From IMG/VR virus record IMGVR_UViG_3300010354_000231, positions 1 through 37,588 of that record: DNA of 37,588 nt. One strand, written 5' to 3'. Origin of the DNA: a virus. Position 1 is the first letter of the stretch, and each line of letters begins with the position of its first letter. The position numbers and the translations under genes were made by a program. Below the pieces are notes generated by a model. It was not told where the DNA came from and searched no databases. It was given only the letters and a program-made list of their open reading frames with translations. Positions 1-37,588 of the stretch are shown here, piece after piece.

Positions 1-1
1 A

Positions 2-133
2 CGCATTCATTATCTTGATGCTGTTGATGAAAATGGATATCATTGGATGGCACAAATGGAACATATGTCAGAACCACATTTGTGTTTTAAAAGAGAATGG
101 AGAAAAGACCCACAGCAACCTTATGACACTTGA
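2..133 (+). CDS. Small phage protein, C-terminal 43 residues only
   Basis: Open from the window edge in frame 2 and ending at TGA 131-133, so the 5' part is missing. The visible residues include an aromatic, His/Met-rich stretch (YHWMAQMEHMSEPHLCF) and end in QQPYDT, which reads as real protein rather than a shadow frame. The next gene starts inside its last codons (ATG at 123), the same stop/start overlap used throughout this cluster. I recall similar short proteins in T4-like cyanophages but cannot name a function. Confidence 0.6.
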   Translation, partial: RIHYLDAVDENGYHWMAQMEHMSEPHLCFKREWRKDPQQPYDT

Positions 134-395
134 AGAAATCCTAGAAGAATATGGACAGGAAGTATTAGACACATACTACGAACTGTTCCCAGACAAAAGT
201 ATCTCAAAGTTTCCTGACCGTTTTTGTGGTCCTGTTGGTGATTATGAGGATTTTCTGTTAGAATGCTATCATTCAACTGGTAGTGATGAACTGGAAACAC
301 TTGAAGACTTTGAGAATGGAGTTTTTCAAGAATATTATTATTACTGTCACAATACTAACACGGGATTTGTATTTTATAATGAAACCTCTACCTGA
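123..395 (+). CDS. Small acidic protein, possibly related to the ArdA C-terminal domain
   Basis: 90 residues, start chosen at ATG 123 because upstream codons in this frame belong to the preceding gene's alternate frame and the ATG overlaps that gene's end. The protein is acidic and Tyr-rich. A segment near residues 30-50 (FPDRFCGPVGDYEDF) followed by a YYYYC and GFVFYNE tail recalls the third domain of ArdA antirestriction proteins, which mimic B-form DNA with Asp/Glu side chains. It is far shorter than full ArdA (about 165 residues), so it could equally be an unrelated acidic phage protein. Its stop overlaps the next start. Confidence 0.55.
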   Translation: MTLEEILEEYGQEVLDTYYELFPDKSISKFPDRFCGPVGDYEDFLLECYHSTGSDELETLEDFENGVFQEYYYYCHNTNTGFVFYNETST

Positions 396-540
396 TAAAA
401 AAGAACTTGATATTATGTGGACTGTTGCTACCAGTTCTGCGATTGAAAGTGACACACGACCTCATATTATCTTCGCAAGACTGTTGTATAATGAGATTAT
501 GGATATTAAACTTTCAGTAGGACTTGGCAATGAAAGTTGA
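379..540 (+). CDS. Hypothetical small protein (53 aa)
   Basis: Start placed at ATG 379, which overlaps the end of the previous gene by 17 nt. The longer frame from 283 reads through that gene and looks like shadow. The product starts MKPLPDKKELDIMW and has an amphipathic central segment (SDTRPHIIFARLLYNEIM), with no Cys or metal motif and no signal peptide. It lies inside the coupled small-gene run, and its stop TGA 538-540 lies inside the next gene. No family recognised. Confidence 0.5.
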   Translation: MKPLPDKKELDIMWTVATSSAIESDTRPHIIFARLLYNEIMDIKLSVGLGNES

Positions 541-706
541 AATTTTTTATCAACCATCTACAAATACCTATGATTGGAAATGTTGGGATGGTCCTGATGG
601 TATTGATTATTTTGAAGGCAATGAATTAGACTTGGGACAATGTTTTGAACAAATTGTAATTAAACGAACATTAAATTCTTTAAGTTATTCTGATGACAAT
701 TTTTGA
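530..706 (+). CDS. Hypothetical small protein (58 aa)
   Basis: Begins at ATG 530, overlapping the preceding gene by 11 nt. A TTG six bases upstream is possible but unnecessary. The sequence is acidic with a Trp/Asp/Gly-rich turn (YDWKCWDGPDGIDYFEG) near residues 14-30 and a hydrophobic helix-like end. No catalytic motif is visible. It overlaps the next gene by 14 nt. No function assigned. Confidence 0.5.
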   Translation: MKVEIFYQPSTNTYDWKCWDGPDGIDYFEGNELDLGQCFEQIVIKRTLNSLSYSDDNF

Positions 707-884
707 TCTATTTCAAGATGAGCGCCATTATGGTTGGGTAGTTGATAAACGCTATGATTGGATTAATATGCTCTGTGAAATGCAAAAAAAGAATCCAAGA
801 CGTTTTAAAGAATTTAAGTATTCTCAAGAAACAATTTATCATCATTTAGATCGTCTACAAATGGAACAAAACTGTCATGACTAA
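693..884 (+). CDS. Hypothetical small basic protein (63 aa)
   Basis: ATG 693 overlaps the previous stop. The product has a hydrophobic/aromatic N-terminus (MTIFDLFQDERHYGW) and a Lys/Arg-rich middle (QKKNPRRFKEFKYSQE), then a HHLDRLQ stretch that looks helical. The basic centre is compatible with nucleic-acid binding, but nothing specific supports that. Ends 8 nt inside the following gene. Confidence 0.55.
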   Translation: MTIFDLFQDERHYGWVVDKRYDWINMLCEMQKKNPRRFKEFKYSQETIYHHLDRLQMEQNCHD

Positions 885-1059
885 ACGAAACTTTGAGAAA
901 GAACTTCTTTATTCCCGATATATTGATATGGAGGATGGGAATGACACTGAAACCATTTGCTATCCTTCTTTGATTTGTATTATCACCGAGTTATGTGATA
1001 GAATTGAACAACTTGAAAAGGATAATGAGATCCTTAAATCTTACGCTTGGGAACAATGA
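877..1059 (+). CDS. Hypothetical small protein with C-terminal coiled-coil tendency (60 aa)
   Basis: Begins at ATG 877 overlapping the upstream gene by 8 nt. The last third (ITELCDRIEQLEKDNEIL) has heptad-like Leu/Ile spacing typical of a short coiled coil, suggesting self-association or a partner. Cys residues occur in the middle but no zinc-binding pair is evident. Stop TGA 1057-1059 overlaps the next ATG (ATGA). Confidence 0.55.
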   Translation: MTKRNFEKELLYSRYIDMEDGNDTETICYPSLICIITELCDRIEQLEKDNEILKSYAWEQ

Positions 1060-1367
1060 TCAACTTACTTAACAAAATACTTGCAGTTTTTAAGGTTAAA
1101 CTTGTATCTACAAAACCCGTAGATTTGGTGCAGGAAACTGTAAAGTTTATGAAGGAAAATCCAGAGTATTTGTCTACTGCGGAATTTTATCCTCCTTATG
1201 TGGGAGATATAAATTATGTAAAGGAAAGAGTAGAAGGTGAGTTTCCGCAAGTGTCTGGAACAACTTATTTTCAATCACAAGTTCCTACAGAAAATAAACC
1301 ATATTTTAATTCTGATGGTGAAAAACTTTCAGAATATCAACTTAAAAAAAGATTAAAGAATGATTGA
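1056..1367 (+). CDS. Hypothetical protein (103 aa)
   Basis: Start at ATG 1056, forming an ATGA junction with the previous stop. An upstream TTG at 1047 would extend it by three residues. The first 20 residues (MINLLNKILAVFKVKLVS) form an amphipathic or weakly hydrophobic helix. The remainder is Pro/Tyr-rich (AEFYPPYVGD) and ends in a Lys-rich helix (YQLKKRLKND). No domain recognised. The last 8 nt overlap the next gene. Confidence 0.6.
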   Translation: MINLLNKILAVFKVKLVSTKPVDLVQETVKFMKENPEYLSTAEFYPPYVGDINYVKERVEGEFPQVSGTTYFQSQVPTENKPYFNSDGEKLSEYQLKKRLKND

Positions 1368-1662
1368 AACCGACATCTCAAAAGTTCTCATAGAAGGAGA
1401 ATACGCAACCATTATGGGTGTGAAGTATAAGAGAGTAGAACCACCAAAACCCACTACTCTGTACGATATTATTGCTGATTGGTGGGATGAAATTTTTACC
1501 AATGATGATCCTTTAGGACAAAACATTGAAACACTGGTAAAACAGATTGAAGAATGGTTGCCCAAAGAACAGTCTGCTGCAGGATCTCAAAATGCTTATG
1601 TAGAGTGTAGTGTAGAAGGTTTCAATGATTGCCTCACAAAAATTAAAGGTAAACTGAGATGA
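1360..1662 (+). CDS. Conserved cyanophage-type hypothetical protein (100 aa)
   Basis: ATG 1360 lies inside the end of the upstream gene. A Trp/Asp-rich helix (IIADWWDEIF, about residues 36-45) is followed by ETLVKQIEEWLPKEQ and a C-terminal YVECSVEGFNDCLTKIKGKL segment. I recall phage proteins combining a WLPxEQ motif with a terminal VEC-GFN-CL-KIK stretch in T4-like cyanophages, from memory only. Function unknown. Overlaps the next gene by 4 nt (ATGA). Confidence 0.65.
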   Translation: MIETDISKVLIEGEYATIMGVKYKRVEPPKPTTLYDIIADWWDEIFTNDDPLGQNIETLVKQIEEWLPKEQSAAGSQNAYVECSVEGFNDCLTKIKGKLR

Positions 1663-2039
1663 TTGATAACTACGGACCATATCCAGACGAAATGTTTGAG
1701 GAAGCAGAACGTCGTGAAGCAGCAAACAGAGAACTCGCAAAAGAAAAAGAAGAATGGGAACGTAAAGAACGTAGTGATACTGTTCTTAGACGATACAATG
1801 CTTTCTACAATGAAGAATGTTCTGGGATGCCTCACGGGACACCAATCACACCAGAACATATGCAAGCAATGGCACTGGAATGTATGATTGATGCTCTCAT
1901 TTGTGAAAATATGAATGTAGAGTATAATGCTATTGCTATTGATGATATTAAGGATTTGATTGCACGATTGTATCAACAGAGTAATGAGTATCTTGCAAAA
2001 GTAAAGGAGTTCAAAGATAGTGCTGAGTCTGTAGCGTAA
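1659..2039 (+). CDS. Hypothetical protein with charged N-terminal helix (126 aa)
   Basis: Begins with an ATGA overlap at 1659. Residues about 10-45 are a very charged Glu/Lys/Arg helix (EEAERREAANRELAKEKEE), likely a coiled coil. A middle Gly/Pro turn (SGMPHGTPITPEHM) and a C-terminal helical region follow. There is no membrane segment. It may be a small scaffold or a protein-protein adaptor, but the sequence does not decide. TAA 2037-2039 overlaps the next ATG (TAATG). Confidence 0.65.
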   Translation: MIDNYGPYPDEMFEEAERREAANRELAKEKEEWERKERSDTVLRRYNAFYNEECSGMPHGTPITPEHMQAMALECMIDALICENMNVEYNAIAIDDIKDLIARLYQQSNEYLAKVKEFKDSAESVA

Positions 2040-2206
2040 TGGAAGTCACAGAACATAACTTAGATGCCGATTTAAATGATGCTGAAATTGAAGCACTCAT
2101 GTCATTGGTGAAAGGTCAATTATCACAAGAAGGCAATAGTCAATATGTCAACTTGTTTTACTCCAAAATCTATGGTAAACTGGTAGGTATGAAGCACTTT
2201 TTATGA
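2039..2206 (+). CDS. Hypothetical small protein (55 aa)
   Basis: ATG 2039 shares its A with the previous TAA. The product begins MEVTEHNLDADLNDAEIEALMSLV, an acidic amphipathic helix, and ends with a basic Tyr/Lys segment (YSKIYGKLVGMKHFL). Stop and start overlaps at both ends (TAATG and ATGA) support a real coupled gene despite its length. No family recognised. Confidence 0.6.
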   Translation: MEVTEHNLDADLNDAEIEALMSLVKGQLSQEGNSQYVNLFYSKIYGKLVGMKHFL

Positions 2207-2400
2207 CTGACAAAACACTATTCAACCCAGACGAGTTTCTGCTGGATAATATCAAATCCTATCACTATGAGGTGATGGATGAGGGACATCATGTTTGGAT
2301 GGCATTCTATTTTGAGAATGGTAACACAGGACACTTGAATGTCTTCCTGAATGATGGTAAGATACAAACCCGATACGAGGAATGGATCAATGACGTATGA
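2203..2400 (+). CDS. Hypothetical small protein (65 aa)
   Basis: ATGA overlap at 2203. The middle (SYHYEVMDEGHHVWMAFYFENG, split by a turn) alternates polar and aromatic residues and looks like two or three beta strands. The end (IQTRYEEWINDV) is helical. The fold could be a small beta sheet plus helix. No motif assigns function. The next gene starts 11 nt before its stop. Confidence 0.6.
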   Translation: MTDKTLFNPDEFLLDNIKSYHYEVMDEGHHVWMAFYFENGNTGHLNVFLNDGKIQTRYEEWINDV

Positions 2401-2584
2401 TGAACTCTACGAACACATTACTTATTACATTGCTCAACCACTTGATGATAAACGTAAAGCATGTTTAATTCTTGGTGGGTTTATGGAGTTTATTCTTGAT
2501 TGTGATGATGCTGGAATTGATGTGAATAAGATTGATCTTACTGATTTTGTTCATCAAAAACAGAATGAAATTGAAGGAAAATGA
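2390..2584 (+). CDS. Hypothetical small protein (64 aa)
   Basis: ATG 2390 chosen because the longer frame from 2351 simply runs through the previous gene. The product begins MTYDELYEHITYYIAQPLDD, followed by a hydrophobic helix with two Cys (CLILGGFMEFILDC) and a C-terminal DLTDFVHQKQ helix. It is helical throughout with no signal peptide. It overlaps the next gene by 4 nt (ATGA). Confidence 0.55.
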   Translation: MTYDELYEHITYYIAQPLDDKRKACLILGGFMEFILDCDDAGIDVNKIDLTDFVHQKQNEIEGK

Positions 2585-2811
2585 CTTGGAAAGAATACTG
2601 GCAAATGACCAAATGGGAATGGTTTCTGGAAGGTTTCCGTAACATCTCATATATTATATCCTGCTACAACTTTCCAGAACCTTATGGTTATGATGACTTC
2701 TGGGAGGCACTTTCTTGGGGTTGGTGTTGCGAATACATCTATCCTTATGATGATCCCTACAATCCATGGATTTCACCAGAACGTAAACTACGTTTGGGTA
2801 GATGGTCATGA
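2581..2811 (+). CDS. Trp/Tyr-rich hypothetical protein (76 aa)
   Basis: ATGA overlap at 2581. About one residue in seven is Trp and many others are Tyr/Phe (WKEYWQMTKWEWF at the start, WEALSWGWCCEYIYPYDD in the middle). Such aromatic density is unusual for a soluble 76-residue protein and suggests a compact aromatic core or a binding face for sugars or nucleic acid. No family is recognised. It ends in a basic tail (RKLRLGRWS) and overlaps the next gene by 4 nt. Confidence 0.6.
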   Translation: MTWKEYWQMTKWEWFLEGFRNISYIISCYNFPEPYGYDDFWEALSWGWCCEYIYPYDDPYNPWISPERKLRLGRWS

Positions 2812-2996
2812 CTATTTCAGAAAAAGCAAAAATCTACTACAATGTCTGGTGTTGTGCCTATCAAAGACGCTACAATGCAAAAATGCAGAAAAATTGGGCA
2901 TTGTATGACCGTGAGCATGAAACTATTCTAATGTGTCTAAGAATGAAAGATGCTCAATGGTACAAATTTGACACTGATCAGAAGAAAATGGTATGA
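2808..2996 (+). CDS. Hypothetical small protein (62 aa)
   Basis: Two in-frame ATGs lie at 2802 and 2808. 2808 is preferred since it makes the ATGA junction seen for its neighbours. The protein is mostly helical and basic in the middle (YQRRYNAKMQKNW), with paired Cys (WCCAY) near residue 15 and a single later Cys. No recognisable motif. Overlaps the next small membrane protein gene by 4 nt. Confidence 0.55.
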   Translation: MTISEKAKIYYNVWCCAYQRRYNAKMQKNWALYDREHETILMCLRMKDAQWYKFDTDQKKMV

Positions 2997-3103
2997 TTTA
3001 TTTTCTAATTATTTCTGCAGCATTTGCTTGGGCATGTATTGCTCTCTTTTCACCTTGGTTTAATCATCTTGATAACATTGAAGATTATTCAAAGAAGAAA
3101 TGA
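2993..3103 (+). CDS. Tiny single-span membrane protein (36 aa)
   Basis: ATG 2993 and TGA 3101-3103 make ATGA junctions with both neighbours. Residues 2-22 (IYFLIISAAFAWACIALF) are a clear hydrophobic helix followed by a polar, Lys-terminated tail (DYSKKK), so a one-span inner-membrane peptide with the tail probably cytoplasmic. Many phages code small membrane peptides of this kind that alter host membranes or block superinfection. Nothing in the sequence says which. Confidence 0.55.
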   Translation: MIYFLIISAAFAWACIALFSPWFNHLDNIEDYSKKK

Positions 3104-3366
3104 AACAAATTATTCAAGGATGGACTGAGATATATCATACTGCACTGTATTGGTGGAGTTATTTGCAAATGGGATACAGTGATTATTATACCTGGGAGTT
3201 TTTTACTTCTTTAAATCATATCTGCAATTCACCAGTTTATAAAATGTATCTTTCAGCGAAAGATTACGATTGTTTGATGGAAAGATTGGATAAACCAGGT
3301 AAATATGATGAAAGACTTGCAAATATTCTAAAAAGAAAAGCACCTTGGGACGAAAACGATGATTGA
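3100..3366 (+). CDS. Hypothetical protein (88 aa)
   Basis: ATGA overlap at 3100. The N-terminal 45 residues are aromatic and helical (WTEIYHTALYWWSYLQMGYSDYYTWEFF). The C-terminus is charged (YDERLANILKRKAPWDENDD). It is not hydrophobic enough for a membrane protein. No family recognised. The following gene overlaps its end by 8 nt. Confidence 0.6.
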   Translation: MKQIIQGWTEIYHTALYWWSYLQMGYSDYYTWEFFTSLNHICNSPVYKMYLSAKDYDCLMERLDKPGKYDERLANILKRKAPWDENDD

Positions 3367-3541
3367 TGTTAAAGAAGAGGAAGATGGGTCTCTAACTATC
3401 AGTTGGGATGAAAATGATCCACAAGAAAGTCTATTAAACACTTGGACGGAGCAGGATTTTATTGATGCTATTATGGAACGTGTCAATTCACTGGACAGTT
3501 CTCAAACTGGCACAGAGTCTGCTGCGGATTCTGAAAATTGA
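3359..3541 (+). CDS. Conserved small acidic cyanophage-type protein (60 aa)
   Basis: ATG 3359 overlaps the previous stop. The first 25 residues (DVKEEEDGSLTISWDENDP) look like a beta hairpin, then a helix (TEQDFIDAIMERVNSL) and a Ser/Thr-rich tail. I recall small cyanophage proteins with the pattern DGS-TISWDENDP-ES-N-WTE-DFI-AIM, from memory. The acidic character could fit DNA mimicry or a protein-binding role, but neither is shown. Confidence 0.65.
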   Translation: MIDVKEEEDGSLTISWDENDPQESLLNTWTEQDFIDAIMERVNSLDSSQTGTESAADSEN

Positions 3542-3571
3542 TGTATTCTAATTGCAGTTGAGAAACACCTC

Positions 3572-4015
3572 ATGACTGCAACCACCTTTGCTGACTACGC
3601 TGCTCAACAGGAAGCACGGCAGAACATTGCAAATGCTGTTCTGGCACATACCTATGCTCTCTGTGAAGCATTGCGTCAGAACTTCATTGATTACTCTCTT
3701 CACAGTCATCAAAAGTTTGTTGATGATCCTGAAACTTCTGAGTATCATCAGCGTTGTATCAACAAACTGAAAGAAGGTATTTGTGATTATGACTTCTATC
3801 CTGAAACTGGACGGAAGTATCATAAGATTATCATGAACGCAAATGGTTCCCGATCTGTTCATGCTTTTGTTGATAAAAAGACTGGTGAAGTTTACAAGTC
3901 TGCATCATGGAAAGCACCAGCAAAAGGTGTACGTTATGATCTGCGCCTGATTAAAGATCGGGAATGGTTGCTTGAAAATGCTGATTGGGCAGGTGGTTAT
4001 CTGTATGCAAAGTGA
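3572..4015 (+). CDS. Conserved phage hypothetical protein, SVHAFVDK/ASWKAPAKGVRYDL type (147 aa)
   Basis: Start ATG 3572, 30 nt after the previous stop, one of the few real gaps in this cluster. The N-terminal 60 residues are helical. Residues about 85-130 contain the distinctive block YHKIIMN, SVHAFVDKKTGEVYK and SWKAPAKGVRYDLR, a beta-rich module that I recall from many phage genomes as a conserved protein of unknown function. It ends LENADWAGGYLYAK. No catalytic residues can be assigned. It is the best conserved-looking gene of the first 4 kb. Confidence 0.75.
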   Translation: MTATTFADYAAQQEARQNIANAVLAHTYALCEALRQNFIDYSLHSHQKFVDDPETSEYHQRCINKLKEGICDYDFYPETGRKYHKIIMNANGSRSVHAFVDKKTGEVYKSASWKAPAKGVRYDLRLIKDREWLLENADWAGGYLYAK

Positions 4016-4019
4016 TCAA

Positions 4020-4217
4020 ATGACTGAATTTTATGATTATGTTCTCTCCTTCTATGGAGAGAACGGTATCTATCCAATAGGTGCCACACTTGATATGGTT
4101 ATGGAAGCAACTGCAAAGTATCTTAAAAAAGAAGATACTTCTTTCTGTGGTGACAGTTTTGACCGCGAACATGTAAGGGACATTATGTTAAATGATTATG
4201 GTCTTGTGATGGTTTAA
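4020..4217 (+). CDS. Conserved cyanophage-type small protein (65 aa)
   Basis: ATG 4020 starts 4 nt after the preceding stop. ATG 4005 would overlap the previous gene and adds five residues. The product has a pattern (FYDYVLSFYGENGIYPIGAT, then CGDSFDREHVRDIMLNDYGL) that I recall from small T4-like cyanophage proteins. It is likely an all-helical domain. The FDRE-VRDIML core is the recognisable part. Function unknown. The stop overlaps the next start (TAATG). Confidence 0.65.
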   Translation: MTEFYDYVLSFYGENGIYPIGATLDMVMEATAKYLKKEDTSFCGDSFDREHVRDIMLNDYGLVMV

Positions 4218-4342
4218 TGATGGGAACTCTTATTATTGGCGCTGTAATCATTAGTACATTCTGCACACTGTTTTATCTTGAAGATCGCGATGGTGTTGGA
4301 ATCTATGATCCCGATCCACGTCCGCGCCATAAGCAACACTAA
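4217..4342 (+). CDS. Tiny membrane-anchored protein (41 aa)
   Basis: ATG 4217 is fused to the preceding TAA. Residues 3-21 (GTLIIGAVIISTFCTLFYL) form a hydrophobic span, followed by a polar Pro/Arg/His tail (GIYDPDPRPRHKQH). Topology is probably one N-terminal transmembrane helix with a short charged cytoplasmic tail. It is the last gene of the coupled run: a strong promoter follows within 13 nt. Confidence 0.5.
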   Translation: MMGTLIIGAVIISTFCTLFYLEDRDGVGIYDPDPRPRHKQH

Positions 4343-4354
4343 TCATTGCACCTC

Positions 4355-4383
4355 TTGACTGCCTGACCATTTCACCCTATACT
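4355..4383 (+). promoter_or_regulatory. Consensus sigma70-type promoter
   Basis: TTGACT at 4355-4360, 17-nt spacer, TATACT at 4378-4383. The start site would fall near 4390 in a GAAGTCAAC leader, 18 nt before ATG 4408. From TGCC at 4360 onward it nearly repeats the promoter at 4689. Confidence 0.75.
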
Positions 4384-4407
4384 AAAGAAGTCAACAAGGA
4401 AAGCACA

Positions 4408-4695
4408 ATGCTCACCGTCAACCTGACTCAAGATCAACTGAATCTGCTGGAAGATTTGGTTGGAGAAAAGTTTAATGAAGTTGCACAAGCATGGTTGCCA
4501 GCGGAAGAAACAAAGGAAATGAATCAACTTTGCTATTCAACAATTCTGGCACTGCGAACTGTTCGAGCATCTGATCTGTATGATCGGGAAATTGCTGATC
4601 CTTCCAATCCTTTCCTGATTAGCAAGGAAGACTATCTGAAAGAGTGTTACTATGTGACAGATAAAGATCTGGCACAGCAGGGCATTGCTGCCTGA
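4408..4695 (+). CDS. Small LTxxQL-type helical protein (95 aa)
   Basis: ATG 4408 follows its own promoter and an AAGGA ribosome site at about 4395. It begins MLTVNLTQDQLNLLEDLV, resembling the openings of the genes at 9783 (LTLTPDEICALLELI) and 12922 (LNLTPMQLVMLQDAI). These three may form a small paralogous family of helical proteins. The rest is helical and acidic. Unlike the 1-4342 cluster it is transcribed independently. Its last codons hold the upstream promoter elements of the next gene. Function unknown. Confidence 0.7.
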   Translation: MLTVNLTQDQLNLLEDLVGEKFNEVAQAWLPAEETKEMNQLCYSTILALRTVRASDLYDREIADPSNPFLISKEDYLKECYYVTDKDLAQQGIAA

Positions 4696-4712
4696 CCATT
4701 TCACTCTATACT
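4667..4712 (+). promoter_or_regulatory. Promoter with upstream TGGCACA motif
   Basis: ATCTGGCACA at 4667-4676, TTGCTG at 4685-4690 and TATACT at 4707-4712, the motif end lying 31 nt before the -10. The upstream part lies within the 3' end of the previous gene. From 4689 it matches the promoter at 4360 at 23 of 24 positions. Confidence 0.65.
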
Positions 4713-4736
4713 ACTTAAGTCACTCAAACAAGTTCC

Positions 4737-5009
4737 ATGACTGAATTCATTTGCATTTCCTTTGGTCCTGCCGAAGATGTTGAGCGCAATGGATGGTGGA
4801 ATCGCAAAGAGCGTTTTTCAACACAACGCCAAGCAGAAAAGTGTGGTCTGAGTCAACTCTCCATTGCTGGCACTTTTGGTTATGTTGTAATTGAAGAAGG
4901 AGAGGATTATTGGGAAATTGTTGATGAGATTGGAACTGAAAATGCAACAATTACTGCAAAAAGGTTTACTTTTAATGTCTCTCCTGCACCTGCACTGAAT
5001 TTAGTTTAA
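4737..5009 (+). CDS. Hypothetical protein (90 aa)
   Basis: ATG 4737 follows the promoter at 4707 with a leader of about 18 nt and no obvious Shine-Dalgarno. The protein has a central RKERFSTQRQAEKCGLSQLSIAG stretch (broken by a turn) followed by GYVVIEEGEDYWEIVDEIG, which reads as an alpha/beta mini-domain, then a hydrophobic tail (FNVSPAPALNLV). No family recognised. The next gene follows after 4 nt, so the two are likely co-transcribed. Confidence 0.65.
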   Translation: MTEFICISFGPAEDVERNGWWNRKERFSTQRQAEKCGLSQLSIAGTFGYVVIEEGEDYWEIVDEIGTENATITAKRFTFNVSPAPALNLV

Positions 5010-5013
5010 ACAC

Positions 5014-5487
5014 ATGAGCGAAGTTAATTTTAAGAAACACCGAGTTTTCCGAGAAACAGACTCTGTTATCTTTTATGATATTTCTGTTGAAAACTCAAAT
5101 GCACAGGATCTGGTTGTTCACACTGGTCCTGCAATCAGTCCTCCTGATGATATTGTAGGCGCAAAGCAGTTTTATATTCATTATCATCAAGTGGATCATA
5201 ATCGAGTTCTTCAAGGTCTGCGGACATTTGAACTTGTTAATCCTACATGGAAATATCCTTATCATGTTGTTCATTTGAATCGTTCCTCTGGCGCATTGGT
5301 TATTCCAAAGAAAACATTTCACCGATCCTATTCAGGAGAAGAAGGTTCGATTGTAATTAATCAAGCAATCCGCGATGATGAATTTAATCCTGAAACTGAA
5401 TTCATTCCAGTATCAGCAGCACAGCATGAAGAACTTTATCGCATTCTTGCACATGAAAAACCAGTGATTCATACACTTGGAGAATAA
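5014..5487 (+). CDS. Cupin-like (RmlC-type jelly-roll) protein
   Basis: 157 residues. Signs of a double-stranded beta-helix are an HYHQVDHNRVLQGLRTFEL block (residues about 56-75) with spaced His residues as in cupin motif 1, then GALVIPKKTFHRSYSGEEGS (about 93-112) as in cupin motif 2 with its G-hydrophobic-IP-xxx-HR pattern, and NQAIRDDEF. The family covers sugar epimerases, dioxygenases and non-enzymatic binding proteins. The His set could hold a metal, but the substrate cannot be read from sequence. The stop TAA directly abuts the stop of the convergent endonuclease gene. Cupin assignment is by pattern only. Confidence 0.6.
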   Translation: MSEVNFKKHRVFRETDSVIFYDISVENSNAQDLVVHTGPAISPPDDIVGAKQFYIHYHQVDHNRVLQGLRTFELVNPTWKYPYHVVHLNRSSGALVIPKKTFHRSYSGEEGSIVINQAIRDDEFNPETEFIPVSAAQHEELYRILAHEKPVIHTLGE

Positions 5488-6201
5488 TCAACGATAGAAC
5501 CAATAACATCCTTTCCAAGTATATTTGTGTGGATGATTTAATGATTTACGACATCCCGCATCATATCCATTACCTAATTCTCTACCTGCAGATCTAATAC
5601 TTGGAAAGGTATAGCGAATACGATTTGTAATCTTATCAACGCCATAGATTGGATGACTTGTAGTTTTATCTTCAAGTTTAATAATGCGATGCCCTTTTAC
5701 TTTCCATCCATGCTTCAATGCACGAGAAAGATTTGAAGCAAGAATACCAAACTCCTGGGCACATTCAGTTAGACTATTATATTCTTTTTCTTCTAAAGTA
5801 TTCACATCAATTGCTTTTAATTTAATACAATGATGCTTACCATCACCTAATGTAGTAAAGGTATTCTGATAAGGTCTTTTTACACGTTTTATTGATTCTT
5901 TAATTGGTTCTTCTTCTATAATACCAGGAGATAGATTATAACCATCATTATAAGCATCATATTGTTCTATCCAATAAGATTCTCTTTTATTCAATAACGA
6001 TTCAGAACATTCTTCTATAATTTTAATACGAAACTTATCTAATCCATATCTACGCATATCTTTGTATAATGGATCAGCATTCATTCTACTGGACTGTTGT
6101 ATGTGTTCTTTCCATACTTTATTCAGTTCTAAGATGGATTGACCCACGTAATACTTACCAGTTTCTTGATTATAGATTGAATAGATGATTCCTTGATTCA
6201 T
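5488..6201 (-). CDS. GIY-YIG homing endonuclease with NUMOD1-like repeats
   Basis: 237 residues. The N-terminal nuclease domain shows GIIYSIYNQETGKYYVGQS (residues 4-22, the GIY...YVG form of the motif), then the helix DMRRYGLDKFRIKIIEE and the catalytic-Glu region RESYWIEQY (about 73-81). The C-terminal half holds two DNA-binding-like modules, SLTECAQEFGILASNLSRAL and SIRSAGRELG followed by a YTWKGCYWFYR end, as in NUMOD1 helix-turn-helix repeats. Such free-standing nucleases cut phage DNA at an intron-less or empty site and spread by repair. This is the only clear minus-strand gene in the window, placed between the early gene block and the repeat region. Its stop touches the stop of the upstream gene with no spacer. 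Confidence 0.9.
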   Translation of the reverse strand: MNQGIIYSIYNQETGKYYVGQSILELNKVWKEHIQQSSRMNADPLYKDMRRYGLDKFRIKIIEECSESLLNKRESYWIEQYDAYNDGYNLSPGIIEEEPIKESIKRVKRPYQNTFTTLGDGKHHCIKLKAIDVNTLEEKEYNSLTECAQEFGILASNLSRALKHGWKVKGHRIIKLEDKTTSHPIYGVDKITNRIRYTFPSIRSAGRELGNGYDAGCRKSLNHPHKYTWKGCYWFYR

Positions 6202-6307
6202 TTGTGATAGGGTGCTCTGGTAATATGTATAAGAAGCGTTGTTTTTGTGAGCATGTGCTTTACTTTTTGCTGGGTAGGGTTAATGTTAGATTAAATATGG
6301 TTTAACG

Positions 6308-6316
6308 TGATATAAT
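6308..6316 (+). promoter_or_regulatory. Extended -10 promoter upstream of the 20-bp repeats
   Basis: TGA directly before a perfect TATAAT (6311-6316). A poor -35 (TTAGAT at 6286) lies 19 nt upstream. Transcription would run into the repeat array. Confidence 0.45.
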
Positions 6317-6335
6317 AGTTCTGTTATGCGAATAA

Positions 6336-6435
6336 ATATGGGATTTTGTAAGTAAATGAGAGATCTTTTGATTTAATGTGAGATTTTATAGAATAATGTG
6401 AGATCTTGTAAGTAAATGTGAGATTTTATAGTGAT
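6336..6435 (+). repeat. Five tandem 20-bp repeats (iteron-like)
   Basis: Units begin at 6336, 6356, 6376, 6396 and 6416, exactly 20 bp apart. Best consensus is ATGTGAGATTTTRTAAGTAA. Units 3-5 share ATGTGAGATYTTRTA perfectly; unit 1 differs at few positions and unit 2 is the most diverged. A two-helical-turn period would put bound proteins on one face of the DNA, as in iteron origins or operator arrays. Confidence 0.8.
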
Positions 6436-6521
6436 CTTGGCTTGCGTTCTATCATGAATCCGCGAAAATGTCAAGACCTCCGAAAAACTGTCACGGACCC
6501 CAGACATAAAAACACAGAGGG

Positions 6522-6550
6522 TTGACAAAATACTCATAGGGTCTTATAGT
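6522..6550 (+). promoter_or_regulatory. Consensus sigma70 promoter of a short transcript
   Basis: TTGACA at 6522-6527, 17-nt spacer, TATAGT at 6545-6550. The predicted start near 6557 lies only 12 nt before a terminator stem, so the product would be a very short RNA. Confidence 0.75.
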
Positions 6551-6556
6551 GTATTT

Positions 6557-6616
6557 GTGGGTGGGGAAAAGATCTAGACTAGATGCTCTACAAAGTCTAG
6601 TCAAGATCTTTTTTTT
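6557..6616 (+). ncRNA. Candidate ~60-nt phage small RNA
   Basis: Predicted from a consensus promoter (6522-6550) and a strong intrinsic terminator ending at 6616. The RNA would have a short G-rich 5' tail (GTGGGTGGGG) and a long hairpin with a 12-nt loop. Its 5' stem arm is complementary to CTAG leader elements ahead of genes at 8344 and 11156. It could be a base-pairing regulator, a decoy or an R-loop primer for replication. Expression is not shown. The start is approximate. Confidence 0.45.
6569..6616 (+). terminator. Strong intrinsic terminator
   Basis: Stem arms AAGATCTAGACTAGA (6569-6583) and TCTAGTCAAGATCTT (6596-6610) pair with one mismatch in 15, loop of 12 nt, then eight T (6609-6616). 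A second perfect complement of the first ten bases of the 5' arm lies at 6619-6628 and could form a competing structure. Confidence 0.8.
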
Positions 6617-6641
6617 CTTCTAGATCTTATTCGTGTATCAG

Positions 6642-6732
6642 TCAACTAGATTATTCAACTAGATTATTCAACTAGATTATCATCATATCACAGTTTTATT
6701 ATATCAATCATATCATAAGTCAACTAGATTAT
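6642..6732 (+). repeat. 13-bp repeat TCAACTAGATTAT, three in tandem plus one
   Basis: Perfect copies at 6642-6654, 6655-6667, 6668-6680 and, after a 39-nt AT-rich gap, 6720-6732. The block is AT-rich and lacks coding potential. Three tandem AT-rich 13-mers next to iterons recall DNA-unwinding elements of replication origins, although the sequence differs from the E. coli oriC 13-mers. Confidence 0.8.
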
Positions 6733-6758
6733 TCTGTTATCATCATAATCATTCATAA

Positions 6759-6810
6759 AATCTAGTAGAGATCATATACATACATCATAATTAAAATCTA
6801 GTCGAGACAC
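6759..6810 (+). repeat. Two CTAG leader-type elements
   Basis: AATCTAGTAGAGATCAT at 6759-6775 and AATCTAGTCGAGACAC at 6795-6810. Related copies precede the genes at 8344 (8296-8313) and 11156 (11141-11158). Confidence 0.6.
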
Positions 6811-6816
6811 TCACAG

Positions 6817-6856
6817 AACTGGCACACTTGACATCTCATCTAGATTTTCTTATACT
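6817..6856 (+). promoter_or_regulatory. Consensus promoter with TGGCACA motif
   Basis: AACTGGCACA at 6817-6826, then TTGACA at 6828-6833, a 17-nt spacer and TATACT at 6851-6856. The best match to sigma70 consensus in the window. Here the upstream motif lies 25 nt from the -10, closer than in the other cassettes. Confidence 0.8.
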
Positions 6857-6882
6857 GTTCACATAGTTTCTCAGGAGTTCTT

Positions 6883-7056
6883 ATGGTCAGTCCTTATCTT
6901 GCTGCTCAAAAAACTAAGTTCAGAGTCACACTGGAATTGGAAGTACTAGAAGACTTTGATCCCCATCAAATTGATTGGGCAAAAGTTCTCGATCTGCAAG
7001 GGAATGAAACAGTAGACTCTTATGTTGAGAATCTATCAGCACCAGATCGTTGGTGA
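6883..7056 (+). CDS. Hypothetical small protein (57 aa)
   Basis: ATG 6883 has a good AGGAG ribosome site at 6873-6877 and a consensus promoter, so this is likely a strongly expressed early gene. The protein contains a strand-like KFRVTLELEVLEDFDPHQIDW and ends LSAPDRW. The pattern suggests a small alpha/beta fold. It is a single-gene transcript, closed by a terminator at 7080. Function unknown. Confidence 0.75.
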   Translation: MVSPYLAAQKTKFRVTLELEVLEDFDPHQIDWAKVLDLQGNETVDSYVENLSAPDRW

Positions 7057-7079
7057 AATTATATCTCAGTTTATCTTAT

Positions 7080-7116
7080 AACTCCTCAGTCTATCACAAG
7101 ATTGGGGAGTTTTTTC
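7080..7116 (+). terminator. Intrinsic terminator
   Basis: AACTCC (7080-7085) pairs with GGAGTT (7106-7111), followed by a T run. The large 20-nt loop makes it weaker than the terminator at 6569. Confidence 0.55.
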
Positions 7117-7134
7117 TTATGTGGACACTTAAAA

Positions 7135-7180
7135 AACTGGTACATGAATTCCCCAATATTGCTTGATTATCCCGTATATT
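7135..7180 (+). promoter_or_regulatory. Promoter cassette: motif plus -10, weak -35
   Basis: AACTGGTACA at 7135-7144, TATATT at 7175-7180 (31 nt from motif end to -10). The -35 position (CCCAAT, 7152) is not recognisable, so activity may depend on the upstream motif. No GC hairpin here. Confidence 0.5.
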
Positions 7181-7205
7181 AATAAGGTCCCAAGCAATTC
7201 CACTC

Positions 7206-7373
7206 ATGAGAGAGTTCAGAATTAAAGTTGAAACAAATGATGGTTGCAAGACAATTTGGTATGAAAAGTCCAAAGCAAAAAATGCTTCTTCAATTATTTG
7301 TGAAAGGGTCACTAATCAACTAATGGGATTGAACCTAAAAAGAGTTGAAGTTGATCTTGTGGGGGCAGTCTGA
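7206..7373 (+). CDS. Hypothetical small basic protein (55 aa)
   Basis: ATG 7206 lies 25 nt after the -10 of its cassette. The protein (MREFRIKVETNDGCKTIWYE...) looks like a beta hairpin, then a helix (SKAKNASSIICERVTNQL) and a final strand (NLKRVEVDLVGAV), a compact beta-beta-alpha-beta arrangement. It is basic and could bind nucleic acid, though no motif proves it. The next cassette begins 2 nt after the stop. Confidence 0.7.
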   Translation: MREFRIKVETNDGCKTIWYEKSKAKNASSIICERVTNQLMGLNLKRVEVDLVGAV

Positions 7374-7374
7374 G

Positions 7375-7420
7375 AAGTGGCACAGGGGCAGTTGACAGAT
7401 GCTGCCCCATCCTTTAAATT
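7375..7420 (+). promoter_or_regulatory. Promoter cassette with -35 inside hairpin loop
   Basis: AAGTGGCACA at 7375-7384; stem GGGGCAG (7385-7391) and CTGCCCC (7402-7408); TTGACA at 7392-7397 lies in the loop; 17-nt spacer; TAAATT at 7415-7420. Confidence 0.7.
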
Positions 7421-7442
7421 ACTTGTGTTCCTGAGAGATCTC

Positions 7443-7649
7443 ATGATTTTTGCCATCTCCAAAATCAACAACTGCACGTATACTTTGGATGCAAACAATC
7501 AGCGGGTTTTGATGTATGCTCCGCTTCTGCCTGATGGTTCATACGAAACCGCAGGATCTGCCTATGATTGGGTAGAGTGGGACCGTCTGGATGATGATGC
7601 TCTGGAAGAAGCAGACCGCATCCATAAACTGCTTCTGGCAGAGGTGTGA
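7443..7649 (+). CDS. Hypothetical small protein (68 aa)
   Basis: ATG 7443 chosen over an upstream GTG at 7377 because the promoter -10 lies at 7415, between the two. The product reads as two strands (IFAISKINNCTYTLDANNQRVLMYAPL, with turns), a linker with a conserved-looking DWVEWDRL, and an acidic C-terminal helix (DDDALEEADRIHKLLLAEV). No family recognised. Single-gene unit between two promoter cassettes. Confidence 0.65.
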   Translation: MIFAISKINNCTYTLDANNQRVLMYAPLLPDGSYETAGSAYDWVEWDRLDDDALEEADRIHKLLLAEV

Positions 7650-7658
7650 CACTCTAAG

Positions 7659-7703
7659 AACTGTCACATGTGTCCTGGGCATGACCCTAAACTGCCCTAT
7701 TAT
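7659..7703 (+). promoter_or_regulatory. Promoter cassette, weak -35
   Basis: AACTGTCACA at 7659-7668 and TATTAT at 7698-7703, 30 nt from motif end to -10. The -35 position (CTGGGC, 7675) is poor. This places the next start at 7728 rather than 7668. Confidence 0.5.
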
Positions 7704-7727
7704 TCATTTGTTCACCACCGAACTCCA

Positions 7728-8234
7728 ATGAGCATCACTCTCACTTCCAACTGGCAAGAAGTTCACCCTGAACTTGTGGGTGATATTGAGAATCTGATTG
7801 ATGAAGGTTATGATCTGGATGATATTCTCCAGTTCATTGATGTTTATGAAACTGAAAACTTTGATTATTGTCAGGAATTTCTTGACATCAAAGCAGCAAC
7901 AGATGCTCGTAATTGTGAGATTGATGAATTCATTGAAAAGTATGATTTTGATGATTTTATCAACTATTACGTTCAGTATTATGAACTGAGCGAAAACTAT
8001 TGCGAAGATGCTGTAGATGCTTACATTGAGTGTTACGGCATTGATTATCTGAATTCCTTTGAAGATTCCTATGAAGGATCTTTCAATGATCATGAGGAAT
8101 TCATTGATAATTACCTGGAAAATTACGGTTCTGATATTCCTTCGTGGATCGTGATTGATTATGATGCAACATGGGAACATTCTCTGCGTCATGATTATTC
8201 TGAGCAAAACGGATTTTATTTCCGTGATAACTGA
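7728..8234 (+). CDS. ardA: ArdA-like antirestriction protein
   Basis: 168 residues from ATG 7728, matching the usual ArdA length. The in-frame ATG at 7668 lies upstream of the predicted -10. The sequence is extremely acidic, with Asp/Glu spread along helices (DIENLIDEGYDLDDILQFID; CEIDEFIEKYDFDDFINYY), as expected for a protein that mimics DNA. The C-terminal third has the ArdA-type order F-D-Y-G-F-(D)-EFI, then YGSDIPSWIVIDYDATW and a DYSEQNGFYFR end. ArdA proteins bind type I restriction-modification enzymes in place of DNA and block restriction and often methylation. The phage would need it early after entry. Assignment rests on pattern and composition. Confidence 0.75.
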   Translation: MSITLTSNWQEVHPELVGDIENLIDEGYDLDDILQFIDVYETENFDYCQEFLDIKAATDARNCEIDEFIEKYDFDDFINYYVQYYELSENYCEDAVDAYIECYGIDYLNSFEDSYEGSFNDHEEFIDNYLENYGSDIPSWIVIDYDATWEHSLRHDYSEQNGFYFRDN

Positions 8235-8243
8235 GAACATCTA

Positions 8244-8319
8244 GACTAGATATGCGTGATGTGCCAGTCATCAAACTGGCACATCTAGTTCAAAAAATCT
8301 AGTCGAGATCATGTATTCT
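8244..8319 (+). promoter_or_regulatory. Nested inverted repeat with motif and extended -10 promoter
   Basis: Inner stem GATGTGCCAGT (8258-8268) with ACTGGCACATC (8275-8285), perfect over 11 bp. Outer arms GACTAGAT (8244-8251) and ATCTAGTC (8297-8304). The motif AACTGGCACA (8274-8283) forms part of the stem and lies 31 nt before TATTCT (8314-8319), which has an upstream TG. Confidence 0.6.
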
Positions 8320-8343
8320 AATCTAGTTCACCTCTGAACCATC

Positions 8344-8481
8344 ATGAACACCGAACAGTTTTATTCTCTTTGGGAAAAGTTTGCACTCTCTTCAATTGTT
8401 GACAATCTCCCAGAAGATGTAGAAAAGTTCTGCGAAGATCATGAAATCACAGTTGATTATTTCATTCAGGAGTTTATCTGA
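8344..8481 (+). CDS. Small acidic helical protein (45 aa)
   Basis: ATG 8344 follows the nested hairpin and a CTAG leader element. Product MNTEQFYSLWEKFALSSIVD, then NLPEDVEKFCEDHEITVDYFIQEFI: two or three short helices, acidic. The TGATG overlap with the next gene supports translation. A tiny frame (ATG 8311, eight codons) lies in its leader. No family recognised. Confidence 0.6.
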   Translation: MNTEQFYSLWEKFALSSIVDNLPEDVEKFCEDHEITVDYFIQEFI

Positions 8482-8702
8482 TGGCACTCTCTAATCAAAC
8501 AATCAACAATCTTGCAGTTGCATTAACTCCTGAGGTTATCAACACAATCTATTCCGATGAACGTTGGATAGATTTTATGTGTGAGATTGTTCCTGAGATT
8601 GTATCAGAAAAATTAGGTTCTGATGACATAGATCTTGTGGTTGAGATTGCACAATGTATTTCTGATAATATCTTACTCACACCATATAAAAAACTTTCTT
8701 GA
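8481..8702 (+). CDS. Hypothetical helical protein (73 aa)
   Basis: Start overlaps the previous stop by one base (TGATG), so translation is probably coupled. The product is acidic and helical (LAVALTPEVINTIYSDERWIDFM; IVPEIVSEKLGSDDIDLVVEIAQC). An AGGAG at 8468 serves as ribosome site. A terminator follows at 8766. Function unknown. Confidence 0.7.
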   Translation: MALSNQTINNLAVALTPEVINTIYSDERWIDFMCEIVPEIVSEKLGSDDIDLVVEIAQCISDNILLTPYKKLS

Positions 8703-8765
8703 GAAAAAGAATAATTCTTATTTGTTTGCTTTTCTTTTCATTCTTTACAGAAAGCACCAAACAAT

Positions 8766-8790
8766 GGGGGGCACGTTCCCCCTTTCTTAT
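8766..8790 (+). terminator. Intrinsic terminator after the 8344-8702 pair
   Basis: GGGGG (8766-8770) pairs with CCCCC (8778-8782), followed by TTTCTTAT. The following sequence to 8802 is AT-rich and holds nothing recognisable. Confidence 0.6.
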
Positions 8791-8802
8791 TATAATTTAA
8801 TA

Positions 8803-8864
8803 ATTATTTCAAAGCTGCTTCGGTGACGATGTATTGTCGTCCTCAGGGATACCCCTCCCCTCCT
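8803..8864 (+). repeat. Two-copy intergenic element, copy 1
   Basis: Starts ATTATTTCAA and ends with a block TCAGGG-TACCCC-CCCCTCCT (8843-8864) that matches copy 2 (11603-11624) at 20 of 22 positions. Between them the copies are alignable with scattered differences (GGTG, CGA). The tail CCCCTCCT resembles an anti-Shine-Dalgarno sequence. No ORF is shared. From 8865 to 8925 the sequence is C-rich without a gene. Confidence 0.6.
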
Positions 8865-8925
8865 CTGGTTTCCAATATTATAAACCCCTCCCCCTCATGG
8901 GGGTGCCAGGTGGTGCCACTTTCTG

Positions 8926-8970
8926 GACTGTCCACCAGCGGTGCCTAGGTGCCCCTGGAAGCGCCATACT
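8926..8970 (+). promoter_or_regulatory. Promoter cassette, degenerate
   Basis: GACTGTCCAC at 8926-8935 is a weak match to the upstream motif, 30 nt before CATACT (8965-8970). The -35 position is poor. GCCATACTGAT is shared with the cassette at 10858. Confidence 0.4.
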
Positions 8971-8995
8971 GATGGAGTCCTGAGGGATTTACCCC

Positions 8996-9241
8996 ATGAT
9001 CATCCAACAGATTGGCAGCAACCAAACGGAACTCATGCTGGCAGATGGGACTGAGATCCTGATCTCCTACGCTACCCCTGTTGCTGCCCGCATCCCTGGA
9101 AGGGGATGGGTCCGCACTGCTCACAAGTGGAGCAGCACCACCACCAAACACATTAACAAGTGGTTGGTGAATAAGATTGGGCGGATTGATTGTGTGCCCG
9201 CAGTAGATCAGTGGGAACTCGATAAACTGATCGCCTTCTGA
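8996..9241 (+). CDS. Conserved small phage protein, DUF8033-like (81 aa)
   Basis: ATG 8996 follows the promoter by 26 nt. The sequence has a strand-rich start (IIQQIGSNQTELMLADGTEILISYATPVAARI), a basic middle (KWSSTTTKHINKWL) and a terminal helix. From memory the order GSNQTEL-DGT-ISY-TPVAA-KWS-TT-HINKWL is that of a small phage and bacterial domain of unknown function (DUF8033). No enzymatic residues are evident. The stop overlaps the next motif (AACTGGCACA begins at 9241). Confidence 0.65.
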   Translation: MIIQQIGSNQTELMLADGTEILISYATPVAARIPGRGWVRTAHKWSSTTTKHINKWLVNKIGRIDCVPAVDQWELDKLIAF

Positions 9242-9284
9242 ACTGGCACACGGGGGGCATCCTGCCCCCCTGATCTGCTACACT
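9241..9284 (+). promoter_or_regulatory. Promoter cassette with GC hairpin
   Basis: AACTGGCACA at 9241-9250; stem GGGGGGCA (9252-9259) and TGCCCCCC (9263-9270); TACACT at 9279-9284, 29 nt after the motif. The -35 position (9256-9261) falls across the hairpin apex. Leader reads GAACGAGTCAACC. Confidence 0.6.
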
Positions 9285-9309
9285 GAACGAGTCAACCAAG
9301 GGAACCCCC

Positions 9310-9492
9310 ATGGCAATCCTGAGCACCCCCAGCGCCATCCGTAAGGTCTTCTACGCTAACCTGGACCTCCGTGCCCGTGTTGGTGATGAGATCACCGCGA
9401 TCAGTGTTGGATCCGCCTACATTGGCGCCTACCGTACCCAGCAGGGCATCGAAATCTGCTGGGGAATCCTGAACGAAAACGAGGCGCTGTGA
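9310..9492 (+). CDS. Hypothetical small protein (60 aa)
   Basis: ATG 9310 sits 25 nt after the -10 with AAGGGAA upstream. The product starts MAILSTPSAIRKVFYANLDL and then has a strand-rich RVGDEITAISVGSAYIGAYR and GIEICWGIL, suggesting a small beta barrel. GC-rich, C-ending codons appear from here on, unlike the first 8 kb. Function unknown. Confidence 0.65.
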   Translation: MAILSTPSAIRKVFYANLDLRARVGDEITAISVGSAYIGAYRTQQGIEICWGILNENEAL

Positions 9493-9501
9493 CAGTCTGA
9501 C

Positions 9502-9546
9502 AAGTGGCACTGAGGGATAGACACCCTCTGCCACTTCCTTTATACT
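9502..9546 (+). promoter_or_regulatory. Promoter cassette, -35 exactly in loop
   Basis: AAGTGGCA (9502-9509) pairs with TGCCACTT (9529-9536) and GAGGG (9512-9516) with CCCTC (9524-9528). The 7-nt loop holds TAGACA (9518-9523), 17 nt before TATACT (9541-9546). The motif itself is one stem arm. Confidence 0.75.
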
Positions 9547-9572
9547 GATTCTGTTGAGTTCTTCAACCCATC

Positions 9573-9707
9573 ATGACTTTCTCCTATTTTGACAAGGATC
9601 AAATCGAAGAAGTTTCCTACTTTGATTTTGTGGATGAAATGACTGAGGAAATTGAGTATGATGACCTCGCAGAAGGTCTCCCCCTTGACACTAACTACGA
9701 TTTCTGA
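9573..9707 (+). CDS. Small acidic SYFD-type protein, paralog of gene at 12119 (44 aa)
   Basis: ATG 9573 follows the promoter by 26 nt. The product contains QIEEVSYFDFVDEMTEEIE, closely matching QIEEFSYFDMVEEMCESIR in the gene at 12119, so the two arose by duplication. Very acidic with Tyr/Phe; likely helical. This copy lacks the Asp/Tyr-rich C-terminal extension of the other. The stop overlaps the next ATG (TGATG). Function unknown. Confidence 0.6.
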   Translation: MTFSYFDKDQIEEVSYFDFVDEMTEEIEYDDLAEGLPLDTNYDF

Positions 9708-9808
9708 TGTTTGATCTCCTGTTCTCCGAGGGTGTTATCATTTGGGATGGTGACACCCCCATTCTTTCCGAGGATTCCTCCGATGACGACTCTGACTCTA
9801 ACTCCTGA
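9707..9808 (+). CDS. Tiny acidic protein (33 aa)
   Basis: ATG 9707 overlaps the preceding TGA. The product starts MFDLLFSEGVIIWDGDTPIL and ends in a Ser/Asp run (SEDSSDDDSDSNS), an acidic disordered tail. The stop/start coupling argues that it is translated. The next gene starts 26 nt before its end in another frame. No family recognised. Confidence 0.5.
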   Translation: MFDLLFSEGVIIWDGDTPILSEDSSDDDSDSNS

Positions 9809-9932
9809 CGAAATCTGTGCTCTGTTGGAACTCATCGAATTCCATGATGATTGGGAGGAAGTGAGTGAGATTGTGGGTGCAGATGTGCCCGCATTGTATG
9901 AAAAACTTCACGACATGTTGCCCAAAGGATGA
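9783..9932 (+). CDS. Small LTxxEL-type helical protein (49 aa)
   Basis: ATG 9783 used because the upstream part of this frame belongs to the previous gene. Product MTTLTLTPDEICALLELIEF, then HDDWEEVSEIVGADVPALYEKLHDML: two to three helices. The opening resembles the genes at 4408 and 12922. Overlaps the next gene by 4 nt (ATGA). Confidence 0.6.
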   Translation: MTTLTLTPDEICALLELIEFHDDWEEVSEIVGADVPALYEKLHDMLPKG

Positions 9933-10066
9933 ACAATTTTCTCACGGGTGTCGTTGTTGGCATCCTCGTTGCTACAGTTGGTTTCAATGGGGTTGCTGAA
10001 CTTGGCAACCGTGCAGTTCAATCAATCCAATCATTTGCACTGAACAATGCTGTTTCAAGTCACTGA
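9929..10066 (+). CDS. Conserved small membrane protein (45 aa)
   Basis: ATGA overlap at 9929. Residues 4-24 (FLTGVVVGILVATVGFNGVA) are a Gly/Val-rich transmembrane helix, followed by an amphipathic tail (NRAVQSIQSFALNN). I recall small cyanophage proteins of the form FL-GV-VG-VGF-G-A-(M) with the same topology. Role unknown; perhaps membrane takeover. The next gene overlaps its end by 20 nt in another frame. Confidence 0.6.
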   Translation: MNNFLTGVVVGILVATVGFNGVAELGNRAVQSIQSFALNNAVSSH

Positions 10067-10241
10067 AATTGAGTTTGATTTTGATGATGAAGACCTTCAT
10101 CCTGAAGAAAAGTCTGACATCATCGATGATACTGTTGGTCAAATCTGGGAGGCAGATGATGAAGATGATCTCGTAGAAGAGATCACCTGTGCTACAGGTT
10201 GGTGCATCAAATCCATCGATTACCGTCACGTTCTTTCCTAA
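10047..10241 (+). CDS. Conserved acidic cyanophage-type protein (64 aa)
   Basis: ATG 10047 lies inside the previous gene. Product shows VTEIEFDFDDEDLHPEEK, then VGQIWEADDEDDLVEEIT and a C-terminal TGWCIKSIDYRHVLS. This order (FDF-DD, WEA-DEDDLVEEIT-ATGWCIKSIDY) is one I recall across T4-like cyanophage genomes. The predicted fold is a beta-alpha-beta mini-domain with a strongly acidic face. TAA/ATG overlap with the next gene. Confidence 0.7.
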   Translation: MLFQVTEIEFDFDDEDLHPEEKSDIIDDTVGQIWEADDEDDLVEEITCATGWCIKSIDYRHVLS

Positions 10242-10516
10242 TGTACCGCACACTTTCTGAACTCAAGCGATCAGTAGATCAACTGATTGAACAACAGGGC
10301 GAGGATGCACCTTGCGCTGCATTTGTATTCACAAAGGAGGATGTTTTCTATTATCCTATCGGTGAGGATGGTTTTGAGGATCTTGATACTCAAGAGCGTC
10401 TAAGTGACTTTGATACTGATGACGTTCTCACTGAACTTGGTGGATGTGATTACATCTACGAACAAGTCTTTGAGATCATTGATGATGAGGTAAAACGTGT
10501 TCGTAACAAACAATGA
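10241..10516 (+). CDS. Conserved cyanophage-type protein (91 aa)
   Basis: ATG 10241 shares its A with the previous stop. N-terminal helix (YRTLSELKRSVDQLIEQQG), then strand-rich APCAAFVFTKEDVFYYPI and an acidic C-terminal half (LSDFDTDDVLTELGGCDYIYEQ). I recall similar small proteins as conserved hypotheticals in cyanophages. Probably part of the same co-translated group with the neighbours at 9573-10808. Confidence 0.65.
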   Translation: MYRTLSELKRSVDQLIEQQGEDAPCAAFVFTKEDVFYYPIGEDGFEDLDTQERLSDFDTDDVLTELGGCDYIYEQVFEIIDDEVKRVRNKQ

Positions 10517-10572
10517 TTGAACTTTTTGCCTCGATTGTTCTACGCTATCACTTTCATCATTACTTCCAATGA
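10513..10572 (+). CDS. Possible 19-aa peptide between two ATGA junctions
   Basis: ATG 10513 overlaps the previous stop and its own TGA (10570-10572) overlaps the next ATG at 10569, so it bridges its neighbours exactly. Product MIELFASIVLRYHFHHYFQ is hydrophobic then His/aromatic-rich. Either a real micropeptide or a coupling device that carries ribosomes to the next gene. Short length keeps the call weak. Confidence 0.35.
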   Translation: MIELFASIVLRYHFHHYFQ

Positions 10573-10808
10573 CGAACAACGCTTACACCTGGACTGACGA
10601 TTTCAGCGCACTTGTTGAGAAGTATGCTGAGTTTGTGATGGATTGCATGGACATGAAAACCATGGAACAATTCGTCTTTGATACACTTGTTCAGTCTTAC
10701 AATGACTACACTGAGGAAGAACTTATCAACGAAATCCGTGATCATCAGGGTGATGAATGGTTCGAAGATCATGGCGTTGAGTTAAAAGAATCACCCGATG
10801 CCGTGTGA
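10569..10808 (+). CDS. Conserved cyanophage-type acidic protein (79 aa)
   Basis: Starts at an ATGA junction. The product has DFSALVEKYAEFVMDCMDM, then MEQFVFDTLVQSY and YTEEELINEIRDHQGDEWFEDHG: three acidic helices. The EKYAEFVM-CMD and YTEEELI-EI segments recall a small protein frequent in T4-like cyanophages. Last gene of the 9573-10808 unit; the next cassette starts 9 nt after the stop. Confidence 0.7.
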   Translation: MTNNAYTWTDDFSALVEKYAEFVMDCMDMKTMEQFVFDTLVQSYNDYTEEELINEIRDHQGDEWFEDHGVELKESPDAV

Positions 10809-10817
10809 CGGTTAAGC

Positions 10818-10863
10818 AAGTGGCACACGGGGGGTTGTGATGCCCCCTGATCCGTGCCATACT
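10818..10863 (+). promoter_or_regulatory. Promoter cassette, -35 in hairpin loop
   Basis: AAGTGGCACA at 10818-10827; GGGGGG (10829-10834) pairs with CCCCC (10843-10847); TTGTGA (10835-10840) lies in the loop; 17-nt spacer; CATACT at 10858-10863. A second leader stem, CAGGGG (10872-10877) with CCCCTG (10890-10895), follows. Confidence 0.7.
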
Positions 10864-10919
10864 GATTGCATCAGGGGGAGGGAAACCAACCCCTGAATCC
10901 CACAACCCCCAACGTTACC

Positions 10920-11078
10920 ATGCGTTACATTCCTTCCACCGACCGTGCCGTGAGCATTGACGAAATTGCCGAGCAGTGCCGTCAAGCGATCCTGCGGGCA
11001 AACCAGGAACCCGACTTCTATGACGAAGTGTGTCAGTTTGAAGAGTGGGACGAAGAGATTGCCGCTGCCGTGTGGTAA
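10920..11078 (+). CDS. Hypothetical small acidic protein (52 aa)
   Basis: ATG 10920 chosen because the frame upstream of it is leader sequence with a second hairpin and starts only with TTG. Product MRYIPSTDRAVSIDEIAEQC, then RQAILRANQEPDFYDEVCQFEEWDEEIAAAVW: helical, ending in an acidic Trp-containing helix. The stop is followed directly by a CTAG element and hairpin. No family recognised. Confidence 0.65.
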   Translation: MRYIPSTDRAVSIDEIAEQCRQAILRANQEPDFYDEVCQFEEWDEEIAAAVW

Positions 11079-11083
11079 TCTAG

Positions 11084-11129
11084 TCTAGGTACGGGGGACA
11101 CCTCAAGTCCCCCACAATCAACCCATCAA
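11084..11129 (+). promoter_or_regulatory. Degenerate promoter cassette with GC hairpin
   Basis: Stem GGGGGAC (11093-11099) with GTCCCCC (11107-11113). The geometry would put the -35 in the loop (11101-11106) and a -10 at 11124 (CATCAA), but both hexamers are poor. May act mainly as terminator or RNA structure. Confidence 0.35.
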
Positions 11130-11140
11130 ATCTAGTTTAA

Positions 11141-11158
11141 AATCTAGTCGAAATCATG
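11141..11158 (+). repeat. CTAG leader element touching a start codon
   Basis: AATCTAGTCGAAATCATG; the final ATG is the start of the gene at 11156. Bases 11142-11155 complement the 5' stem arm of the candidate small RNA at 12 of 14 positions. Confidence 0.5.
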
Positions 11159-11302
11159 ACCAAAGACGTTTACGTTTCTCTTCTCCGTCAAGGTTCTAAT
11201 GGCAACCAAATTCTTGAAATTCTTGACAATCTTATTAGTGGGGAAGATGGTGATGCAAATGTTGCAGAACTGAACCCCACTCTTGACCCCATTGAGTTCT
11301 GA
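11156..11302 (+). CDS. Hypothetical small acidic protein (48 aa)
   Basis: ATG 11156 lies at the end of a CTAG leader element with no Shine-Dalgarno, which makes translation control by that element plausible. Product MTKDVYVSLLRQGSNGNQIL, then EILDNLISGEDGDANVAELNPTLDPIEF: two helices and an acidic tail. The following gene starts 4 nt later, so they probably form a pair. Function unknown. Confidence 0.6.
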   Translation: MTKDVYVSLLRQGSNGNQILEILDNLISGEDGDANVAELNPTLDPIEF

Positions 11303-11306
11303 TCCT

Positions 11307-11516
11307 ATGGAATTTGCAACCCTGAGTAACATCGATCTCATGATCGCTGAGATTCAAGGTAAGGTTACAGTTACCCGACTTCCTACAGTCAAACCGAAAA
11401 AGTCTGACCTGGTGATGTCGAGAATTGGTGGCGCTAAGACAAGATTCTACGCTGCCACTGGTTCTGGTCGCAATGGTAGGGAGCAACGTATCTCAAACCG
11501 TTTGGCACAAAAGTAA
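11307..11516 (+). CDS. Hypothetical small basic protein (69 aa)
   Basis: ATG 11307 preferred over 11283, which would overlap the previous gene. N-terminal helix (MEFATLSNIDLMIAEIQG), then KVTVTRLPTVKPKKSDLVMS and a Gly/Arg-rich end (GGAKTRFYAATGSGRNGREQ). The basic C-terminus suggests nucleic-acid contact, without a motif to prove it. A strong terminator follows 6 nt after the stop. Confidence 0.65.
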   Translation: MEFATLSNIDLMIAEIQGKVTVTRLPTVKPKKSDLVMSRIGGAKTRFYAATGSGRNGREQRISNRLAQK

Positions 11517-11522
11517 CACAAA

Positions 11523-11549
11523 GGAGAGGCACAATGCCTCTCTTTTTTT
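11523..11549 (+). terminator. Strong intrinsic terminator
   Basis: GAGAGGC (11524-11530) pairs with GCCTCTC (11536-11542), 5-nt loop, then seven T. Ends the 11156-11516 unit. Confidence 0.85.
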
Positions 11550-11563
11550 ATACTTTTATTCCT

Positions 11564-11624
11564 ATTATTTCAAGGCAGGTTAGGTGTCGACCGTTTGCAT
11601 CATCAGGGCTACCCCGCCCCTCCT
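11564..11624 (+). repeat. Two-copy intergenic element, copy 2
   Basis: Second copy of the element at 8803-8864, again directly after a terminator and ahead of a cassette. The conserved core is 11603-11624. From 11625 to 11673 there is GC-rich sequence with no gene. Confidence 0.6.
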
Positions 11625-11673
11625 TCGCTTGTGCCCTTAGATTAGACCCTAGGGCACCCCATACCCGCTGCGC

Positions 11674-11733
11674 TGTGCCAGTTCAGAAGGTGGCACAACC
11701 CCCCTAGACCTGCCCCCCGTGATGCCCTACATT
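11674..11733 (+). promoter_or_regulatory. Promoter cassette with TGTGCCA/TGGCACA inverted repeat
   Basis: TGTGCCA (11674-11680) pairs with TGGCACA (11691-11697). AGGTGGCACA ends 31 nt before TACATT (11728-11733). TAGACC (11705-11710) is the -35, 17 nt away. Confidence 0.6.
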
Positions 11734-11781
11734 GCTGTGCATGGGAGGCAAACGGACCTCCCGCAACCCCGAAAAACCGAA

Positions 11782-12024
11782 ATGTCCAACATCGTCCGCC
11801 GTACCTTCCTCCCTATCAACAGCAGCGCAATCGCCTACGTTGATATCGAGAACGCCCCGCAAGTTCAGATCGCTTTCCAATCGAATCCTCAGAAAGTTTA
11901 TACTTTCCAGGGTTCTGAAAGTGTCGTTGACGAACTGCAATCGATTCTGAACGCCGAAGAGGTTCAGGGTCTGGGTTCTCTGGTTGCCGCTGCCCGCCGC
12001 AGTGGTGATCTGCAGGAAGTGTGA
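11782..12024 (+). CDS. Small beta-rich protein, possibly KTSC-like (80 aa)
   Basis: ATG 11782 chosen over ATG 11719, which lies upstream of the predicted -10. Product MSNIVRRTFLPINSSAIAYV, then DIENAPQVQIAFQSNPQKVYTFQG and a helix SVVDELQSIL, the strand-strand-helix order of KTSC-type domains (small, found in phage and bacteria, role unclear). It ends in an Ala/Arg-rich tail. The KTSC label is a weak pattern match. Confidence 0.65.
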   Translation: MSNIVRRTFLPINSSAIAYVDIENAPQVQIAFQSNPQKVYTFQGSESVVDELQSILNAEEVQGLGSLVAAARRSGDLQEV

Positions 12025-12026
12025 CG

Positions 12027-12071
12027 GATTGTTACGGGGGGACTGGCAACGGTCCCCCTATCCCCTAAGAT
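12027..12071 (+). promoter_or_regulatory. Promoter cassette, GC hairpin
   Basis: GATTGTTACG (12027-12036) fits a RAYTGTYACR variant of the motif, 30 nt before TAAGAT (12066-12071). Stem GGGGGAC (12037-12043) with GTCCCCC (12052-12058); CTGGCA (12043-12048) is the -35 at the loop. Leader stem GCGG (12080-12083) with CCGC (12096-12099) follows. Confidence 0.55.
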
Positions 12072-12118
12072 ACATTCAAGCGGGAGGGAAACCAACCGCC
12101 AAACCACAACCCCCCGAA

Positions 12119-12301
12119 ATGATCATGGATTCTTTTCTCTATGATGAGCAGATCGAAGAGTTCTCCTACTTCGATATGGTTGAGGAAATGTGTGAATCTA
12201 TCCGCGAAACTTGTGAGGATGACTGGTCATCCTATTATGATGATGATCAGGCACTCGAAGAGTATTCTCTAGAGTGTGCCTACGGTCCCGAAGAGTACTG
12301 A
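12119..12301 (+). CDS. Acidic SYFD-type protein, paralog of gene at 9573 (60 aa)
   Basis: ATG 12119 (or 12125, two codons later). Shares EQIEEFSYFDMVEEM with its paralog and adds a strongly acidic, Tyr-rich C-terminus (CEDDWSSYYDDDQALEEYSL). The charge pattern is like DNA-mimic proteins, though no such family is recognised. Leader has a conserved hairpin. GC-rich upstream DNA but more A/T-rich coding sequence than its neighbours, which suggests it moved or duplicated separately. Confidence 0.65.
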   Translation: MIMDSFLYDEQIEEFSYFDMVEEMCESIRETCEDDWSSYYDDDQALEEYSLECAYGPEEY

Positions 12302-12308
12302 TCACAAA

Positions 12309-12335
12309 GGGGGGAGAAATCCCCCCTAATTTTTC
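12309..12335 (+). terminator. GC hairpin with T tract
   Basis: GGGGGGA (12309-12315) pairs with TCCCCCC (12320-12326), GAAA-type loop, then TAATTTTT. A motif-like ACTGATCACA (12297-12306) precedes it, but no good -10 is found at the expected distance. Confidence 0.65.
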
Positions 12336-12348
12336 ACCCTTACGAATC

Positions 12349-12483
12349 ATGATTGAAACTCTCCTGGCAACTGCAATCCTCGTCGGTTCCGTTGAGATCG
12401 GACCTGGAATCTATCAGGAACAGTATCTCACAAATGTCGACAATGTTCCCGTCCTGATTGAGTTCGAAACTGACGTAGAGTAG
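12349..12483 (+). CDS. Small protein with hydrophobic N-terminus (44 aa)
   Basis: ATG 12349. Residues 2-14 (IETLLATAILVGS) are hydrophobic but short for a full membrane span, followed by VEIGPGIYQEQYLTNVDNVP and an acidic end. I recall cyanophage small proteins opening in this way (VEIGPGIY-QYL). It may be membrane-associated or simply a small beta protein. No clear promoter of its own; possibly read through from 12066. Confidence 0.55.
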   Translation: MIETLLATAILVGSVEIGPGIYQEQYLTNVDNVPVLIEFETDVE

Positions 12484-12496
12484 AGATAAGATTTCG

Positions 12497-12539
12497 AAAT
12501 GTAACGGGACCGCGAAACGGTCCCGCGATGCCCTAGGAT
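12497..12539 (+). promoter_or_regulatory. Promoter cassette, GC hairpin
   Basis: AAATGTAACG (12497-12506) is a degenerate motif, 28 nt before TAGGAT (12534-12539). Stem CGGGACCG (12505-12512) with CGGTCCCG (12518-12525). Leader stem GCGGGA (12548-12553) with TCCCGC (12560-12565) follows. Confidence 0.5.
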
Positions 12540-12581
12540 TCTCTCAAGCGGGACAGGGATCCCGCCTCACCCCCTCTGATC

Positions 12582-12839
12582 ATGTTCGCTTCCATCATCC
12601 GCGCTGCCATCCGCACCCGCCTGATCAACGACGGTCCCCAGACCTGCTCGGATCTGGTTCGCGCCATGGGTCTCGATCCCCGCCGTCACAAGGGCACGAT
12701 TCACGCTCTCATGGTTGACCTCGAGCGCGATGGCGTCCTAGGTGCTACCCGCTCCGATAACGGCAAGCGCGATCTGTGGTTTATCGTCCCGACCGAGATC
12801 CGCAAGCGGGACCGCCTGATCGCTGCCCTGGCAGTGTGA
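12582..12839 (+). CDS. Winged-helix-like DNA-binding protein (85 aa)
   Basis: ATG 12582. The order is helix (SIIRAAIRTRLIN), then DGPQTCSDLVRAMGL, a second helix of HTH type, then RRHKGTIHALMVDLERDGVL as recognition-helix region, then a beta wing (GATRSDNGKRDLWFIV) and a C-terminal helix. This layout is typical of winged-helix transcription regulators (MarR/GntR-like size and topology); the specific family is not clear. Very GC-rich with C-ending codons. As the only obvious DNA-binding regulator in the region, it is a candidate for controlling the promoter cassettes. Confidence 0.65.
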   Translation: MFASIIRAAIRTRLINDGPQTCSDLVRAMGLDPRRHKGTIHALMVDLERDGVLGATRSDNGKRDLWFIVPTEIRKRDRLIAALAV

Positions 12840-12848
12840 CGGATTGTT

Positions 12849-12895
12849 AAGGTTCACAGGGGGGACCGAGAATCCCCCCTCCCCCCGACTACAGT
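12849..12895 (+). promoter_or_regulatory. Promoter cassette, GC hairpin
   Basis: AAGGTTCACA (12849-12858), 32 nt before TACAGT (12890-12895). Stem GGGGGGA (12859-12865) with TCCCCCC (12873-12879); the -35 position (CGAGAA, 12867) is in the loop. Leader AACGAAGTCAACC. Confidence 0.55.
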
Positions 12896-12921
12896 AACGA
12901 AGTCAACCGCAAACGACACCG

Positions 12922-13113
12922 ATGCAGATCACCCCCGTGGTTCTCAACCTGACCCCGATGCAACTGGTCATGCTGCAGGATGCGATCTCGTACCGTTACA
13001 ACCAACTGGAATCGGTTGTTAACAACATCGACCTGTATCCCGATCAACCTGCAGACAATCCCGAGCGGGTAACTGCCCTTCGCGATCTGCACCTGCTGCT
13101 CGACCGCTACTGA
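12922..13113 (+). CDS. Small LTxxQL-type helical protein (63 aa)
   Basis: ATG 12922. Product has LNLTPMQLVMLQDAISYRYN, then QLESVVNNIDLYPDQPADNP and a C-terminal RVTALRDLHLLLDRY helix. The start resembles the proteins at 4408 and 9783, suggesting a small duplicated family. GC-rich codons. Single-gene unit between two cassettes. Function unknown. Confidence 0.7.
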   Translation: MQITPVVLNLTPMQLVMLQDAISYRYNQLESVVNNIDLYPDQPADNPERVTALRDLHLLLDRY

Positions 13114-13122
13114 TCACCCTAC

Positions 13123-13159
13123 GGGGAGGGTTGACCTCCTCCCCCTTACCGACTACAAT
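13123..13159 (+). promoter_or_regulatory. Promoter cassette, -35 in hairpin loop
   Basis: GGGGAGG (13123-13129) pairs with CCTCCCC (13138-13144). TTGACC (13131-13136) lies in the loop, 17 nt before TACAAT (13154-13159). Leader TTCGAAGTCAACC. The upstream motif is poor here (CCCTACG). Confidence 0.7.
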
Positions 13160-13184
13160 TTCGAAGTCAACCAACCCGAGACCG

Positions 13185-13367
13185 ATGGCAATTTTCTCCG
13201 CCTGCTCTGACCTCGAAACCCGCGAGATCCGCTGGGTTCCCCGCAAGACCGAGTTTGCCCCGCAGCAGACCTTCGCGGGACAGATCAGCGCCCACGAGGC
13301 ATGGTTCTTCGCCGCTTGCTACCGCGACCGCTATGCTGACGACGTGGTGCCTGTGACATTTAGTTAA
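13185..13367 (+). CDS. Hypothetical small protein (60 aa)
   Basis: ATG 13185, 26 nt after the -10. Product MAIFSACSDLETREIRWVPR, then KTEFAPQQTFAGQISAHEAW and FFAACYRDRYADDVVPVTFS. Mixed strands and a helix, with three scattered Cys. GC-rich with host-like codon choice. The next motif (13366) overlaps its stop. No family recognised. Confidence 0.6.
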   Translation: MAIFSACSDLETREIRWVPRKTEFAPQQTFAGQISAHEAWFFAACYRDRYADDVVPVTFS

Positions 13368-13412
13368 GTTGCACAAGGGGGGGCGCCGATGCCCCCTCTG
13401 ACCGACTACAGT
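13366..13412 (+). promoter_or_regulatory. Promoter cassette, GC hairpin
   Basis: AAGTTGCACA (13366-13375), 32 nt before TACAGT (13407-13412). Stem GGGGGC (13379-13384) with GCCCCC (13391-13396). The -35 position (CGCCGA, 13384) is at the loop and poor. Leader AACGAAGTCAACC is identical to the cassette at 12890. Confidence 0.6.
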
Positions 13413-13440
13413 AACGAAGTCAACCAAAGGGAGAACCCCG

Positions 13441-13599
13441 ATGACCTACGACGTGATCTGCCCCTCCGCCCCCTACGAGAACACCTCCGTTCACGATGAG
13501 GGTAAGGCATACGATCTCTGCTATTCTCTGGCAGAGGATTATGGTTACGCCGAGATCCGAGTTAACAACATTGTCTGGGCAGACTACGATCTGCGATGA
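13441..13599 (+). CDS. Hypothetical small acidic protein (52 aa)
   Basis: ATG 13441, 28 nt after the -10, with AGGGAGA upstream. Product MTYDVICPSAPYENTSVHDE, then GKAYDLCYSLAEDYGYAEIRVNNIVWADYDLR. A helix (EGKAYDLCYSLAEDYG) followed by a strand pair (AEIRVNNIVWADY) is plausible. No domain recognised; single-gene unit. Confidence 0.65.
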   Translation: MTYDVICPSAPYENTSVHDEGKAYDLCYSLAEDYGYAEIRVNNIVWADYDLR

Positions 13600-13605
13600 T
13601 AATGT

Positions 13606-13638
13606 AGGGGGAGACAATCCTCCCCCTCTCTCTACTCT
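13606..13638 (+). promoter_or_regulatory. Promoter cassette, degenerate
   Basis: Stem AGGGGGA (13606-13612) with TCCCCCT (13621-13627). GAGACA (13611-13616), 16-nt spacer, TACTCT (13633-13638). No upstream motif. The leader carries CACTCTCA-type repeats. Confidence 0.4.
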
Positions 13639-13666
13639 CACTGTTCACTCTCACTCTCATCGAATC

Positions 13667-13927
13667 ATGGCACTCGACTACAACGGTTGGACAAACTACG
13701 AGACCTGGAATGTTGCTCTGTGGATTCAGAATGACGAATTCCTCTACAATACTGCAAAGGCATGTGTAGAGTTCTGCGGTGACAATGAGACCCCGTTTGA
13801 GAAGTTCGTCCGCTGCATGACAGATGGTATGATTGGGCGACATCTTGTGCAAACTAAAGATGGCGTCCGCTGGGATTCTGCCTGCATTAACGACCGTCAG
13901 ATCAACGAAATGATGATGGAATTGTGA
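13667..13927 (+). CDS. Conserved NGWTNYETWNVALW protein, DUF7249-like (86 aa)
   Basis: ATG 13667; the upstream extension of this frame crosses the promoter and previous gene and is rejected. The N-terminal block YNGWTNYETWNVALWIQNDE (residues 5-24) is a highly characteristic motif that I recall from a small domain of unknown function in phages and bacteria (DUF7249). A Cys-containing helix, a VRCMTDGM segment and a terminal helix follow. Its conservation suggests a shared early function. A terminator closes the block. Confidence 0.75.
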   Translation: MALDYNGWTNYETWNVALWIQNDEFLYNTAKACVEFCGDNETPFEKFVRCMTDGMIGRHLVQTKDGVRWDSACINDRQINEMMMEL

Positions 13928-13934
13928 TCATAAT

Positions 13935-13958
13935 GGGGGCACACTTCTGCCCCCTTTT
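13935..13958 (+). terminator. Strong terminator closing the GC-rich block
   Basis: GGGGGCA (13935-13941) pairs with TGCCCCC (13948-13954), followed by TTTT. Confidence 0.8.
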
Positions 13959-14187
13959 CTATAACGAATGGCGTGTAATCTGTGCGTTCTCAATGTGCGT
14001 GAAAGACAGTGATTTCATTGATTAGTATACCTTATGGGCGGCGCCCTGCCGTTTAAAAAATCGAAACTACCCTAACCTACAGAGGTGACAAAACGCGAGA
14101 GTTATAATAGACTGGAAAAAATTCCGTGGGGGGTATAAAGGTCTTAAAACCCCGCTCAGAAAAAAATTTTCCCGCAAAAATTTTCTT
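13959..14187 (+). other. Gene-free junction with a possible promoter
   Basis: 229 bases between the GC-rich early block and the late side. It contains GGCGGCGCCCTGCC (14039-14052), a perfect TATAAT at 14103-14108 with a poor -35, and a run of A-rich and T-rich sequence before ATG 14188. No ORF is credible. Confidence 0.45.
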
Positions 14188-14436
14188 ATGAAACCCCTCC
14201 GTAATATCCCGAGTTCCGCAATGAGAGCAAAACAAACCCCATATTGGAGTTTCTGGAAGGTTGTCTTGGCGGGGTGGTTAATACGCTACCCTCGGAATTT
14301 TTTTGTAGGAATCCTATTCATAGTATTCCTCATATATACTGCGGTGACTTCGGCGTTCCATGGAAACACTTCAAATGACGGAAAAAATATACCACATATA
14401 CGCAAAGAAACAGTGCATATACCACAGTCTCAGTGA
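14188..14436 (+). CDS. Small membrane protein (82 aa)
   Basis: ATG 14188 (alternative ATG 14221). The sequence WSFWKVVLAGWLIRYPRNFF, then VGILFIVFLIYTAV gives one clear transmembrane helix (about residues 39-54) and a preceding amphipathic aromatic segment. The polar tail after about residue 58 overlaps the next gene in another frame. Inner-membrane location is likely; role unknown. The combination recalls small cyanophage membrane proteins. Confidence 0.55.
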   Translation: MKPLRNIPSSAMRAKQTPYWSFWKVVLAGWLIRYPRNFFVGILFIVFLIYTAVTSAFHGNTSNDGKNIPHIRKETVHIPQSQ

Positions 14437-14569
14437 GGAAGAATTCACAAAAACTTGGGATATGCTTCACAGAATGTTTGATTTGATTGGTATAGACATT
14501 TCAGAAAAAGATATTTCCTATGAGGAAGTCGAAGTAAATGAGAAGGGAATAGAGAACCCCTCTTATTGA
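14375..14569 (+). CDS. Conserved cyanophage-type small protein, YHIYAK family (64 aa)
   Basis: ATG 14375 preferred (ATG 14360 would add five residues). Product MTEKIYHIYAKKQCIYHSLS, then EEEFTKTWDMLHRMFDLIGI and DISEKDISYEEVEVNEKG. The order YHIYAK-C-HSLSEEEF-TW-L-M...DLSYEEV is one I recall from many T4-like cyanophages. It overlaps the membrane protein gene by 62 nt, which is long for this genome. A late promoter lies just after its stop. Confidence 0.65.
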   Translation: MTEKIYHIYAKKQCIYHSLSEEEFTKTWDMLHRMFDLIGIDISEKDISYEEVEVNEKGIENPSY

Positions 14570-14574
14570 CAACT

Positions 14575-14582
14575 GATAAATA
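14575..14582 (+). promoter_or_regulatory. T4-type late promoter
   Basis: GATAAATA, 35 nt before the glycosyltransferase start at 14618. Matches the TATAAATA-type sequence used by T4-like late sigma factors. Confidence 0.65.
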
Positions 14583-14617
14583 GACAGATAGAATTGAACT
14601 GAAGGTTATTCAAACTT

Positions 14618-15403
14618 ATGGCAAAAGGATTTACTGTTAAAGCAAAGGCACCTACAAGGTCGTCTGTAGAAGAATGGGACTATGATGCTATTAGAGAAAG
14701 AATGCGTGGAAAATCCATTGTATTCTGTCTACCTGGTCGAGGATGCTCCTTTATTTTCCTGAAAAATTTTGTACAACTTTGTTTTGATCTTGTACAAAAT
14801 GGAATGAGTATTCAGATCTCTCAAGATTACTCATCTATGGTTAACTTTGCACGTTGTAAAGTACTCGGTGCAAATGTTCTCCGTGGTCCAAAGCAAGTTC
14901 CTTGGGATGGAAAACTTCCTTATGACTATCAACTCTGGATTGATAGTGACATTGTTTTCAACACTGAGAAATTCTGGCAACTTTGTGATGTAGCACTTTC
15001 AGCAGAAGATGCAGAAGGTAAGGTAGAAGAAAAAGAAGTTGTTGCTGGATGGTATGCAACTGAAGATGGTCATACTACCTCTGTTGCACACTGGTTAGAA
15101 GAAGATGATTTCCGTAAGAACGGTGGTGTGATGAATCATGAAACAGTTGATTCAATCTCTAAGCGTCGTCGTCCTTTCACTGTTGATTACACTGGATTTG
15201 GTTGGGTTCTGATTAAGAAAGGAGTATTTGAGAATCTTGAGTATCCTTGGTTTGCTCCTAAGATGCAACAATTTGAATCTGGTGCGGTTCAAGATATGTG
15301 TGGAGAGGATGTTTCATTCTGTCTGGATGCAATTGCAGCAGGATACAAAATTTGGTGTGATCCTCGTATCCGTGTTGGACATGAAAAAACACGCATCATC
15401 TAA
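14618..15403 (+). CDS. GT-A fold glycosyltransferase
   Basis: 261 residues from ATG 14618. N-terminal strand SIVFCLPGRGCSFIFLKNFV, then a nucleotide-sugar-type region and the acidic motif LWIDSDIVFN (about 107-116), the DxD signature that binds a metal and the sugar nucleotide. Later DYTGFGWVLIKKGVF and GEDVSFCLDAIAAGYKIWCDPRIRVGH give the acceptor region with GEDVxFC and a terminal His, as in family-2-like enzymes. T4-like cyanophages commonly carry such genes near structural clusters. The acceptor could be virion protein, DNA base or host surface sugar; the sequence does not tell. Preceded by a late promoter. Confidence 0.8.
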   Translation: MAKGFTVKAKAPTRSSVEEWDYDAIRERMRGKSIVFCLPGRGCSFIFLKNFVQLCFDLVQNGMSIQISQDYSSMVNFARCKVLGANVLRGPKQVPWDGKLPYDYQLWIDSDIVFNTEKFWQLCDVALSAEDAEGKVEEKEVVAGWYATEDGHTTSVAHWLEEDDFRKNGGVMNHETVDSISKRRRPFTVDYTGFGWVLIKKGVFENLEYPWFAPKMQQFESGAVQDMCGEDVSFCLDAIAAGYKIWCDPRIRVGHEKTRII

Positions 15404-15409
15404 TCTGTA

Positions 15410-15553
15410 ATGCATAATATACTATATAAGGGTAGGAAGCTTTATCAGAATCTTACCCTTGAGGAATGTACAGAAGTGATTGAAGAACTCTCTCAAAAAT
15501 ACTATGAGGGAGAAAACATTGATTTAACTGAAATTGAAATGGAGGAAGTGTAA
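15410..15553 (+). CDS. Conserved small cyanophage protein (47 aa)
   Basis: ATG 15410, 6 nt after the glycosyltransferase stop. Product MHNILYKGRKLYQNLTLEEC, then TEVIEELSQKYYEGENIDLTEIEMEEV. The YKGR-L-LTLEEC-EVIEEL-YYEGE pattern is familiar from small cyanophage proteins. Acidic, helical. The next gene starts directly after the stop, so they are co-translated. Confidence 0.7.
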   Translation: MHNILYKGRKLYQNLTLEECTEVIEELSQKYYEGENIDLTEIEMEEV

Positions 15554-15694
15554 ATGGCAAAGCGTCCCAGTCTGACAAATCAGAAAATTGAATCTCACCC
15601 CAAATCTACCCGTCAGGGTATGGGGAAGCATACAAAATACGCTGCAACTAGCAGAAATTGTGCTAAAAAACGTTACAGAGGTCAAGGCAAATGA
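15554..15694 (+). CDS. Conserved very basic cyanophage protein (46 aa)
   Basis: ATG 15554 follows TAA without a gap, with a GGAGG site at 15541-15545. Product MAKRPSLTNQKIESHPKSTR, then QGMGKHTKYAATSRNCAKKRYRGQGK. Almost every third residue is Lys or Arg. I recall this RPSLTNQK...TRQG-GK-TKY-TSRN-KKRYRGQG family in T4-like cyanophages. Basic composition fits nucleic-acid or ribosome binding. The single Cys lies in the SRNCAKK stretch. ATGA overlap with the next gene. Confidence 0.75.
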   Translation: MAKRPSLTNQKIESHPKSTRQGMGKHTKYAATSRNCAKKRYRGQGK

Positions 15695-15849
15695 CAGAAG
15701 AAACTTCTCAGTCAACTGAAACTACTGAGAACACTGAACCCAAGGTTTTTGGTTGGGTTGCTGGTCTTCCCACTGGAATGCAGGTTCATCCCGAGAACCC
15801 CAGAACTGCTCAGAAACCTCAGGTTCTTACTGCAGAAGAGATCGTCTGA
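15691..15849 (+). CDS. Hypothetical acidic protein (52 aa)
   Basis: ATGA overlap at 15691. Thr/Glu/Ser-rich N-terminus (TEETSQSTETTENTEPK) is probably disordered. Then VFGWVAGLPTGMQVHPENPR and an end AQKPQVLTAEEIV. It has the look of a small adaptor or virion-associated peptide. No domain recognised. Confidence 0.65.
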   Translation: MTEETSQSTETTENTEPKVFGWVAGLPTGMQVHPENPRTAQKPQVLTAEEIV

Positions 15850-15915
15850 TCAAAAACCGCGTATCTCTCTCTAAAAACCGCCGAAAACTCTCTATATTAA
15901 AGAGAAGTTGTAAAA

Positions 15916-16380
15916 ATGGACGAAATAGAACAACATATAAAGGACTGGATACGCAAAGTATCTGAACATCGTCCAGAACTTGGTGGGTTTTCAATCTGTC
16001 CTTATGCTTTAAACGCAAAATTTAAAATAATTGTCTGTGAAGAAGACGATATTATGCCTGTAGATGGTCATGATATCGTCTTTTTTGTGCTTCCAGACAA
16101 TTTAACACTCTCTGAAGTGCAAAATATTGTCGAAAGATGCAATCAGAAGTACAAAAATTGGGAATTTTTTGAAGATTGCGCTTCTTATGACACTTTTATC
16201 GGAAATATACAGACGAATAATGGAAAATATAATTTAATTTTGGCACAACCCAGAGAAAAATTGAAAAATTTGAGATTAAAATTAGCAAAAACAGATTATT
16301 ACAAACATTGGGACGATGATTATTTAAAAGAAATACTTCAAGAAGACTATGATATAATTAAAACTATGATCACGGGATAG
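15916..16380 (+). CDS. Conserved hypothetical, weakly DUF1415-like (154 aa)
   Basis: ATG 15916 with GAGAAG upstream and a TATATT-like -10 near 15892. The N-terminus IEQHIKDWIRKVSEHRPELG, followed by GFSICPYALNAKF, has the WI...V...CPYA layout of DUF1415 and related proteins. The middle has IVFFVLPDNLTLSEVQNIVERCN, then LILAQPREKLKNLRLKLAK. It lies directly upstream of the baseplate block. Function unknown; the DUF1415 link is a pattern guess. Confidence 0.65.
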   Translation: MDEIEQHIKDWIRKVSEHRPELGGFSICPYALNAKFKIIVCEEDDIMPVDGHDIVFFVLPDNLTLSEVQNIVERCNQKYKNWEFFEDCASYDTFIGNIQTNNGKYNLILAQPREKLKNLRLKLAKTDYYKHWDDDYLKEILQEDYDIIKTMITG

Positions 16381-16397
16381 CAACCCCGTAAAAAGTT

Positions 16398-16420
16398 CTG
16401 ATTTAAGTTAAATCAGGAGG
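16398..16420 (+). promoter_or_regulatory. Perfect palindrome overlapping a Shine-Dalgarno
   Basis: CTGATTTAA (16398-16406), one base, TTAAATCAG (16408-16416). Its last bases start AGGAGG (16415-16420), the ribosome site for ATG 16426. It could be an operator or an RNA stem that limits translation. Confidence 0.6.
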
Positions 16421-16425
16421 CAAAA

Positions 16426-16674
16426 ATGGGTAAACCATCAGATAGGGATACTAATTATATGTACCAAATGTGGGGTACGAATAAATTAGTATCAGATTAT
16501 GGTGTCTTTGAGGAAAAGAAAATGCTTAGAGAGATTGTCAATGATGACAATACTCCAAAAAAGCATAATTTTAAACTTCAAAATGAACTACATGCTAAAA
16601 TTCGTAATGATCAAGACTACGATGATTGGGAATACGGCACAGAACCTCTTCCACTAAATTCCTGGAATACCTGA
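16426..16674 (+). CDS. Hypothetical protein (82 aa)
   Basis: ATG 16426 has a perfect AGGAGG at a 5-nt spacing. Product MGKPSDRDTNYMYQMWGTNK, then LVSDYGVFEEKKMLREIVND and a charged C-terminus (KIRNDQDYDDWEYGTEPLPL). Polar, mixed charge, no membrane segment. A strong ribosome site with the palindrome over it suggests regulated, high expression. No family recognised. Confidence 0.7.
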   Translation: MGKPSDRDTNYMYQMWGTNKLVSDYGVFEEKKMLREIVNDDNTPKKHNFKLQNELHAKIRNDQDYDDWEYGTEPLPLNSWNT

Positions 16675-16680
16675 TAAATA
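16673..16680 (+). promoter_or_regulatory. T4-type late promoter for the baseplate block
   Basis: GATAAATA overlapping the stop of the preceding gene (GA of TGA), 19 nt before ATG 16700. Confidence 0.65.
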
Positions 16681-16699
16681 AGGTAGAATAGTATAGGAA

Positions 16700-17101
16700 A
16701 TGCCAACAGAGCGAGTAAGTAGGGGATTTAAAGACATTAGTTTGTCTTTTCAATATAATCCATTAACTAGAGATGTTATTGCTATTAAAAATGAGACAGC
16801 AATTGCTCGCTCTTTACGCAATCTTGTACTTACTCAGATTGGTGAGAAATTTTTTGATTCACGATTTGGGTCTAGAGTAAGTGGATTATTATTTGAAAAC
16901 GTAAATGAAGTAACTGCAGGTGTTATAACATCAGAAATTGATTCAGTTATTCGTAATAATGAACCTAGAGTGAATTTAACCAATGTTATAGTAGTTCCTA
17001 ATTATGATGAAGGTGCCTTTAATGTCGTTATTGAATACGCAATTATCGGATTACCATTAGATACACAGCAATTAACCTTCGTACTAACGTCTACAAGATA
17101 A
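16700..17101 (+). CDS. 25: Baseplate wedge subunit gp25-like (GPW/gp25 family)
   Basis: 133 residues, matching T4 gp25 (132). Features are the N-terminal FKDISLSFQYNPLTRDVIAI, then the helix NETAIARSLRNLVLTQIGEKFFDSRFGS (broken at a turn), a motif of the GPW/gp25 lysozyme-like fold, and a C-terminal beta part (VNLTNVIVVPNYDEGAFNVVI). In T4-like and P2-like phages this protein sits in the inner baseplate and binds the gp6/J-type protein. It is followed without gap by gp6, the same W-J neighbour order as in P2. Late promoter and AGGA ribosome site upstream. Confidence 0.9.
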   Translation: MPTERVSRGFKDISLSFQYNPLTRDVIAIKNETAIARSLRNLVLTQIGEKFFDSRFGSRVSGLLFENVNEVTAGVITSEIDSVIRNNEPRVNLTNVIVVPNYDEGAFNVVIEYAIIGLPLDTQQLTFVLTSTR

Positions 17102-19072
17102 ATGGCACTAGTAAACTTAACAAATCTAGATTTTGATCAGATTAAGACTTCGATCAAAGATTACCTTAGATCAAATTCTTCTTTTACTGACTACGATTTT
17201 GAAGGATCTAATCTTTCAATCATTCTTGATATTCTAGCGTATAATACTTATATTTCCTCATACAATGCTAATATGATTAGCAATGAGGTGTTTATTGATA
17301 GTGCCACTCTTAGAGAAAATGTCGTTTCTCTTGCACGTAATATTGGATATGTTCCAAAATCAAGAACTGCAGCAAAATGCTTGATTTCTTTTTTCGTTGA
17401 TACTACAGATTTTGTTAATCCACCTTTAACTTTAACTTTAAAAAGAGGAACAGTTTGCGTTAGTACGGAAAGTTTTGGAAATGAAGATTATACCTTCATG
17501 ATTCCTGAAGATATTACTGTTCCAGTTGTTGAAGGTTTTGCGTATTTTGATAATGTTGTTGTCTATGAGGGTTCATATGCAATCACAAGATTCGTAACTG
17601 ATAATAATATTGAAAATCAAAGATATATTTTAGATAATGAAAATATTGATACAAGAACTTTATATGTAAATGTAAGACCATCTGTATCGAGCACTCTTGT
17701 TACAAAGTATAATCTTGTAGAATCTCTTGTAGATGTTAAAGGAGACTCAAGAATATTCTTTATACAAGAGATTGAGGACCAAAGATACGAATTACTTTTT
17801 GGAGATAATATTTTCGGCAAAAAATTAGAAAATGGCAATCTTATTGAGGTTTCATATTGCATAACCAATGGAGCTGATGGTAATGGAATTAGAAACTTTG
17901 ACTTTGTTGGACGTATTTTTGATAATAATGATCGCTTAATTACTTCAGGGATCTCCGTTATAACTACTCAATCAGTATCAGAAGGTGGTCAGGAGATCCA
18001 ATCGGTAAGTTCTATTAAAAAGTACGCACCAAGACTATATTCTACTCAATATAGAGCTGTTACTTCTGCAGATTTTGAAGCACTTATTCCAACACTATAT
18101 CCAGAAGCAGAATATGTAACTGTTTTTGGTGGAGAAGATCTAACTCCTCCTCAATTTGGAAAAGTTTTTATCGTAGTCAAACCATTTAATGGACAATTTA
18201 TTTCAAATGCTGTAAAGGATAATTTAAAAACTCTTCTAAAAAAATATACAGTTGCTGGTGTTAGACCAGAACTTGTAGATCTTAAGTATGTTTATGTTGA
18301 AACAGAATCAAATGTTTACTATGATCAAAATAAAGCGCCTGGCGCAGATTTTGTCAAGTCCATTATTTCTACGAATGTTTCTAGATATGCAGATTCTAGA
18401 GAGATTAATCAATATGGTGCTAAGTTTAAGTATAGTAGATTCTTAAAAGTTCTTGATGATAGTCATGAATCAATTACTTCAAATATCACAACTGTAGAGA
18501 TTAGGAGGAACCTAAGACCCGCCATAAATAGTCTTGCTGAGTATGAATTATGCTATGGAAATGCATTTTATGTACGTGAAGAGAGAAATGTTGGTATGGC
18601 AGCTACCACAAATGCTTTGATGTTGAGTCAAGTTGATCAATGTGATGGTTACAACTTAAGATCCTCTGGATTTGTTGTTGAAGGAATTAACGATGTTGTA
18701 TATCTTGCAGATTTTCCAAATAAAGATAGAAAAACTGGAGAAATTTTCTTATTTACACTAAATGCCGCATCACAACCAGTAATCGCAAGACGTGGAGTAG
18801 GAACTGTAAAATATACTAAAGGTGAGGTTTTATTAAAACCAATTAAAATTGTAAGAACATTAAAGACATTTGGAGGAGAACCTATTATTGAAGTGTCTGC
18901 AGCACCATTATCAAATGATGTTATAGGTTTACAAGATTTATTTTTACAATATGATCAATCGAATAGTATAATTACTATGGTTCCTGATGTAATTTCTTCT
19001 GGATATGATACATCAGCACTATCACATAAAGCAAGTTCAAGTTACAGTAGTGGGAAACTAGTCAGAAAGTAA
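17102..19072 (+). CDS. 6: Baseplate wedge subunit gp6-like
   Basis: 656 residues, near T4 gp6 (660). N-terminal helical part (DQIKTSIKDYLRSNSSFTDY, then FEGSNLSIILDILAYNTYIS and SYNANMISNEVFIDSATLRE) is the classic start of gp6/baseplate J-like proteins. The middle includes YELLFGDNIFGKKLENGNLI and AVTSADFEALIPTLYPEA, also shared with that family. gp6 dimers form the ring that holds the wedges together, with gp25 and gp53. ATG follows the gp25 stop directly, so the pair is probably translated together. Confidence 0.92.
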   Translation: MALVNLTNLDFDQIKTSIKDYLRSNSSFTDYDFEGSNLSIILDILAYNTYISSYNANMISNEVFIDSATLRENVVSLARNIGYVPKSRTAAKCLISFFVDTTDFVNPPLTLTLKRGTVCVSTESFGNEDYTFMIPEDITVPVVEGFAYFDNVVVYEGSYAITRFVTDNNIENQRYILDNENIDTRTLYVNVRPSVSSTLVTKYNLVESLVDVKGDSRIFFIQEIEDQRYELLFGDNIFGKKLENGNLIEVSYCITNGADGNGIRNFDFVGRIFDNNDRLITSGISVITTQSVSEGGQEIQSVSSIKKYAPRLYSTQYRAVTSADFEALIPTLYPEAEYVTVFGGEDLTPPQFGKVFIVVKPFNGQFISNAVKDNLKTLLKKYTVAGVRPELVDLKYVYVETESNVYYDQNKAPGADFVKSIISTNVSRYADSREINQYGAKFKYSRFLKVLDDSHESITSNITTVEIRRNLRPAINSLAEYELCYGNAFYVREERNVGMAATTNALMLSQVDQCDGYNLRSSGFVVEGINDVVYLADFPNKDRKTGEIFLFTLNAASQPVIARRGVGTVKYTKGEVLLKPIKIVRTLKTFGGEPIIEVSAAPLSNDVIGLQDLFLQYDQSNSIITMVPDVISSGYDTSALSHKASSSYSSGKLVRK

Positions 19073-19073
19073 T

Positions 19074-22000
19074 ATGAAAGAAAATAGAATTAAAACTAGT
19101 GCCGTTCTAGAAAATCAATTACCTAGTTTTGTTCTTGAGGAATATCCGCTTTTTGCAGAGTTTCTCAAAAAGTATTATGATTCGTTAGAATATCAAGGTG
19201 CAATCAAAGATATTCTAGAAAATATTGATCAATATGTTAAAATTGACAAAATAACAAATCTTGTCGAAGGTACAACTCTTTCCGAAGACATTGATACTTA
19301 TAATTCTGAAATTTTTGTAGAATCTACTCAAGGATTTCCCCTAAAATCTGGTCTTATTCAAATTAATGATGAAATTATTTTCTACACAAATAGAGATATA
19401 GAAAATAATAAATTTGTTGGTTGTTTTAGAGGATTTAGTGGAAGAACAACAGAAACAAATGCAAAGCAAGATCAATTAGTTTTTAGAGATACTGATGCAG
19501 TATCGCATAAATCAGGATCTACTGTAAAAAACTTAAGTATTCTTTTCTTAAAAATTTTCTTAGAGAAAAGTAAGAAGCAATTTACTCCTGGATTTGAAAA
19601 TAGAGAATTCTATCCAGGATTGAATGAAAGAAATTTTATTAAACAAGCAAAGAATTTTTATGAGACAAAAGGAACGGATTCTTCCTTTAAAATTTTATTT
19701 AAAGCACTATATGGATCAAATGTAGATGTAATTCGTCCTGCAGACTTTCTTTTTGAACCTTCAAATGCATCATTCAAAAGTGGCAAAATTATAACTGTAG
19801 AAAAAATTCAAGGAAATCCTGAAAAACTTTTAAATAAAACTCTTTACCAAGATCAATACGGAAGTATCTTAACTAAAGCATTTGCTTCAATCAATAATAT
19901 TGTAAAAATATTTGAAAATGATAGGGAATATTATATTTTTGGATTGGATGAAAGCTATGATGAAGGTCAATTTAGTGTATCTGGAGAATTTAGCATTCAT
20001 CCATGCACTTACATTATAAGTGACGTTTCTTCTGGCACTTTAGATTCAAATAATGTTTTACAATATCAAGATTTTCTTGATGTTGATTCAACAATAGGAT
20101 TTCCTGATAGTGGAACTTTATATATTGATTTCAAAGATGGACAGGATTTAGAAATAAATTATACTTCAAAAACTATTAACCAATTTTTGGGATGTACAGG
20201 TCTTACCAGAGGCATTGAAAGAGGTCAAAAAGTAAGATTATATTCTTCTGCATATGGATATGGAGATAGTGTTGAAGATATTATTGAAGTAAGAGTAACT
20301 GGTATATTATCAGAAATTACTTTTCCTAAAGAAGCATATTATACTTCAAAAAATGATACTATTGAAATTAGTTCAATTGGATATGTGGAAGAAGATGATT
20401 TTAGATCAAATAATTGGATCACAAATGTAAGTACAAGACACGAAGTTAAAGAACTTAGAGACAATAAGAACTTTAATTATGAAATTGTAACTTACGATCC
20501 AATTAATATTTTGCCTGGAGATCAGGTTATATTAAATGGTATTATTAGAACTCAAACTGGAAATGTAGAAAATGTAACTAGAACTTTTGACGCAACTCCA
20601 GGAGCAGATCCTTTTAGATCATTTAAAATTACAAATGACACGGATTTAATTTATGTTTATTATGTTGAAAGAAAACTTAGAAAAGTTCCTGGAACTAATT
20701 TAACATCTGATGTTCAAAATGTATATGTTGATAATGATAGATCAACTTATATTGCTTGCCCATCTTTACCATATTATTATAATCAAAATGCTGATGCTAA
20801 AAATAGAGTAATATATTTTGACGCAAATTTGCAGAATGATTCTATTATTCCCGCATTTAATCATGGATTTCTTACAGGCGAAGCAGTTGCTTATATTCCA
20901 GTATCAAGTACAAATAAGTTGAATATTGATAAAGGAATTTATTTTGTCAAAAAAGTTGATAATGATAGATTAAGACTTGCAAGAAGTAGAGCGGATATTA
21001 CAAGTGAAAATTATCTAAATTTAACTGGTCAAGTTTCAAGAAATATTTTATCCCCACTTTCATATGTAAAAATAGATCCAGATCCAGAAAAAAATCTGGC
21101 AATACAAAGTGTCACTGGACAGAAACTTGTCAGAAAAATTCAAAATGCAGAAAACGATGAAAAAATTTATACAACTGTTCCAGGAAAAACAGGAATATTT
21201 CTTAACGGGGTTGAGATTATAAATTATAAAACTGGAGATGTAATTAAATATGGACCATTAACTGATATTTTTGTTGCAGCAAGTGGAAAAGGTTATGATA
21301 TAATTAATCCTCCAGTTATTGACATTAAAGATGATGTTGGAGTTGGGGGAAGTGCTTTTTGCAAATTAACAGGATCTTTGGAAAGGGTTGATATTGTTGA
21401 TCCTGGATTTGATTATATTACTGAACCAATTATCAGTTTTAAAGGCGGAAATGGAAAAAATGCTAAAGCAAAAGTAAATTTAATATCATTTACACATTCC
21501 ATAATTTTTAATGCAATCGAGCAAGCAAATGTTGTTAATTTAGAAAATTATACTTTTAATTTTCAAACATATCACAGATTTAGATCTGGAGAAAAAGTTG
21601 TATATAAAACTCAAAATGAAACTGCTATTGGAGGTCTAATTAATAATTCAATTTATTATGTTGGTGTTTTAGGGTCTAAAAAAATTACATTACATAATAC
21701 CTATGAAAATGCGTTAGGTTTAACAAGTCCTATAGTATTAACCTCTTATGGGACAGGAAATCATATTTTTGAATCTTACAATAAAAAGAAAAGAATTGGA
21801 TCTATCAGAGTTTTAGATGCTGGAAGTGGTTTTTCTAATAAAAAAAATCTTTTAGTTGAAAGTAATGTAAACGTTTATACAAATACTATAACAATAATAA
21901 ATCATGGTTATAATACTGGAGAAGAAGTTGTATATACTTCAAATTCTCCAGTAGGCGGATTAATCAGTGGCAATTCATATTACATTTTAAAGATAAATAA

Positions 22001-25000
22001 CAACTCGTTTAGACTTACAGAGAAAGATTCTTCAACACCAATTAAATTTACTTCCACTGGAGATGGGGAATTCAATTATCCAGAAATAGTATATAATCTT
22101 TCTGGTAATATTGGAATATCTTCATATTATTCAACTGGATTTTCTGGAATAGCAACATTCAATTCAAATTCTCCTAATTTTGTTGGGATATCAACTTTTA
22201 ATATAAAAATTGGAGAAATTTTAACCCCAGTTGCTGGTTTTATTGCAACTGATACAAAAGTAACTTCTATTGGGATAGGAAGTATTGGAATTAGTACATC
22301 TCATTTATATTCAAGTGTTGGAGTAGCAACAACTTCAGTTGCATTTAATGAGTATGTCGATTTTAATGCAAAATTAATTCCCGTGTTCCGTGGAGAAATT
22401 GATGGAGTCTTCTTAAAATCGGGTGGTGTAGGGTATGGATCATCTGATTGTATTAATCACGAAAAGTTACCACAAATTACTCTCGTAAATGGTCGAGATG
22501 CAAGAGCAATCCCGATTGTAAACGATGGAACTATTAAACAAGTTTTAGTTCAAATAAAAGGCAAAGATTATAATTCTCAACCAAATATTGAAGTTGTTGG
22601 TGATGGTGTGGGAGCTCAATTGACACCGATAATTCAAAATGGAGAAATAATAAGAATCGAGGTTATCACTGGAGGAAAAGGTTATAATCCAAATAATACT
22701 TCTATTAGAATTTCTAGTCCAGGATCAGAAGGAAGACTTCTTGCAAAAATTACAAATTGGAATGTTAATCGTTTTGCTCGTCTGAATTTAAATGATCAAA
22801 TATCTGAAGATGGGGGAGTAATTGTACCTGGAAGAGATGGATTACAATGTACTCACTTATATCCACCAACACTTTTAAGAGAAAGCATTTATTCATTTAA
22901 AGATGATGGAGAAACTATATTCTATCAATCCGATTTACAGAATGATAGATCTACAGTTCCTTTTCACTCTCCTATAATTGGGTGGGCATATGACGGAAAT
23001 CCTATTTACGGACCATATGGATATGAAAATCCTGCAGTTCCTGGAAATGTCTCCCAAATGAAGTCTGGATATGTTTCTACAAGAAAACCAAATAGACCTT
23101 CATTATTTCCGTCTGGATTTTTTATTGAAGATTTTGAATTTAGGAATGAAGGAACTTTAGATGAATTCAATGGAAGATATTGCAGAACACCAGAATATCC
23201 AAATGGTGTTTATGCTTATTTTACAACATTTACTGAGAATATTGTAGATGCTGGCAATTTCTCTGGACAAAAATTACCAGTTTTTCCATATGTTATTGGA
23301 GATAGTTTTAGAAGTTCTCCAATTAAATTTAACTATGATGCCTTATCAAATCAAGATGATTTTAATTTTGTTTCCAATAATCTTATCAGAAATACAATAG
23401 ACTATAATGTATCTTCAAAAAATTCAGAATATCCATATTTTGTAAACTCTACAAAAATTAGAAAGCAAACTGCTGATGTAAAAGCTAGTTCAACTGGATA
23501 TGTTGATAATGTTCAGATTATATCTGGTGGAGAAGGATATAAAATAGGTGATCAAATTATTTTTGATAATAAAAATACTGGAGGATTTGGAGCAGCTGCA
23601 GTTGTATCTGAAATTGTTGGTAAGAAAATAGGTAAAATACAGACAGAATCAACAGTGATTGAAAATGTTGAAGTTATACCATCAAAAGATGTTTCCAATG
23701 AATACATTTTTATATGTAAAGACCCTCATAGTTTAAATGATAATGAAATTATCGACATAACTGGAATTAATACAAATGGAATAACTTTACAAAAATCATA
23801 TAAGATTAGCACAATCTCAAATACTCTTCAGTTGAGAAGTGGTATCGGAACAGTTTTTGCTACAGGAATAACAACTGTATTTGAAGTTTCTGGAAATTTC
23901 AGAGAACCATTTATCTATGAAAATGATTATTATCAAGTTGGTAATGAACTGATTAAAGTATTAAAAGTTGATCCAGATGGACCAAAAATTACAGTATTGA
24001 GAAACTTAAATGGTGAAGCGTCAACGCATAATGCAGGAACATTTTTAATTGAAAAATCAAGAAAATTTAAGATAAAAGAAAATGTTCAAAATTATAATTA
24101 TAGTTTGACTAGAGAATATTATTTTGATCCAAATAAATCGGTGGGACTTGGGACAACAAATGGCGTAGGAATAACTTCTACTTTATTCTTAGATAAAATA
24201 ACGTATGGGGGAGTTGTAAATATTGGAACTGGATCATCTACCATTTTATATTTTCAAAATGTAGATGACATACTTAATTTTAGTGGCGGTTATGTTGACT
24301 TAAGAAACTCAACCGATTCTTCATTTGATATTTCGAAGAAAAAAATTATTTCAGTTGGAACAACATCAATAACCATTGATTTTGATACTACGGCATTATC
24401 TGGATCTGGAGTAACCTCTTATCTTGATAAATGGAATACCGTTGATATTCCAATTCAATCGTTATACTTGCCAAATCATCAATTTTATACTGGACAAAAA
24501 GTATTATATTATTCAAATGTTGGAACTGGAATTACAGTTTCTATAGCGTCTTCAATTCAAATTTTAAAAGATGGTCAAGAATTGTATGTAGCAAGAATTT
24601 CGGATAATTTAATAGGAATTTCTACAGTAAAAGTAGGTGTAGGAACAACAGGAAATTTTGTTGGAATTGAAACTTCTACAAATTTACTTGAGTTTGTTGG
24701 ATTTGGCACTGGGTTGTGCCATAGTTTTAAGACGACAAATATTCCACTACTCTCAAGTATTCAGCAGCATCTAGTTTCTGTTTATACGGAAACAGATCCG
24801 ATTGTAAAGATTGGAGATACTATCAAAATAAAATCATTACCTTCCTCAAAACAATATGTTTCTTTAGTTTATGATGAGGAAACCAGAAGAGTACTGTCTG
24901 ACAGAAAAACATTTTCTTCCGCAAGAGTAAACATTGAAGAGAACACTATTACAATACCTAGTCATGGATATAATAATGGAGACAAGATAATTTACAAATC

Positions 25001-28000
25001 AACTATTCCAGTTGGTGGATTGCAAAATAATCAATTCTATTATGCTATTGTTGTAGATGTTGATAGAATTAAATTATCTAAATTTTCTACAAATCTTGAA
25101 AATAATATTGTCGATCTAACTTCAGAATCTTCTGGAATTTTCTATAAAGTTAATCCAAAAATTATAACAACTCAAGGAAGAACTTTAGTATTTGATTTAT
25201 CTGATTCTTCCCTTTCATATATTAGAGGTGCAATAAAAGAATCTGCATTTACTTTAAATTTCTATACCGATATTGGATTTACTCAAAAGTTTATATCATC
25301 AAAAAATTCTGGAAATTTTGAAATTTCTTCATATGGGCAAATTGGAATTTCTACAAATGCGAGAGTTGAATTGAAAATAACTGAAGAACTTCCAAATCCT
25401 TTATTCTATAAACTTACTCCAATATTAAATCCACTTTTACCTACTTCTAAAAAAGAATGTATTGTTGATGATATTGATTTTAAAGATCATAGTCGTTTAG
25501 TAAAACAATTATCCATTTATAATGGTGAGCATTTAGTTGTTGGAGTTTCTACAACTTCATTTGCTTTTACACTTGATAGATTCCCAGAAAATAATGTGTA
25601 TAATAATACCATCGATGGAACATTTGATTATGTAACTACATCTCCGCTTGCTTTGGGTGCCATCAATTCAATTAAGATGATTTCTGGAGGAAGAAATTAT
25701 AAAAGGTTGCCATTTATAAGTGGTGTAAAATCTATAAATGGAAAAAATGCGTTAATTTATCCAATCACCAATACAATAGGAAAAGTACAAAAAATTACAA
25801 TAAATGATAGTGGATATGATTATCCATCAGACTTAACTTTAAAACCTCAGGCAAGACTTCCCCAGATTGTAAAAATTAATCCTCTTGCATCTTTTGAATC
25901 AATTTTTGTTTTTGATGAGGGCAAAAATTACTCTACTGCTCCAGGACTAATTGTTAAAGATGGATATACGAATAAAGTAATTAATGATGTACTTCTAAGA
26001 TATCGTAAAGGAGATACTTACGTATCAATTATTAGAAATACAAAGTCAATGTATGGTGTAACTCCAACATTGATTCCTATCAATAATAGTAATGGAATCC
26101 CAGTAAAAAATGCTACTTATAATAGATTAACAAAGGAAGTTACTCTGACTCTGACAAATAGCTATTCATCTATAGAAGATTTTCCATTATTAGTTGGAGA
26201 TGAGATTCTTGTAGAAAATATTGCATCTACAGAAGATCCTGGATTTAGAACAAGAGGATATAATTCAGAAGGTTATGGATATCATTTATTCACTATTACG
26301 TCAATAGATCCAAACATTGGAGGATCGAATGCTACTATAGTGTATAGTTTATCTGGACAAATAAGAGATACTCAATCTCCAGGATTATATGACGAAACAA
26401 ATTCTCTTGGAAAAATAATTCCAAAACGTTACTTCCCAACATTTAATATCAAATTAGCAAAAAACGATTTTTATCAAGATGAATCCGTTGAAACTGAAAA
26501 TGCTTCTGGAATCATTGAGTATTGGGACAAGGAAAATCAATTATTGAAAATATCTACAGGAAGTAAATTATCTTCTGGAGATATTTTATATGGAAAATCT
26601 TCATATACGAAAGCTGTAATTAAAGAAGTAACTACATTTACAGGGTTTTATGAGATAAAACCTACTTCTAGAAAATCTTTTGGATGGGATAAAACAACGG
26701 GTTTCCTAAATGATGCTCTACAAAGATTGCATGATAATGATTATTATCAAAATCTTTCATATTCTTTGAAGTCTGACATTCCTTTAGATCAGTGGGATGA
26801 GGCAGTTACTGCTTTAAATCACACTGCGGGATTTAAGAAATTCAGTGATTTGATGGTCGAATCAAGAGATAAAGAAAACACTGGAATAAAAACAGAACAA
26901 TTTGGCAGTTTTAGTGCTTTAAGAGATTTGACAACTGTTATTGATCTTAATTGTATAAATGATTTTGATATTGCGACAGAACAGTCTGTCAGTATTTTAG
27001 GAAGAAATGTATCTGAGCAAATTGCTTTAAATGGAGCAGTAATTCAAGACTATGCAAAATCAATAGGAAATAAAGTTTTACTAATTGATGATATTAGTCC
27101 ACAGTTTAATAGTGAACCAAGACTTGCAAGATTTAGTATGGTTGATAAATTTAGATTAACTGAAATAAGAGCAAGAAAATATATCGTAAATATTACTGAT
27201 AAAAGATTTACTGGAGAAAAGGAAATTTTATTAATAACTCTATTGCATAATGGAAGAGAAGGTTACTTAAATCAATATGGAAGAGTTGAAACAGTCGATG
27301 ATCTAGGTTATTTTGATTTTGAAATTTCTGGAGAAGAAGGAAGTTTATTATTCTATCCACAAAAATATGAATTTAATGATTATAATACATCTTATATTGC
27401 GTTTGATCTGACAGATACAAATGTTGTTGGTATAGTTACTTTAGGTTCTTCTACTAGAATTAGAACAACAAATCAAACTATTACAAGTGGAATTGGATCA
27501 ACAACTGTCTTTAGTATGCCAGCAACACAACAATCAGCAAAAATAATTTTACAGTATAGAAGAAGTGATGGGGCATATGAATTTGATGAATTATCTGTTA
27601 CTCATGATGGAACCAATGTTGAAGTTCTTGAATATGGACAATTAACTGATATTCCATCTGGTTCTCCATATTCTGGTCCAGGATTTGGAACTTATGTTCC
27701 ATATATTGATAATGGAGAAGTAAAACTTGACCTAGTTCTCTCTGGGATAAGCACTTTGACTGCAAATTCATTTATCATAGATTTTTCCGATAGTTTAACT
27801 GGTATTGCTTCAACTTCTGTAAATACTGGAGAGGTAAGGTCAAATTATACAAGTATTGCTTCTACTACAACTCCTACAGAAAATATAGTTGCTCAATTTA
27901 GCAATATTTTTGGCGGTGCGTATTTCTTTGCCAGCATTAAAGATTTGACAAATAATAAAATGCAAGTATGTGAAATTATAGTTTCTTCAGAATCTACAAA

Positions 28001-28196
28001 TGCATCAATATCAGAATTTGCAATTTTAACTACTGGAGAAGGAACACTTGGAACTTTTAATGCAGAATCTAATGGAACAAACACTTATCTTAAGTTTACA
28101 CCATTAGAAAATATTGATGTGGATTTAAGAATTTTCCAAACTTCAGTGAAAATACCAACAACATATTATGATATAACCAGCATAGATATTAAATAA
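19074..28196 (+). CDS. 7: Giant gp7-like baseplate/structural protein with YHYH domain (3040 aa)
   Basis: Starts 1 nt after gp6. The N-terminal module (LPSFVLEEYPLFAEFLKKYY, residues about 15-35) is typical of cyanophage gp7-like wedge proteins; T4 gp7 itself has 1032 residues, so this is about three times longer. The extra length is beta-rich repeats: at least four units of the form NHGY-TGE-VVY-GGL-YY-L near residues 595, 832, 942 and 1962, and GxGYxxxP turns near 738 and others. A YHYH-type domain lies at about 1295-1385 (GWAYDGNPIYGPYGY). The role is the wedge initiator or outer baseplate shell, possibly with carbohydrate or host contact. The length is real: no stop in 9.1 kb. Gene symbol by position and N-terminus. 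Confidence 0.75.
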   Translation: MKENRIKTSAVLENQLPSFVLEEYPLFAEFLKKYYDSLEYQGAIKDILENIDQYVKIDKITNLVEGTTLSEDIDTYNSEIFVESTQGFPLKSGLIQINDEIIFYTNRDIENNKFVGCFRGFSGRTTETNAKQDQLVFRDTDAVSHKSGSTVKNLSILFLKIFLEKSKKQFTPGFENREFYPGLNERNFIKQAKNFYETKGTDSSFKILFKALYGSNVDVIRPADFLFEPSNASFKSGKIITVEKIQGNPEKLLNKTLYQDQYGSILTKAFASINNIVKIFENDREYYIFGLDESYDEGQFSVSGEFSIHPCTYIISDVSSGTLDSNNVLQYQDFLDVDSTIGFPDSGTLYIDFKDGQDLEINYTSKTINQFLGCTGLTRGIERGQKVRLYSSAYGYGDSVEDIIEVRVTGILSEITFPKEAYYTSKNDTIEISSIGYVEEDDFRSNNWITNVSTRHEVKELRDNKNFNYEIVTYDPINILPGDQVILNGIIRTQTGNVENVTRTFDATPGADPFRSFKITNDTDLIYVYYVERKLRKVPGTNLTSDVQNVYVDNDRSTYIACPSLPYYYNQNADAKNRVIYFDANLQNDSIIPAFNHGFLTGEAVAYIPVSSTNKLNIDKGIYFVKKVDNDRLRLARSRADITSENYLNLTGQVSRNILSPLSYVKIDPDPEKNLAIQSVTGQKLVRKIQNAENDEKIYTTVPGKTGIFLNGVEIINYKTGDVIKYGPLTDIFVAASGKGYDIINPPVIDIKDDVGVGGSAFCKLTGSLERVDIVDPGFDYITEPIISFKGGNGKNAKAKVNLISFTHSIIFNAIEQANVVNLENYTFNFQTYHRFRSGEKVVYKTQNETAIGGLINNSIYYVGVLGSKKITLHNTYENALGLTSPIVLTSYGTGNHIFESYNKKKRIGSIRVLDAGSGFSNKKNLLVESNVNVYTNTITIINHGYNTGEEVVYTSNSPVGGLISGNSYYILKINNNSFRLTEKDSSTPIKFTSTGDGEFNYPEIVYNLSGNIGISSYYSTGFSGIATFNSNSPNFVGISTFNIKIGEILTPVAGFIATDTKVTSIGIGSIGISTSHLYSSVGVATTSVAFNEYVDFNAKLIPVFRGEIDGVFLKSGGVGYGSSDCINHEKLPQITLVNGRDARAIPIVNDGTIKQVLVQIKGKDYNSQPNIEVVGDGVGAQLTPIIQNGEIIRIEVITGGKGYNPNNTSIRISSPGSEGRLLAKITNWNVNRFARLNLNDQISEDGGVIVPGRDGLQCTHLYPPTLLRESIYSFKDDGETIFYQSDLQNDRSTVPFHSPIIGWAYDGNPIYGPYGYENPAVPGNVSQMKSGYVSTRKPNRPSLFPSGFFIEDFEFRNEGTLDEFNGRYCRTPEYPNGVYAYFTTFTENIVDAGNFSGQKLPVFPYVIGDSFRSSPIKFNYDALSNQDDFNFVSNNLIRNTIDYNVSSKNSEYPYFVNSTKIRKQTADVKASSTGYVDNVQIISGGEGYKIGDQIIFDNKNTGGFGAAAVVSEIVGKKIGKIQTESTVIENVEVIPSKDVSNEYIFICKDPHSLNDNEIIDITGINTNGITLQKSYKISTISNTLQLRSGIGTVFATGITTVFEVSGNFREPFIYENDYYQVGNELIKVLKVDPDGPKITVLRNLNGEASTHNAGTFLIEKSRKFKIKENVQNYNYSLTREYYFDPNKSVGLGTTNGVGITSTLFLDKITYGGVVNIGTGSSTILYFQNVDDILNFSGGYVDLRNSTDSSFDISKKKIISVGTTSITIDFDTTALSGSGVTSYLDKWNTVDIPIQSLYLPNHQFYTGQKVLYYSNVGTGITVSIASSIQILKDGQELYVARISDNLIGISTVKVGVGTTGNFVGIETSTNLLEFVGFGTGLCHSFKTTNIPLLSSIQQHLVSVYTETDPIVKIGDTIKIKSLPSSKQYVSLVYDEETRRVLSDRKTFSSARVNIEENTITIPSHGYNNGDKIIYKSTIPVGGLQNNQFYYAIVVDVDRIKLSKFSTNLENNIVDLTSESSGIFYKVNPKIITTQGRTLVFDLSDSSLSYIRGAIKESAFTLNFYTDIGFTQKFISSKNSGNFEISSYGQIGISTNARVELKITEELPNPLFYKLTPILNPLLPTSKKECIVDDIDFKDHSRLVKQLSIYNGEHLVVGVSTTSFAFTLDRFPENNVYNNTIDGTFDYVTTSPLALGAINSIKMISGGRNYKRLPFISGVKSINGKNALIYPITNTIGKVQKITINDSGYDYPSDLTLKPQARLPQIVKINPLASFESIFVFDEGKNYSTAPGLIVKDGYTNKVINDVLLRYRKGDTYVSIIRNTKSMYGVTPTLIPINNSNGIPVKNATYNRLTKEVTLTLTNSYSSIEDFPLLVGDEILVENIASTEDPGFRTRGYNSEGYGYHLFTITSIDPNIGGSNATIVYSLSGQIRDTQSPGLYDETNSLGKIIPKRYFPTFNIKLAKNDFYQDESVETENASGIIEYWDKENQLLKISTGSKLSSGDILYGKSSYTKAVIKEVTTFTGFYEIKPTSRKSFGWDKTTGFLNDALQRLHDNDYYQNLSYSLKSDIPLDQWDEAVTALNHTAGFKKFSDLMVESRDKENTGIKTEQFGSFSALRDLTTVIDLNCINDFDIATEQSVSILGRNVSEQIALNGAVIQDYAKSIGNKVLLIDDISPQFNSEPRLARFSMVDKFRLTEIRARKYIVNITDKRFTGEKEILLITLLHNGREGYLNQYGRVETVDDLGYFDFEISGEEGSLLFYPQKYEFNDYNTSYIAFDLTDTNVVGIVTLGSSTRIRTTNQTITSGIGSTTVFSMPATQQSAKIILQYRRSDGAYEFDELSVTHDGTNVEVLEYGQLTDIPSGSPYSGPGFGTYVPYIDNGEVKLDLVLSGISTLTANSFIIDFSDSLTGIASTSVNTGEVRSNYTSIASTTTPTENIVAQFSNIFGGAYFFASIKDLTNNKMQVCEIIVSSESTNASISEFAILTTGEGTLGTFNAESNGTNTYLKFTPLENIDVDLRIFQTSVKIPTTYYDITSIDIK

Positions 28197-28208
28197 GGTA
28201 AATAAAAA

Positions 28209-31200
28209 ATGGGTGCATTAATCAATAGCGGAATTGGTTATTATGAATCAACTTCAAAGGGAGTTAGATCATCTTTTGATCTAACTCACAAAGGCACTCC
28301 AATTTTTGAAAGATATTTTGATGGACAGAGTACAAGTACAATAGATATTGAAAATGATAGAATTGCCATCCCAAATCATAATTTTGTAAGCGGAGAAGAA
28401 ATTGTTTATGACTATAACTATGATTTTCTTCATTCTCCCATAGGAATTGCAACTACAAGTATTGCTGGAATAGGAACAACTGATATTCTTCCTAGTAAAG
28501 CATATGTAATTAGAGAAGATAACCTATACATTAAATTTGCAAAATCTCCCGATGAAGCAACAATTGATAATCCAATACCTATAAAACTTAGATCTGTTGG
28601 AATTGGAACTTTGCATAAAATATATGCAAAAAATCAAGATAGTAGAGTATTACTTACTATTGATAACGTTATTCAAACACCTATTGTTGGGACAGGAGTT
28701 ACAATTTCTATAGCATCAACAGCATCTTTAATTACAGATATTATAGATTTTACTAGTACTGATAATTTTTACAATGGTGACATAATTAAAATAAATGATG
28801 AATTGATGAGGATAGAAACAGTTGGATACACAACTTCCAATTTTGTTCTTGTCAAACGTTCTTTTATGGGAACTGAACTTGGGATTCATTCTATAGGATC
28901 TACTGTAGAAAAAATTTCAGGAAATTACACAATATCTGGAAATACTATAAATTTTGCTGCTGCACCATTTGGAGTGAGACCAGTTGGTATAGGAACAACA
29001 ATTGGAGCTCCAATATCAGATTCTGATTATTCTGGTATTAATACTTCTTCTAAATTTTCAGGAAGATGCTTTATTAGATCTGCAATTCCAGGAGATTCTA
29101 ATCCAGCATATTATGATAACTATGTCTTTGATGATATTTCAGAAGGTTTTACTGGATTTTCAACTGATTTTTCATTAAAAGTAAAAAACAATGATGTATC
29201 TGATTTTGGATTAGATGCAGTCATGCTTTTAGTTAGAAGTGCATTCCAAGATCCTCAAGTTATAACAAATGTATCAAGAAGTGGTACTTACAAATTAACT
29301 GCTGGAATTAGTTCGGTTTCTTTAAATTTCTTAGGATTAAAACCATTTTATGATACTGATGTTAATGTCTCTGGAGTACCTATTGGAGGTGTGATTTCTT
29401 CAGTTGGTTCTTCAGAAGGATTTGGGTATCAAAAACTAAAAAGAGCAAGTGCGTCCCCAACATTAGACGGAAATGGTGCGATAGCATCTATACAGATTCA
29501 AGATGGAGGATCTGGATATAGATCTGGAATTCAAACAAATATCTATGTCTATGCAAAAACGGGAGAACTAGAAACTGAACAAACTGTTTTAGTTGGTGAG
29601 GCAGTAATAGGAAATACAATAGAGACCCAAGGTAAAGTTGTAGACGTTGTTATTACCAATCCAGGAACAGGATATTCTGTAAGCAATTCTCCTGAAATTA
29701 TAGTTGAAGAACCTTTAAATTATGTAAATATACCTCTAGTATACAGTGCTTTTTCAAATGGACCTGGAATTGGTACAGGAGCTAAAATAAACGTAGTAGT
29801 TGGACAAAATTCAAACATAATTGATTATTCGATCACGGATTATGGATATGGTTATAAATCTGGAGAAATATTGACATTACCTTTAGGAGTATCAAATAAT
29901 GGTATAGAAGGTTTAGTTGATTACATTTATAACATAATTACTTCATCACAATCTCTTCTAGGAATAACTACAACATACGATAGTCCAACAGTAATTGATG
30001 ATGGAGTAATTATCTATCTTGATGATACAAGTACTTTGACAATAGGAGATAACCAATATCAATCAATTGTTAATGAATTTCAAATATACGTTGATTCTGT
30101 TTATAAAGATGACTTTAGTGCATGGTCTTTTGGAGAATTAGAAGTATTTGATAGTCCTCAAAATCTTTTCAATGGCACAAGAACGACGTTCCCACTTAGA
30201 ATTGATGGAATTTCAAAATCAATTATTGGAGATCCTACAATTGATGTGCAATCAGCATTACTGGTCTTTATAAATGGCATTCTTCAAGTTCCAGGAGAGG
30301 GATATATTTTTGATGGTGGAAGTACAATAACTTTCACAGAACCTCCACTAGGATCTACTCCAGGAACTCAAAATACAGGAGATACATGTCAAATTTTATT
30401 CTATAAAGGAACAAAAGATATTGATGTTATTGATGTTGATATTGTTGAAACAATCAAAACTGGAGACACTGTGCAACTTCTTGGAGATGTTTCTTTATTG
30501 CAGCAAGAAGAAAGAATAGTACACTCGATTGATTCGACAAATAGTTTAATAACAAATGTTTATGCTGGTGTTGGTATTGTCTCTGATATACGTTATCAAA
30601 GACCTCTTCAATGGTGCAAACAATCTGAAGATATTTTTATTGATGGAAAAGAAATTACTAAAGATCGTCCTTTTTATGAACCAATAATTAACCCCGCAAC
30701 TAATATTATAAAAACAATTGGAACAGCAACTTCAACATCAATATATGTTGAAACTGCAAAAACTTTCTTTGATAATTATAGAGAAGATATAACTGGAGAT
30801 AGATTTTCTTCTATTCAAATAGTTCCACAAACACCTATTAGAAGAGCAAGAGCAAATGCTTTAATATCTTTAGCAGGTATTGTAACTGGATTTGAAATTC
30901 TGGATGGAGGTGAAGGTTACACTTCTAATCCAGAAATAATCATGTCTAGTCCTGTTGGATTGGGAACAACTGCGAAACCAACTGCAATTGCAAATGTATC
31001 TTCTGGAATTGTAACTTCAATTACTATAATTAGTGCTGGAGTTGGATATACAGAATCTCCTTATGTATTGATAGAACAACCAATAAGAAAGACTGAAAAA
31101 ATTGAAGGAGTTACATATAAAGGAGATTTTGGTGTTGTTACTAAAATTGTTCCAACTACAATTGGCATCGCATCAACTGGATTGATATTCAGTTTGTTCG

Positions 31201-31751
31201 TTCCAGAAGGTTCTCCAATAAGAGACAAATCTTCTACTGGAATAGCAATAACAGTTAGTGGACTATCTCAAGGAGATTATTTTACCATCAGAAATTCATA
31301 TGTTGGAAGTGGAATAACTTCTTTAGACCTTGAAGGAAATGTATTAGGAATCAGTACAACATTTATAGATAATATCTATCAAGTTTACTCAGTTTCTTTC
31401 CTAAGAAAAGAATTTGAAACTTCAACTACACTTACAGGAACTGAAATCTTCAATAGTCCAGCAATAATTAATGACGGTGTTACAATTCAACTTGATGATA
31501 CTGCTCGAATAATTATTGATGAATTTTCGGTAACTGAAGTAACTGTAAGAGTCTCTGAAGTTTATCCTTCAATTAGCACTTTACCTCCAGCATTGTTCCA
31601 TGGAGATTATTCTTGGTGTAAGATCACTGCACCAAGGAGAAAATCTCCAAAAGAATTTATTGCATACACCGAAAATGGCATTGCTGGAATTGATACCTCT
31701 CCAGTTGTTAAGAGATTTAAACCCTTAAGATTCTTTAATTATATACCATAA
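28209..31751 (+). CDS. Large beta-repeat virion structural protein (1180 aa)
   Basis: ATG 28209, 12 nt after the giant gene, with a TAAGG site. It starts GYYESTSKGVRSSFDLTHKG, then shares the NHNFVSGEEIVYDYNY repeat with its neighbour, plus GSGYRSG and GYSVSNSPEIIV turns. An internal duplication is visible: DSPTVIDDGVIIYLDDTSTL at about 590 and NSPAIINDGVTIQLDDTARI at about 1081. It may be a former part of the gp7-like protein that became a separate gene, or a tail/fibre attachment protein. No enzymatic domain seen. Confidence 0.7.
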   Translation: MGALINSGIGYYESTSKGVRSSFDLTHKGTPIFERYFDGQSTSTIDIENDRIAIPNHNFVSGEEIVYDYNYDFLHSPIGIATTSIAGIGTTDILPSKAYVIREDNLYIKFAKSPDEATIDNPIPIKLRSVGIGTLHKIYAKNQDSRVLLTIDNVIQTPIVGTGVTISIASTASLITDIIDFTSTDNFYNGDIIKINDELMRIETVGYTTSNFVLVKRSFMGTELGIHSIGSTVEKISGNYTISGNTINFAAAPFGVRPVGIGTTIGAPISDSDYSGINTSSKFSGRCFIRSAIPGDSNPAYYDNYVFDDISEGFTGFSTDFSLKVKNNDVSDFGLDAVMLLVRSAFQDPQVITNVSRSGTYKLTAGISSVSLNFLGLKPFYDTDVNVSGVPIGGVISSVGSSEGFGYQKLKRASASPTLDGNGAIASIQIQDGGSGYRSGIQTNIYVYAKTGELETEQTVLVGEAVIGNTIETQGKVVDVVITNPGTGYSVSNSPEIIVEEPLNYVNIPLVYSAFSNGPGIGTGAKINVVVGQNSNIIDYSITDYGYGYKSGEILTLPLGVSNNGIEGLVDYIYNIITSSQSLLGITTTYDSPTVIDDGVIIYLDDTSTLTIGDNQYQSIVNEFQIYVDSVYKDDFSAWSFGELEVFDSPQNLFNGTRTTFPLRIDGISKSIIGDPTIDVQSALLVFINGILQVPGEGYIFDGGSTITFTEPPLGSTPGTQNTGDTCQILFYKGTKDIDVIDVDIVETIKTGDTVQLLGDVSLLQQEERIVHSIDSTNSLITNVYAGVGIVSDIRYQRPLQWCKQSEDIFIDGKEITKDRPFYEPIINPATNIIKTIGTATSTSIYVETAKTFFDNYREDITGDRFSSIQIVPQTPIRRARANALISLAGIVTGFEILDGGEGYTSNPEIIMSSPVGLGTTAKPTAIANVSSGIVTSITIISAGVGYTESPYVLIEQPIRKTEKIEGVTYKGDFGVVTKIVPTTIGIASTGLIFSLFVPEGSPIRDKSSTGIAITVSGLSQGDYFTIRNSYVGSGITSLDLEGNVLGISTTFIDNIYQVYSVSFLRKEFETSTTLTGTEIFNSPAIINDGVTIQLDDTARIIIDEFSVTEVTVRVSEVYPSISTLPPALFHGDYSWCKITAPRRKSPKEFIAYTENGIAGIDTSPVVKRFKPLRFFNYIP

Positions 31752-31754
31752 ATA
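31747..31754 (+). promoter_or_regulatory. Possible late promoter before gp8-like gene
   Basis: CATAAATA overlapping the stop of the previous gene, 16 nt before ATG 31771. Close to the start, so support is modest. Confidence 0.4.
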
Positions 31755-31770
31755 AATAAAAAACTTTAAA

Positions 31771-33333
31771 ATGGCAGCAATTATAACTGATCAGTTAAGA
31801 ATTTTAAATGCTAAGAATTTTATAGAGAGATCTACTTCTCCTGAAAATTCATATTATATGTTTGTTGGTTTGACGAACGCAACAGAATATTCTTCTAACT
31901 GGGATTTTAATCCACCAGCACCAAAAGATGCCCTTGATGAGGATCATAATGTTTGGGATAGTATTATTGCTCTTAAAAAAATTACACCAGAAAATATAAG
32001 ACACGCCATTAGAAAATATCAGTGGCAAAGTGGTACAGTATATGATATGTATCGTCACGATATTACAAGAACTAATTTAGCAAAACCGTCAAAATCAACA
32101 AGTCTTTATCGTTCAGTTTATTACATAATCAATAGTGATTTTAGGGTTTATATCTGTCTTCAAAATGGAACCACTCCAGAAACTCCAGAAGGAAAACCAT
32201 CTCTAGATGAACCATTGTTTACTGATTTAGAACCAAGAGAAGCTGGAACAAGTGGTGATGGATATATTTGGAAGTATCTGTTTACAATTAAACCTGCAGA
32301 TATTGTAAAATTTGATTCCATCGATTTTATTCCAACCCCTTCAAATTGGCCAACAAATGAAGAATATGCTCCTATTAGAAACAATGCTACAAATAGTGGG
32401 CAATTAAAAATAATTACAATTACGAATAGAGGATCTGGAATTGGCACAGCAAATGCTGTATATACAAATGTTCCAATCAAAGGTGATGGTGAAGGCGCAG
32501 AATGTACAGTAGTTATTGATAACAATTCAAAAGTAGAATCTATAACCGTTTCTAAGGGTGGAACAAACTATACATATGGAACAGTTGATCTTATTGCAGG
32601 AAACGTTCCTAAGGGAACAGTAGATCCAACATTTGATGTTATTATTCCCCCAAAAGGTGGACATGGATATGATTTATACAGCGAACTAGGTGCATATAAT
32701 GTTCTTTTATATACAAGAATTGAAAATGACACGCAAAATCCAGATTTTATTACTGGAAATAAAATAGCACGTATTGGCATAGTCGAAAATCCTCTATCTT
32801 ACGATTCATCTGCAATAATTAATGATGAAAAAGTAAGTGCGTTACAAGCAATTAGATTATCTGGTAATTTTTCTTTAGCAGAATTTGCAAATAATGGATT
32901 TGTTGAACAAACCGTTTCGCTGGGACAAACTGCAGTAGGAAGAGTAGTTTCTTATGATCCAGAAACTGGTGTATTAAAGATTTGGCAAGATAGGACTGTT
33001 TCTGGGTTTAATACAAATGGTACTAGAGATTCTAGTCCAATTTATGGATATAATTTAAACAAATTTACTTCATCTCCAGGACAGGGAGGAAATCTAACAA
33101 TTAGAGGTGGATCTGTCAATTTAGATATTGATACTTCTTTTAGTGGTATAACAACAACAATAAATAATGCAGGTAATCTTAAAACTTACTATTTGGGACA
33201 AACTTTTGTCAATGGAATTGCTAATCCAGAAGTAAGAAAACACTCTGGAACCATTATATATGTTGATAATAGACCTTCTATTACTAGGTCAAAAAACCAA
33301 AAAGAAGATGTTAAGGTAATTTTGCAATTTTAA
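31771..33333 (+). CDS. 8: Baseplate wedge subunit gp8-like (520 aa)
   Basis: N-terminal AAIITDQLRILNAKNFIERS, then PENSYYMFVGLTNATEYSSN and PENIRHAIRKYQWQSGTVYD, a layout shared with gp8-type wedge proteins of T4-like cyanophages. The IINSDFRVYICLQNGTTPE and GDGYIWKYLFTIKPADIVKF blocks support it. It exceeds T4 gp8 (334 residues) by about 190 residues, the extra being GTGY/GGTNY-type beta repeats in the middle and C-terminus. gp8 lies in the wedge next to gp7 and gp6. Order gp6-gp7-(structural)-gp8 fits T4 synteny with one insertion. Confidence 0.82.
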   Translation: MAAIITDQLRILNAKNFIERSTSPENSYYMFVGLTNATEYSSNWDFNPPAPKDALDEDHNVWDSIIALKKITPENIRHAIRKYQWQSGTVYDMYRHDITRTNLAKPSKSTSLYRSVYYIINSDFRVYICLQNGTTPETPEGKPSLDEPLFTDLEPREAGTSGDGYIWKYLFTIKPADIVKFDSIDFIPTPSNWPTNEEYAPIRNNATNSGQLKIITITNRGSGIGTANAVYTNVPIKGDGEGAECTVVIDNNSKVESITVSKGGTNYTYGTVDLIAGNVPKGTVDPTFDVIIPPKGGHGYDLYSELGAYNVLLYTRIENDTQNPDFITGNKIARIGIVENPLSYDSSAIINDEKVSALQAIRLSGNFSLAEFANNGFVEQTVSLGQTAVGRVVSYDPETGVLKIWQDRTVSGFNTNGTRDSSPIYGYNLNKFTSSPGQGGNLTIRGGSVNLDIDTSFSGITTTINNAGNLKTYYLGQTFVNGIANPEVRKHSGTIIYVDNRPSITRSKNQKEDVKVILQF

Positions 33334-33339
33334 AAAATC

Positions 33340-36300
33340 ATGCCCCAAGAAACTAATTTAAATATAACTCCATATTTTGACGATTATGATCCAAAAAAGA
33401 ACTTTTATAAAGTTCTTTTTAAACCTGGATATCCAGTTCAGGCTAGAGAATTAACAACGGTTCAATCAATATTACAGAATCAAATTGAGCAGTTTGGAAC
33501 GCATATATTTAAAGAAGGATCTGTAGTAATTCCTGGACAATTAAACTACAATAATCAATTCTTTGCTGTTGAAATAGAACCAAGTTACGGAGGAATTGAT
33601 CTTTCAGTTTATATTGATGATCTTGTAGGAAAAAATATTAAGGGGGCAACTTCCAACGTACAAGCAAAGGTAATTAAAGTTTTAGATAGAAGTTTTTCTA
33701 CTAGAGATTATTATACTCTTTATATTTCATATCAAGGCGCAGGAATAGATAACCAAAGTGTTTTTAGTAATGGAGAAACTTTATTACTTGAAGAAAATTT
33801 TGTAAAGAATCAGTTTGTAATTCAGGCAGGAGAGGGGTTTGCAAATACTGCAATTCAAAATGCAACTTCAATTGGTTCTGCTATAATTCTTTCAGAAGGA
33901 GTTTATTTTATTAGAGGGACCTTTGTAACTGTAAATAGTCAAACTTTAATTCTTGACGCTCATTCAAATTTCCCATCATATAAAGTTGGATTTGATATTG
34001 TTGAAGAAATTATCACTTCAGACGATGACTCTTCATTATTCGATAATGCTAAAGGGTTTTCAAACTATGCTGCAAGTGGTGCAGATAGATTTAAGATAAG
34101 TGCAATTTTATCGAAAAAACCATTAAATAGTATTGATAATCAAAATTTTATTTCCCTACTTGAAATTAGAGAAGGTATTTTAATTGCGGGAAAGAAAAAA
34201 GAATCTCAATATAATATTCTTCAAGACGAGCTTGCAAGAAGAACATCTGATGAATCTGGCGATTATTATGTTAAACCATTTACTATTGCTCCAAAAGAAT
34301 CTTTAAATAATTTCTTAGGAAACAATGGTATATTTTCACCTGGTCAATTAACTTACAATAATAATACTCCAAGTGAATCTCTTGGAGTGTACAAAATCTC
34401 GCCAGGAAAAGCCTATATCAAAGGATATGAAATTGATATATTTTCAACAACTTTTGTAGATTTTGAAAAACCAAGAACTACAAGAACACTTGAAAATCAA
34501 TCTATTAAGTATGCTACGGGTTCAACATATGCTCTGAATAGAGTATATGGTGCTCCCAACTTGAGTATGGGAACTCCTTTTATAGTAAGTCTTAGAGATT
34601 CTAGAGTTGGAACCTCTTCAACAGTTGGTGCAGGAAAAGAAATTGGTCTTGCTAGAGTTTATGATTTTGCTTTAGAATCTGGGTCATATAATACAACTAT
34701 TCCACAAGTAAATATTTGGAATATTTCTTTATATGATATTCAGACATATACTGAGATTACTCTTAACGAAAACATCACTTTAACCACACCCAAATATATC
34801 AAAGGAAAATCAAGCGGTGCAATTGGTTATTTGAGATATAATGTTACAAATTCAAATCTTGTAACATTATACAACACCAATGGATTTTTCTCTAAAGGAG
34901 AAAAATTGATTTTTGATGGTACTGAGATTGATAGTAGAGTCGCAATTGCAGTAACTCAATATACAAATAAAGATATACAATCACTTTCTCAGGTAAGTAC
35001 ATCTTCGACTATTTTTACAGCAGATATTATTCCAGATGTAAAAGAAGTCATTGGACAAGCAACAATTTCTGCAGTAGGAGTAGGAACTACTAGTTTAGTT
35101 TCCGTTACAGATAGACAAGATCTATCATTTATCAATCTTGCAACTCCAGGAAATCTTGTTGCGTATACGGTTCCTGGGCAAACAATCCAAACAATTTCTA
35201 AGATTGTTTCAGTAGAACCCACAAAGTTAATTTTAACTGGAATAACTACAGTTGCTAATATTTGTCAAGGAGCTTTACCAGGAATTTCTACTATTGTAAG
35301 TGATTTTGCTATTCTTACTTCTAATTTCTTACCATCACTAGATAATACTTTATATTCTGCTCTTCCTAGACCGTTTATTTCTTCAGTTGATCTTACAAAT
35401 TCTCAATTTACCATTAAAAAAGAATTTCCTGTAACTATTGCTTCAAATCAATCAAATACTTTAGTTGCTGATCAAGATGAAACTTTCTTAGAATTTGATG
35501 AGGAAAGATATATTCTTGTTAGATCAAATGGTGTATTTGAACCTCTAACTCCAGAGCAGTTTGTCTTCACTGAGGGAAATAAAGAGCTTGTAGTTGTAGG
35601 ATTGGGAAATAGTGATAACAATGCACGTTTAATTTCTACACTTAGAAAAATAAATGTAAAAAATAAAGTAAAAACGAAGAATAGAATTACAAGTTTAGTC
35701 ATTGATCGTTCAAGAAATTCTTCTTCTGGAATTGGAACAACAACTTTAAACGATGGATTGGCATATTCTTCATCCTACCCATATGGCACAAGAGTTCAAG
35801 ATGAGGATATTTGTCTTCTTTACCCAGATGTTACAAAAGTCTATTCTGTATTAGAATCAAACGATACTCAAGATCCATTACTGCCCACTATGACCGTCAA
35901 TACGATCAGTGGTACAAGTGGAAAAACTAGTGATTTTGTTATTGGTGAAGAATTTATTGGAGAAACAAGTAACGCTGTAGGTCTGGTTATTTCAAGAATT
36001 AATGATGAAAGAATTGAATTTACTTATTTGAATGAAAGAGTTTTCTCTGAGGGAGAAACTATTAGAATGAAAGAGTCTGGAACAACTGCAGTAGTTGTTC
36101 AGACAATTGCTGGAAATAAAAATCGTTTAAGTTCATTTGATTTTGATTATGGTCAAAAGGATAGTCTATATGACTATTGCAAATTAATGAGAAAACCTGG
36201 AGAGTCTGAACCCAAAGGAAAACTCAGAGTAATTTTTGAGAGAGCAGAATTTTCTTCTTCAGACAATGGAGATATTGTAACATCAAACTCGTACAATCAA

Positions 36301-37588
36301 TTTGATTACTGTACTGTAACCTTTGCAAATGAAACTTTAAACAACACAGATATTATTGATGCAAGATTACGTGTAAAACAATATGATTTAAGCAACACAA
36401 CAAGATCTCCCTTTGAATTTTTAGCAAGAACTTTTGATGATACAAGTAATTGTTCTAAAAATATATTAGCATCAGATGAAAGTTTTGTAGCAACATATTC
36501 ATATTATCTTCCAAGAATTGATAAAATTTATTTAACTAAAGATGGAATATTCCAATTAAACAAGGGAATTCCCGCAGAAATTCCCGAAGAACCTGCATTA
36601 GTAGATGAAGCTCTTGAAGTTGCAACTATTTCTGTTCCTCCATATCTTTGCGATGCTTCTAAAGTATCAATTACTTTAACAGACCATAAGCGATATCAAA
36701 TGAGAGATATTGCCAAACTTGAAGATAGAATTAAAAATTTAGAGAAATTTACTACTTTAAACTTATTAGAAACTGCAACAGAAAATCTAAAAATTAAAGA
36801 TGCAAACGGACTTGATAGATTCAAATCAGGTTTCTTTGTTGATGATTTCACTAATAGTTCATCTCAAAATAAGAGCACTATTGTAAAAAATAGCATTGAC
36901 TCAAAAAATGCAGAATTACGACCTGCTCCATATACAACTCAGATTGATCTTTTACTTGGGTCAAAATCTTTAGTTGGAATTGGTTCTACGGTAAATCCAT
37001 TAACCGATATTAAATATGCAGATGATTTAATTGCAAATGGGATTAAGAGAACAGGACAAATTATAACATTAGATTATGAAGATGTTGCAAAAGTTGAAAA
37101 TCCATATGCAACTAGAACTGAAAATGTAACGCCATTTTTGGTAACAACATATACAGGAACTATTGAATTATTCCCATCGTCTGATACTTGGATTGATCAG
37201 GTCAGAGCTGAGGCAAAACGAGTTGAGATTGATAATTTTACTCAAACTCAGCAACAATTAGTTGCTCAGGGATGGGATCCTCAAACAGGATATAGTCCAG
37301 TAACTTGGGGAGCTTGGGAAACTACATGGACTGGAGAAACTACTACCACTACAGTTGTAGGTCGTAGATACTATGGATGGCCATATTATGGATGGCATGG
37401 AAGATATCGCTGGGGTGGTTGGAGAGGATATGGATGGTATGGTTATCCATACTACAACAACTATTGGGGACATTATTATGGGTGGTATGGTAATCATTGG
37501 AATCGTTATTATTATGGATACCCTTGGTATGGTAGAAGAGGATGGTGGGGCGGTGTAGCAACCACAGTTCAAACAACTACTACCAAAA
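33340..37588 (+). CDS. DUF4815-type virion structural protein, 3' end outside the window
   Basis: Open for 1416 codons from ATG 33340 to the window edge. The N-terminus NITPYFDDYDPKKNFYKVLF, then KPGYPVQARELTTVQSILQN and QIEQFGTHIFKEGSVVIPGQ is the DUF4815 domain of cyanophage structural proteins, thought to be a baseplate-to-fibre component. A long beta-rich body follows. Near the end, after WGAWETTWTGETTTTTVVGR, there is a Tyr/Trp/Gly-rich insert of about 65 residues (about 1342-1406) before VATTVQTTTTK. It may replace gp9/gp10 at this position in T4 order. Confidence 0.8.
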   Translation, partial: MPQETNLNITPYFDDYDPKKNFYKVLFKPGYPVQARELTTVQSILQNQIEQFGTHIFKEGSVVIPGQLNYNNQFFAVEIEPSYGGIDLSVYIDDLVGKNIKGATSNVQAKVIKVLDRSFSTRDYYTLYISYQGAGIDNQSVFSNGETLLLEENFVKNQFVIQAGEGFANTAIQNATSIGSAIILSEGVYFIRGTFVTVNSQTLILDAHSNFPSYKVGFDIVEEIITSDDDSSLFDNAKGFSNYAASGADRFKISAILSKKPLNSIDNQNFISLLEIREGILIAGKKKESQYNILQDELARRTSDESGDYYVKPFTIAPKESLNNFLGNNGIFSPGQLTYNNNTPSESLGVYKISPGKAYIKGYEIDIFSTTFVDFEKPRTTRTLENQSIKYATGSTYALNRVYGAPNLSMGTPFIVSLRDSRVGTSSTVGAGKEIGLARVYDFALESGSYNTTIPQVNIWNISLYDIQTYTEITLNENITLTTPKYIKGKSSGAIGYLRYNVTNSNLVTLYNTNGFFSKGEKLIFDGTEIDSRVAIAVTQYTNKDIQSLSQVSTSSTIFTADIIPDVKEVIGQATISAVGVGTTSLVSVTDRQDLSFINLATPGNLVAYTVPGQTIQTISKIVSVEPTKLILTGITTVANICQGALPGISTIVSDFAILTSNFLPSLDNTLYSALPRPFISSVDLTNSQFTIKKEFPVTIASNQSNTLVADQDETFLEFDEERYILVRSNGVFEPLTPEQFVFTEGNKELVVVGLGNSDNNARLISTLRKINVKNKVKTKNRITSLVIDRSRNSSSGIGTTTLNDGLAYSSSYPYGTRVQDEDICLLYPDVTKVYSVLESNDTQDPLLPTMTVNTISGTSGKTSDFVIGEEFIGETSNAVGLVISRINDERIEFTYLNERVFSEGETIRMKESGTTAVVVQTIAGNKNRLSSFDFDYGQKDSLYDYCKLMRKPGESEPKGKLRVIFERAEFSSSDNGDIVTSNSYNQFDYCTVTFANETLNNTDIIDARLRVKQYDLSNTTRSPFEFLARTFDDTSNCSKNILASDESFVATYSYYLPRIDKIYLTKDGIFQLNKGIPAEIPEEPALVDEALEVATISVPPYLCDASKVSITLTDHKRYQMRDIAKLEDRIKNLEKFTTLNLLETATENLKIKDANGLDRFKSGFFVDDFTNSSSQNKSTIVKNSIDSKNAELRPAPYTTQIDLLLGSKSLVGIGSTVNPLTDIKYADDLIANGIKRTGQIITLDYEDVAKVENPYATRTENVTPFLVTTYTGTIELFPSSDTWIDQVRAEAKRVEIDNFTQTQQQLVAQGWDPQTGYSPVTWGAWETTWTGETTTTTVVGRRYYGWPYYGWHGRYRWGGWRGYGWYGYPYYNNYWGHYYGWYGNHWNRYYYGYPWYGRRGWWGGVATTVQTTTTK

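Follow-up and report, generated by a model that had tools for sequence, protein, structure and literature searches.

Intergenic hairpins with their loop at the promoter −35 position in T4-like cyanophages: candidate composite terminator/promoter elements

Can one short segment of DNA end the transcript of one gene and start that of the next? The question is raised by the small-gene (hyperplastic) region of the window (the whole stretch of DNA that was analysed, a 37,588-nt fragment of a T4-like cyanophage). The region is followed immediately by gp25/gp6 (Pfam PF04965, PF21379), gp6 having its best matches in cyanophages, and contains about 12 intergenic GC-rich hairpins in 6.6 kb. Most of them are followed by a −10 hexamer, spaced so that the loop occupies the position of the −35 box, and at least 16 such hairpins are present in a related contig, L008. 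Composite promoter/stem-loop cassettes, termed PeSLs, have been published for T4-like phages. We consider it likely, from the sequence comparisons below, that the hairpin cassettes belong to the PeSL kind of composite terminator/promoter element, and that in the cyanophage register the terminator loop falls where the next promoter has its −35 box.

Hairpins and promoter boxes in the window

An initial annotation described six cassettes with a −35 box in a hairpin loop. Hairpins are present at 6/6 of these sites (single-hairpin energies −7.9 to −18.5 kcal/mol), each followed by a TANNNT-like −10 hexamer, while a good loop −35 is kept in the window at only three; all features given here are on the (+) strand. 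Cassette 1 (7385–7420) has the hairpin GGGGCAGT-TGACAGAT-GCTGCCCC (7385–7408), loop −35 TTGACA (6/6; 7392–7397), a 17-nt spacer and −10 TAAATT (7415–7420). Cassette 2 (9502–9546) has the two-step hairpin AAGTGGCA..GAGGG-ATAGACA-CCCTC TGCCACTT, with TAGACA (5/6; 9518–9523) and TATACT (9541–9546), and cassette 6 (13123–13159) has GGGGAGGG-TTGACC-TCCTCCCC, with TTGACC (5/6; 13131–13136) and TACAAT (13154–13159). Folded in context, these three fall below shuffles (z −3.2, −4.8 and −2.1, respectively). The loop −35 is weak in cassette 3 (10829–10863; GGGGGG-TTGTGAT-GCCCCC; TTGTGA, 4/6, 10835–10840; −10 CATACT, 10858–10863) and in cassette 4 (12036–12071, annotated at 12037; GGGGGACTG-GCAA-CGGTCCCCC; CTGGCA, 4/6, 12043–12048; −10 TAAGAT, 12066–12071), of which there is a related copy at 12516 (repeat family D12). 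Cassette 5 (12858–12895, annotated at 12859; AGGGGGGA-CCGAGAA-TCCCCCCT; −10 TACAGT, 12890–12895) has no −35 in its loop (CCGAGA, only 3/6); its fold in context is not below shuffles (z −0.6), and a 74-nt paralogue lies at 13352–13425 (78%; repeat family D5).

Hairpins of the same kind occur beyond the six. Three have a −10 and score only 1–3/6 for a loop −35 at the 16–18 nt spacing used throughout: 9252–9284 (GGGGGGCA-TCC-TGCCCCCC; TACACT, 9279–9284), which is unchanged in a second contig of the same phage (L006); 12505–12539 (CGGGACCG-CGAAA-CGGTCCCG; TAGGAT, 12534–12539); and 13376–13412 (AGGGGGGGCGCCGATGCCCCCTCT; TACAGT, 13407–13412), upstream of gene D. Among the window hairpins scored, no acceptable −10 was found at 11093, at 13606–13627 (AGGGGGAG-ACAATC-CTCCCCCT, between genes D and E) or at 13935–13954, where GGGGGCA-CACTTC-TGCCCCC followed by TTTTCT forms an intrinsic terminator that closes the array. 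Three of the nine scored hairpins with a −10 reach 5/6 for the −35, a score expected by chance at 1.4% of sites; the binomial probability of the window matches is ~3e-4, computed for 10 sites. Ordinary U-tract terminators lie at 7080–7111 and 11520–11546 without a promoter, at 8766–8782 without a clear promoter, and at 12308–12327 (AGGGGGGA-GAAA-TCCCCCCT-AATTTTT).

An upstream element at 9488–9511, TGTGACxGTN(5-6)ANTGGCACA, is an imperfect 24-bp palindrome that starts within the preceding gene's stop codon, with copies at 7645, 8260, 10804 and 11674 (repeat families D1 and D3); TGGCACA immediately 5′ of a hairpin occurs in at least 120 viral contig stretches. A sigma54 reading of TGGCAC in this element was dropped, as there is no TTGC at the right distance and sigma54 is not known from cyanobacteria, and a CRP-like TGTGA-N6-TCACA reading was rejected because the half-sites are too far apart. 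Rfam gave no match above the gathering score for window positions 6400–14300, and the cassette region found no match among phage records by megablast or blastn.

Recurrence of the geometry in related contigs

Measured over 254 cassettes of related contigs, the distance from the loop centre to the −10 that follows is 17–21 nt (mode 19), which places the loop where the centre of a −35 hexamer is expected, and the geometry recurs in 204 non-redundant cassettes at 95 loci. Among 180 permutations of its letters scored at the −35, TTGACA ranks first, with 32/204 cassettes at ≥5/6 compared to 16 for the runner-up; these permutation statistics come partly from loci fetched by the pattern GGGG..CCCC + TANNNT, which did not specify a −35, and P values are only indicative because related sequences are not independent. 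In 143/194 cassettes an ORF stop lies just 5′ and a co-directional ATG-ORF just 3′, compared to 12% at random places, with a median of 25 nt from the end of the −10 to the ATG. As anatomy, the combined terminator/promoter proposed in the initial annotation is borne out by this placement and by relatives that have a full U-tract, a loop −35 and a −10 17 nt further on.

Most cassettes of the window are less complete. Five or more T in the eight positions after the hairpin are found in only about one quarter of window-type cassettes, and the tails of most window cassettes are C/T-rich rather than T-rich. Only 16% of the non-redundant cassettes have a TTGACA-like −35 (≥5/6). Since most cassettes in the window and its closest relatives have no U-tract and 172/204 have no good −35, both halves may be weak there; with the U-tract and −35 lost, most window cassettes are probably weaker terminators before −10-dependent promoters. 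Hairpins in a mixed set of orthologous upstream regions are only moderately more stable than shuffles (z < −2 in 10/46, compared to 8/150 in the control). The C/T-rich tails, and the separate U-tract terminators in the same region, would also suit window hairpins that stabilise mRNA 3′ ends or act as weak pause sites without terminating, a possibility that we hold tentatively and at somewhat less than even chances. Against it, stem-loops of RB49 PeSLs that lack a U-tract, such as GGGGATCGGTGATCCCCTATACT, stand in cassettes that are reportedly effective terminators.

The fused form and the hli promoters

The clearest fused form lies outside the window, as U-tract terminators with a TTGAC loop and a −10 17 nt further on in S-SM2, S-CAM3, S-PM2, S-CREM1 and many IMG/VR contigs. 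In a set of 923 U-tract terminators defined independently of promoters, the loop contains TTGAC in 19; 15/19 of these are followed by a −10 at 16–18 nt, compared to 145/904 of the others (Fisher 4e-9). A pattern scan for one exact fused form matched 46 viral-contig stretches and gave 0 matches in 85,000 genomes, and the pattern with its loop scrambled had 0 viral-contig matches; for 54/55 loci from two fused-pattern scans the best matches were cyanophages.

Sequences upstream of hli, picked by protein only (n = 78), have a −35/−10 in 78/78 cases. The hairpin is present in 25/26 distinct sequences with a U-tract and in 1/34 distinct sequences without one. Because the hairpin tracks the U-tract, it would be a terminator and not a supercoiling switch, and because the −35/−10 is present in all of these sequences while the hairpin hardly ever occurs without a U-tract, promoter function would not require the hairpin. 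The initial annotation had also proposed that supercoiling hides or exposes the −35; in a switch of this kind the inverted repeat would extrude as a cruciform under negative supercoiling. It would fit inverted repeats that are perfect, GC-rich and centred on the −35, but hairpin-free hli promoters that keep the same −35/−10 are not what it predicts, and stems of 7–11 bp are short for cruciform extrusion. One-mismatch U-tract stems, read on the sense strand, have G.U more often than A.C (27 compared to 15), which weakly favours an RNA hairpin; the corresponding counts for −10-only hairpins (8 and 5) are too few to inform. We regard the supercoiling switch as highly improbable, and retain the composite terminator/promoter.

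The hairpin arms at hli covary around a constant TTGAC: 7/8 pairs changed on both sides, with a score of 0.535 compared to 0.187 for shuffled alignments (0/500 shuffles), in an alignment that left out the TTGACG subtype, which has a 5-nt loop, and L237, whose loop is longer by two bases. Covariation among cassettes picked by hairpin prediction was discarded as circular and the hli sites were used instead. The covariation that the initial annotation drew from paralogous copies is confirmed among orthologous sites only at the cyanophage hli promoters; orthologues of window gene D keep the −10 and have no −35 (1–4/6). The location of the −35 inside loops of relatives divides similarly: it applies at hli and in the cassette after gene B (in L012 and L016 the loop contains TTGACT, with a different downstream gene from that of window cassette 6), and it is not conserved upstream of D orthologues and mostly not at E.

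Gene order is reshuffled between A-B-C-D-E in the window, E-A-D-B in L008 and E-D-B in L009, in a comparison that left out the queries for C, X, U, T and S. Genes B and Y either flank a module X with its cassette or follow each other directly (B-(cassette+X)-Y vs B-Y), with the break at the cassette. Judged by these rearrangements, the cassettes are homologous junctions at which gene modules are swapped. The same rearrangements, and the likeness of paralogous cassettes within one genome, would be expected if the sequences were kept mainly as recombination junctions with the transcription signals as passengers. This seems quite unlikely, as the hli arms covary instead of staying identical, and therefore serve pairing rather than homology.

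A distinct register among composite cassettes

Like PeSLs, the cyanophage cassettes combine a stem-loop and a sigma70-like promoter in one short intergenic stretch, are numerous in the hyperplastic regions of T4-like phages, and are sites at which gene modules are exchanged. The early sigma70 promoter of PeSLs corresponds to a −10 throughout and to a good −35 in a part of the cyanophage sites (32/204 overall, 3/9 scored in the window, 78/78 at hli). The register differs. The cyanophage loop is centred on the −35 (offset 0), whereas in KVP40 and nt-1 the offset is +4 nt with the −35 in the 5′ arm (AAAGGGTTGACANNNGTCAGCCCTTT), and in RB49 it is +8 to +11 and +20 to +23, where the hairpin lies in the spacer or covers the −10; the cyanophage cassettes follow neither. 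The −35-as-loop arrangement is a compact variant of known PeSL cassettes in a new register. The initial annotation knew of no such layout in phages, but PeSLs are published for T4-like phages; a description of the −35-as-loop register was not found in the accessible literature, which did not include the primary PeSL papers. PeSLs have been discussed for cyanophage S-PM2 and judged sparse there (PMC4503421). Fused hli-type elements share a GC-rich hairpin and U-tract with intrinsic terminators, but the loop is a functional-looking −35 box, the U-tract falls inside the promoter spacer, and most window copies have no U-tract.

Termination, initiation and their timing at the cassettes are deduced from these features. 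Transcribing out of the upstream gene, host sigma70-type RNA polymerase would copy both hairpin arms, and the RNA would fold with UUGAC in the loop, leading to release in the U-tract, inside the 17-nt promoter spacer. In duplex DNA the same loop bases would be the −35 contact, and the next gene's transcript would start shortly before its ATG. With the loop doubling in this way, each small gene would become its own transcription unit, in ~40–50 bp. Unmodified host sigma70 RNA polymerase is believed to transcribe the early genes of cyanophages (PMC2984593), and S. elongatus lacks Rho and has documented intrinsic termination (PMC3219970).

Whether the fusion does more than save space is a separate matter. 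In a compact genome the loop may simply be the only unconstrained 5–6 nt in the right place, with no coupling of termination to restart. Such passive packing is compatible with composite elements, denying only an added function of the fusion, and we give it an even chance. Other T4-like phages manage with the other registers described above, which suits it, while the exact recurrence of the fused register at numerous cyanophage loci that differ in arms and genes speaks for a fixed useful design, if not for coupling as such. RNA polymerase that stays on the DNA after intrinsic termination is able to start again from a promoter close by, at a rate that reportedly varies with the terminator-promoter distance (PMC6978380; PMC11347151). 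This was shown for E. coli RNA polymerase on separate elements, whereas in cyanophages the distance would be ~0, as far as sequence tells. That polymerase released in the spacer restarts on the next promoter, e.g. before hli, is conceivable, though we think it unlikely.

The register in which terminator and promoter are fused thus appears to differ among T4-like lineages. If the composite reading is true, evolution in the T4-like cyanophages has produced a single element whose intrinsic-terminator loop doubles as the next −35. Two signals would share one DNA segment, one read as an RNA hairpin and the other as duplex DNA, making a clean and testable case, and the fused element would be a natural substrate for asking if a terminated polymerase restarts at the adjoining promoter. 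The register may also help to annotate gene-by-gene transcription units, including one that starts with the photosynthesis-related hli, in poorly annotated small-gene regions of abundant cyanobacterial viruses.

Cassettes of the small-gene region

At all six intergenic sites where the initial annotation placed a -35 box within a hairpin loop (7385, 9502, 10829, 12037, 12859, and 13123), a GC-rich hairpin exists and is followed by a -10-like hexamer. The window has five more such GC hairpins, likewise between genes. The -35 claim itself held for 7385 (TTGACA), 9502 (TAGACA), and 13123 (TTGACC), was weak for 10829 (TTGTGA) and 12037 (CTGGCA), and failed for 12859 (CCGAGA); scoring likewise found no -35 in the loops at 9252, 12505, and 13376. 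Matches of at least 5/6 occurred in three of nine scored window sites, above chance (1.4% each). After gene B of the window's small-gene array (A to E), the window and related loci L012 and L016 keep TTGACC or TTGACT in the loop, with different arms and a different next gene. Upstream of gene D orthologues the -10 is kept, most have a hairpin, and the -35 match is just 1-4/6.

The ORF at 17102-19072 encodes T4 gp6, with best tblastn matches to Synechococcus and Prochlorococcus T4-like phages (45-55% identity), and Pfam confirmed gp25 (at 16700), gp6, and gp8. Comparison with S-CAM3 and S-SM2 places the hairpin block, small unknown genes upstream of gp25, in the hyperplastic region of T4-like cyanophages. 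G+C content is 0.45-0.54 between 9 and 14 kb and about 0.28-0.41 elsewhere in the 37,588-base virus fragment, which suggests that the 9000-14000 block was acquired or exchanged from another source. The lone reverse gene (5488-6201, minus strand) encodes a GIY-YIG endonuclease (PF01541, with weak NUMOD-like Pfam matches), probably a homing endonuclease.

Protein and pattern searches yielded 11 loci with gene B, and the layout TGGCACA-GGGG..CCCC-TANNNT was found in at least 120 contig stretches. We assembled 254 cassettes (204 non-redundant, 95 loci); L005/L006 and L109 belong to a single phage, and L005/L006 were excluded from every count and L109 from terminator counts. Cassettes sit between co-directional genes, a median of 13 nt 3′ of the stop codon, with a median of 25 nt from the end of the -10 to the downstream ATG. 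Across the 254, loop centres fall some 17-21 nt ahead of the -10, precisely where the middle of a -35 hexamer would be. At the loop position TTGACA ranked first among the 180 permutations of its own letters, matching at 5/6 or better in 32 of 204 cassettes (runner-up, 16), and TTGAC occurred in 18 loops vs. 0-5 loops for the ten other short motifs compared. The register, with the loop at the -35 position, is therefore general, yet most cassettes have not kept the box.

Fused terminator/promoter elements

Intrinsic terminators with a U-tract were collected from the fetched loci regardless of promoters (n = 923). TTGAC lay in the loop of 19, and a -10 followed at 16-18 nt in 15 of these vs. 145 of the 904 others (Fisher 4e-9). 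Such fused elements include agcacccTTGACAgggtgctTTTTTATTGCTATAAT (L117), aggggtcTTGACGgacccctTTTTTCATGCCATACT (S-CAM3), and agggcaccTTGACGggtgccctTTTTTCATATAAATT (S-SM2), with more in S-PM2 and S-CREM1; none with a -10 was found in S-CRM01, Syn9, T4, RB49, KVP40, or the searched part of nt-1. One version, GGGNCTTGACGNCCCNTTTTT-N7-TAWAMT, matched 46 viral contig stretches, none when the loop was scrambled to TGATC, and none in 84,980 bacterial and archaeal genomes. In two fused-pattern scans, 54 of 55 loci best matched T4-like cyanophages (compared with nine T4-like genomes). Sequence shows the hairpins, their geometry, the -35 enrichment, and fused elements in several named phages. Most window-type cassettes have no U-tract; these may be eroded or loosened forms of the fused element, and are probably weaker both as terminator and as promoter.

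Hairpin and promoter at hli

The same gene, hli, lies 3′ of a fused element in S-CAM3, S-SM2, and S-PM2. Among 78 hli upstream regions gathered by protein similarity alone, all have the -35 and -10. Pairing around TTGAC was present in 25 of 26 distinct sequences with a U-tract vs. 1 of 34 without. Because pairing tracks the U-tract and the promoter boxes are in all 78, the hairpin, judged from these sequences, would be a part of termination and dispensable for the promoter. This argues against the proposal that supercoiling lets the hairpin hide or expose the -35. The covariation originally read from the differing stems is borne out at hli: in 15 aligned fused elements of the six-base-loop subtype, seven of eight stem pairs changed in both arms, pairing holds in 95.8% of cells, and the score was 0.535 vs. 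0.187 ± 0.038 for shuffled alignments (reached in 0/500) and at most 0.157 for slid controls. TTGAC is invariant and the arms vary. Since relatedness within each group means that the trials are not independent, these figures and the pairing counts are indicative. In many hairpin-less hli promoters (L240-L311), GTAAAG/CTTTAC-like repeats recur between the boxes and beyond them (e.g., TTTACA..TATAATGTAACAGTTCTTTACA), possibly another control element.

Module exchange and relation to known elements

Gene order is A-B-C-D-E in the window, E-A-D-B in L008, and E-D-B in L009. Moreover, L009-L011 carry B-Y vs. B-X-Y in L012-L014 and L016 (X and Y being genes after B in relatives), and L015 ends after B-X; the extra unit is one cassette plus gene X. 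Paralogous cassettes are alike over 74 nt. The covariation at hli, the link between hairpin and U-tract, and module exchange are likewise shown by sequence; termination and initiation of transcription by these elements are predicted roles. A DUF7249 family gene (PF23907; 13667-13927) varies in position among the shuffled modules of relatives.

Just 5′ of hairpins, an imperfect 24-bp palindrome, TGTGCCAGT-N6-ACTGGCACA (7645-7668, 8260-8283, 9488-9511, 10804-10827, and 11674-11697), may serve as an operator or form a second RNA hairpin. Its left half is often TGTGAC, with TGA serving as stop codon for the gene before; TGGCACA also occurs in relatives and ahead of fused elements in S-SM2 and L064. 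Near gene starts, CTAGTC/CTAGAT-based repeats (AATCTAGTCGAGATCAT and relatives; 6567-6810, 8233-8309, and 11076-11153), some abutting the ATG on its 5′ side, include a 13-nt tandem unit, AACTAGATTATTC (6637-6734). From -10 to ATG, window cassettes and L008 share a conserved untranslated leader (GAAGTCAACC / AGTTCA..CAACC), common to otherwise unrelated genes.

Composite promoter/stem-loop cassettes (PeSLs) of T4-like phages have reportedly been described in RB49/phi1, PST, and nt-1, and module shuffling is described for them as for the cassettes here. In S-PM2 they are few (PMC4503421). In the excerpted text of a 2010 comparison of 16 cyanophages, promoters and terminators are predicted by separate programs and terminator/promoter fusion is not mentioned (PMC3037559). 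In cyanobacteria such as S. elongatus, Rho is absent and intrinsic termination is seen (PMC3219970); early cyanophage transcription is believed to rely on the host sigma70 polymerase in unmodified form (PMC2984593). In KVP40 (L003, L157-L162) and nt-1 (L221-L224), nearly identical terminator/promoter elements, AAAGGGTTGACANNNGTCAGCCCTTT, recur in series, each with a -10 after it. The measured register is offset 0 in cyanophages, the loop centre falling on the -35, in contrast to +4 in KVP40 and nt-1 (AAAGGGTTGACANNNGTCAGCCCTTT, -35 in the 5′ arm) and +8 to +11 and +20 to +23 in RB49. Since the register differs by lineage, the -35-in-loop element would be a variant of the PeSL, a kind already known, set in a lineage-specific register.
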